A stretch of 41,188 nt of DNA from Pseudomonadota bacterium (GTDB taxonomy: Bacteria > Pseudomonadota > Gammaproteobacteria > Acidiferrobacterales > Acidiferrobacteraceae), in the NCBI GenBank assembly GCA_021841585.1, contig JAKBUS010000018.1:1-41188 (forward strand). Direction: 5' to 3'. Below are positions 1-41,188 of this stretch, one piece after another. Both the position numbers and the translations under genes were made by a program. The notes beneath the pieces are model-generated. The model saw only the letters and a list, made by a program, of their open reading frames with translations. It had not been told where the DNA came from and did no database searches. Position 1 is the first letter of the stretch, and every line of letters begins with the position of its first letter.

Positions 1-915
1 CCGATCTGGCACGGGCGTGAAAGCGGGGTCTGCCACGAAGCGGTTGCGGTCGGCAAGCGCTGCCTTTATGGCCTCGATGAGTAGGACGTAAAAGCGGGTA
101 TCGTCGCCGCGCGCCCGTGGGATATCGAAACGGTTCAAAAGATGCAGGATCTGCAGGGCCGTGACGCCCTGGGTGGGCGGTGGCAGGTTGAAGGCCTCTC
201 CGTCACGATAGGGGACCGCAAGCGGTGTCACATAAGCGGCGCGGGTCGCTTTGAGGTCGGTGTCGGTCACCGTGCTCCCGGCGGCGCGCAGGCCGGTGGC
301 TATGCGTGCGGCAAGCGGCCCTTCATAGAAGCTGCGCGGCCCATGTTCAGCAATGTGCGCAAGGGTCGCTGCGAGCGCTCCTTGCGTTTGCCGGCAACCG
401 GCCTCGCACTGTTCGCCGGGGCGATCAAAGATATCCTTGAAGCCCGGTTGGGGGTCGAGGATGTTGCGGTGGGTCTTGTACCAAAAGGCCTGGGATTGGC
501 TTACCGGATAGCCTTGTTCGGCGCGGGCGATGGCAGGCCCCAGGAGGGCGGGCCAATCGAGGGTCCCCGCCCAGGACTCTTGACTGACACGGTAGGCAAG
601 CCGCCAGCTGTCGACGGCGCCGGCGGTGGTGGATGCCGCCGCCGGGCCGCGCATGGCAAGCCCCGCGTCGGACGGCCGGGCGATTGCTGCCTGCCCTATG
701 CCGAGGATGCCAAGCGGCTCGCGTCCGTCCCGCGCGAGCAACCAGCAGGCGTCACCACCGAGGCCGGTCATGTGCGGGTAGACGACGCACAACATGGCCG
801 CTGCCGCCAATGCCGCTTCTATGGCATTTCCCCCGGCACGCAAGATGGCAAGGCCGGCGCGCGTGGCGTCGGGATGGGGGGTCGTGACGAGTGCGGTATG
901 CGACTGCGCTAGCAT
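1..915 (-). CDS. Gamma-glutamyltransferase-family Ntn hydrolase, possibly HpxW-like (partial, C-terminus cut by window edge)
   Basis: An uninterrupted minus-strand reading frame starts at an ATG (915-913) and runs off the left edge, giving 305 codons. The translation has the GGT large-subunit pattern: LRAGGNAIEAA near residue 25, the stretch MTGLGGDAWW near residue 50, and LPPPTQGVTALQ near residue 243. The autoprocessing Thr and the small subunit would lie outside the window. There is no signal peptide, unlike periplasmic GGT, so the protein is probably cytoplasmic. In the family, HpxW of Klebsiella is a GGT-like oxamate amidohydrolase in a purine-catabolism cluster. The neighbours here (guanine deaminase, biuret-hydrolase-like amidase) make an amide-releasing role more attractive than glutathione turnover, but that is inference. 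The start overlaps the end of the guanine deaminase gene by 7 bp, so the two are translationally coupled. Confidence 0.85.
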   Translation of the reverse strand, partial: MLAQSHTALVTTPHPDATRAGLAILRAGGNAIEAALAAAAMLCVVYPHMTGLGGDACWLLARDGREPLGILGIGQAAIARPSDAGLAMRGPAAASTTAGAVDSWRLAYRVSQESWAGTLDWPALLGPAIARAEQGYPVSQSQAFWYKTHRNILDPQPGFKDIFDRPGEQCEAGCRQTQGALAATLAHIAEHGPRSFYEGPLAARIATGLRAAGSTVTDTDLKATRAAYVTPLAVPYRDGEAFNLPPPTQGVTALQILHLLNRFDIPRARGDDTRFYVLLIEAIKAALADRNRFVADPAFTPVPDR

Positions 916-2168
916 GGCAGGGCCGGCTCCGATGGCGTCCCCCGACTGATTGTGGAAACCCGGTGCCCGGCGATCCAGGTTCCAAGTGGACGCCGCTCGA
1001 GTTCGCCGGGCGATCCCTCCAGGAGTTCCTCGAACCATGCCTGTGGTGACTGCGCGCGCGCGCCGCGCGGCATGAGTACGAAGTCCGCGCGCCGGCCCGG
1101 ATCCAGGCAGCCGGCCACGCCGCCGCGCCCCATCGCGCGCGCGCCCGCAAGGGTCGCGCGAAACAGGGCCTCTTCGGGATCCACGCGGACGCCGGCTGCC
1201 TCGTGCTGGCGCCGGAATCTCTGCATGACATGGAGCATGCTATGGCTCGGGCCCGCGCCCACGTCGGACGCGAGCGCGAACGGGACCTGCTGGCGCCGCG
1301 CGCATTCGAGATCGAAGCGCCCGCTGTCCAGGGTCTCATTGCTCGATGGGCAATGCGCAATCCAGCAACCGCGCGCCTTGAGGCAATGCCATTCTCGCGG
1401 GCTCAAATGGAGGCAATGACCGAGCACGGTGCGGGGCCCGAGGAGGCCGGCCTCATCATAGACGTCGGTGTAATCGAGGGCCCGCGGGAATAACCGCGCC
1501 ACCTCCCGTACCTCGGCCATTGATTCGGCAAGATGGGTTTGCACGGCAAGGCCTTGATCGCGTGCAAAGGCCCCTAGGGCCGCGAGGTCCTCGGAGGTGC
1601 AGTTCAGGGCAAAGCGCGGCGTAATCGCGTAATGCGCGCGGCCAATGGCCTCCGCCAAGAAGGCAAGATCAGCCGGGGGTTTCACGCTTGCCGCGATCAG
1701 ATCGGCCGGGGCGTTTGTCGTCATGATCACGTTTCCCGTGATCCAGTCGCCACGCCTTGCGGCATGCGCGATACGCGCCGCCATGGGATGGGGGCTTGAA
1801 TAACTCATGCCCATCACGGTGCCGGCGGTCAGGCAATCGGCAAAAAACTCCTGCGCCCGCCGTTGTGCGAGCGCGCTATCGGCATAGCGCGCCTCTTCCG
1901 GCCAGATGTGGGTCGCAAGCCACGGCAAAAGGGCCTCCGCATAGCGCCCGCGGACGGCGTGTTGCACCCAATGAATATGAATGTCGGCAAAGCCTGGCAG
2001 GATCACCCCATCGAGCTTTACTGGGTCCCAGGGGTAATTCTTGATCACGTCATCGAAGCGTCCCAGGGCGCGGACCACGCCATCCTCGACGAGCAGGCCG
2101 CCGTCGTCGAAAAACTGCCACGATTGAGCGTCGACGGGATTCAAGAGGGCCGCCCGAAACAAGGTCAT
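909..2168 (-). CDS. guaD: Guanine deaminase (amidohydrolase superfamily)
   Basis: The 419-residue protein fits cytosolic guanine deaminase, which hydrolyses guanine to xanthine and ammonia. Visible motifs in order are the metal-binding HIH in [23 protein letters not shown], the histidine of [23 protein letters not shown], and [12 protein letters not shown] carrying the metal-ligand Asp. The length is close to E. coli GuaD. The start overlaps the stop of the upstream amidase gene by 4 bp (ATGA at 2165-2168), so it belongs to one leftward operon. Its product xanthine would be the textbook substrate for the molybdenum hydroxylase encoded divergently. A related aminohydrolase acting on another aminated heterocycle cannot be excluded from sequence alone. 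Confidence 0.85.
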
Positions 2169-2866
2169 GAGGCGATGATGCCGGCAAGCGCCGCGCGAAG
2201 GTTTGCCGAGGGCGCGGTGGCCCCGAATATCCCCCCCTGCATGCTGATCATGCTGATCGCCGCCTCATAGTGGCGTTTCTCAGTCGCGCCGGTGCAGTCG
2301 GTCAAAAGTAGGCACTCGAAGCCCCGGTCGTTGGCCTCGCGCATGGTGGTATGCACGCACACGTCGGTCGTGATCCCGGTGAGAATGAGATGAGTCACGC
2401 CCATCGTCCGTAGTATGTGTTCGAGATCGGTGGCATAAAAGCTGCCCTTGCCCGGTTTATCGATGATGATCTCGCCGGCCGTTGGGCGCAACTCCGGTAC
2501 GATCTCCCACCCCGGTTCCCCGCGCACCAGGATGCGTCCGCAAGGCCCGGGCTCGCCTATTCCAGGGCATACCTTGCGGCTGCGCCAGCCCTTGTTGGCC
2601 GGCAAATCCACGAGTTCCGGCCTGTGCCCCTCGCGGGTATGAATGACGCGCATTCCTGGAACCTTGCGCACGACCTTCAAGGTCTCTTGGATCGGCGCAA
2701 TCGCCGCGCGCGTCAGGCTGATGTCATAGCCCATGGCGTCCACGTAGCCGCCCTCGCCACAGAAGTCGGTCTGCATGTCGATGACGAGAAACGCGGTCTT
2801 CGCGGCCTGTGCCAGTTTGTCGAATGGCCAGCAATACGGCGCTGCTTCGACATGAAATCCGGTCAT
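2165..2866 (-). CDS. Isochorismatase-family amidohydrolase, biuret hydrolase-like
   Basis: The 233-residue cysteine hydrolase belongs to the isochorismatase superfamily. The Asp-Lys-Cys triad is visible as D30 (VIDMQTDF), K137 (DKPGKGSF) and C170 ([18 protein letters not shown]), with the usual cis-peptide region just before the Cys. From memory of the family, the overall text ([34 protein letters not shown]) resembles bacterial biuret amidohydrolases, which convert biuret to allophanate and ammonia; triuret hydrolases and RutB-type ureidoacrylate hydrolases are close relatives. Biuret is the product of cyanuric acid ring opening, and a ring-opening amidohydrolase lies in the divergent operon. 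The gene sits between the cupin gene and guaD, with 9 bp and a 4-bp overlap. Exact substrate is not provable from sequence. Confidence 0.8.
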
Positions 2867-2875
2867 TGTGTCCTC

Positions 2876-3313
2876 CTATTCGTTTTCGTTTTGGTCGCTG
2901 TCGACGAACGCCACGGGCGCCCGCCATTGGATCAATACCACGCAGCCCTCGCGGCTGTGCACGCTGTGACGGCTTCCGGCCGGGTTGAATACATAAGAGC
3001 CGGCCTTGTAATCGCCGTGCTCGTCACTTTGGCTGCCCTGCAACACAAAGATATGCTCGTCTCCGGTGTGGACGTGCAGCGGCACGCTGGCGCCCGGGGT
3101 ATAAGAAAGGAGCGCGATGCAAAGAGAGCTCCCCTCGAAAAGGTCAAGGATGCGCACGCCGGGCCTCAGTACCCGCCATTGCGGGCTGTCCTGGGCCAGG
3201 TCCGATGGTGTCAGGACATAGCGCGAGACCTCGCTTGCAAACCGCTGGTCGCTATCGTCCGGGTTCGACCCCTTGGCCTTGGGTCGTGCCGGCGCGTTCT
3301 CGTCTGGTCTCAT
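2876..3313 (-). CDS. Cupin-domain protein (ChrR-like cupin fold)
   Basis: The 145-residue soluble protein has one cupin domain in its C-terminal two thirds. The metal-binding motif appears as PLHVHTGDEHIFVLQG near residues 78-93, with the second motif GSYVFNPAGSRHSVHS near residues 105-120. The N-terminal 30 residues are polar and low in complexity. Such stand-alone cupins act as dioxygenases, isomerases, lyases or ligand sensors, and none of these can be assigned here. It is the first gene of the leftward operon, about 40 nt downstream of the predicted start of the sigma-54 promoter at 3362-3377. A purine or ureide intermediate as ligand is a guess from context. Confidence 0.75.
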   Translation of the reverse strand: MRPDENAPARPKAKGSNPDDSDQRFASEVSRYVLTPSDLAQDSPQWRVLRPGVRILDLFEGSSLCIALLSYTPGASVPLHVHTGDEHIFVLQGSQSDEHGDYKAGSYVFNPAGSRHSVHSREGCVVLIQWRAPVAFVDSDQNENE

Positions 3314-3361
3314 GAATCGCTCTCGGGCGCACGATTTTAAGCACGCTGTTATCGGGACCGA

Positions 3362-3377
3362 AGCAGTAAACGTGCCA
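3362..3377 (-). promoter_or_regulatory. Sigma-54 promoter for the cupin-amidase-guaD-ggt operon
   Basis: On the minus strand the text is TGGCACGTTTACTGCT, which has the invariant GG and GC separated by exactly 10 bases and matches TGGCACR-N4-TTGCW at all but one scored position. Transcription would start near 3352, leaving a leader of about 40 nt before the cupin ATG at 3313. This lies in the 345-bp gap 3314-3658 that separates the two divergent operons. No other RNA or ORF that I can support lies in this gap. Confidence 0.7.
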
Positions 3378-3484
3378 AGCCCGCGGACCTGCGCTCACAA
3401 GCTTCCCCGTGCCGCGCCCGCGTTCTTTATCACGACGGCCTCACCGTTTTTGTGCACGCCGAGGACGTCCATGCCCTAGCAGTG

Positions 3485-3501
3485 GGCGCCTTGTTGGTGC
3501 G
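3485..3501. promoter_or_regulatory. NtrC-like upstream activating dyad between the divergent promoters
   Basis: GGCGCC-TTGTT-GGTGCG matches the NtrC-type dyad TGCACC-N5-GGTGCA at 9 of 12 arm positions. It lies about 110 bp upstream of the -24 box of the leftward sigma-54 promoter and about 140 bp upstream of the rightward one, the usual distance for enhancer sites. In this GC-rich DNA a chance match is possible, so the call rests mainly on position and on a similar dyad at 11080-11096. Confidence 0.35.
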
Positions 3502-3642
3502 CGCATGGATGTCTGAGCGTACCGCTGCGCGTGGGAGCCGCCCCGCCGCAAGCGGACCGGGCGTTGTCATGAAAGAGATAAAGCGCGCATCTGGCGCGAT
3601 GCGACCCGTGCGCCATGAGGCGCGATCGGCATAAGGCTAAGA

Positions 3643-3658
3643 CGGCACGAAAAATGCT
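3643..3658 (+). promoter_or_regulatory. Sigma-54 promoter for the molybdenum hydroxylase operon
   Basis: CGGCACGAAAAATGCT has GG (3644-3645) and GC (3656-3657) separated by 10 bases. It is nearly identical to the element at 11210-11225 upstream of exbB. The transcript would start near 3669. This places the first in-frame ATG of the next gene (3659) upstream of the transcript start. Confidence 0.7.
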
Positions 3659-5929
3659 ATGTACACATCGATGCATAACGACTCCAGGTTTGGGACGACG
3701 CCCTTGAAAGATGCGCCTTTACGCAAAGATGGTATGGAAAAGGTGCGCGGCACAGCGCGTTATGTCGCCGACATCACTTACCCAGGCATGCTTCATGCCG
3801 TGACCGCACGTACGCGCCTGCCCGGCGGCACCATCGCCTCAATCACCTTCGATGATCATGTGCCCTGGAGCGAATATGTGGTGGTGACCGCTCGGGACAT
3901 ACCCGGGATCAACGCGGTCAAGATGATCGAGACAGACCAGCCGGTGCTGGTGGAAACGCATTACCGCCATGCCGGCGAACCGGTGGTCTTGATCGCGCAC
4001 CCAGATCCGCAGGCCTTGGCGGACGCCTTGGCGGCCGTCCATATAGATGAGCGCCCCTATGCCAAGCCGCCGGTCTTTGCCATAGAGGAGGCCTTGCGCG
4101 CGGATACCCGGCGGATCGCCGCCGACAATGTCTACCGCGACTACCTCATGGAAAAGGGTTCCGTGATGGATGCCGAAAAGGAATCCTGCCAGGTGTTCGA
4201 GGCGGAATATCACACCGGGGCGCAGGAACATCTCTATATCGAACCGCAGGGAATGATGGCGCGCATGGAAGGCGGCATTCTGACCGTTGAGGGGTCGCTG
4301 CAATGCCCGTATTACGTCCACGCAGCGCTCATGTACGCGACGGGGCTGCCGGAGGAGCGGGTTCGCGTCCTGCAGTGCGCCACCGGCGGCGCATTCGGGG
4401 GCAAGGAGGAGTACCCATCGCACATCGCCTGTCACGCCGCGCTTGTGACCATGAAGGCCGGCGGGCGGCCCGTGGCGCTCATCTATGGGCGCGGCGAGGA
4501 CATGGCGGTGACGCCTAAGCGCCATCCCTCGCGTTCGCGGGTGCGTCTCGGGGCCAGCCGCGACGGACGCCTGCGCTTCATCGACATCGACTTTGTAATC
4601 GACGGGGGCGCCTATCTCACTTTGAGCCCGGTGGTTTTGTCGCGTGGCGTCATTCATGCCGCCGGGCCTTATCGCTGCGACAATGTGCGCGTGCGCGCTC
4701 GCGCGGTAGCCACCAACCACCCGCCATTCGGGGCCTTTCGTGGCTTCGGGGCGCCGCAGAGCATCTTCGCGCTGGAGGCGGCCCTTGATGAGTTGGCGCG
4801 CATGCTCGAGATGGAGCCGGACGTGCTGCGCCGGCGCAACGTCCTCGCCCCCGGCGATATCTCGCCGGCCGGACAGAGGATCGAGGGGCCGCTCGATATG
4901 CAAAGGGTCATTGGTCAGGCCCTGGAGGCCTGCGACTATCACGCCAAGGTCGAGGCCTACCGGCAGTGGAACGCGCAAAAAGGCGCGATCCGCAAGGGGA
5001 TAGGGCTTGCCACTTTCTATCATGGCGCGGGATTTACCGGCAACGGCGAGCTTGCCTTGCGCTCACGCGCCGGCCTGCGCGTCGGCGCAGATGGCCTCGT
5101 GGAGATCCTGACATCGACCACCGAGATGGGGCAGGGCATGCAGACCACGCTCTCCGGGATCGTTGCCGAGGCCCTGCGCATCCCCTATGAAGGGGTCGCG
5201 GTGGCGAGGCCCGATACGCGTGATGTACCTAACTCGGGTCCTACCGTGGCGTCAAGGACCTGCATGGTGGTAGGGGCCATACTCGCGCGCGCCGCAGATG
5301 ACCTCATTGCCCGCTTGCGCGCCGATGCCGCGCTGCCATCCGTATACGGCTATGGAGAGTTCCGCGACGCCTGCGCGCGGCTTCATGCCGCGGGTGGCGT
5401 CACCACAATAATCGCTGACTACCGCCATCCGGCGGGCAACGAATGGGATGAGTCGGTCTTTCAGGGGAGCCCCTACGCAAGCTTTGCCTGGGCCTGCTAT
5501 GTCGCCGAGGTCGAGGTCGACGCCGTGACCGGCGAGACGCGCATTGTCGATTTCACCGCCGTCCAGGAAGTCGGGCGGGTCGTGCATGCAACGGTGGCGG
5601 CGGGCCAGATAGAGGGGGGTGTGGTGCAGGGCATAGGCTACGCCTTGTTCGAGGATGTGCGTTTCGGGGCCGATGGGCAGATGGCCAATAATCGCATTAC
5701 GAACTACATCATCCCAACTAGCGCCGACATTCCGCCGATACGGGTTTTGTTCCTGGAATCCCGGCACGGCGCGGGTCCCGGTGGCGCCGCCGGGATTGGC
5801 GAGTTGCCGATGGACGGGCCGGCGCCGGCAATCATAAATGCCATAAATGCCGCGCTCGGCACCGAGATCCGCCATGTGCCGGCCATGCCGGAGCACATCC
5901 TGGCGGCTATGGACCGGAGGTCTGCATGA
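3659..5929 (+). CDS. Molybdenum hydroxylase large subunit (xanthine dehydrogenase family)
   Basis: Up to 756 residues form the Mo-pterin subunit of a three-subunit hydroxylase. Visible landmarks are EKVRGTARYVADI near residue 27, GGAFGGKEEYPSHIA, the arginine region PFGAFRGFGAPQS, TTEMGQGMQTT, and GELPMDGPAPAI containing the catalytic-type Glu (E715 from this start). Family members hydroxylate purines, uracil/thymine or other azaheterocycles. Size and order (Mo, FeS, FAD) do not discriminate between them. Start choice is uncertain: the ATG at 3659 has no ribosome-binding site and lies upstream of the predicted sigma-54 start point. ATG 3671 would be almost leaderless, and a TTG at 3704 preceded by GGGA would give the usual short N-terminus. 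The stop overlaps the next gene by 4 bp. Confidence 0.9.
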   Translation: MYTSMHNDSRFGTTPLKDAPLRKDGMEKVRGTARYVADITYPGMLHAVTARTRLPGGTIASITFDDHVPWSEYVVVTARDIPGINAVKMIETDQPVLVETHYRHAGEPVVLIAHPDPQALADALAAVHIDERPYAKPPVFAIEEALRADTRRIAADNVYRDYLMEKGSVMDAEKESCQVFEAEYHTGAQEHLYIEPQGMMARMEGGILTVEGSLQCPYYVHAALMYATGLPEERVRVLQCATGGAFGGKEEYPSHIACHAALVTMKAGGRPVALIYGRGEDMAVTPKRHPSRSRVRLGASRDGRLRFIDIDFVIDGGAYLTLSPVVLSRGVIHAAGPYRCDNVRVRARAVATNHPPFGAFRGFGAPQSIFALEAALDELARMLEMEPDVLRRRNVLAPGDISPAGQRIEGPLDMQRVIGQALEACDYHAKVEAYRQWNAQKGAIRKGIGLATFYHGAGFTGNGELALRSRAGLRVGADGLVEILTSTTEMGQGMQTTLSGIVAEALRIPYEGVAVARPDTRDVPNSGPTVASRTCMVVGAILARAADDLIARLRADAALPSVYGYGEFRDACARLHAAGGVTTIIADYRHPAGNEWDESVFQGSPYASFAWACYVAEVEVDAVTGETRIVDFTAVQEVGRVVHATVAAGQIEGGVVQGIGYALFEDVRFGADGQMANNRITNYIIPTSADIPPIRVLFLESRHGAGPGGAAGIGELPMDGPAPAIINAINAALGTEIRHVPAMPEHILAAMDRRSA
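3661..3676. promoter_or_regulatory. Shared motif at the +1 region, possible GntR operator (copy 1)
   Basis: The 16-nt text GTACACATCGATGCAT matches a second copy, GTATGCAAGGATGCAT at 11232-11247, at 12 of 16 positions (GTA-nn-CA-nn-GATGCAT). Both copies begin within 10 nt downstream of a sigma-54 -12 box, so each spans the expected transcription start. A bound repressor there would block initiation. The GntR/FCD regulator at 10375-11070 is the obvious candidate, but no binding evidence exists in the sequence itself. Confidence 0.3.
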
Positions 5930-6384
5930 CGATTCCATGCCGGTTTATCGTCAATGGATCGGCTGTTTCCGGAAGTTTTCCGCCGATGCGCCGCCTGCTC
6001 GATGTGTTGCGTGGCGAGTGTGGCCTGACCGCGACCAAGGAGGGCTGTGGGGAAGGCGAGTGCGGGTCGTGCGCGGTGCTGCTCGATGACACGCTCGTGA
6101 ATAGCTGTCTTGTCCCAATCGCCGATGTCAATGGCCGCGAGGTGACGACCCTCGAGGGCCTGCCCAAAGATGACCCCTTGTTCGCGGCATTTGCCGCTAC
6201 CGGCGGGACGCAGTGCGGCATCTGCACGCCGGGCATGATCATGGCCGCGCGCGCCTTGCTAAACGACTGCTTGCGCCCCGATCTTTCACAAACGCGTGAG
6301 GCGCTGTCGGGAAATCTGTGCCGGTGCACGGGCTACGGGGGGATCTATGCCGCCATTCGCACGGCCTCGGGGCAGGGGGAGTGA
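5926..6384 (+). CDS. Molybdenum hydroxylase [2Fe-2S] subunit
   Basis: The 152-residue iron-sulfur subunit carries two clusters. The N-terminal plant-type ferredoxin cluster uses C41, C46, C49 and C61 (GCGEGECGSC then SC). The second, all-helical cluster uses C97, C100, C132 and C134 (CGIC and CRC). All eight cysteines are present, so electron transfer from the Mo centre to FAD should be intact. The length is normal for XdhC/CoxS-type small subunits. It starts inside the stop codon of the large subunit (ATGA) and ends 1 nt before the FAD subunit start, so a single translation-coupled operon is evident. Confidence 0.93.
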   Translation: MTIPCRFIVNGSAVSGSFPPMRRLLDVLRGECGLTATKEGCGEGECGSCAVLLDDTLVNSCLVPIADVNGREVTTLEGLPKDDPLFAAFAATGGTQCGICTPGMIMAARALLNDCLRPDLSQTREALSGNLCRCTGYGGIYAAIRTASGQGE

Positions 6385-6385
6385 T

Positions 6386-7246
6386 ATGCGTTGGTACGCG
6401 CCACGGAAGCTGCATGAGGCATTGGCGCTGCTGACCGAGAGGCCGGATTTGATACCGATCGCCGGCGGGACCGACATCATGGTGGGGCGCGACCCGCGCG
6501 CCTGCGGTCACGATTATCTGAGCCTCGCCAACGTGGCCGCCCTGCGGGGCATTCGCGAGACGCCGGCGGGCGTGGCGATCGGCGCGCTTGCCACCATGAC
6601 CGAGATCGGGCGCCACCCCATCGTTTGCCGGGCACTACCCGCTTTGGCCGCCTCGGCGCGGGCTACTGGTGCGTTTGCTATCCAAAACCGCGCAACCCTC
6701 GGGGGCAATATCATGAATGCCTCACCGGCGGCCGATAACGCCCCGGTCCTGCTCGCCTACGGGGCGTCGGTGAGTCTCATGTCGGTTGCACGCCTACGGC
6801 ATGTCCCCTATGAGAACTTCCATAGCGGGTACAAGGTCACGGTACGGCGCCCAGAAGAAATCTTGGGGGAGATTTTTGTGCCGTACGCCCCATTAGGCGC
6901 GCGCCATTATTTTCGCAAGGTCGGCACAAGGCGTGCCCAGGCCATCAGCAAGGTCGGTCTCGCGGCCCTATTGGTCGGGCGCCCAGGAGCCTGGGAGCGC
7001 GTGCGTTTCGGTTTCTCGAGCGTGGCCGCGACCCCGATCCTTGCATGCGCGCTCGCTGCCACCATCACCGGCACCGCTCGTGGCCTGCCAGACGACGAGG
7101 GCCTGGCTGAAGCGCTGGGGCGTGATCTCGCGGCTCGCGACGATATCCGCTCGACCGCCGAGTATCGTCGGCGTATTGCCCTGAATCTGGTGCGCGAGGC
7201 CCTCGCGCCATGGAGACATCAAGGAGGTTGCGATGCAGGCCAGTAA
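6386..7246 (+). CDS. Molybdenum hydroxylase FAD-binding subunit
   Basis: The 286-residue protein is the FAD subunit of the same enzyme. The flavin-binding motifs are PIAGGTDIMVG near residues 24-34 and ATLGGNIMNASPAADNAP near residues 103-120, followed by a CO-dehydrogenase flavoprotein-type C-terminal domain. The ATG at 6386 was chosen because it follows a purine-rich GGGGGAG and sits immediately after the FeS-subunit stop; the open frame extends 90 nt further upstream inside the FeS gene. It overlaps the AllA-like gene by 14 bp. The NAD or other acceptor cannot be inferred. Confidence 0.92.
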   Translation: MRWYAPRKLHEALALLTERPDLIPIAGGTDIMVGRDPRACGHDYLSLANVAALRGIRETPAGVAIGALATMTEIGRHPIVCRALPALAASARATGAFAIQNRATLGGNIMNASPAADNAPVLLAYGASVSLMSVARLRHVPYENFHSGYKVTVRRPEEILGEIFVPYAPLGARHYFRKVGTRRAQAISKVGLAALLVGRPGAWERVRFGFSSVAATPILACALAATITGTARGLPDDEGLAEALGRDLAARDDIRSTAEYRRRIALNLVREALAPWRHQGGCDAGQ

Positions 7247-7805
7247 AGAAAGGGTAGTGTTCGATGTACCGCTCGTGGATGCCACCGCCGATAACATCAA
7301 GGACTATGGCGTCATGATAGGTGCCGAGGTCCACAGGCCGGGCCTTGCGATCCCGTTCTACGCAAGTGTCGAGGAGGGACAGAATCTGGAGTTCGCCTAT
7401 CACGGGCGCGCGGTCGTGCGCACCGCGCGCATCAGCAAACGGCCCTCGGATCTCGTATGGTTCGAGCGGCACCTGCGCATGACGCAGCTTTTCATAGGGC
7501 TCGGCGATCAGCCGTTCGTCATGGTGCTCGCCAAGCCCAATCACGAAGCCGGCCGGTGCGTGCCAGATTTTGCGGACATGGTGGCGTTTAGGCTGCCCGC
7601 GGGTCATGGAGTCATGATCCACAAGGGGACCTGGCACGACTTCCCGATGGCGATCGACAAGCCGGTAACGGTCTTTACCGCCAATTCCGAAGAGGTGGTG
7701 GCCGCATTGTGCGCGGTGCCGGGCCCCCAGGAGATCGATGATGGGGATGTGTGGAAGATTGATATCGCCGCCCGTACCGGATACATCCCCCGGGTCCCAT
7801 TCTGA
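7233..7805 (+). CDS. Ureidoglycolate lyase (AllA)-like protein
   Basis: The 190-residue protein resembles the AllA cupin-like family, which splits ureidoglycolate into glyoxylate and urea. The most telling block is VMIHKGTWHDFPM (H130, W134, H135), preceded by an ERHLRMTQLFIGLGDQPF block equivalent to the AllA region around ERHPLGTQAF. A strong AAGGAGG site precedes the ATG. The gene lies directly before a ring-opening amidohydrolase, with stop and start overlapping as TGATG. Known AllA acts at the end of allantoin breakdown, but no allantoinase, allantoicase or uricase is in view. An alternative, inferred from position, is that it cleaves a ureido acid made by the next enzyme, for instance ureidomalonate to malonate and urea. 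Confidence 0.75.
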   Translation: MQASKERVVFDVPLVDATADNIKDYGVMIGAEVHRPGLAIPFYASVEEGQNLEFAYHGRAVVRTARISKRPSDLVWFERHLRMTQLFIGLGDQPFVMVLAKPNHEAGRCVPDFADMVAFRLPAGHGVMIHKGTWHDFPMAIDKPVTVFTANSEEVVAALCAVPGPQEIDDGDVWKIDIAARTGYIPRVPF

Positions 7806-8881
7806 TGCGCGCCGATATCCATGCCTATGCGGCGGCGGCCCCCGACGATGTCGAGGGGCTTGCGCGGGATTTGCAAGACCGGCGTATCGCCGCGGCTGAC
7901 ATCATGGCCATCATCGGCAAGACGGAAGGCAACGGCGCGGGCAACGATTTCACGCGGGCGATGGCGACGGGCGCGTTCACGCGCTTATTGGCCGGGCATC
8001 TGGCGCTTCCGGAACCAGACGTCGAGCGGCGCGTCATGCTGTCGTTTTCAGGGGGCTGCGAGGGCGTCATAACGCCCCATTACCTGGTATGCACGAAAAC
8101 CGGGGCCGTGGCGCCGGGCACACCCGCGATGCGAAAAAGTCTGGCGCTTGCCACGAGCCGTACGCGACCGTTCGATCCCGAAGAGGTGGGAACCATGGTC
8201 ATGGTGCGCGAGACCGAGGCGGCCATGCGCAGGGCGATGTCGGAGTTGCGCGTGCCCCCGGACGATGTGCATCTCGTGCATGTGAAGGCGGCGCTGCCGG
8301 TGGTGACGCCCGGGGCCTTAAGCCCGGCGCGGGCTACCATGGCCCATGCGCGCTCGGCCTCGGCTTTGGGCGTGGCGGCCGCCCTCGGCGAGATCGACGG
8401 CAATACGCTGACCGATGACGCCATAGGTGCGCGCCTTGAACTCTACTCGCAAGTCGCCAATGTCTCGGCCAAGCCCGGCGTTTGCGTAAGCGAGATCTTG
8501 GTGTTCGCAAACTCACCGTTTTGGGACAGCCCATGCCGGATTCATCACACCGTTATGCGCGACGTCATCGATATGGAACCGGTGCGCGCGCTGTTGGCCA
8601 CGGCCGGCCTGTCCACGTGCGGGCAGCTTGCGCCCGATCAGACACGCCGTATCCGCGCCATATTCGCCAAATCCGATGCCGATCCCACCCATAGGATCCG
8701 TGGCCGCCGCCATACCATGTGGACCGATGAGGATTTCAGCGACATGCGCTATTCACGGTGCGTGGTGGGTGCCGTGCTGGCGGCCTTGACCGGAACCACG
8801 GCGGTTTATGTCTCCACGCGCGCCGAACACATGGGGCCGCCGGGAGGGGGGCCTGTGGCGGTGATCGTCGATGAAAGCTGA
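7805..8881 (+). CDS. Ring-opening amidohydrolase (cyanuric acid hydrolase / barbiturase family)
   Basis: The 358-residue protein belongs to the small, fold-unique AtzD/TrzD/barbiturase family, built from three similar units each supplying a Ser-Lys pair. Unit 1 shows IGKTEGNGAGNDFTR (K39) and FSGGCEGVITPH (S82). RTRPFDPEEVGTMVMV follows near residue 119. Unit 2 shows HVKAALPVVTPG (K161) and RSASALGVAAALGEI. Unit 3 shows RIRGRRHTM and VSTRAEHMGPPGGGP. As I recall the cyanuric acid hydrolases, the last motif reads SGGAEHQGP; here it is STRAEHMGP, which may point to barbiturase or another specificity. Such enzymes hydrolyse one amide bond of cyanuric acid (giving biuret after decarboxylation) or barbiturate (giving ureidomalonate). 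Co-transcription with a Mo hydroxylase favours a ring that is first oxidised. Confidence 0.87.
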   Translation: MRADIHAYAAAAPDDVEGLARDLQDRRIAAADIMAIIGKTEGNGAGNDFTRAMATGAFTRLLAGHLALPEPDVERRVMLSFSGGCEGVITPHYLVCTKTGAVAPGTPAMRKSLALATSRTRPFDPEEVGTMVMVRETEAAMRRAMSELRVPPDDVHLVHVKAALPVVTPGALSPARATMAHARSASALGVAAALGEIDGNTLTDDAIGARLELYSQVANVSAKPGVCVSEILVFANSPFWDSPCRIHHTVMRDVIDMEPVRALLATAGLSTCGQLAPDQTRRIRAIFAKSDADPTHRIRGRRHTMWTDEDFSDMRYSRCVVGAVLAALTGTTAVYVSTRAEHMGPPGGGPVAVIVDES

Positions 8882-9800
8882 TGCGGCCGCCTTGGTCGAG
8901 GTCGTTGTGACGCAGGTGGCGGGCTCGGCGCCGACTGCGGTCGGGGACTCCTTGTATCTCGCGGCGTCCGGTTGGCGGGGCTCGGTCGGGGGTGGCGCCA
9001 TCGAGGAGGCCCTGAAGGCGCGCGCCCTGGCATGCGGCGAACAGGGCATCGGCGCGGTCATGGAGTTTTCCCTCAATAGTGAACATGATCAATGCTGTGG
9101 AGGGCGTGTGGTGGCGATCATTTGCCCCGTGCCGCGTGCGGCAACGCCGTGGCTTCAGGAAAATGCGCCACGTCTCTACAACTGGGACCACCGGGGTCAG
9201 CCGCGCCTGCTGGGGGCCTGGTGGCGGGGCCGCTGGCATCCCGCCGGCGCCGACTGCAACCCGGAGCCGGCCGCGCATGAATGGCCGGCCGGTCTTCGCG
9301 TCGGGCCGGGCGGGACGTATTTTTTGAAGCGCGCAACAAAAAGTCACCCGTTATGGCTGTTTGGCGCAGGCCACGTCGGCGCCGCGATTGCGGCGTTCGC
9401 CTGTCATCTCGGATACGACGTCTCGGTGTTCGATACCCGCCCGGAGTGGAACGAGGCGGCGCGATTCCCAGTGGGGGTCACCCGTCACCTCGTGGCCATG
9501 CCGCCCGCCGAAGACACGTCTCCCCCGCCATCGGCGCTGGTCATGACCCATAGCCACGGTCTCGACTTCGCCATCGCCGCCGTACTCCTTGCGCGCCCCG
9601 TCGATTATCTGGGCGTGATCGGCAGCCGCACGAAGGCCGCGCTTTTTCGAAAGCGGCTCCGGGACCGTGGATTTGGTGAGCGGGAACTGGCCCGGTTGCA
9701 TATGCCGATGGGGCTTTCGGGTCTCGGCAAGAGGCCTCATGAGGTGGCGGTTGCCGTCCTCGCCGAACTCCTGCAAAGGCGCCAGGGGGGTATCCCATGA
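8871..9800 (+). CDS. xdhC: XdhC-family molybdenum hydroxylase maturation factor
   Basis: The 309-residue protein matches the XdhC/CoxI family, which binds molybdenum cofactor, promotes its sulfuration and inserts it into xanthine-dehydrogenase-type enzymes. The N-terminal XdhC domain has GSAPTAVGDSL and GSVGGGAIEEAL with the conserved QCCGG near residue 77. The C-terminal Rossmann domain has LFGAGHVGAAI near residues 163-173 and VIGSRTKAALFRKRL. It starts 11 bp inside the ring-opening amidohydrolase gene and overlaps the MocA-like gene by 4 bp. Its position confirms that the upstream hydroxylase needs a dedicated Moco chaperone. Confidence 0.9.
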   Translation: MKADAAALVEVVVTQVAGSAPTAVGDSLYLAASGWRGSVGGGAIEEALKARALACGEQGIGAVMEFSLNSEHDQCCGGRVVAIICPVPRAATPWLQENAPRLYNWDHRGQPRLLGAWWRGRWHPAGADCNPEPAAHEWPAGLRVGPGGTYFLKRATKSHPLWLFGAGHVGAAIAAFACHLGYDVSVFDTRPEWNEAARFPVGVTRHLVAMPPAEDTSPPPSALVMTHSHGLDFAIAAVLLARPVDYLGVIGSRTKAALFRKRLRDRGFGERELARLHMPMGLSGLGKRPHEVAVAVLAELLQRRQGGIP

Positions 9801-10387
9801 TGGCCTTGTTGCTGGCCGGTGGGCGCTCATCCCGGGCGCGCACCCACAAGGGCTGCCGGCGTGTCGAGGGCCGCCCATGGCTTTACCGTCAATGCCGTTT
9901 TTTGCGCTCGCAGGGTTTTGCGCAGGTGCGTGTCGTACTCGGATACTCGGCCATGGGCGCCGCGCGTTGCGTGCCGTCCGGCGTACGGAGGATCTGGAAC
10001 AGGAACAGGGCCGGCGGGCCTTTCGCGAGCCTGCGCGCGGGGCTGCGTGGCGCGCGCGGCCCGGTCCTCGTGGTCTTGGTAGACGCGTGGTTGCCTTCCC
10101 CGGCGACGATCTGCCGGCTTCGCCTGGGGCTGCGCGGGGCATACGCCGCCATTCCGGTCTGGCGCGGGCGGGGCGGGCATCCGGCATTGCTTTCGCATGA
10201 ACTCGCAGCCGCCATTGCCGGATCCGTGCATTCGCCTAAAGAGCGCCTCGATCACGTCCTTGCGTCGGCCGGCGCGCGTCGCATTGCCGTACAGGATCGT
10301 TCGGTACGGCGGAATATGAATCGGCGCAGGGATTGGTGGCTCTATCTGCGATGCCGCAAGCTAAGGAGGCCTCTATGGATGGGTTAG
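9797..10387 (+). CDS. MobA/MocA-like nucleotidyltransferase for molybdenum cofactor
   Basis: The 196-residue protein carries the NTP-transferase signature LLAGGRSSRARTHKG at its N-terminus, a PVLVVLVDAWLPS strand where related enzymes have a metal-binding Asp followed by P, and PVWRGRGGHPALLS further on. MocA enzymes attach CMP to molybdopterin to give the cytosine dinucleotide cofactor of many Mo hydroxylases. That fits the XdhC gene just upstream, which it overlaps by 4 bp. It is Arg-rich and somewhat diverged at the first motif, so CTP versus GTP specificity is uncertain. Its last 13 bp overlap the GntR gene. Confidence 0.75.
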   Translation: MMALLLAGGRSSRARTHKGCRRVEGRPWLYRQCRFLRSQGFAQVRVVLGYSAMGAARCVPSGVRRIWNRNRAGGPFASLRAGLRGARGPVLVVLVDAWLPSPATICRLRLGLRGAYAAIPVWRGRGGHPALLSHELAAAIAGSVHSPKERLDHVLASAGARRIAVQDRSVRRNMNRRRDWWLYLRCRKLRRPLWMG

Positions 10388-11070
10388 CACCGCGTGTCAG
10401 CGCGTCCGCTATTTATGAAAGCCTAAAAGAGATGATCTTGAGCTTCGAGATTTATCCCGGAAGCCGCATCACCGAGTCCGACCTAGCGACGTTTTTTGGG
10501 GTGAGCCGCACGCCGGTACGCGAGGCCCTGCAGCGCCTGGCCCAGGAAGGACAGGTCAGTATCCGCACCAAGCAGGGGTGCTTCGTGCGCCAGATCAATA
10601 TATCGGAGCTCGCACAGTTTTACCGGGTACGCACGGCAATCGAATGCCTGTCCCTTGATATTGCCGCGAAATCCATGGCCAAAGAGGCGTTGTGGGCGCT
10701 CGCGCGGGAGTGGGATCCCGCGCATGTCCTGCCCGGTGCTGCCGATTTGAGCCTCATGGTGCAAAAAGAGGAATCCTTCCACATGGCCCTCGCGCGCGGC
10801 GGCGGAAATCTTGCTCTAGCAACCTATTTAAACGATATCAACGAGCGCATACGGGTCATAAGGCGCCTGGATTTTACAGAAGGGTTCCGCACAGACAGGA
10901 CCTACGAGGAACACCATAGGATTGTATGTCTGCTGCTGGAAGGGGACCTGGCGGCCGCGAAGACGCTCATGACCGATCATATCCTGCAAAGCGAAAAGTT
11001 CGCGCGCAGCGTGACGCTAGAGCAGCTGGCCAAGACCGAAAACGCTACAGCCCGGTCCGCCATGCGCTAA
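10375..11070 (+). CDS. GntR-family (FadR/FCD subfamily) transcriptional regulator
   Basis: The 231-residue regulator has an N-terminal winged helix (AIYESLKEMILSFEIYPGSRI, SDLATFFGVSRTPVREAL, residues about 12-60) and a C-terminal helical FCD ligand domain with typical metal-site positions such as FHMALARG and EHHRIV. The start at 10375 was chosen over an upstream in-frame codon because AAGGAGG at 10363-10369 lies 5 nt before it. It is the last gene of the Mo hydroxylase operon, so it likely senses a pathway metabolite. Shared motifs at 3661-3676 and 11232-11247 are candidate binding sites. Confidence 0.9.
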   Translation: MDGLAPRVSASAIYESLKEMILSFEIYPGSRITESDLATFFGVSRTPVREALQRLAQEGQVSIRTKQGCFVRQINISELAQFYRVRTAIECLSLDIAAKSMAKEALWALAREWDPAHVLPGAADLSLMVQKEESFHMALARGGGNLALATYLNDINERIRVIRRLDFTEGFRTDRTYEEHHRIVCLLLEGDLAAAKTLMTDHILQSEKFARSVTLEQLAKTENATARSAMR

Positions 11071-11077
11071 GCGCATG
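11061..11077 (+). terminator. Short GC-rich hairpin at the end of the GntR gene
   Basis: CATGCGC and GCGCATG flank the TAA stop codon of the regulator as a perfect 7-bp inverted repeat with a 3-nt loop. No T-run follows, so this is at best a weak or factor-assisted terminator. It is listed because it marks the boundary between the Mo hydroxylase operon and the exbB promoter region. Confidence 0.3.
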
Positions 11078-11079
11078 CG

Positions 11080-11096
11080 TGCGCGCTTATGGTGCG
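11080..11096. promoter_or_regulatory. NtrC-like upstream activating dyad for the exbB operon
   Basis: TGCGCG-CTTAT-GGTGCG matches TGCACC-N5-GGTGCA at 9 of 12 arm positions and resembles the dyad at 3485-3501 in its right arm. It lies about 115 bp upstream of the -24 box of the sigma-54 promoter at 11210, a normal enhancer distance. The evidence is positional and sequence-based only. Confidence 0.35.
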
Positions 11097-11209
11097 ATCT
11101 GGCGCGCCATTCCCCATAGACGGGCCCCGTCTCGGCCCGCGCGGCGAGGCCATGGCGGCATAAGTGCTAAATTGCGCGGCTTTAGCGGCCAAAGCCGAGC
11201 AGCAGCGCC

Positions 11210-11225
11210 TGGCACGAAACATGCT
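11210..11225 (+). promoter_or_regulatory. Sigma-54 promoter for exbB-exbD-tonB-permease
   Basis: TGGCACGAAACATGCT has a perfect TGGCACG -24 box and GC at the required 10-base distance (11211-11212 and 11223-11224). It is almost the same text as the promoter at 3643-3658. Transcription would start near 11236, giving a leader of about 100 nt to the exbB ATG. The 264-bp gap 11071-11334 contains this promoter, the upstream dyad and the downstream motif, but no supported gene. Confidence 0.72.
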
Positions 11226-11231
11226 GTGGGT

Positions 11232-11247
11232 GTATGCAAGGATGCAT
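11232..11247. promoter_or_regulatory. Shared motif at the +1 region, possible GntR operator (copy 2)
   Basis: GTATGCAAGGATGCAT contains a perfect inverted repeat ATGCA-N4-TGCAT (11234-11247) and shares 12 of 16 positions with 3661-3676. It spans the expected transcription start of the exbB operon. An operator for the pathway-specific GntR protein is the simplest reading. A chance palindrome remains possible. Confidence 0.3.
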
Positions 11248-11334
11248 TCAAATCCACGGGCGCGAGGTGTGATCGCGCCGATTCGGCGAATGCACGACAT
11301 GATTCGTTCAGAAGTTTACGCAAAGGAGACGAAT

Positions 11335-12051
11335 ATGGTGGTCCTGCAATATATCGTTCATTTGGCGAATTATTCAGACGGCGTTCTGTATGTTTTGGCG
11401 CTGGTCATGATGCTGGAGATTGCGGTCATCATCGACCGGCTATGGTTTCTGCGGCGGGGCCTGAAAAAGGGCCAGGAGGTGATTCAGGACATCTCGCGGC
11501 GTGGCAGGATGCAGCGCGACGACTTAAAGGAGATCGTCGAGCGTTGCGCGGGACTTCCCGAGGCGCGCCTCGTGGAGGTGGCCCAGCGTTACTTCGGTCT
11601 CATTCACCATTATGGAAGCGCGCGCGGAGAGGCCTTCGCCAATCGTCTTGATGAGACCATATTTCTTATTACGCCGACACTCGACAAGAGGTTATGGGTC
11701 CTCGATACGATCGTGACATTGGCGCCCCTCCTGGGACTGTTCGGGACCATAATAGGGATGTTTCATGCCTTCTCAATATTGGCCTTGCCGGGCCACGCGC
11801 CGACCTCGGTAACCGCCGGGGTGGCCGATGCCTTGATTGCGACCGCCACGGGTCTTTTCATTGCCATGGTGGGACTTATAAGTTTCAACGCCTTCAACAA
11901 TGCCATAGAGAAGATCGTATACCAGCTCGAATCCTTGAAGATTTTATTGCTCAATCGCATGGATGGCGCGCCGGTGTGGCCGGAATCCGTATCGGTTACG
12001 CAGACGCAAGCGCAAAAAGGCCGGCCGGCGGATGGCCGGGTCATGATCTGA
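11335..12051 (+). CDS. exbB: ExbB-like energy transducer (MotA/TolQ/ExbB proton channel)
   Basis: The 238-residue inner-membrane protein has an N-terminal transmembrane helix (about residues 15-32), a cytoplasmic helical loop, and the paired TM region LDTIVTLAPLLGLFGTIIGMFHAF and LIATATGLFIAMVGLISFNAF that forms the ExbB pentamer channel. The ATG at 11335 was preferred to the 57-codon upstream extension because AAAGGAG (11322-11328) lies 6 nt before it and the first TM follows directly. ExbB with ExbD converts proton-motive force into movement of TonB. It heads an operon with exbD, tonB and an NCS1 permease. Confidence 0.9.
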   Translation: MVVLQYIVHLANYSDGVLYVLALVMMLEIAVIIDRLWFLRRGLKKGQEVIQDISRRGRMQRDDLKEIVERCAGLPEARLVEVAQRYFGLIHHYGSARGEAFANRLDETIFLITPTLDKRLWVLDTIVTLAPLLGLFGTIIGMFHAFSILALPGHAPTSVTAGVADALIATATGLFIAMVGLISFNAFNNAIEKIVYQLESLKILLLNRMDGAPVWPESVSVTQTQAQKGRPADGRVMI

Positions 12052-12063
12052 CGGGAGGACACC

Positions 12064-12465
12064 ATGACACCACGAATGGGTCGACGAAAGAAGGGCCGTG
12101 TGGAGATCATTCCCATGATCGACGTCATGCTGTTTTTGCTTGTATTCTTCATCATGATCACGATGCAGATGATCTCGGACCGTGGTCTGCACCTGAATCT
12201 GCCGGCATCAAGCCAGGCGCACACGTTGCCGCACCCGCATTTTGTCATCAACGTGAAGAGCCCGGGTACGGTGGTCGTTAATGACAAGCGTTATGATCTG
12301 GCGGCCTTGGTTAAGATGCTGCATGGGGACGGAGATCCGGCCAAGACTCAGGTGACGATCGCTGCCGACAAGAAGGTGCCATTCCAGCAATTCGTGCATG
12401 TCATGGATGCCTGCCGCAAGGCTGGCGTGAGCCAGATCGGCATCGCGACGGAGCCCAAGGCATGA
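12064..12465 (+). CDS. exbD: ExbD-like biopolymer transport protein
   Basis: The 133-residue protein has the ExbD layout: a basic cytoplasmic N-terminus (RMGRRKKGRVEIIP), one TM helix MIDVMLFLLVFFIMITM with the essential proton-carrying Asp (D20), and a periplasmic domain ending in VMDACRKAGVSQIGIAT. It lies 12 bp after exbB with a GGGAGG-type site. Length and motifs are normal. Confidence 0.92.
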   Translation: MTPRMGRRKKGRVEIIPMIDVMLFLLVFFIMITMQMISDRGLHLNLPASSQAHTLPHPHFVINVKSPGTVVVNDKRYDLAALVKMLHGDGDPAKTQVTIAADKKVPFQQFVHVMDACRKAGVSQIGIATEPKA

Positions 12466-12535
12466 ATGCGTTTTCTGGACGGATGCGCGTCGGCGCGAGG
12501 CGCGAGGTGAAGGCGCGGGGGCCGGGGAGGCGCGC

Positions 12536-13288
12536 ATGAGCGTTTTGGGGTGGTCCGGCGGGGCGCCGCGCGCAGGCGGCGATGACGAGGGCTCACGGGT
12601 CTTTGGATATGCGCTGGCGGCAGCCTTCGTGCTGGAGGTCGGGTTGGTCGCGCTCGCGGCCCTGTGGCCCCAGAGCGTACCGCGCACGGTGCGCCCAAGC
12701 TCGATTGCGGTGCAGATGGTGACGCTTCCGAGGCCCGTGCCGCCGCGCCCAAAGCCGCGGCCACGCCCCGTGGTCCCGCCACCCGTGGCCCATAAGATGC
12801 CGCCCAAGCCGATCGTGACCAAGGCCCCGGTGCATGAGGTGGTGCCGCCGCCGGTGAAGCCGAAGCTGATCCGAAAGACGCTACCCGTGGTGCCGCCGCA
12901 TAGGCCCCAGCCGGTGGCGCGGCCTCATAAGGCGGTGCCGGTAAAGCCCCGCAAGCCCGCGCCCGCGCCCAGTCCGTCGCCGCAGTTGATTGCCTCGCTC
13001 ATGTCGCGTTATGTGGGTCTCGTGCGGCCCATGATACAAGGTCACTTGCGCGTGCCGGCGATGCTAAAGGCCATGGGCCTTTCCGGCCACTCCACGATAG
13101 AATTTCGCTTGTCGCCGGGCGGGCGCCTGCTATGGGCCAAGGTGCTCGTGCCGAGCCGCATTCGCGCGGTGAACGGCGCCGCGCTCGCCGCCGTCGAGCG
13201 CGGCCACTATCCACCGTTCTTAAAGCGCATGCCCAAGCGGGACACGACCTTCGAGATCACCGTGCACATCAGCGGAGACGGTTCGTGA
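12536..13288 (+). CDS. tonB: TonB-family energy transducer
   Basis: The 250-residue protein has a short cytoplasmic N-terminus, one TM anchor (about residues 24-44), a long Pro/Lys/Arg linker spanning residues 62-145, and a C-terminal TonB domain (about 155-250) with IEFRLSPGGRLLWAKV and ALAAVERGHYPPF. The ATG at 12536 follows GGGGAGG (12524-12530). It would deliver energy to an outer-membrane receptor. No TonB-dependent receptor is in the window, so its partner is unknown. Its place before a nucleobase-type permease suggests a dedicated TonB for uptake of the pathway substrate. Confidence 0.88.
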   Translation: MSVLGWSGGAPRAGGDDEGSRVFGYALAAAFVLEVGLVALAALWPQSVPRTVRPSSIAVQMVTLPRPVPPRPKPRPRPVVPPPVAHKMPPKPIVTKAPVHEVVPPPVKPKLIRKTLPVVPPHRPQPVARPHKAVPVKPRKPAPAPSPSPQLIASLMSRYVGLVRPMIQGHLRVPAMLKAMGLSGHSTIEFRLSPGGRLLWAKVLVPSRIRAVNGAALAAVERGHYPPFLKRMPKRDTTFEITVHISGDGS

Positions 13289-13327
13289 GCGGCGCCGGCC
13301 GTGACATAAACTAAGGGGGGCCAAACC

Positions 13328-14722
13328 ATGGCGCGCGAACGGCATTCTTTAGGGGCGACCGGCGGAGATCAGCGCCAGGGGTCCTCATGGGGGACGCTCT
13401 TCATATGGCTTGCCGCCACCATGACCGCCTCGACCATCCCCTTGGGCGGCATCATGGCGCAGGCCTTCCCGGGCGCGCCGTTCTTGTGGGTAATGCTGGC
13501 GGCATCCGCGTGTTTTCTGTTGGTTGGTATCGTGAGTATCCCGGGGTTCGTCTATGGCCTGCCGACCATGGTGGTGTCGGAGCATCTATTCGGCGCGCGC
13601 GTCAATCGCGCCATATCGGCGGCCAATTGGCTCTCCCAGGTGGGGTGGGAGAGTGTCGTTCTGGTAATCGTCATCTATATCGTGCGCAGCCTGTTGTTTC
13701 AAGGCGAGACCGTCTATCCGCTGAGCGCGACACTGACAGCGCTTGCGGTGTCCTTGCTGGCCAACTTCACGGTCCCGCTCCTCGGCTATCGCGCCATCGT
13801 CGCGGCCCAGAAGGCGGGCGCCGTGCTGCTCATGCTGTTTTCGATCGTCATTCTTTTTCATGTCCCTTTAAAGGCAAGCCTTTTCGGCACCGGCACGGCG
13901 ATGTCGGTAGGAACGCTGCGCGAGGCCCTGGGCGCTTTGTCCCTGGGGCTCATGGGCGGGGCGCTTTCCTGGACCATGTTCGCGTCCGACTATTCGCGAT
14001 TCACGCGCGGCGGCACGCCGCTTGCGCGTGTCGCGCTGGCCCCCGCGGCCGGGGGTTTTTTGGGGTCGTTTGTAATCCTCTTTGTATCCGTGGCCCTGTA
14101 CCAGGCGGGCGGGGTCACATTCGGCAGGGACGGAATCGCGTTTCCGCGCGGCATGTTTCATAATGAAATCCTGTACTATGGCTTTTGCCTGTTCGCGATC
14201 ATGGGATTGCTTGCCTCGAACTTCCTGAACGCGTTCAGCTCGGCTTTTAGTCTCGCCGTGACCCTGCGGCGTGATTTGAACCGGCGCCTCTCAACCTTCG
14301 TGGATGCCTCCATAGGGACGGCGATGGCGGTCTGGATTCTGTTTTATGCCCCGACCTTTCTGGATGTGTTCGAAATTTTTCTATCACTTCTCATCATCGT
14401 TGCCGCCCCTTGGACGGGCGTAGTCGTAGTGCAGATCCTGGGGGACCTTGTGGGTAAGGGACTCCCGCCGGACCCGGCATCGTGGTCCGAGGGTCGCCGG
14501 TCACGCGTGGGGGTCCTTGTGATCGCGGTCGCGGCGAGCGCGCTTTTTTCGAGCAATCCCCTGTGGGTCGGCTATGGCGCTCGCGCGCTCGGAGGGGTTG
14601 ACATTTCGCCACTCGTGGGCTTTGCCCTGGCGGCATTGCTTGCTGTCATCTCGCGTCGCGCGTGCGGGATACCGAGGCCGGGCGGTCTCGAGCGGGCCGG
14701 GGCCGACGCGCCGCCCTTGTAG
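13328..14722 (+). CDS. NCS1-family nucleobase permease (CodB-like)
   Basis: The 464-residue polytopic protein has about 12 predicted TM helices. Family landmarks are WLAATMTASTIPLGG in TM1 and the ALSWTMFASDYSRFTR block near residue 220, typical of cytosine/purine/allantoin NCS1 carriers. It follows tonB by 39 bp with an AAGGGGGG ribosome-binding site. It probably imports the heterocycle or ureide used by the upstream enzymes across the inner membrane, by proton or sodium symport. Whether the substrate is a purine, uracil, cytosine or another ring cannot be read from the sequence. Confidence 0.87.
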   Translation: MARERHSLGATGGDQRQGSSWGTLFIWLAATMTASTIPLGGIMAQAFPGAPFLWVMLAASACFLLVGIVSIPGFVYGLPTMVVSEHLFGARVNRAISAANWLSQVGWESVVLVIVIYIVRSLLFQGETVYPLSATLTALAVSLLANFTVPLLGYRAIVAAQKAGAVLLMLFSIVILFHVPLKASLFGTGTAMSVGTLREALGALSLGLMGGALSWTMFASDYSRFTRGGTPLARVALAPAAGGFLGSFVILFVSVALYQAGGVTFGRDGIAFPRGMFHNEILYYGFCLFAIMGLLASNFLNAFSSAFSLAVTLRRDLNRRLSTFVDASIGTAMAVWILFYAPTFLDVFEIFLSLLIIVAAPWTGVVVVQILGDLVGKGLPPDPASWSEGRRSRVGVLVIAVAASALFSSNPLWVGYGARALGGVDISPLVGFALAALLAVISRRACGIPRPGGLERAGADAPPL

Positions 14723-14891
14723 CGCGCCTTGAGGCCATGAGGCCCACATGGGCGAATCGCGCGGCTTTCGGGCGGGCATGATTCGTGCGAGTGGATGGGG
14801 TCGGCGCTCGCGCAACGCGTGCGCGCGGCTCACTGGCGCAGGCCCCCTTGGCCGCCCTATCATGGGTGTCCAGACCAAGAGAGGGCGCCGT

Positions 14892-15440
14892 GTGCCGGCC
14901 ATCAGCGAATGGAGCTTTGCCCGCGCCGACGAGGCCGCGAGCCTCGCCGGCCTCGTGAACGACGCCTATCGCGCAACCGGCCCGGTGAGGGGTTGGACGA
15001 GCGAGGCGCATCTGCTGGGCGGACAGCGCATCGATGGCGACATGTTGCGCGCGATGCTTGCGCGCGATGACAGCCTCATTCTGCAGGCGCATGTGGCCGG
15101 CGCCTTGTGCGGCTGCATCCACCTTGAGAAGGCGCCGCCGGCGGGGGTCGAGCTCGGGCTGTTTGCGATCCGCCCCGACCTGCAGGGCCAGGGCCTGGGG
15201 CGGTCGGTGATTGCGCATGCCGAACATTGGGCGGCGGCTCATTGGGGCGCGCGCCATGCCGAGATCACGGTGATCGATCTGCGCCGGGATCTCGTCGCCT
15301 GGTATCAGCGCATGGGCTATGACTTCACGGGTGAGCGCCGGGTCTTTCCTTACGGCGATGAACGCTTTGGTGTCGCGAAACGATCGGATTTGGCGTTCGC
15401 GGTGATGCGCAAGGTCTTGCCCGGCGCCACCGCTCCCTGA
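14892..15440 (+). CDS. GNAT-family N-acetyltransferase
   Basis: A GNAT fold is visible: the acetyl-CoA loop PDLQGQGLGRSVIAHAE (Q/R-x-x-G-x-G/A) and the C-terminal WYQRMGYDFTGERR with the usual Tyr. The open frame starts at 14748, but the first 48 codons are Arg-rich and unlike the family. A GTG at 14892 with AGAGAGGG 7 nt upstream fits the domain start, and an ATG at 14862 is the alternative. The substrate is unknown. The gene lies downstream of the permease with a 169-bp gap and may be separately transcribed. Confidence 0.75.
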   Translation: MPAISEWSFARADEAASLAGLVNDAYRATGPVRGWTSEAHLLGGQRIDGDMLRAMLARDDSLILQAHVAGALCGCIHLEKAPPAGVELGLFAIRPDLQGQGLGRSVIAHAEHWAAAHWGARHAEITVIDLRRDLVAWYQRMGYDFTGERRVFPYGDERFGVAKRSDLAFAVMRKVLPGATAP

Positions 15441-15516
15441 GGGCTGGGTTGTGCGATACGCGCCGGATGTCTATCGCACGGTGGGCTGCGCGGCGCGCAT
15501 CGATTCATGCGGGCCG

Positions 15517-15564
15517 GACAGGTCTGCGCGGGTGGCGTCGCGCAGTGCCGCCCTGTCAGTTTTT
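15517..15564 (+). terminator. Rho-independent terminator after the GNAT gene
   Basis: Nested inverted repeats GACAGG/CCTGTC (15517-15522, 15552-15557) and CTGCGCG/CGCGCAG (15524-15530, 15539-15545) form a GC-rich stem followed by TTTTT at 15560-15564. It serves the rightward GNAT gene and overlaps the last codons of the convergent GGDEF gene. A second inverted repeat, GTGCGATA/TATCGCAC at 15451-15479, precedes it. Confidence 0.6.
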
Positions 15565-16755
15565 AGAGGGTTCGGGCGCGCATGCGACGATGCGGTTTTT
15601 GCCCTGGGCCTTGGCCTGATACATGCGTTTGTCGGCGAGCGCGACCAGTGCCTGCCAGTGCGTCACGCCGTCCGCGCGCCATTCCGTGATGCCGATGCTG
15701 AAGGTAAGGGGTGTGCCGTCCGGCCGTGGCAGCGCGGGTAGGCGGTGGCGGATCAGGTGGTCGGCGCGCTGGCAATCCGTGTAGGGCAGCACTAGCACGA
15801 ATTCCTCCCCACCCCACCGCAGGAGGGCGTCACTCTTGCGCAATGTCGCGTGCCAGGCCTGCGCGGCCTCCTTGAGCAGCCGGTCCCCGTTCTCATGGCC
15901 TGCCGTGTCGTTGACCCGCTTGAAGTCGTCGAGATCCACGAAGGCAAGGGCCAGCGGATAGCCATGGCGCTGCGCCAGCGCGAACTGCAGGGCAATGAGC
16001 TCATTCCCGCTGCCGCGATTCAGGGCCCCGGTCAATGGGTCGATTACGGATGTCGCAAACAGTGAGCGAAGGATCTGGAGCTGGCTTATCGCCGATAGGC
16101 CGCCGACCGCGCCCACGAGTGCGAGCAGCCAGAGTATCGCCGCGGCGTCGAGGGTCGGCATCATGAAGGCATCGTGATCCACGACCGGGATGGCAAAGAC
16201 CACGAGCAGCGGCAGCGCAAGCGCGCTCAGTTCTCGTGCCGTCAGCGGGAAGATGCTAAGGCCGGCCATGATCATGAAGGGCAGGAATGCGTAGCCGTTG
16301 GCCATGACCGCACCGAAGGGATTCAGGGGCGCGTGCGCCAGAAGCGCGCGCGCGAAGAGATAGAGCGCCGCGGGTATGAGAAACAGCAAGGCCAGGGCGC
16401 CGTGGGCCTGCTTGAGTCTCGTGGCGTGGCGGGAACGCATGGCCAGCACGGTGAGGCCCACGCTCGCGACGATGCGCCCCAACGCCAGGGGCCTCCAGAT
16501 CGACTCGGGAAAGACCAGCGCGTCCATGGGTATCCACAGTGGCGTGAGTATGGCAAACAGCATCGCCATGAGCCGCATGCGCGACAGTATGAGGCGCGCG
16601 CGTTGGTGATCGAACATCATGGGGTGTTGTCGCGCGCTCAGGAGGTCGGCCAGCGCGCCCGGATGCATGGGAAAGAAGCCATAAAGGAAACGGATCCATC
16701 CGGCGATGGGATCGCCATCCGCGGGCCCCGTCTCCGGCTGATGCCCCTCATGCAT
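15556..16755 (-). CDS. Membrane-bound diguanylate cyclase (GGDEF domain)
   Basis: From the ATG at 16755 the protein has 399 residues: a hydrophobic N-terminal half with about five to six TM helices and a C-terminal GGDEF domain. Catalytic landmarks are DPLTGALNRG, AFVDLDDFKRVND with the metal Asp, RWGGEEFVLVLP (a GGEEF active site, compatible with cyclase activity) and DKRMYQAKAQGKNR at the end. No EAL domain and no clear RxxD inhibitory site were seen. The open frame continues 77 codons upstream with an Arg/Pro-rich text unlike a protein start, so that part was left out. The signal sensed by the membrane region is unknown. Confidence 0.87.
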   Translation of the reverse strand: MHEGHQPETGPADGDPIAGWIRFLYGFFPMHPGALADLLSARQHPMMFDHQRARLILSRMRLMAMLFAILTPLWIPMDALVFPESIWRPLALGRIVASVGLTVLAMRSRHATRLKQAHGALALLFLIPAALYLFARALLAHAPLNPFGAVMANGYAFLPFMIMAGLSIFPLTARELSALALPLLVVFAIPVVDHDAFMMPTLDAAAILWLLALVGAVGGLSAISQLQILRSLFATSVIDPLTGALNRGSGNELIALQFALAQRHGYPLALAFVDLDDFKRVNDTAGHENGDRLLKEAAQAWHATLRKSDALLRWGGEEFVLVLPYTDCQRADHLIRHRLPALPRPDGTPLTFSIGITEWRADGVTHWQALVALADKRMYQAKAQGKNRIVACAPEPSKN

Positions 16756-17004
16756 GATCTGCCCCGTCGATCGTTGGCGCGCCCGCCCGCCCTTGCGGTC
16801 GCCGCGCACCTGGCGCCGGATTGGGCGCGTGGACCCCGACCGTGGCCGGCATGCGCGTATGTGAAAGTACGGAGGTAGGTCCTGATCGGTGGGGCGTGGT
16901 GACTTTGGGGCCGGGTGGCGGGGGCCCACACTCGTCCGGTCTTGTCTCCCTGCCTGTCCCGGGGCGCCCGCGCACATGGCATTCACGCGTGGGTGAGAAG
17001 ATCG

Positions 17005-17712
17005 TCATTCAGGCGGGTGCCTGTCTCTCGTCGTCGATGCCAGACCGCGGGCGCGCGCCAAGGTCTGAATGAGGATGTGGCCCGCGGCCTCGGCGGTGGC
17101 GGCGTAGCTTATCACCCCGTTTTCATGGCCACCCATGACCAGAAGCCCGCTTGCGCGACCATCGGGCAGGGCCAGGAGGGCCTGGACCTCGCGGGCCATG
17201 CCGGGCGTTCCATAGGGCACGCGCGGGTCCGTCGACGGAAGCCCGAGGGCATCGCCGCACGACCAGATCTCGGGGGAATGGCCATGGAATACATAATGCA
17301 CATCGGCCAGCGAGGCGTAGAAGATGGCGTGCGTCAGGGATTCCGAGGAGGGGGGCGCCGGTCCCTCGGCATCGATGCGGTTGGCGGCGAGATCCCAGCC
17401 CGTCACGAGACTGTAGTCCTTGGGTGTGAGTAAGGGTTTGTGGCCGGTCTGGGTCGCGGTGATGACAAAGCGCCCCTCGCGATCTTGCGCATCGAAGCGC
17501 TCACTTACGTTTCCAAAGCCGATCGGGCCCGCCTCCGTGAGTTCCTGCCCAATGAGCCCAAGATCAAAGAGTATCCGCCGCCAAGCCTGCAGCGTGGCCA
17601 GGCGCGCGGCCATGAGCGGTGCGCTTCGGGTGTAGTGAAGCTCGAACTTGGTGACGCCTTCGCGCGCCAAGGTCGAGGGCCCTTTCTCGCTGCCGTTCCC
17701 TAGAACTCCCAT
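17005..17712 (-). CDS. Class II aldolase/adducin-family protein
   Basis: The 235-residue protein shows the class II aldolase fold: GFGNVSERF near the N-terminal third (phosphate or carbonyl loop), the catalytic acidic region followed by HYVFHGHSPEIW with the HxH zinc ligands, and the third His in GGHENGVISYA. Members include fuculose/ribulose phosphate aldolases and methylthioribulose-1-phosphate dehydratase, and the substrate cannot be named here. The start at 17712 overlaps the upstream barrel-protein gene by 13 bp. The longer open frame to 17913 lies inside that gene in another frame and was rejected. Confidence 0.8.
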   Translation of the reverse strand: MGVLGNGSEKGPSTLAREGVTKFELHYTRSAPLMAARLATLQAWRRILFDLGLIGQELTEAGPIGFGNVSERFDAQDREGRFVITATQTGHKPLLTPKDYSLVTGWDLAANRIDAEGPAPPSSESLTHAIFYASLADVHYVFHGHSPEIWSCGDALGLPSTDPRVPYGTPGMAREVQALLALPDGRASGLLVMGGHENGVISYAATAEAAGHILIQTLARARGLASTTRDRHPPE

Positions 17713-18503
17713 CCCGCGCCCATCCCCCAGTAATGGCGGTAGCCGCCTAGCGCCCCGGATAGCCGTTGTCCGATCTCCGCATCGACCTCGATGCGTCGCG
17801 TCACGAGATACTGCACGCCCCCGTCGGTATCCCAGCCACTGCCGGCCCCCTGGGCAGTGTGGGTCTGCCCATAGACCTCGGCGTACAGCTGCCAGCGTGG
17901 ATTGATGAGCCAAGTCGCGGTGAAATCTGGATTCAGGCTCGTGTAGCGGCGCCCCTGCCGGTCATACTGACTGGTAACGCCGAGCATCAATCCGAGCGAG
18001 ATGCTCGGTGTAGGGCTGTATGCGACGATCCCATTCACGGCCGTCCCCCAGCCATCCGTGGTGCCGGACGGGTTGTGCGTCCCGGGTGCCGTGAACAGGA
18101 CCTCGCCGGTATAGATCCATCGGCGCGTATAGCCCCATTCGTGCTTGAGCCCCATGACCGCCGCACTGTAATCGGTCTCGCCGCCCCTTTCATTGCCCGC
18201 ATAGGTGGCGTTTGGCGGCAGGAACACGAATTCATTGCGATGCGGCAGGCCGAAGCGCAGCTCCGCCTGCGGGAGGTTTTGGCGGGTGCCGTCGTTCGTA
18301 TTCATGTGGGCATAGCCCATTTCCAGGATGGCGCGCCCCGGTTGCACCACGCAGGCACTGTCGGCGATGGTCGGTCGGTCGAGCTCCGCGAGCAGGCCCG
18401 AAGGGCCGCCACAAGGATTTGGGGGCGAAGACATGGTCATGGCGGATGCGGACGCTGTGAGGAGTAGCCACGGGAGTGCGATAAGAATCGATAGCGGGCG
18501 CAT
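17700..18503 (-). CDS. Outer-membrane beta-barrel protein (phenol-degradation MetA-like transporter family)
   Basis: A signal peptide (MRPLSILIALPWLLLTASASA) precedes a 245-residue beta-rich chain with alternating aromatic strands and a C-terminal aromatic end (GMGAGWEF), the usual outer-membrane insertion signal. The pattern resembles the proteobacterial transporter family related to MetA of phenol degradation (PF13557-type), but the substrate is unknown. The ATG at 18503 was chosen because it starts the signal peptide; the frame extends 23 codons upstream without a signal. It is paired leftward with the class II aldolase gene. Confidence 0.75.
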   Translation of the reverse strand: MRPLSILIALPWLLLTASASAMTMSSPPNPCGGPSGLLAELDRPTIADSACVVQPGRAILEMGYAHMNTNDGTRQNLPQAELRFGLPHRNEFVFLPPNATYAGNERGGETDYSAAVMGLKHEWGYTRRWIYTGEVLFTAPGTHNPSGTTDGWGTAVNGIVAYSPTPSISLGLMLGVTSQYDRQGRRYTSLNPDFTATWLINPRWQLYAEVYGQTHTAQGAGSGWDTDGGVQYLVTRRIEVDAEIGQRLSGALGGYRHYWGMGAGWEF

Positions 18504-18715
18504 GGCGTCTTGTCTTTGGGTGGATGTTGTGTGAGTCTCGAAACCGGCGAATGATATAGCAACAACGATCACTTTTCATTACAGTCGATGATGGTACAGA
18601 CGGCAAGCGAAATTATCGGGGCGCGGTCACGGCCTGCGGGATTCCGGGTCACCCGCTGTCTTGATATCTGGACCTGCCCTGGTGCGAGCCGGCCTTGCCG
18701 GACAAGGATGACACG

Positions 18716-19108
18716 ATGAGCGAGGATTTGGTGCAGGCGGCGTCGCCTTACGGCTGTGACGAGACCGTGGAGCGTCTGAAGGCGGCGGTTGCCGTGGCGC
18801 CCATGGGTCTCGTGGCGCACATCAACGGGCAGGCTAATGCCGCCAAGAAGGGCCTTACCGTCGACTGCGATCAGATATTGGAGATCTTCCGGCCCGACTT
18901 TGCGGTGCGCGTATGGGTGGCGCGCAAGGAGGCGGGGCTCGATATCCCGTTGCGCCTCCATATCTATGTCCGGGGTGGCCAGGCGACCGTGGCGTATCGC
19001 CGGCCTTCGCGCGTATTTGCGCCCTACGGTCACCCCGATCTCGATACCCTGGGTGCCGAACTCGACACGCTCTTCGCCGGAATCGTCGAACGCGCGCTGG
19101 CCTCCTGA
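18716..19108 (+). CDS. DUF302-family protein
   Basis: The 130-residue protein matches the DUF302 fold: SPYGCDETVERLKAAVAV at the N-terminus, a GLVAHINGQANAAKKGL core and the LRLHIYVRGGQATVAYRRPS strand pair. These proteins are often found in sulfur-oxidising and metal-exposed bacteria, with unknown function. The start at 18716 follows AAGGATG at 18704; an ATG at 18695 in the same frame is an alternative. It is divergent from the outer-membrane barrel gene across 212 bp in which I see no convincing promoter. Confidence 0.75.
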   Translation: MSEDLVQAASPYGCDETVERLKAAVAVAPMGLVAHINGQANAAKKGLTVDCDQILEIFRPDFAVRVWVARKEAGLDIPLRLHIYVRGGQATVAYRRPSRVFAPYGHPDLDTLGAELDTLFAGIVERALAS

Positions 19109-19228
19109 GCGCCTGCGCGCCGCGGGAGGGGGGCCGCTTGCCGGATGATTTGATGCGGGTGTCTAAAGGTGCCTGGGAGTGCCTTAGGCCATGCGCCACA
19201 ATGATGTCTGGCCTCCGAGGGTTCATCA

Positions 19229-20443
19229 ATGATTTTTCCTGTTTTCATAACCCTTTATAGTCTGGCTCATATCTTCATCTGGCACGTCCTCGTGGCCGAT
19301 CTCGGGCTATCGCTGCCTGGGCGCGTGGGTCTCGGGGTGGCGCTGGCGGGTCTCGGGCTTACCCCGTTCCTGGCCCGGCGCCTGGATCGCCGGGGATTCG
19401 AGCGGTGGGGCCGGGTGTTTTCCTGGATCGGCTACACCTGGGCCGGCCTGGTCCTGCTGTTTGTCATGGTGCGGCTTGCTGTGGATCTGGCATTGGCAAT
19501 TTCGTTCATGCTGGCCGGCGCCCCCCGTGCGCCCGCGAGACCCCTGTCGCTCGCGCTCTCCCTTGGCCTTACCGTGGCGCTGGCGCTCTATGCCTTTATC
19601 GAGCGTTCGCGCCTTCGCGTCGAGATGGTCGACATACCGACCACAAAGGATGTCGGCCCCTCCGGGGTGCTGTGCATAGCCCAGGTCTCGGATGTGCATA
19701 TAGGGTCCATGAATGGGCGTCGGCGCATCCAGACGCTTCTTAGGAGGCTTAGCGACCATGATCCCGATGTCGTGGTGTCGACTGGCGACCTGATCGATTC
19801 CCGGGCCGGCCTTGCGGTGCCCGTGACCGAGGCCTTGTCGGCCTTGAATCCGCGCCTCGGAAAGTTCGCGGTCATCGGCAATCACGAGTGCTACGCGGGC
19901 CTTGCGCCCGCGCTCGCATTCATGGAGCGCTGCGGTTTCATCGTGCTGCGTAATCGTGCGGTGATCGTCTCCGGCCTGCAGATCGCCGGCGTGGATGACC
20001 CGGCGGCCGGCCGGCTTGGTGAGTCGGCGAAAAACGAGGTGCGGGTCCTGCGCGGGCTGTCGGACGAGGTCTTTACGGTGCTGCTCAAGCATCGCCCCGA
20101 GGTGTTACCCGGCGCGGAGACGCGTTTCGACCTGCAGCTGTCCGGGCATACTCATAAGGGTCAGATTTTCCCCTTTGGTTTCCTGACCCGCCTCTACTAT
20201 CCGGCGCATGCCGGGCTTTTTCGGCTGGCGCGCGCCTCCTATCTGTATGTGAGCCGCGGAACCGGGGCCTGGGGGCCGCCATTCCGTTTGCTCGCGCCGC
20301 CCGAGATCACGCTCTTTCGGGTGGGACCGGGACGTCCCGACCCCGGAGGGAAGGCCGTCCCGGCCGCGTCTTTCGGTCCGGCGGGCGCCGGGGAGGCGCC
20401 CCCCTCAGTTACCGTGACCGCCTTCAGTGATCGGCGTTCCTAG
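19229..20443 (+). CDS. Membrane-anchored metallophosphoesterase (calcineurin-like)
   Basis: The 404-residue protein has about four N-terminal TM helices (residues 1-130) followed by a cytoplasmic or periplasmic calcineurin-like domain. The two-metal site motifs are complete and in order: VSDVHIG, STGDLIDS, IGNHECY, LLKHRPE and LSGHTHKGQ. This matches the YaeI/YkuE-like branch with an extra membrane region. The substrate may be a lipid or nucleotide phosphodiester but cannot be assigned. A GAGGG lies 9 nt before the ATG. The stop overlaps the convergent REC-kinase gene by 4 bp. Confidence 0.85.
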   Translation: MIFPVFITLYSLAHIFIWHVLVADLGLSLPGRVGLGVALAGLGLTPFLARRLDRRGFERWGRVFSWIGYTWAGLVLLFVMVRLAVDLALAISFMLAGAPRAPARPLSLALSLGLTVALALYAFIERSRLRVEMVDIPTTKDVGPSGVLCIAQVSDVHIGSMNGRRRIQTLLRRLSDHDPDVVVSTGDLIDSRAGLAVPVTEALSALNPRLGKFAVIGNHECYAGLAPALAFMERCGFIVLRNRAVIVSGLQIAGVDDPAAGRLGESAKNEVRVLRGLSDEVFTVLLKHRPEVLPGAETRFDLQLSGHTHKGQIFPFGFLTRLYYPAHAGLFRLARASYLYVSRGTGAWGPPFRLLAPPEITLFRVGPGRPDPGGKAVPAASFGPAGAGEAPPSVTVTAFSDRRS

Positions 20444-21615
20444 GTCGCCTGTTGGGCGGTCATGCCGGGTTCGGCGAGGATGGCGTCATGCTCAGGCCTC
20501 GGCTTGACTGGGATACGGATCCAGAAGGTGGCGCCGCGGGCGGCATTGTTGCGCACCCCGATTTCGCCCTGATGAAGACCGATCAATTCCTTACAGATGG
20601 CAAGACCCAGTCCGGTGCTTTGCTCGTTCCCGGTGGGCTTGTTGCTGAGTGACTGGTAGGGCTGAAAAAGGCGCGCCTGGTCCTGCGCGGGAAGCCCCGG
20701 GCCTTCATCGGCCACCTCGCACACGATGCGCTCGTCCTCGATCGAGGTGGAGATCGTGATGCGGGTCTTCTGCGGACTGAACTTGATGGCGTTACCGATC
20801 AGATTGTCAAGCACCTGCAGGAGGCGCAACTCATCGGCCAGGATATGGGGCAGGCCTGGCGAGAACGTGAGGCCAAGCTCGATACCCTTACCGTGGGCGT
20901 AGCCGGAATTGTGGGCTGCGGCTTGCCGGACGATGGCGCCGAAGTCTGTGGACTGTTTCCGCAGGTGGATGTGGCCGGCGCGGATGGCGCCCATATCGAG
21001 AAGCTCGCCTATGATCTGTTGCATGTACTTCCCGGTGTCGATCAGGAGATCCAGGGCCGATTGATCGTCGGCCGACATGGGTTCGCCGCTCTGCGCCGAC
21101 AACCGGACCTGGTTTGCGACATCAAGCATGAGCATGATGGGTTTTTTCAGATCGTGGCTCGCGGTCCGCAGAAAGTGGTCGTTGACGTCCTTCAGTGTCT
21201 TTAGAGTGATCTGCGTGCGGACACGGGCCCGCACAGTGCTTGCGTCGAAGGGTTTCACGACATAATCGTTGGCCCCGTCGCGCAATGCCGTCACGATATT
21301 CGCGCTATCGGATGACCCCGAGATGATAATAACCGGGAGGTTCAGGGGCGAGCGTTCGGCGCGGATGGTATTCAGCAGGCTCAGGCCATTGATGGTGCCT
21401 GGGAGGTGGAGGTCGAGCAGGATGAGGTCGAAGTCCATGGCCGCAAGCTTCTCGACCGCCTCGTGGCCGTCGCCCGCGAGTTGCACCGTATAGCCGTCAC
21501 GCTTCAGGCCGATGGCAAGCCCGGCGCGCAGTCCATCGTCGTCGTCCACGACAAGTATCCGCCGTTGCGGCGCATCACTGCGCTCGCCGCTCGTTTCGGG
21601 CACCACCTTACTCAT
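20440..21615 (-). CDS. Response-regulator/histidine-kinase fusion (REC-HisKA-HATPase)
   Basis: The 391-residue soluble protein starts with a receiver domain (RRILVVDDDDG, phospho-acceptor D68 in LILLDLHLPG, KPFDAS) and continues into a HisKA-like helix pair with H154 (RTASHDLKKPIM) and an HATPase domain (DNLIGNAIKFSP, VADEGPGLP, STGLGLAICKEL). The REC domain being N-terminal means kinase output is set by an upstream phospho-signal, as in phosphorelay hubs. There is no TM segment. The ATG at 21615 was chosen; the open frame runs 104 codons further upstream but without family similarity. No partner regulator is adjacent, so its pathway is unknown. Confidence 0.87.
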   Translation of the reverse strand: MSKVVPETSGERSDAPQRRILVVDDDDGLRAGLAIGLKRDGYTVQLAGDGHEAVEKLAAMDFDLILLDLHLPGTINGLSLLNTIRAERSPLNLPVIIISGSSDSANIVTALRDGANDYVVKPFDASTVRARVRTQITLKTLKDVNDHFLRTASHDLKKPIMLMLDVANQVRLSAQSGEPMSADDQSALDLLIDTGKYMQQIIGELLDMGAIRAGHIHLRKQSTDFGAIVRQAAAHNSGYAHGKGIELGLTFSPGLPHILADELRLLQVLDNLIGNAIKFSPQKTRITISTSIEDERIVCEVADEGPGLPAQDQARLFQPYQSLSNKPTGNEQSTGLGLAICKELIGLHQGEIGVRNNAARGATFWIRIPVKPRPEHDAILAEPGMTAQQAT

Positions 21616-21856
21616 CTGGCATCGTCCGGTATGGGTCTGTTTCGTTTCTAAAAGAATAGCCGAGGCTGCTTGTCTGACAAGGCACTTTAAGTCCCGCGCT
21701 GCGGCGCGGCCTGTGCGCGCCTTGCCGGTGTTCCGCCCGGTGCCGCGTCCCCACAAGGATGGGGCGTCATTGTGATCCGCCGCATGGTCCGATGAGGTCG
21801 CCGTAAGCTTGGGGTCGTCTCTTCCTACTGTATTGATAGGCAACATAAATATATTT

Positions 21857-21872
21857 CGGCACGTGATTTGCT
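21857..21872 (+). promoter_or_regulatory. Sigma-54 promoter for the first kdp operon
   Basis: CGGCACGTGATTTGCT has GG (21858-21859) and GC (21870-21871) at the exact 10-base spacing and a perfect TTGC -12 box. Transcription would start near 21883, giving a leader of about 38 nt before the small membrane ORF. The 305-bp gap 21616-21920 holds this promoter on a locally AT-rich stretch. I saw neither a KdpE-type T-rich repeat nor a c-di-AMP riboswitch there. Confidence 0.7.
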
Positions 21873-21920
21873 TAAAGAATGGCGCGGGGCTGTCCCGCTC
21901 ATCTTGGGAGAGACGTGCCG

Positions 21921-22013
21921 ATGGCATGGGTGTATTTCGGCGTGATTGTCGTGTTCTTTGCCGCCTCGATCGGGTTTACCGCGCTCCTCGAGCGCCTGCG
22001 GAGGGGGCCATGA
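21921..22013 (+). CDS. Small membrane protein preceding KdpF (30 aa)
   Basis: ATG at 21921 preceded by GGGAGAG (21906-21912) opens a 30-codon ORF, MAWVYFGVIVVFFAASIGFT continuing to a basic LLERLRRGP tail. It is one hydrophobic helix with a positively charged C-terminus. Its stop overlaps the kdpF start (ATGA at 22010-22013), so it is translated with the operon. The second kdp operon has an equivalent ORF at 26847-26954, which supports a real gene. A role as an accessory peptide of the Kdp complex is inference. Confidence 0.65.
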   Translation: MAWVYFGVIVVFFAASIGFTALLERLRRGP

Positions 22014-22102
22014 GCGTCTTCATCTGGGTGGGGCTGGCCCTGGGGTTAGGCCTATTTGTCTATCTTTTCGTGTTTTTGCTGAATCCGGAGCGCTTTCTAT
22101 GA
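22010..22102 (+). CDS. kdpF: KdpF-like small subunit of the potassium ATPase, copy 1
   Basis: A 30-residue single-helix peptide (MSVFIWVGLALGLGLFVYLF then VFLLNPERFL) has the KdpF pattern of a hydrophobic helix followed by a short NPERF-type tail. Its start overlaps the preceding small ORF and its stop overlaps kdpA by 4 bp, giving a chain of ATGA junctions. KdpF stabilises the KdpABC complex in the inner membrane. Confidence 0.8.
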   Translation: MSVFIWVGLALGLGLFVYLFVFLLNPERFL

Positions 22103-23856
22103 CCTCGCCTGTCGAGACTCTGATCGCCATGCTGGCGGTCACTATCCTGTTGGGCCTGCCGCTCGGGGCCTACATGGCCCGCGTCTATGGTGGCGAGATC
22201 TTCTGGGCGACGCGCGCCCTAGGGCCCGTCGAGCGCCTTTTCTATCGCTTGGCGGGCATCCATCCAGATGACGAGATGGATTGGAAGCGCTACGCCATAG
22301 CACTACTGATCTTCAATCTCCTAGGCATAGTGTTTCTTTACGGTCTCTTGCTGTGGCAATACGGGCTCCCGCTCAATCCCGAACATTTTGCCGATGTCAC
22401 GCATGCGCTGGCCTTCAACACCGCCGCGAGCTTTGTCACCAATACCAATTGGCAGGCCTACGGTGGCGAGTCGACGATGAGTTATCTGTCGCAGATGCTG
22501 GGCCTGGCCGTGCAGAACTTCCTGTCGGCAGCCACCGGTATCGTCATTGTGGTCGCCCTCATCCGCGGCATCGTTCGCGCAAAGAGTCGTCATCTCGGCA
22601 ACTTCTGGGTCGACATGACGCGCACCGTCCTCTATGTCCTGTTGCCCCTGGCGGTCATTCTTGGGCTCATGCTTCTGGAGCAGGGTGCCCCCCAGACCTT
22701 GGGCGCTTATGTTGAGGCGCATCTGATCGCGCCGTTTACAAGCGGCAAGGTGCATGTCACCCATCAAACCATCGCCTTGGGTCCGGTGGCCTCGCAGGAA
22801 GCGATCAAACAGCTCGGCAATAATGGCGGGGGCTTCTTTAACGCCAATTCCGCGCATCCCTTCGAGAATCCGACGGCGTTCACGAATTATCTGGAAATGA
22901 TCGCGATGATCTTTATCCCGACCGCGCTCGTGTTCATGTTCGGTCACATGGTCAAGGATCGTCGCCAGAGCACCATGATCCTGTCGGCCATGTTGGTGCT
23001 GTTCGTGCCCCTGGCGTTGGCGAGCATGCATTATGATCTGGCTGCGAACCCCTTGTTCCACGGCCTTGCGGTAAGCCAGGCCCATATGGCCACCAACGCC
23101 GGGGGCGGCGATATGGTGGGCGTCGAGGACCGCTTCGGGGCTGGGAACTCGGCGCTCTTTGGCAGCGTGGCCACCGCGACCTCGACGGGTGCCGCAAACA
23201 GTGCCTATGACTCCTTCATGCCCCTTTCCGGTCTCGTCAATCTCTTTTTCATGCAACTTGGCGAGACGGCGTTCGGGGGCGTGGGCTCAGGCCTTGCGAC
23301 CATGTTGGCCTTCGTCATCTTCGCCGTATTCCTGGGTGGCCTTATGATCGGCCGCACCCCGGAGTATCTCGGCAAGAAGATCGAGTCCTTCGAGATCAAG
23401 ATGGTGTCGTTGTCGATCCTCGTGATGCCCTTGCTGGTCCTGATCGGCACGGCGGTCGCGACGGCGTTGGCCGCCGGGCGCGCCGGGACGTTCAATCCCG
23501 GGGCGCATGGTTTCAGCGAGATCCTCTACGCCTTCACTAGCGCCTCGAATAATAACGGCAGCGCCTTCGGGGGCCTGAGCGCCGATACCACCTTCTATAA
23601 CGTGGCGACGGGTCTTTGCATGCTGATCGGGCGCTATTGGAGTTATCTGCCGTTGCTGGCCCTGGGCGGGTCGCTGGCCGCTAAGCAAAGGCTCCCGGCG
23701 TCCGCCGGCACGCTCGGCGCCCACGGGCCGCTGTTCGTGAGTCTGGTGGTGGGTGTGATCCTGCTCGTCGGGGCCTTGAACTTCTTCCCGGCCCTGGGGC
23801 TTGGACCGATCGCCGAGCAACTGACCCACATACACGCGCTTGCCGCGTCGAAATAA
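22099..23856 (+). CDS. kdpA: Potassium-transporting ATPase subunit KdpA, copy 1
   Basis: The 585-residue potassium channel-like subunit has about ten TM helices and four selectivity-filter segments: NTNWQAYGGEST, GNNGGGFFNANSAHPFENPT, FGGVGSGL and NNNGSAFGGL. The start at ATG 22099 (overlapping the kdpF stop) was chosen; the frame is open further upstream only because of a frame shared with the small ORFs. Filter segment 2 reads GNNGGG where copy 2 reads GTNGGG. It is the K+ binding and entry subunit of a high-affinity P-type pump. Copy 2 (27035-28783) is clearly homologous but diverged along its whole length. Confidence 0.95.
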   Translation: MTSPVETLIAMLAVTILLGLPLGAYMARVYGGEIFWATRALGPVERLFYRLAGIHPDDEMDWKRYAIALLIFNLLGIVFLYGLLLWQYGLPLNPEHFADVTHALAFNTAASFVTNTNWQAYGGESTMSYLSQMLGLAVQNFLSAATGIVIVVALIRGIVRAKSRHLGNFWVDMTRTVLYVLLPLAVILGLMLLEQGAPQTLGAYVEAHLIAPFTSGKVHVTHQTIALGPVASQEAIKQLGNNGGGFFNANSAHPFENPTAFTNYLEMIAMIFIPTALVFMFGHMVKDRRQSTMILSAMLVLFVPLALASMHYDLAANPLFHGLAVSQAHMATNAGGGDMVGVEDRFGAGNSALFGSVATATSTGAANSAYDSFMPLSGLVNLFFMQLGETAFGGVGSGLATMLAFVIFAVFLGGLMIGRTPEYLGKKIESFEIKMVSLSILVMPLLVLIGTAVATALAAGRAGTFNPGAHGFSEILYAFTSASNNNGSAFGGLSADTTFYNVATGLCMLIGRYWSYLPLLALGGSLAAKQRLPASAGTLGAHGPLFVSLVVGVILLVGALNFFPALGLGPIAEQLTHIHALAASK

Positions 23857-23871
23857 TCTCAAGGAGAAAGC

Positions 23872-25947
<2,076 letters not shown>

Positions 25948-25955
25948 GAGGAGTC

Positions 25956-26549
25956 ATGGCGGCACGCGATATGCGCGCGGCGGTCGTATTGTTTCTTGTT
26001 CTCACGGTCGTGACCGGGCTTATGTACCCGCTCGCCATGACCGGCATAGGCCAGGTCCTGTTTCCGCGCCAGGCCAACGGATCGTTGATACGCGTTCATG
26101 GCCGGGTCGTGGGATCGGCCCTCATCGGGCAATATTTCCGCGGTCCGGGCCTGTTCTGGAGCCGTCCGTCGGCGACCTCACCTACGCCCTACGACGCCGA
26201 GGCCTCGAGTGCGTCTAACCTGGGCCCTGACAATGCCCTGCTGCGCAAGCACGTGGCGGCGCGGGTGGCGGCGCTACGCAAGGCCGACCCGAAGGAGAGG
26301 GGGCCGATACCGATCGATCTCGTCACCTCATCGGGCTCGGGGCTCGATCCCGACATCAGCGTCGCCGCCGCACGCTATCAGGTGGCGCGCGTGGCGCGCG
26401 CCACCAAGATCCCCAAGGCACGGCTTGACGCGCTCATCAAGCGCTACACCACGCCGCGTTCGCTCGGTTTCCTGGGCGAGCCCGTGGTCAACGTGGTCAA
26501 GCTAAACCTCGCCTTGTGGGGCATGGATGGCGGCCATTTCCGACGATAA
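25956..26549 (+). CDS. kdpC: Potassium-transporting ATPase subunit KdpC, copy 1
   Basis: The 197-residue subunit has one N-terminal TM helix (LFLVLTVVTGLMYPLAMTGI) and the KdpC hallmarks QANGSLI, SASNLGPDN and TSSGSGLDPDIS. The ATG at 25956 was preferred to one at 25938 because AGGAGGAG lies directly upstream and the other would place the start inside kdpB. KdpC is thought to act as a chaperone for nucleotide binding or complex assembly. Confidence 0.94.
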   Translation: MAARDMRAAVVLFLVLTVVTGLMYPLAMTGIGQVLFPRQANGSLIRVHGRVVGSALIGQYFRGPGLFWSRPSATSPTPYDAEASSASNLGPDNALLRKHVAARVAALRKADPKERGPIPIDLVTSSGSGLDPDISVAAARYQVARVARATKIPKARLDALIKRYTTPRSLGFLGEPVVNVVKLNLALWGMDGGHFRR

Positions 26550-26553
26550 GCGT

Positions 26554-26594
26554 CTGTCGGGTGCGACCTCGGGTTTTCTGGGGGCGCCCGACAG
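26554..26594 (+). terminator. Hairpin downstream of kdpC copy 1
   Basis: CTGTCGGGTGC (26554-26564) and GCGCCCGACAG (26584-26594) can form an 11-bp stem with one G-U pair and a 19-nt loop, starting 5 nt after the kdpC stop. There is no clear T-run after it, so it may be a factor-dependent terminator, a 3' stabiliser or an attenuator. The 297-bp gap 26550-26846 otherwise shows no sigma-54 promoter of the kind found at 21857 and no supported gene. Confidence 0.45.
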
Positions 26595-26846
26595 CGTCTG
26601 GCTGTCTGCAGGCCCTCCATGGGTCTGGCCGCGGCCAAGGGCCGCGTGCCCACGATGCCCGGACCTTCGTGGGGCCGATGTCGGCAATGACGAAGTCGAC
26701 AAGCCCTAGGACCGCGCGCCGGTTCGTGGTAGATTTTGCCGTTTATCGGGCCCCGAACACCGCCCCTCAAGGGTATGTGGGCCCGTCATCCGGGCGGGTC
26801 CAGGGAGTGGATCGTGCCGGGTCCTCGGAACGGGAGGGGTGCGACG

Positions 26847-26954
26847 GTGTTTTGGATCATGGGGGGATTGTTCGTGGCCGTCTACGGGCTCCTATGGGGT
26901 CTTGTCCGCTTTTCCGAATCCGTCATCCGCGCCCGCGAGGGTGGCAACCGATGA
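26847..26954 (+). CDS. Small membrane protein preceding second KdpF (35 aa)
   Basis: A GTG at 26847 with GGGAGGGG at 26832-26839 opens a 35-codon ORF: VFWIMGGLFVAVYGLLWGL then a polar RFSESVIRAREGGNR tail. It has the same design as the ORF at 21921 (one helix then a basic tail) and the same position directly before kdpF. Its stop overlaps kdpF by 4 bp (ATGA at 26951-26954). Function unknown. Confidence 0.6.
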   Translation: MFWIMGGLFVAVYGLLWGLVRFSESVIRAREGGNR

Positions 26955-27031
26955 TGGATGTGTTGCTTGCGCTGGTCGTCGCGGTGGCGGCCTATCTGGT
27001 GTATGCGATCTTGTATCCGGAACGGTTCTGA
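26951..27031 (+). CDS. kdpF: KdpF-like small subunit, copy 2
   Basis: The 26-residue peptide MMDVLLALVVAVAAYLVYAI then LYPERF is a typical KdpF: one hydrophobic helix ending in a PERF-type tail. A second ATG three bases downstream is an equally possible start. It is followed by kdpA copy 2 after 3 bp. Confidence 0.8.
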   Translation: MMDVLLALVVAVAAYLVYAILYPERF

Positions 27032-27034
27032 GGG

Positions 27035-28783
27035 ATGAGCCCCGCGGCCTTTTGGCAGATCGTCCTCGAGCTCCTGGTGGCGGGCGCCATCAGCGTGCCC
27101 TTCGGCCACTATCTGGCGCGCGTCTTTCAGGACCAAAAGACCCTGCTCGACCCGGTACTAGACCCGGTCGACGGCCTGATCTATCGCCTCATAGGTCGGG
27201 ACGTCGTGAAGCAGGCGATGGACTGGAAGGGCTACGCCGCCGGCATGCTGCTCACCAATCTGCTGATGGGGCTTCTGATCTACGGGATCTTGTCGTGGCA
27301 GGGGCATCTGCCGTGGAATCCCCTGCATTTTCCTGATGTCAACCCCTTGCTGGCCTTCAATACTGCGGCTAGTTTCATCACCAACACCAACTGGCAGAAC
27401 TATGGCGGGGAATCGACGCTCTCGCTCTTTAGCCAGATGGCGGCTATCACCTTCCCCATGTTCACCTCGGCGGCCACAGGCGTCGTGGTGGCCATCGCGT
27501 TTTTCCGGGCGCTTGGGCCGGCCCGCGACAAGGGCCGCAACCTCGGCAATTTTTACCGGGATTTCGTGCGCGTGCTGACGCGCGTCTTTCTTTTGCCCTG
27601 CCTTTTCATCACCCCGATCCTGGTATGGACGGGGTCGCCGGAGACCCTCACCGGCATGGTCACGGCGCACCTCATTCAGGGCGGCACGCAGCACATACCG
27701 ATGGGGCCGGTGGCCGATCTCGAGGTCATAAAGCACCTCGGTACCAACGGCGGCGGATTCTTCAATGCCAATTCCGCGCACCCCTTCGAGAATCCGACGC
27801 CCTTGTCGAATCTCATCGAGACCCTGCTTATGATGGTGACGCCCATGGCGCTCGTCATCACCTTCGGACGCATGGTCGGTAACCGTAAGCTCGCGCGCGT
27901 CATGTACGGTGTCATGGCGTCCATGCTGGTGGTGGCAATGTTCGTGGCGGTGGGCGCCGAGCAGCGCGGCACGCCGCTTCTGGCCCACGCCGGCCTCATG
28001 CAGCATGCCGGCGGCGGTCAGATGGGCGGCAACATGGTGGGCAAGGAGGTGCGCTTTGGCATCACCCAGAGCGCGATCTTCGATACCGTCAGTACCGCGT
28101 TTACGACCGGGAGCGTAAACTCCGCGCTCGACAGCTACACACCCCTTGGTGGCATGGTCTCGCTCGTGCAGATGATGCTGAACTGTGTATTCGGCGGCAA
28201 GGGTGTAGGTACCCTCAATTTCTTGATGTATGGGCTGTTCGCGGTGTTCATTGCCGGCCTCATGGTCGGCAGGACGCCGGAGTTCCTCGGCAAGAAGATC
28301 GAGAAGCGCGAGATCGTGCTGGCCTCGCTCGCGCTTCTGGTTCATCCGCTTATCATCCTGATCCCGACCGCGTGGTCGCTGGTCTCTCCTTATGGGGTGA
28401 GCTCGCTTGGCAACAGCGGTTCGCACGGCCTGTCGGAGGTCCTCTACGCCTTTACCTCGGCGGCCGCCAACAATGGTTCGGCGTTCGCCGGCCTGAACGG
28501 CAACACCCCCTGGTATAACGTTTCGCTTGGTCTTGTGATCCTGTTCGGACGGTACGCCTCCATCATCTTCATGCTCGCGATCGCCGGGTCGTTGGCGGCC
28601 AAGCCGCCCGTGCAGGAGACCATAGGGACCTTGAAGACCGACACCGCGCTATTCGGGGGATTCTGGTTTGCCACGATCATCGTGGTGGGGGCGCTCACCT
28701 TCTTACCTGGGCTTGTGCTCGGGCCGATCGCCGAGTATTTCGCGCTTTATGCCCACCATACGCTATCTGGAGTGGGGCGATGA
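27035..28783 (+). CDS. kdpA: Potassium-transporting ATPase subunit KdpA, copy 2
   Basis: The 582-residue channel-like subunit has filter segments NTNWQNYGGEST, GTNGGGFFNANSAHPFENPT, FGGKGVGTLN and ANNGSAFAGLN. The third differs from copy 1 (FGGVGSGL). Its stop overlaps kdpB copy 2 by 4 bp, unlike the 15-bp gap in operon 1. Loops and termini differ strongly from copy 1, so this is not a recent tandem duplication. Confidence 0.95.
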   Translation: MSPAAFWQIVLELLVAGAISVPFGHYLARVFQDQKTLLDPVLDPVDGLIYRLIGRDVVKQAMDWKGYAAGMLLTNLLMGLLIYGILSWQGHLPWNPLHFPDVNPLLAFNTAASFITNTNWQNYGGESTLSLFSQMAAITFPMFTSAATGVVVAIAFFRALGPARDKGRNLGNFYRDFVRVLTRVFLLPCLFITPILVWTGSPETLTGMVTAHLIQGGTQHIPMGPVADLEVIKHLGTNGGGFFNANSAHPFENPTPLSNLIETLLMMVTPMALVITFGRMVGNRKLARVMYGVMASMLVVAMFVAVGAEQRGTPLLAHAGLMQHAGGGQMGGNMVGKEVRFGITQSAIFDTVSTAFTTGSVNSALDSYTPLGGMVSLVQMMLNCVFGGKGVGTLNFLMYGLFAVFIAGLMVGRTPEFLGKKIEKREIVLASLALLVHPLIILIPTAWSLVSPYGVSSLGNSGSHGLSEVLYAFTSAAANNGSAFAGLNGNTPWYNVSLGLVILFGRYASIIFMLAIAGSLAAKPPVQETIGTLKTDTALFGGFWFATIIVVGALTFLPGLVLGPIAEYFALYAHHTLSGVGR

Positions 28784-30849
28784 GCGAGGCCGCGGCCGGC
28801 GCGCCCGGCCATACCGAGGTACACCGCAAGGGCACGCGCGAGCTCATCGCCCAGGCGATCGTCGATTCATTCCAGAAATTCCACCCAGCGGTGCAGATCC
28901 GGAATCCGGTCATGTTCATCGTATGGTTGTCGATGTTCGTGACCCTTGCCCTGACCTTCGATCCAAGGCTCTTCGGAAAGACCGACGTGACGGCCGCCTA
29001 CAACGGCTTTGTGACCGCCATCTTGTTTTTCACGGTGTGGTTTGCCAACTTCGCGGAGGCTCTGGCGGAAGGTCGGGGCAAGGCGCAGGCCGACAGCCTG
29101 CGTCAGACGAAGACTGACGTAACCGCGCGGCGCATAGTCAATGACGACACCTTCGAGGTGGTCATGGCCGGCGCCCTGCGCAAGGGAGATCGCGTGCGTG
29201 TCGAGCGCGGGGAGATTATCCCGACCGATGGCGAGATTCTCGAGGGCATCGCATCGGTCGATGAGTCGGCGATCACCGGCGAGTCCGCGCCGGTTCTGAA
29301 AGAGCCAGGGACCGACATGTTCTCGACGGTGACCGGCGGCACGCGTATCCTGTCCGACTGGCTGGTCTTTCGGGTCTCGGCTGACCCCGGCCACACCTTC
29401 CTCGATCGCATGATCCATCTCGTGGAAGGCGCGCGCCGCCAGAAGACACCGAACGAGATCGCGCTCACAGTGCTGTTGGCGGTGCTGAGTCTTATCTTCG
29501 TGGTGGTGGTGGCGACATTGAAGCCGCTCGCAGCCTTCCTTCACATTAATCTCGATGTCGCCACCCTGATCGCTTTGCTGGTGGCCCTGATGCCGACCAC
29601 CATCGGGGCGCTGTTGTCTGCGATCGGCATCGCCGGCATCGATCGCGCAACCCGATTCAATGTGCTGGCGATGTCTGGGCGCGCGGTGGAGGCCGCGGGT
29701 GATGTGCAGACCCTGATCCTCGACAAGACCGGCACGATCACCATGGGCAATCGCCAAGCCACCGAGTTTGTGCCTCTGCCCGGTCATAACGAGAGCGATG
29801 TCGCATCAATCGCGCTTGCGGCCTCCTGGTACGATACCACCCCCGAGGGGCGCTCCATCGTGGCGCTGGCCGTGGCGCGTGGTGCCAAGCACGATCCCGC
29901 CTGGGAGCCAGGGCAGGGGGTCGAATTTACGGCCGAAACGCGCATGAGCGGCACCGACCTGGCGGATGGCCGCAAGGCGCGCAAGGGCGCGGTGGCGGCG
30001 GTGGCGCGCTATGTCCAGGAGGGGTTCAAGACCACCGCGCCCGCGGAGCTCAAGGGTGCGGCGGAACTGGTGGCACGCAAGGGCGCGACACCCCTGGCGC
30101 TTGCCATCGACGGGGATCTGGTCGGGGTGATCGGCCTGTCGGATGTCTTGAAGCCGGGTATGCGCGAGCGTTTTGCCCACATGCGCAGTCTCGGCATAAA
30201 GACGGTCATGGTTACCGGCGACAATCCGATTACCGCGCGCGTCATCGCCGAGCAGGCTGGGGTCGACGATTTCGTGGCCGAGGCCAAGCCCGAGGACAAG
30301 ATTCGCGTGATCCGCTCCGAGCAGGCTCGAGGACGGCTCGTGGCTATGACCGGGGATGGCACCAATGACGCGCCGGCGCTCGCCCAGGCGGATGTCGGGC
30401 TTGCCATGCATTCGGGGACGGTGCCGGCGAAGGAGGCCGCCAACATGATCGACCTCGATTCCGATCCCACCAAGCTCATCGATGTCGTGGCGATCGGCAA
30501 GCAGCTTTTGATCACGCGCGGCGCGCTCACGACGTTTTCGATCGCAAACGACGTCGCCAAGTATTTTGCGATGTTGCCAGCCATGTTCATGCTCGCATTG
30601 CCGGGGGTCTCGGCACTCAATGTCATGCATCTCGCCACTCCCGAGAGCGCGGTCCTGTCGGCGCTCATCTTCAATGCGATCATCATCCCGATTCTCATTC
30701 CGTTGGCGCTGCGCGGCGTGCGTTTTCAGCCGACCACCGCCAATCACATGTTGGCGCGCAATGTCTTGCTCTACGGGCTCGGCGGGCTCATTGTGCCGTT
30801 CATCGGCATCAAGGTCATCGATCTTTTGTTGAGCCCGTTTCTGCGTTAG
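28780..30849 (+). CDS. kdpB: Potassium-transporting ATPase subunit KdpB, copy 2
   Basis: The 689-residue P-type ATPase has D315 in [35 protein letters not shown] and [19 protein letters not shown]. All catalytic motifs are intact, so the pump should be functional. The N-terminal 40 residues differ from copy 1. It starts within the kdpA stop codon. Confidence 0.95.
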   Translation: MSEAAAGAPGHTEVHRKGTRELIAQAIVDSFQKFHPAVQIRNPVMFIVWLSMFVTLALTFDPRLFGKTDVTAAYNGFVTAILFFTVWFANFAEALAEGRGKAQADSLRQTKTDVTARRIVNDDTFEVVMAGALRKGDRVRVERGEIIPTDGEILEGIASVDESAITGESAPVLKEPGTDMFSTVTGGTRILSDWLVFRVSADPGHTFLDRMIHLVEGARRQKTPNEIALTVLLAVLSLIFVVVVATLKPLAAFLHINLDVATLIALLVALMPTTIGALLSAIGIAGIDRATRFNVLAMSGRAVEAAGDVQTLILDKTGTITMGNRQATEFVPLPGHNESDVASIALAASWYDTTPEGRSIVALAVARGAKHDPAWEPGQGVEFTAETRMSGTDLADGRKARKGAVAAVARYVQEGFKTTAPAELKGAAELVARKGATPLALAIDGDLVGVIGLSDVLKPGMRERFAHMRSLGIKTVMVTGDNPITARVIAEQAGVDDFVAEAKPEDKIRVIRSEQARGRLVAMTGDGTNDAPALAQADVGLAMHSGTVPAKEAANMIDLDSDPTKLIDVVAIGKQLLITRGALTTFSIANDVAKYFAMLPAMFMLALPGVSALNVMHLATPESAVLSALIFNAIIIPILIPLALRGVRFQPTTANHMLARNVLLYGLGGLIVPFIGIKVIDLLLSPFLR

Positions 30850-30864
30850 CCATAAGGAGGCGCC

Positions 30865-31461
30865 GTGTCGCGTACTTTCGGGACCGCTCTACGCCTGACC
30901 TTGTTGAGTTGGGCGATGTTTGGGCTTGGCTACCCGTTGCTCGAGGTGGGCATCAATCAGCTCGCGTTTCCGGGGGCCGCCAATGGCAGCCTGGTGCGCG
31001 TAAAGGGCCAGGTGGTGGGTTCGCGCCTCATCGAGCAACGGTTTACGGGGGCTGGCTGGTTCCATGGCCGACCCTCGGCGGTGCACATGAATCCGCGCTC
31101 GTCGGGGGCCTCCAACCTCGGTCCTTCGAGCGCGAAACTCGCGCGCCATCTCGCGGCGCGGCGCGCGCGGCTTTTGGCCCGCCACCCGCATCTGGCTGGC
31201 CGGCGCCTGCCGGCCGACATGATCACGAGTTCGGGGTCCGGCCTCGACCCCGACATCACCCCTGCCAATGCCTATTTGCAGGCCCCATGGGTCGCGCGTG
31301 ACCGCGGCTTGCCGCTTGCGGTGGTGCACCGTCTCGTGGCCCGCCATGTACGCGGACCATGGCTTGGGCTCTTTGGGCAGGCGCGCGTCGATGTCCTGTC
31401 CCTGAATCTGGGGCTAAGGCGCATCGCCGCCCGAGCCCGCCATGCTAGGATGGCGCCCTAG
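30865..31461 (+). CDS. kdpC: Potassium-transporting ATPase subunit KdpC, copy 2
   Basis: The 198-residue subunit starts at GTG 30865 after AAGGAGG. It has one TM helix and the KdpC hallmarks AANGSLVRVKGQVVGSRLI, GASNLGPSS and TSSGSGLDPDITP. The C-terminal third is rich in Arg and Ala relative to copy 1. It is followed 41 bp later by the short kdpD. Confidence 0.93.
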   Translation: MSRTFGTALRLTLLSWAMFGLGYPLLEVGINQLAFPGAANGSLVRVKGQVVGSRLIEQRFTGAGWFHGRPSAVHMNPRSSGASNLGPSSAKLARHLAARRARLLARHPHLAGRRLPADMITSSGSGLDPDITPANAYLQAPWVARDRGLPLAVVHRLVARHVRGPWLGLFGQARVDVLSLNLGLRRIAARARHARMAP

Positions 31462-31502
31462 GGCCCCGCAAGGGTCTCGACCGGCGATTTCCGGCGGATG
31501 GT

Positions 31503-32672
31503 ATGAATGAACCACGGAGCATGATGTCCTCTACGCAAGAGGATATCTTGAGTACGCTGAAGGAGCGCCCGGCCGGGCGCCTCAAGATCTACATTGGCTC
31601 GGCAGCAGGGGTCGGGAAGACCTATCAGATGCTGCTGGAGGCGCAGAGATTGCGCAGCGAGGGCGTCGATGTCGTGCTCGGCTATATCGAGACGCACGGT
31701 CGCGCGGAAACGGCGGCGCTCGTGGGTGATCTCGAAAAGGTCCCGCTGCGGCGGATTCGCTACCAGGACCGGCTATTCGACGAGATGAATCTCCCGGCGA
31801 TCCTCGAGCGGCGCCCGCAGATGGTCGTAATCGATGAGCTGGCCCATTCCAATATCCCCGGCACCGAGCATCCCAAGCGCTATCAGGATGTCGAGGACAT
31901 CCTGAGGGCCGGCATCAACGTCATCTCCGCCGTCAATATTCAGCACATCGAAAGCCTGAACCCCTATGTCGAACGATTGACCGGTGTGAAGGTGCGCGAA
32001 ACCGTACCGGATCGGGTGCTCGCGCTCGCGAGCGAGATTATCAATATCGATCTGTCGGTTGAGGACCACAGGGAGCGGCTGCGGCGCGGAAAGATTTACC
32101 CCGCAGAGAAGGTCGAAAGCGCGCTACGCGGTTTCTTCACACCTGAGAATCTCGCGGCCATGCGCGAGATGGCGCTGCGCGAGGTCGCGAGCAAGGTTGA
32201 GTATCAGACCGAGGAACAGCGGTTGCTACGCGAGGCCGGGCCCTTGCGCCGCCCCGAGCGCGTGGTTGTTTGTCTCGGGCCCGACCACGCCACGAATGTG
32301 GCTTTGCTGCGCCGCGGGGCGCGGGTCGCCGGCCGCTTGAACGCCGATTGGTTCGCGGTCACCGTGGTGAGGCCCGAGCTCGCGCCTGGCAAGGCCTTGA
32401 GTCCGGTGCGCAAGGAGCTTCTGAAGCTCGAGCGGCTAGCCGAGGAACTCGGCGCGCGATTCGAGGTTCTCGAGGGGCATAGCGTGCTCGATGCCCTGGT
32501 GAGCTTCGTTGACGAGCACGGCATCACCATGGCGGTCTTTGGCAAGAATCGGCACGTGGGCTGGCGCCTGCGCATGTTCAAGTGGCTCACGCTTGAGTTT
32601 CTGAACCATACGGAGGGGGTCGATGTTCAAATCGTCGACACCAACGAGCGCGACGCGTCTGCGCGTAACTAG
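31503..32672 (+). CDS. kdpD: Short KdpD: N-terminal sensor plus Usp domain, no kinase
   Basis: The 389-residue protein matches only the N-terminal half of KdpD. The sensor domain has a Walker A loop GSAAGVGKT (residues 32-40) and Walker B VVIDELAHSNIPGT. A universal-stress-protein-like domain follows (ERVVVCLGPDHATN to AVFGKNRHVGWRLR). The TM helices, GAF domain, His box and ATPase domain of E. coli KdpD are missing, and the stop is clean. It lies 8 bp before a separate membrane histidine kinase and probably works with it as a cytoplasmic K+ or nucleotide sensor. Stand-alone KdpD sensors of this kind exist in other bacteria. Confidence 0.9.
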   Translation: MNEPRSMMSSTQEDILSTLKERPAGRLKIYIGSAAGVGKTYQMLLEAQRLRSEGVDVVLGYIETHGRAETAALVGDLEKVPLRRIRYQDRLFDEMNLPAILERRPQMVVIDELAHSNIPGTEHPKRYQDVEDILRAGINVISAVNIQHIESLNPYVERLTGVKVRETVPDRVLALASEIINIDLSVEDHRERLRRGKIYPAEKVESALRGFFTPENLAAMREMALREVASKVEYQTEEQRLLREAGPLRRPERVVVCLGPDHATNVALLRRGARVAGRLNADWFAVTVVRPELAPGKALSPVRKELLKLERLAEELGARFEVLEGHSVLDALVSFVDEHGITMAVFGKNRHVGWRLRMFKWLTLEFLNHTEGVDVQIVDTNERDASARN

Positions 32673-32680
32673 GAAAAGCC

Positions 32681-34489
32681 ATGCTACGATCACTCAGTAA
32701 TCGCCTCATAATCGCCATTTCCGCTGTCGTGTTATTGCTCGGGATCCTGGGCGCGCTACTGGTCAGTCGCATCAGTGGTCTGGGCGGGACGACCCAGGCG
32801 ATTCTGCGCACCAACGCGTATTCGGCGGCGGCCATGAGCAAGATGCGTGAGGCGGCGCAGGCCTACCACCTTGCCACGCGCGCCCACGCCCGCGCGCGCA
32901 TCGCCACGCGCTTTGTGGCCGCCTGGCAGGGCTTCCGGGACGACAGCCGCGGGCTGCATGTGGCGGCCGAACGGGCGGAGGTCGAGGCCGCCTGGAAGGC
33001 CTACCGTCATGCCCCCAATGCCGCCCACCTACGCGTACTTGATAGTGCTTTGCAGGACCTAAAGATCGTGGGTCGGACCGCGATAGCTGCGCGCGAACAC
33101 CATGCGATCGTCGCCATCAAGGATCTGACGATTTTCGCCTCGCTTGGGCTTGGCGCCTCGCTGCTCGTGATCCTGGTCCTGTCGGTATGGATGGTGCGGC
33201 TCATATTGCGGCCCATGCGTCAGCTGGCGCGCGGTATCCACGATCTAAGCCCGTCTGGTACCCACCGCGAGCTTGAGCGTTATGGGCTTACGGAGTTCGA
33301 TGACCTGACCCGCGAGTTCAACGGGCTCCTGCGGCGCCTTGATAAGCATGAGCGCGGGAATACCGACAGACTGGTCTACGAGAACGCGAAGATCGACGCC
33401 CTTATAAATTCCATAGATGATGGTCTCGTGCTCCTGGATCGGCAGGACAAGATCCTGCATGTGAACTTCATGGCCGGGATGCTGCTTCAGACCGAGCCGG
33501 GGGAACTGCTCGGGCGCAATATCAATGACCTCAATATCGCCACGCGTTTTTACATGAATCTGCGCAACGCGCTGGTGTCGCTGCGCCGGGAAGACCAGGA
33601 CGAGCCACAGTACAGCCGCAACGAGTTTTCCCTGACCATACGCGGCCGTCTTCACTCCTATATCCTGAAGACCGTCCCGTTCCGCGATAAGAAACGCAGT
33701 ATCATCGGACTCATCGTGGTATTGCAGGACGTGACCGAGCTGCGCCACGCCGAGCACCAGAGGACGCAGCTTCTGGCAACGCTGTCGCACGAATTAAAGA
33801 CCCCGCTCACGAGCTTGAGTCTCAGCATAGGAACGCTCTATGAGACGGCCCACCAGGAAAACTATCCGCATCAGGTCCGTCAGCTGCTCGAGGTCGGGCG
33901 CGAGGAGGTGAGCCGTCTGACGATGCTGGTGGAGGATCTCCTGGATGTATCGCGCCCCGACGCCATTCGCACGAGCATCGAGCTAAAGCCCCTGGAGCTC
34001 TGTGAATTCCTGCGCCGCCAGGCGCATTCCTTTCGTCTGCAGGCCGATCTTCAGGACGTGGATCTGGTCGTAAAATGCCTGCCGGATGTGGCAGTGAATG
34101 CGGACCCGGTGAAGCTTGGCTGGGTCTTCAACAATCTGCTGTCCAATGCCCTGCGGCATACGCCCCTGCATGGCCAGATCACGATATCGGTCTCGACGCC
34201 CGATGGGGAGCAGGTCCTGGTGGAGGTCGCCGACACCGGTCGCGGCATACCGCCCGAGGAGCTGCCGCATATCTTCGACTGGTTCACGCAAGGGGGGGCC
34301 GCCGATCGGCACGGTTCGGCGGGCATGGGGCTTGCCATCGTACGAGAAATGGTCGAGGCGCACGGGGGACGCATCACCGTGACATCGAGGGTAAACGAAG
34401 GAACGCAGTTTCGCATCACGCTTCCCCGGCGCATGACTACCGGCGACCTGCCTTTGCAGCCGGTCGTACCGCTCCCCGAAGGGCCCTGA
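32681..34489 (+). CDS. Membrane histidine kinase (HAMP-PAS-HisKA-HATPase)
   Basis: The 602-residue kinase has TM1 (about 9-29), a periplasmic helical domain (30-150), TM2 (about 151-176), HAMP, a PAS domain (about 235-350, INSIDDGLVLLDRQDKILHVN), HisKA with H370 (ATLSHELKTPLTSLS) and HATPase (FNNLLSNALRHTP, VADTGRGIP, GSAGMGLAIVREM). The layout resembles KinB-type kinases that pair with NtrC-family regulators. It is the natural kinase for the regulator 3 bp downstream. The short KdpD just upstream may relay potassium status to it. Confidence 0.9.
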   Translation: MLRSLSNRLIIAISAVVLLLGILGALLVSRISGLGGTTQAILRTNAYSAAAMSKMREAAQAYHLATRAHARARIATRFVAAWQGFRDDSRGLHVAAERAEVEAAWKAYRHAPNAAHLRVLDSALQDLKIVGRTAIAAREHHAIVAIKDLTIFASLGLGASLLVILVLSVWMVRLILRPMRQLARGIHDLSPSGTHRELERYGLTEFDDLTREFNGLLRRLDKHERGNTDRLVYENAKIDALINSIDDGLVLLDRQDKILHVNFMAGMLLQTEPGELLGRNINDLNIATRFYMNLRNALVSLRREDQDEPQYSRNEFSLTIRGRLHSYILKTVPFRDKKRSIIGLIVVLQDVTELRHAEHQRTQLLATLSHELKTPLTSLSLSIGTLYETAHQENYPHQVRQLLEVGREEVSRLTMLVEDLLDVSRPDAIRTSIELKPLELCEFLRRQAHSFRLQADLQDVDLVVKCLPDVAVNADPVKLGWVFNNLLSNALRHTPLHGQITISVSTPDGEQVLVEVADTGRGIPPEELPHIFDWFTQGGAADRHGSAGMGLAIVREMVEAHGGRITVTSRVNEGTQFRITLPRRMTTGDLPLQPVVPLPEGP

Positions 34490-34492
34490 GAC

Positions 34493-35665
34493 ATGGCGTC
34501 CGTTCTTATAGTCGACGATGACCGCAAGATCCGTCTGACGCTTGGGATATTTCTTGAGCGGCGCGGGTACCGCGTGCGTGACGTCGCGTCCGTGAAGGCG
34601 GCGCTCACAATCCTGAAGGAGTTTCGCGCCGACATCATACTGTCAGACCTGAAGATGGAGGGCGCGGGCGGTATCGAGCTTCTGACGGCCATAAAGAGCG
34701 AATATCCGTCGTTGCCGGTCATTATCATGACGGCGTATGCCACGGTTGAGAAGGCCGTGGAGGCCATCAAGCTCGGTGCCGCCGATTTCATCGTAAAGCC
34801 ATTCGCGCCGGCCGAGATCGAGCAGATTTTGAGTCGCAACATCCGCATTCAGGGCCTCGAGACCGAGAACCGCCATCTGCGCGTGGCGTTGGGCAAGGAA
34901 GATCTCATGACGCGCTCGGAGGCCCTGCAGCGGACCTTGTCCATGGCCGAGCGCTTTGCCCACAGCGAAGCCACCGTTCTCGTGTTGGGCGAGAGCGGCA
35001 CGGGGAAAAGCATGATCGCCCGCCGCATCCATGCCGCAAGCGCGCGCAGCCAGGGACCATTCGTCGAGGTCAATTGCGCGAGCCTCTCACCCACGCTTCT
35101 CGAAAGCGAGCTCTTCGGTCATTGCAAGGGGGCGTTCACGGGCGCCGTGAAGGACAAGGTCGGGCGGCTCGAGTCCGCTGACGGCGGCACGCTGTTTTTG
35201 GATGAGGTAAGCGAGTTATCGGCCGAAGGGCAGGCAAAGCTTTTGCGCTTCCTGCAAGACAAGGTGTTCGAGCGGGTCGGTGAATTGAAGACTCGTGCCG
35301 TCGACACTCGCATCATTGCCGCGACCAATCGCGATCTCCGTCATCTGGTTGCCGGCGAGGGGTTCCGGGAGGACCTGTACTACAGGCTCAATGTGGCCGA
35401 GGTGTTCATGCCGCCACTACGATCGCGGCCGGAGGACGTACCGTTTCTCGCGGAACGCTTCCTGGCGCAGGCGGCGGCCCGAAACGGCCTTTCGTCGATT
35501 CCAGTGATGGAGGATGAGGTAAAGTCGCATATCGCCCGCTACAATTGGCCTGGTAACGTTCGTGAACTTCAGAACGTTATAGAAAGGTGTGTTATTTTGG
35601 CGGGCCCTGGGCGCATAACCATGGAGCATCTCCCGGATCGTTTGTTGACGCATTCCGAGCCCTAG
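34493..35665 (+). CDS. NtrC-type sigma-54 response regulator lacking a DNA-binding domain
   Basis: The 390-residue protein has a receiver domain (D52 in ILSDLKM, K102), and an intact AAA+ sigma-54 activator domain with Walker A GESGTGKS (166-173), GAFTGA (213-218), Walker B LFLDE (234-238) and NWPGNVRELQN. It stops at residue 390, about 15 residues after NVRELQNVIERCVILAG, and no Fis-type helix-turn-helix follows in any frame over the next 100 bp. It should therefore act on RNA polymerase from solution, as known for a few DBD-less activators (for example FlgR of Helicobacter). It ends the short-kdpD/kinase operon, and the sigma-54 promoter at 21857 is the obvious target. Confidence 0.9.
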   Translation: MASVLIVDDDRKIRLTLGIFLERRGYRVRDVASVKAALTILKEFRADIILSDLKMEGAGGIELLTAIKSEYPSLPVIIMTAYATVEKAVEAIKLGAADFIVKPFAPAEIEQILSRNIRIQGLETENRHLRVALGKEDLMTRSEALQRTLSMAERFAHSEATVLVLGESGTGKSMIARRIHAASARSQGPFVEVNCASLSPTLLESELFGHCKGAFTGAVKDKVGRLESADGGTLFLDEVSELSAEGQAKLLRFLQDKVFERVGELKTRAVDTRIIAATNRDLRHLVAGEGFREDLYYRLNVAEVFMPPLRSRPEDVPFLAERFLAQAAARNGLSSIPVMEDEVKSHIARYNWPGNVRELQNVIERCVILAGPGRITMEHLPDRLLTHSEP

Positions 35666-35672
35666 CCCTTGC

Positions 35673-36548
35673 GTGTCTTCGATGGGGCATCTCCGCCCCG
35701 AGGTCCGGTTCTTGAGAAAACTGTTGTTGGCAGCGCTGACCGCGGGCGTCATGCGAGGGACGGTATACGCGCACGAACGGGCGGTCTGGGGCATCGATAA
35801 CAATGTGTCGATCGCTTATCGCCTGACGGACCTGCATTACGTCGAACCAAGTGATACCTGCGCGCTTGCGGTATGCACCAATGCCCCGCAGTCCAGCTAT
35901 TTCGACCGCGAAAGCGGTTATGTAAACGGTTTTCGCGCGAGTCTGTCCGGGCTTGTCCTCGGCGGCCGGATGTACGCGCGCCTCACCTATGACAGAGTGA
36001 GTGGAAATGTGCGCTATGAGGGGTACACGCAGGATGGGACGCCGATCCCGAACGGGGTGTCGGGCGCGATTATTTCAAGCTACGGATTACGTCTAGGCGC
36101 CGCGTTTTACGATGGGCCGGTGATGGCCGCGCCATTTCTTCAGTATGGACACCACGCATGGCGGCGGCAGATCGGGGTCGGGACTACGCAAGCCTATGAG
36201 GAAGACTATCACCATGATTATGTGGCGCTCGGAGCGCTCATCCAGGTGGCGTTGACGCGGCGTTTGGTGGGCAGTATCTACGCCGCCGCGGGACAGACTT
36301 TGAACCCTACGATCGCGGTCGCGGCGCTCGGTTTTTCGCAGGGCCTTGGCGCGGCGCCGCTCGTCAAGGCGGGGGCCTCTTTGGATCTGCGGCTGTCGCG
36401 TTGGCTAGGGCTGTATGCCGCGGTCCGCTATACGCGTTTCTCGTATGGACAGAGTGCGCCGCAGCAGTCTGGCAATCTTGTTATTATGGAGCCTCAGAGC
36501 AATACGGTGATTGCCGACTATGAGGGCGGGTTACGGGTCTTCTTCTAG
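35673..36548 (+). CDS. Predicted outer-membrane beta-barrel protein
   Basis: Up to 291 residues start at GTG 35673, or at TTG 35712 just before the signal-like RKLLLAALTAGVMRGTVYAH. The mature part is Gly/Tyr-rich with alternating strands, and it ends in GGLRVFF, a typical barrel C-terminus. I recognise no specific family. It begins 7 bp after the sigma-54 regulator, so it may share that operon. Its role is unknown; a porin or osmoadaptive envelope protein would fit the potassium context. Confidence 0.7.
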   Translation: MSSMGHLRPEVRFLRKLLLAALTAGVMRGTVYAHERAVWGIDNNVSIAYRLTDLHYVEPSDTCALAVCTNAPQSSYFDRESGYVNGFRASLSGLVLGGRMYARLTYDRVSGNVRYEGYTQDGTPIPNGVSGAIISSYGLRLGAAFYDGPVMAAPFLQYGHHAWRRQIGVGTTQAYEEDYHHDYVALGALIQVALTRRLVGSIYAAAGQTLNPTIAVAALGFSQGLGAAPLVKAGASLDLRLSRWLGLYAAVRYTRFSYGQSAPQQSGNLVIMEPQSNTVIADYEGGLRVFF

Positions 36549-37056
36549 CCGCGAGCGCTTGTTTTTCGCACTGTGGCCCGGCGAGGATGTACGCGCACGG
36601 CTCGCTGCGCGCGCCGACGGATGGGCGGGCCGGCCGGTGGCGGCCGACGGCTACCACATGACGCTCGCGTTCGCGGGCGCGGTCGAGGCCGATGTGCGCC
36701 GCGCCCTGGAGGCGGGGGCCGCGAGCGTGTCCGGGGAGGCGTTTGTGTGCGTCTTGGATGAGATCATCTGGCTTGGGGTAGGCAACATCGCGGCGCTTGC
36801 CCCTTCATATCCGCCACCGGCGCTGCTTGGGCTCGCGGCCCGTCTGCGGCGGTTGGTCAGCGGCGCCACCAGCCGGGTGGCGCTGCACCGCTACCGGCCG
36901 CATGTCACGCTCCGGCGCCTGGGGGCGGGGGAGCCGCGATGGTGCTCGCCGCCGCCCGAGCCGGTACCATGGGCGGTCGCCGACTATGTCCTGTGCCGCT
37001 CGCGGGCCGAGCGTCCCGGGTCCTACGATGTCCTGGCGCGATGGCCGTTGTCATGA
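36520..37056 (+). CDS. thpR: RNA 2',3'-cyclic phosphodiesterase / 2'-5' RNA ligase family (ThpR)
   Basis: The protein of about 178 residues has the two HxT motifs of the 2H phosphoesterase family: HMTLAF near residue 46 and HVTLRR near residue 127, with RERLFFALWP at the start of the domain. The family opens 2',3'-cyclic phosphates at RNA ends. The ATG at 36520 lies inside the last codons of the barrel gene (29-bp overlap); a TTG at 36511 in the same frame is possible. The stop overlaps the MarC gene by 4 bp. Confidence 0.85.
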   Translation: MRAGYGSSSSRERLFFALWPGEDVRARLAARADGWAGRPVAADGYHMTLAFAGAVEADVRRALEAGAASVSGEAFVCVLDEIIWLGVGNIAALAPSYPPPALLGLAARLRRLVSGATSRVALHRYRPHVTLRRLGAGEPRWCSPPPEPVPWAVADYVLCRSRAERPGSYDVLARWPLS

Positions 37057-37679
37057 AGGCGTATGACATTTTTCTGACGTTTTTTGTCGTCGTCGATCCG
37101 ATCGGCCTGGTACCGCTTTTTGGGGCGCTGACCGCCGGCGCGAGCCACGAATATCGTCAGCGGATGGCCGTGAAGGGCGTTCTGATAGCGGCGTTGGTCC
37201 TGCTATTTTTCGCGGTAAGCGGCTTTGCCGTATTGCGGGTCTTGGGGATAGGACTCTCGGCCTTCCGGATCGCCGGCGGTATCCTGTTGTTTCTGCTTGC
37301 GATCGACATGGTCTTCGCCCGTCATTCCGGGTTGCGTTCGACGACCCAGCGCGAGACCGAGGAGGCGCGGGGGCGCAACGACATCTCGGTATTTCCGCTC
37401 GCCATCCCGCTGCTCGCCGGTCCTGGGGCCCTCACGAGCCTTCTGCTCATGCTTTCGGCCGCCCATGGCCGCCTTGTCGCGATCGGACGGCTCCTTGGTA
37501 TACTGGCTGTGGTGTTGGCCATCACGCTTGCCGTGCTGCTGTCTTCCGAGCGCCTACTGGCACTGATGGGTGAGACCGGGGCCAACGTGGTGACCCGGTT
37601 GTTGGGCGTGTTGTTGACGGCGCTTGCGGTTCAGTACGTCCTGACCGGTATTCGCGTGGGGCTCCTGCACTGCGTTTGA
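37053..37679 (+). CDS. MarC-family integral membrane protein
   Basis: The 208-residue protein has six TM helices and the MarC/UPF0056 signature TFFVVVDPIGLVPLFGALT at the N-terminus, with FPLAIPLLAGPGALTSLL in the middle. The ATG at 37053 overlaps the ThpR stop (ATGA) and begins the TM1 region; the longer open frame back to 36939 lies inside thpR. Function in the family is not established; the link to multiple antibiotic resistance has been withdrawn. Confidence 0.87.
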   Translation: MKAYDIFLTFFVVVDPIGLVPLFGALTAGASHEYRQRMAVKGVLIAALVLLFFAVSGFAVLRVLGIGLSAFRIAGGILLFLLAIDMVFARHSGLRSTTQRETEEARGRNDISVFPLAIPLLAGPGALTSLLLMLSAAHGRLVAIGRLLGILAVVLAITLAVLLSSERLLALMGETGANVVTRLLGVLLTALAVQYVLTGIRVGLLHCV

Positions 37680-37691
37680 GAGGAGGGCTTG

Positions 37692-38057
37692 GTGGACGTC
37701 CGACCATTCGATGGAAATCGCGAGCGCGAATTGGTGGTGGTCGCCTATGCCCTGTATGTCGTGGGGTTTTTCGGCATGCTCGCACCGAGCCTTCTGGCGT
37801 TAGGCCTCAATTACTGGCGGCGTGATCGCAGCGGAAGCTGTTATGGGAGCCATCACCGCTGGATGATACGGACCTTCTGGTGGGGGCTTTTGTGGGCCGC
37901 CGCCGGCTTATTCCTTTTCTTCGCGCTGCTCGGCTACGCCGTGCTGATCGCTGTGAGCATATGGTGGGTGTACCGCGTGATTCGTGGGGCCCTGGCGCTC
38001 GCCGATGAGGAGGCCATGCCGCCGAGTTCCCTACAGGTCACGAGCCGCTCTGCTTAA
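37692..38057 (+). CDS. Small inner-membrane protein, DUF4870-like
   Basis: The 121-residue protein starts at GTG 37692, 5 nt after AGGAGG (37681-37686). It has three TM segments (around YALYVVGFFGMLAPSLLALG, WWGLLWAAAGLFLFFALLGY and a third at the end of it) with a basic loop YWRRDRSG between. The layout resembles DUF4870 proteins. Function unknown. The DNA from 38058 to 38187 shows no supported gene. Confidence 0.65.
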   Translation: MDVRPFDGNRERELVVVAYALYVVGFFGMLAPSLLALGLNYWRRDRSGSCYGSHHRWMIRTFWWGLLWAAAGLFLFFALLGYAVLIAVSIWWVYRVIRGALALADEEAMPPSSLQVTSRSA

Positions 38058-38187
38058 AGGCGGGGCGGGATCCGTTGCCGGTTCAGGCCCCTCGGCCGCG
38101 CGGGCATCGGTCTGAACCCCGCGCCCGGGCCATTGTCTTGCCGGTCCTCGGGCCCTCGGAGGCGCCGCGTGCCGCCGGGCGCCGGCC

Positions 38188-38214
38188 AAAAAAAAGGACC
38201 GCACCGGGCGGTCC
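38188..38214 (-). terminator. Rho-independent terminator after soxB
   Basis: On the minus strand GGACCGC (38214-38208), a 5-nt loop and GCGGTCC (38202-38196) form a perfect 7-bp stem followed by eight T (38195-38188). It lies 19 bp past the soxB stop and ends the leftward sox unit. Confidence 0.88.
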
Positions 38215-38232
38215 TGGCAAGGGGCAGGGCAC

Positions 38233-40014
38233 CTAGGTGCCCGTCATGGTCTTTTTGGGGGCAGGCCACGGCGCGTAGCCAGGGTTGTTGGCGACACCCG
38301 TGAGCTTTGGCGTGTAGGGGACATCGATGCGCACCGTCTTCTGGTCGCGCAGATATTCGGTGACCACATCCCAGATCTTTTTGCCCGGGTGCTTGGGGCG
38401 ATAGACATCCGCCCAGCCCGACACCGTATAGCGTTTATTGGCCTCTATGGGCTTGCCATTCGAGAGCCGCAGGTCGGAGATCCTGTGTCCGATGTTGCGC
38501 ATCGGGGCCATAGTGTAGGTAAAGCCGCCCACGCGCACCATGTCGCCGCCCTGCTGATAATAGGGGTCCTTGTTGAAGAGGTTGTCGGCGATCTGTTCGA
38601 GGGTGTTTTTCAGCTGCTTGCCCGTGTAGGTGTCGATCGTCGTCGCCGGGTAGGTGATCGCCGTCTGGTTCATGACGTCTTCCATCGTAATCGGCTCGCC
38701 CGGCAATAGGCTCGTGCCCCAGCGGAAGCCGGGCGACAACGCGAGCTGCGCGCCCGATACGGCGAGCTGCGCATCGACGATCAGCTGATCGAAGGTGCCA
38801 TTGAAGTTCCCGCGGCGAAAGAGCAGGCCTTCGGTCACGGCGAGCTTCTCCGCGAGCTTGTCTTTGTAGGGCGCGCGCACCTTGTCGATATAGGCGGCCA
38901 TTTCCGGATCGGCCGGCAGCAGGTCCGCGAATATTGGCATGAGGCGTGACCGGTAACCGCGCATGCGGCCGCCACGCACGTCGAGATCCAGGACCAGCAG
39001 GAATTTGGTATTGGAGCCGGAGTTGAAGACCAGCGTCGTGCCGCCGCTATTGCGCACCGGGACGGGCTCGGCCTCGGCGTCGTGGGTGTGGCCGCCAAGG
39101 ATGACATCGATGCCGTGGACGTGGTGCGCCATCTTCAGGTCCACGTCCATGCCGTTGTGCGAGAGCACGGCGACCACCTGGGCACCCTTGGCGCGTACTT
39201 CGTCCACGGTCTTTTGCATATGTGACTGATCGATGCCGAACTGCCAGTCCGGGACCATATACGCGGGATTGGCGATCGGAGTGTACGGGAAGGCCTGGCC
39301 GATGATGGCGACCGGCACGCCGTTGACCTCGCGCATCATGTAGGGGGGAAAGACCAGCGAACCCCAGGTGGAATTATTGACGTTCTGGGCAAGGAATTCG
39401 ATGTGGCCCTTTAGTTCGGTATTGATGGCCTGCATGACGCGCTTGGCCCCATAGGTAAACTCCCAGTGGGCGGTCATGGCATCGACACCAAGAAGTTTTT
39501 GCGCCCCGATCATGTCGCGTCCCTCGGTCCACATCGAGGTCGCCGATCCTTGCCAGGTGTCGCCGCCATCCAGGAACAGGTTGCGTCCGGCGCGCTCGCC
39601 ACGCACTTTCTTTAGGAGCGTCGCGAGGTGGGCAAAGCCCCCGATCTTGCCGTAGCGCCGCGAGGCCTCGGTGAAATCCAGGTAGGTGAAGGCATTTGCC
39701 CGGCGCCCCCCGAACGGCACCTTGAAATAACGAAGGTAGTGCTCGCCTACGAGGTGTGGCGGGCGGCCCCAGGCGTGACCCACGCCGATATTGATGTTGG
39801 GCTCGCGGAAATCGACAGGCAACAGCTGCGCATGGCAATCGGTCATGTGCAGGAGGCTGACATTGCCATAAACCGGCATGTCATAGAGATGGCTTGCCGC
39901 CGCGGTCGTGTTCTCGCCGCGGTGCATGCGATCCATGCTACAGCCGGCCAGTCCGGTACCGGCCGCCCCGGCGACCGCCAACATCTGCAAGAATTCTCGT
40001 CGTGACAAGCTCAT
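38233..40014 (-). CDS. soxB: Thiosulfohydrolase SoxB
   Basis: The 593-residue protein begins with a twin-arginine signal (SRREFLQ) and a lipobox-like LAGC (C25). It is therefore exported folded and possibly lipid-anchored. The dimanganese site motifs are HMTDCHAQLLP, GGDTWQGS, HWEFTYG, LSHNGM and GGHTHDAE, followed by a 5'-nucleotidase-type C-terminal domain. SoxB hydrolyses the SoxYZ-bound sulfate in thiosulfate oxidation. GAGGAG lies 11 nt before the ATG. The 186-bp gap to soxA contains a large palindrome at 40153-40184. Confidence 0.95.
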   Translation of the reverse strand: MSLSRREFLQMLAVAGAAGTGLAGCSMDRMHRGENTTAAASHLYDMPVYGNVSLLHMTDCHAQLLPVDFREPNINIGVGHAWGRPPHLVGEHYLRYFKVPFGGRRANAFTYLDFTEASRRYGKIGGFAHLATLLKKVRGERAGRNLFLDGGDTWQGSATSMWTEGRDMIGAQKLLGVDAMTAHWEFTYGAKRVMQAINTELKGHIEFLAQNVNNSTWGSLVFPPYMMREVNGVPVAIIGQAFPYTPIANPAYMVPDWQFGIDQSHMQKTVDEVRAKGAQVVAVLSHNGMDVDLKMAHHVHGIDVILGGHTHDAEAEPVPVRNSGGTTLVFNSGSNTKFLLVLDLDVRGGRMRGYRSRLMPIFADLLPADPEMAAYIDKVRAPYKDKLAEKLAVTEGLLFRRGNFNGTFDQLIVDAQLAVSGAQLALSPGFRWGTSLLPGEPITMEDVMNQTAITYPATTIDTYTGKQLKNTLEQIADNLFNKDPYYQQGGDMVRVGGFTYTMAPMRNIGHRISDLRLSNGKPIEANKRYTVSGWADVYRPKHPGKKIWDVVTEYLRDQKTVRIDVPYTPKLTGVANNPGYAPWPAPKKTMTGT

Positions 40015-40152
40015 AAGCGTCTACTCCTCGCGCTTGTTCAAAAGTCTGGTGGTGGGCAGCGCCTTGTGGGTGACTACCGCAATAGACCTTACGTCTGAGT
40101 GAAGCGACGTGGTCCCCTGGGAGACGCGGCGGGATGGGATTCTATTCCCGAC

Positions 40153-40184
40153 ATGACAAGGCCGCCCGCGGGCGGCCTTGTCAT
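40153..40184. repeat. Perfect 32-bp palindrome between soxA and soxB
   Basis: The 16-bp arm 40153-40168 is the exact reverse complement of 40169-40184 with no spacer (core GCCCGCGGGC). In RNA it folds into a long hairpin with a tetraloop-like tip on either strand. On the minus strand no T-run follows, so it may act as a weak terminator, attenuator or mRNA stabiliser separating soxA from soxB. It sits 17 bp past the soxA stop. Confidence 0.75.
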
Positions 40185-40200
40185 TTAAGTGCGCCGCTCT

Positions 40201-41037
40201 CTAGGGGCGTTGGCTCGGGGCGCTTTCGGGAAGCCCGGTGTTCATGTACATCTGGTAGAACTCGAGGTCCCGGTACTGGACGCTTTCCGGTTTGAAGGGG
40301 GCCGCGCCGACCTTCTTGTTGCAGCCCTGATAGCGCTTCGCGAGCGTCCCAAGGGTGCCCCACGCCGATCGATAGGCAGGGAAGTCGACGCCTTGGCCCA
40401 AGGCCGCGCCGATCACGTTGCCGCGCAGCCGCTTGCCCGCATTCCACACGTGACAGGTGGCGCACGAGAAGTTGAGCTGACCGCGGCGTGCCCAGAAGAA
40501 ATGCTCGCCGGCGTAGAAGGCCTTGACGGCGCCCGGTGAATTGATCTCGACTTCCACCGGCTTGCCATAGGACAGGTGCTTTACATACGCGTCAATGTCG
40601 GCCATGGGGCCGGTCGTCACGTTTTTATAGGGTGCCGCGCCATTGCGTACCCGGCAGGTATTGATGTCCATGACGAGAGTCCGCACTTCCTTGGTGGCCG
40701 GATCCCAGTAGGGGTAATGCGTGGCAATGCCCACGCCGCCGTTCTTGAAGCAGCTCGCGTAGGTGTTGCCGTCCTTGAAAGGCGTGTTCCAGAGCCGTTT
40801 GCCGCGGTCCAGGGCGAAGGTATAGGACGGAAACTCCATGATCTGCTTCCACTGCGCGCGCAGATTCTTCGCGGCCGGCATGGCGTACACGCCGTTTGCA
40901 TAATCCTTGAACGGTACGTTTGGGAAACGCTTGTGGAAGTAGGCCTGGAACTTGTGCATGTCCGATTGCGGCGTGGCCTGCGCCACGAGGGGCGCGAGCA
41001 ACGTCGCGGCTAATACCAGGGTGGCGGATGTCTTCAT
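40201..41037 (-). CDS. soxA: SoxA, sulfur-oxidation c-type cytochrome (single haem motif)
   Basis: The 278-residue protein has a signal peptide (residues 1-21) and one CxxCH haem site, CATCH (C192, C195, H196). C239 in RYQGCNKKV is the conserved cysteine that becomes the persulfide haem ligand. The first haem site of dihaem SoxA is absent; C96 (SCFKNGG) and C128 (NTCRV) are in the positions used for a disulfide in monohaem SoxA. SoxAX couples thiosulfate to SoxYZ in the periplasm. GAGGAAG lies 6-7 nt before the ATG. It follows soxZ by 26 bp. Confidence 0.93.
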   Translation of the reverse strand: MKTSATLVLAATLLAPLVAQATPQSDMHKFQAYFHKRFPNVPFKDYANGVYAMPAAKNLRAQWKQIMEFPSYTFALDRGKRLWNTPFKDGNTYASCFKNGGVGIATHYPYWDPATKEVRTLVMDINTCRVRNGAAPYKNVTTGPMADIDAYVKHLSYGKPVEVEINSPGAVKAFYAGEHFFWARRGQLNFSCATCHVWNAGKRLRGNVIGAALGQGVDFPAYRSAWGTLGTLAKRYQGCNKKVGAAPFKPESVQYRDLEFYQMYMNTGLPESAPSQRP

Positions 41038-41063
41038 GGGTTCTTCCTCGCGGGGCTTAAGCC

Positions 41064-41188
41064 CTAACTCACGTGGGTCTGGGCGTGCCCGGTCATGCCC
41101 TTGTTATCGATCCAGTCGACGGTGACGAGATCGCCCTTCTTCGCATGGGTAAGCTTCACGGCGATGAGCGGGTCCTTGGAGATGGCGA
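41064..41188 (-). CDS. soxZ: SoxZ C-terminus (partial, start beyond window edge)
   Basis: The last 40 residues are visible, from AISKDPLIAVKLTHAKKGD to the end GHAQTHVS, stopping at TAG (41066-41064). The text fits the immunoglobulin-like SoxZ C-terminal strand pair (KKGDLVTVDWIDNKG). SoxZ forms the SoxYZ carrier with SoxY. Gene order leftward is soxZ-soxA-soxB. The short length limits certainty. Confidence 0.75.
   Translation of the reverse strand, partial: AISKDPLIAVKLTHAKKGDLVTVDWIDNKGMTGHAQTHVS

Follow-up and report, generated by a model that had tools for sequence, protein, structure and literature searches.

The uracil dehydrogenase of the oxidative pyrimidine pathway of Rhodococcus is a molybdenum enzyme, and AllA releases urea from ureidoglycolate. 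In the same Rhodococcus pathway the barbiturase step is followed by that of ureidomalonase (PMC3758960, as excerpted). Within the AtzD/barbiturase family, the excerpt of Peat et al. 2013 (PMC3758960) describes a Group IV from acidophiles, with Acidithiobacillus caldus SM1 among its members, that carries R195, M/T321, R325, T345 and R346. Other points of reference are the AtzD-BiuH cyanuric acid/biuret cluster of Rhizobium leguminosarum, the atzDGEHF genes of Pseudomonas sp. ADP and the known purine routes, namely uricase/allantoin/Hpx, xanthinase and reductive yanthine (PMC12507026, in part).

Here we describe a Group IV gene and its neighbours in a contig from a member of the Acidiferrobacteraceae; the window denotes the whole 41,188-nucleotide stretch analysed. 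Nothing in print on its operon was found in the literature searched. With a probability of roughly 0.38, we read the locus as part of a purine-linked, uricase-independent ring-opening route via the Group IV enzyme, a nitrogen-scavenging island present in A. caldus and in further, probably acidophilic, bacteria. The genes are the following:

25..867, minus strand, C-terminal part (about 60%) of an HpxW-like gamma-glutamyltransferase-family Ntn hydrolase (tblastn)
909..2168, minus strand, guanine-deaminase-like amidohydrolase (NF006679, TIGR02967; PDB match)
2165..2866, minus strand, BiuH, biuret amidohydrolase, a cysteine hydrolase (NF050097, 398 bits, cut-off 370)
2876..3313, minus strand, cupin (PF12973, 70 bits)
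3659..5929, plus strand, Mo-cofactor subunit of a xanthine dehydrogenase-like hydroxylase (PF02738, PF20256)
5926..6384, plus strand, 2Fe-2S subunit (PF01799, PF00111)
6386..7246, plus strand, FAD subunit (PF00941, 142 bits)
7233..7805, plus strand, AllA-like protein (PF04115, 46.5 bits, cut-off 23)
7805..8881, plus strand, Group IV AtzD/barbiturase (Toblerone-fold) ring-opening hydrolase (PF09663, 380.9 bits, cut-off 25; motif table; tree)
8871..9800, plus strand, XdhC, Mo-hydroxylase maturation factor (TIGR02964, 163.8 bits, over the cut-off of 161.6)
9797..10387, plus strand, MocA/MobA-like molybdopterin nucleotidyltransferase (PF12804, 88.3 bits)
10375..11070, plus strand, GntR/FCD regulator (PF00392, PF07729; ORF from 10333, ATG at 10375 after GGAGG)
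11164..12051, plus strand, ExbB-like proton channel (PF01618, 88.6 bits; synteny)
12064..12465, plus strand, ExbD/TolR-like protein (TolR model, 74.9 bits, below the cut-off of 127.3; synteny)
12536..13288, plus strand, TonB-like protein (read from the sequence; synteny)
13328..14722, plus strand, NCS1-type nucleobase permease (PF02133, 54.8 bits, cut-off 23.5; synteny; NCBIfam ncs1 49.8 bits, below the cut-off of 353)

The genes for the three Mo hydroxylase subunits, the AllA-like protein and the AtzD/barbiturase-family enzyme form one overlapping operon, as a preliminary description of this DNA had stated. It had also called them fused, which is apt for an operon with coding overlaps and wrong for the genes, which are separate. 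Short overlaps lie at 5926 (ATGA), 7803-7807 (TGATG) and 9797 (ATGA); longer ones amount to 14 nt for the FAD and AllA-like pair and to 11 nt at 8871. A single base lies between the 2Fe-2S and FAD genes (the longest FAD ORF runs from 6296; its in-frame ATG at 6386 comes after the 2Fe-2S stop). The divergent genes at 25-3313 had been overlooked. From its SoxA and SoxB, the organism is probably a sulfur oxidiser; it may also be acidophilic, as A. caldus carries a related locus and the published Group IV hosts are acidophiles.

Assignment of the ring-opening enzyme to the Toblerone family was based on a PF09663 match and on three Ser-Lys dyads with three Arg; the window enzyme has both, with K42, R54, S85, K162, R195, S233, K296, R325 and S344 all kept. 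Aligned with solved cyanuric acid hydrolases, it reads STRAEHMGP where they have SGGAEHQGP, a difference first pointed out in the preliminary description and now confirmed, and its active site is unlike that of AtzD. The cyanuric acid hydrolase motif SGGxExQGPxGGGP (PMC9118981, in excerpt) is violated by three mismatches (STRAEHMGPPGGGP in the window), and E237, the Glu230 described as absolutely conserved in PMC4051656, is lost in all 11 Group IV rows. The Arg pair of cyanuric acid hydrolases, 194/195 and 324/325, is present (PMC9118981 and PMC3758960, both in part). On the cyanuric acid hydrolase model NF052395 (cut-off 360) the window enzyme scores 347.3 bits and thus falls below, while its A. 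caldus homologue passes with 372.3 bits, so that this model alone cannot separate Group IV from cyanuric acid hydrolases. The barbiturase signature (Group VI: N195, H321, K325, V345, S/A346) is absent as well, the window having R/M/R/T/R, while a pair of actinobacterial relatives tabulated alongside has N/H/K/V/A. The Group IV signature was matched in 11 of 11 clade rows, A. caldus SM-1 (ATC_RS14545) included. These rows form a single clade in the tree with support 100/100 and with the A. caldus SM1 plasmid gene inside it. Three AtzD relatives of the Chloroflexi or Acetobacteraceae type (L004, L007, L010) fall outside. Group IV genes also occur in Sulfobacillus, A. ferrooxidans, A. ferrivorans and A. 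thiooxidans.

Judged by its sequence, the enzyme is predicted to differ both from typical cyanuric acid hydrolases and from barbiturases. That its specificity may differ from AtzD had been suggested in the preliminary description and was already published, T345/R346 being the Group IV signature in the excerpted PMC3758960. Genome G775 encodes, besides its Group IV enzyme, a second AtzD-family protein with canonical SGGAEHQGP, with which the Group IV enzyme is therefore unlikely to be merely redundant. A plain cyanuric acid hydrolase was rejected on the motif, the loss of E237 and this separate gene; it is retained within the s-triazine route discussed below.

Barbiturase identity is disfavoured by both the residue signature and the locus content. 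This weighs on the chemistry first proposed for the operon, in which uracil would be converted to barbiturate by the Mo enzyme, to ureidomalonate by the AtzD-family enzyme and to malonate and urea by the AllA homologue. The same three kinds of enzyme are indeed present along with an NCS1-type permease, the ureido acids are alike, and urease occurs in genomes G000, G004 and G008. However, urease was not found in the locus-bearing G011 and G013 (92% and 91% complete), and the genes for BiuH, AtzF, the cupin and the guanine-deaminase-like and HpxW-like enzymes would be left unexplained; with the other purine genes, they point elsewhere. We regard this chemistry as very improbable.

The three genes do belong together, as had been proposed. 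All 11 Group IV loci contain an AllA-like gene, against none of 22 other AtzD-family loci; it lies immediately 5' of the Group IV gene in 10 genomes and, in G775, 1.3 kb upstream of it. A Mo hydroxylase of at least 57% identity is found in 10 of the 11; among the 22 other loci just three have matches, at 28-30%. Six NCBIfam ureidoglycolate-lyase models match the AllA-like protein itself, all far below cut-off (best 37.3 bits against 260), a PDB sequence search at 0.001 gave no match, and an AlphaFold model (3 rows) has a mean pLDDT of 34.8, too low for use. AllA relatives on Novosphingobium plasmids (30-33%, 5 records) were set aside; at the one locus examined, L018, there is neither an AtzD nor a Mo hydroxylase match.

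What, then, do the divergent genes add? BiuH is 62% identical to the BiuH-type gene product of R. leguminosarum WSM1325. Of the pocket residues D36, F41, Y47, K142/K145, I170, T171, V174, C175, Q215 and V218 (PMC5806882, in excerpt), every one is kept but V218, here Ile, with positions counted manually. The cupin is 60% identical over 82 aa to an R. leguminosarum cupin, and in atzD clusters of Rhizobium its relative has a second cysteine hydrolase next to it; at a guess it is TrtB-like, and, as a further guess, a carboxybiuret decarboxylase. The guanine-deaminase-like protein has guanine deaminase 6ohb as its top PDB match and falls below both curated cut-offs (NF006679, 330 bits against 351; TIGR02967, 299.8 against 375.4). 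Relatives of this family deaminate ammelide.

These genes lend themselves to an s-triazine route, which is the main rival to the purine reading. The Mo enzyme would hydroxylate a ring carbon of a triazine, turning 5-azauracil into cyanurate for instance. An amino group would be taken off by the guanine-deaminase-like enzyme, 1-carboxybiuret would be formed by the Group IV enzyme, and the cupin, BiuH and AtzF, or AtzGE and AtzH, would release ammonia and CO2. In its favour are a BiuH that exceeds its cut-off and retains its pocket, and the unlinked allophanate hydrolase AtzF, which scores over cut-off in all 7 locus-bearing genomes compared with 2 of the 11 others. In A. caldus the order D-(xdhC)-G-E-H equals that of pADP-1 atzDGEHF, with AtzE 51% and AtzH/HpxZ 68% identical. 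G685 has a second-type cysteine hydrolase, 66% identical to the one of R. leguminosarum labelled TrtA-like by position. The A. caldus enzyme over the cyanuric acid hydrolase cut-off and the retained catalytic Ser and Lys and three Arg agree with this route too. Yet it has to accommodate a cyanuric acid hydrolase motif (PMC9118981, in part) broken at three positions, the loss of E237 in 11 of 11 and a canonical gene already present in G775, where an AtzF-like match above 35% identity was not found in the 71% of the genome available. It also leaves the purine genes unexplained. On balance the s-triazine route seems unlikely, though a serious contender.

The HpxW-like gene is truncated by the contig start and full-length in relatives, with matches in L002, L003, L023, L025, L027 and L028; the fragment is 38% identical to the A. 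caldus gamma-glutamyltransferase homologue (GGT) at coverage 0.6 (tblastn). The homologue in G008 has 354.5 bits with PF01019. Against the PDB, its best single chain is 2nlz (201.3 bits), while by summed chains (170.1 and 149.5 bits) it is 5hft, which we take to be HpxW, that ranks first. YwrD/HpxW have been tied to xanthine degradation (PMC5270733, in excerpt).

This gene raises another option, a purine or hydantoin-type route to oxalurate, in which the Group IV enzyme would open a small imide, parabanate or alloxan for instance; oxalurate would then be turned into oxamate and oxalate by HpxXYZ-like or BiuH-like enzymes together with the HpxW-like one. HpxX/Y/Z-like genes and GGT lie together in A. 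caldus, GGT is conserved across the window's genus, and the larger, charged K235, T345 and R346 might accommodate a ring that is smaller or anionic. We know of no Mo hydroxylase that forms parabanate. The co-occurrence of AtzF would be incidental, and GGT is absent from the G685 stretches and unlinked in G775. Moreover, BiuH keeps Gln215, which contacts the distal amide of biuret (PMC5806882, in excerpt). Taken together, the oxalurate route looks improbable.

The Mo subunit keeps the human XOR positions E803, R881, F1010, T1011 and E1262 and has Ala at the F915 position (5/6); with F915, these are the purine-site residues. The alignment has Glu at 803, as opposed to Phe in two aldehyde oxidoreductases and Leu in nicotinate dehydrogenase. 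In the PDB the subunit comes closest to an aldehyde oxidoreductase, with 257.4 bits against 227.8 for XOR, and all NCBIfam XDH models are below cut-off for the window (best pucD, 448.9 against 783.65).

Further purine genes lie in or near related loci and, with the nearby genes of the window, hint at purines upstream. In G775 a NUP-family gene (PF06516, 213.6 bits) sits between the Mo and FeS genes, and the guanine-deaminase homologue (58%) adjoins an 8-oxoguanine deaminase (655.7 bits, cut-off 532). G685 has an evident NUP homologue, read by eye, and its locus has genes for adenosine deaminase and a Bmp transporter in the vicinity. A guanine deaminase match is absent from the 29 kb of A. caldus, and in the 20 kb with the AllA-AtzD pair of G154 neither a Mo hydroxylase nor a purine gene was recognised. 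One scan of viral contigs returned one 32-residue match.

The preliminary description had also noted that uricase, allantoinase and allantoicase are missing, and none was recognised among the window's listed ORFs. Genome-wide searches covered uricase (PF01014, 0/5 genomes), OHCU decarboxylase (PF09349, 0/9) and allantoinase (TIGR03178, 0/9 over cut-off, with weaker sub-cut-off matches in 9/9); allantoicase was judged in the window only. Urate might still be oxidised by another enzyme, such as HpxO or PuuD.

In the purine-linked route that we favour, nucleobases would be taken up by a TonB-dependent receptor and the NCS1 permease. The guanine-deaminase-like enzyme would yield xanthine, to be hydroxylated by the xanthine-dehydrogenase-like Mo enzyme. 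The Group IV Toblerone hydrolase would open a cyclic imide derived from hydroxylated xanthine, and its AllA-like partner might act on the resulting ureido acid. BiuH with unlinked AtzF, or AtzGE-HpxZ, hints at ureide or biuret removal downstream: the leftover fragment would go to BiuH, the cupin and AtzF in the window's genus, and A. caldus, G685 and G775 would use AtzG-AtzE-HpxZ for it. An HpxW-like enzyme would remove the last amide. All substrates, that of the Group IV enzyme above all, and the order of all steps are our inference; what was observed is the gene content and its synteny, the families to which the proteins belong, the Group IV signature and an AllA-like partner in every locus examined.

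This reading is favoured by the Group IV clade with its uniform signature, the AllA-like pairing and Mo hydroxylase in Group IV loci, the XOR-type residues, the guanine-deaminase-like, NUP, adenosine deaminase and 8-oxoguanine deaminase genes, the HpxW-like GGT, the failure to find uricase, OHCU decarboxylase or over-cut-off allantoinase in the genomes searched, and the canonical gene besides Group IV in G775. It is weakened by the kept BiuH pocket and by AtzF in 7/7 against 2/11, both a better fit for triazine, and we know of no purine hydrolysis that gives biuret. It is also weakened by the aldehyde-oxidoreductase match, the Ala at F915 and the sub-cut-off XDH scores of the Mo subunit; by the guanine deaminase scores and the ammelide deamination by relatives of that family; by the A. 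caldus enzyme over the cyanuric acid hydrolase cut-off; and by the gaps around the A. caldus and G154 loci. Unlikely, but conceivable, is the stronger proposal of a further kind of purine-ring cleavage: after guanine deaminase and xanthine dehydrogenase, the pyrimidine ring derived from urate or xanthine would be hydrolysed by the Group IV hydrolase and the AllA homologue. Uricase, xanthinase and yanthine would play no part, and interchangeable BiuH or AtzGE modules would take over the ureide.

Group IV, an orphan known by sequence since 2013, thereby gains a constant partner and a consistent neighbourhood, and its substrate is directly testable. Should the purine reading be true, it would add a uricase-independent ring-opening route and might explain how acidophiles use bases freed from nucleic acids in acid.

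Compared with Group IV as excerpted in PMC3758960, residues R195, M/T321, R325, T345 and R346 are the same and A. caldus SM1 is common to both; relative to that excerpt, the AllA pairing, the Mo hydroxylase and the BiuH or AtzGE context are new here, as are the members from the window's genus, G685, G775 and G154. The R. leguminosarum cluster shares a BiuH-type gene, a related cupin, an AtzD-family enzyme and a GntR regulator, but has a canonical cyanuric acid hydrolase, a second cysteine hydrolase and a Bmp-type ABC transporter, and its stretch lacks Mo hydroxylase, AllA-like and guanine deaminase genes. A. caldus has the D, G, E, H order of Pseudomonas sp. ADP with XdhC inserted; AtzF is not annotated in its stretch, Mo hydroxylase, AllA-like and GGT genes are added, and a Group IV enzyme replaces canonical AtzD. 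The Rhodococcus pathway is alike in its Mo hydroxylase and AtzD-family ring-opener, whereas the window has purine-type and biuret-type genes instead of a barbiturase signature. With the known purine routes (PMC12507026, in part) the locus shares an XDH-type Mo enzyme and guanine-deaminase-like and HpxW-like proteins, in A. caldus, G685 and G775 also HpxZ. No uricase, OHCU decarboxylase or over-cut-off allantoinase turned up in the genomes covered by the searches, and a Toblerone-fold hydrolase stands where the known ring-openers would.

As the preliminary description held, the genes for the molybdenum (Mo) hydroxylase, the ureidoglycolate lyase homologue (AllA-like) and the ring-opening AtzD-family enzyme lie in one operon, in which most joints are overlapping start and stop codons, for example TGATG between the AllA-like and AtzD-family genes. 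The operon genes are:

3659-5929, + strand, Mo subunit of the hydroxylase
5926-6384, + strand, 2Fe-2S subunit
6386-7246, + strand, FAD subunit
7233-7805, + strand, AllA-like gene
7805-8881, + strand, AtzD-family gene
8871-9800, + strand, XdhC
9797-10387, + strand, MocA-like gene

The operon continues downstream on the + strand with, in this order, GntR, ExbB, ExbD/TolR-like, TonB and NCS1-type permease genes; divergently, the opposite strand carries a cupin, a biuret hydrolase (BiuH), a guanine-deaminase-like gene and the truncated end of a gamma-glutamyltransferase (GGT). The source genome (2.57 Mb, 99.67% complete) contributes the window as contig 23.

Elsewhere in the window there are two tandem kdpABC sets (21946-26549 and 27035-31461), scored by profile models at 697.8 and 650.4 bits for kdpA and 989.3 and 1025.7 bits for kdpB; one kdpC exceeds its cut-off and the second (30865-31461) was named by eye. 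The KdpD-like protein that follows best matches a non-kinase sensor model (369.4 bits, under the cut-off of 550), and past it separate kinase and sigma54-type regulator genes were recognised by eye. Since soxB (38233-40014, 819.4 bits) and soxA (40201-41037, 198.4 bits) both exceed their profile cut-offs, the host probably oxidises thiosulfate.

An AtzD-family gene occurs in 7 of 14 genomes of the window's genus; G008, G004, G013 and G012 share the layout TonB receptor-GGT-guanine deaminase-BiuH-cupin-Mo hydroxylase-AllA-AtzD, the contig of G012 stopping in AtzD. Two further loci (L002, L003) have the same layout with the TonB receptor only partly present; compared with the window, the AllA-like protein (91%) and likewise ExbD are among the best conserved, and AtzD reaches 77% and 80%. 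Beyond the genus, the AllA-AtzD pair is found on two A. caldus plasmids and in genomes G685, G775 and G154. Profile searches matched AllA in 4 of 369 class-level and AtzD in 14 of 398 phylum-level genomes, the window's own included in both. On the A. caldus plasmids (L017, L084) IS elements flank the operon, and in strain MTH-04 one IS immediately precedes a shorter annotated AllA-like gene while another lies between two TonB-receptor fragments, which suggests mobility and decay.

A tree built from 33 AtzD-family rows joins the window and 10 further rows in a single clade (support 100/100, stem 0.94). All 11 rows share K235, P236, G/A237, D298, M/T321, R325, T345 and R346, positions 235-237 adjoining the catalytic Ser233; T345 or R346 appears in 0 of the 22 rows outside the clade, 16 of which carry the full cyanuric acid hydrolase (CAH) set R195, T321, R325, G345 and G346. 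The clade corresponds to Group IV as defined by Peat et al. 2013 (PMC3758960), who describe the group as unlike AtzD or barbiturase, list A. caldus SM1 among its members and name 345 and 346 as specificity positions. PMC4051656 reports Glu230 of the Azorhizobium enzyme as absolutely conserved; in 11/11 Group IV rows this position is G or A. Parts of PMC9118981, PMC12507026, PMC7948467, PMC6219798, PMC12625717, PMC6557486, PMC5270733, PMC3793230 and PMC11698098 were also drawn on. The barbiturase residue set is shown by two actinobacterial rows among the 22; barbiturate, the substrate in the uracil route suggested earlier, we grade as the least likely of the readings weighed. Two plasmid loci (L021, L022) hold canonical-signature CAH genes together with genes for fdrA, DUF1116, DUF2877 and carbamate kinase, a set that may form a further module acting on the ring-opened product.

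The AllA-like gene accompanies all 11 Group IV loci, against 0 of 22 other AtzD-family loci, four of which (L054-L057) were covered over 3.1-4.1 kb. It lies immediately upstream in 10 loci and 1.3 kb upstream in G775. The Mo subunit is present in the window and 9 of its 10 relatives (57-90% identity), with matches of 28-30% in 3 of the 22 other loci; within 20 kb in G154, the AllA-AtzD pair alone was recognised. A Chloroflexi contig (L004) carries an AtzD-family gene (N195, A345) less than 1 kb from a Mo-hydroxylase subunit, with an amidase near; the gene belongs to another subgroup but has comparable surroundings. Literature searches, whose coverage mostly excluded subscription journals, found no paper on the Group IV gene neighbourhood.

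The genes ahead of the ring-opener look purine-related and those after it look like biuret or carboxybiuret handling; no chemistry known to us connects them unless an additional step is assumed. Aligned to human xanthine oxidoreductase, the Mo subunit keeps 5 of 6 purine-site residues (Phe915 is Ala). Its best PDB match is an aldehyde oxidoreductase (257.4 bits; xanthine oxidoreductase 227.8), and it falls under the cut-off of every curated xanthine dehydrogenase model matched. The guanine-deaminase-like protein is likewise under its profile cut-offs, and its nearest solved relatives are guanine deaminases; its G775 homologue (58%) abuts an 8-oxoguanine deaminase. A NUP-family gene sits between the Mo and FeS genes in G775, and an evident homologue, recognised by eye, takes that place in G685, where adenosine deaminase and Bmp genes are also near. 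As G685 and G775 are members of the same family, two families in all supply these purine hints. We favour a purine-derived imide as the candidate substrate, because these genes recur in two families, because Group IV departs from CAH at 345, 346 and 235-237, and because G775 combines its Group IV gene with another member of the AtzD family that has the canonical CAH motif.

Biuret-type genes, in turn, keep a triazine route at about one chance in four. BiuH exceeds the NCBI profile cut-off, and alignments keep the biuret pocket as given in PMC5806882. Allophanate hydrolase exceeds its cut-off in 7/7 genomes with the locus vs 2/11 without (Fisher p = 0.0023; 3/11 and p = 0.0040 with a split, just sub-cut-off G014 match; 7/7 vs 1/7 and p = 0.0047 within the genus), co-occurrences that are not independent events because the genomes are related. 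No urea-carboxylase or guanidine gene was seen by eye beside the allophanate hydrolase (AtzF) gene at G000:C118 in the window's own genome. For the GGT, searched through its G008 homologue, the best PDB match is 5hft by summed chains and 2nlz by single chain. A. caldus has a different set, made up of AtzG, AtzE (51% to pADP-1 AtzE) and HpxZ/AtzH (68%). AtzE and HpxZ also occur in G685 and G775, with AtzG-like frames read by eye; G685 has an extra cysteine hydrolase that we label TrtA-like, and in the 71% of G775 that was covered nothing AtzF-like exceeded 35% identity.
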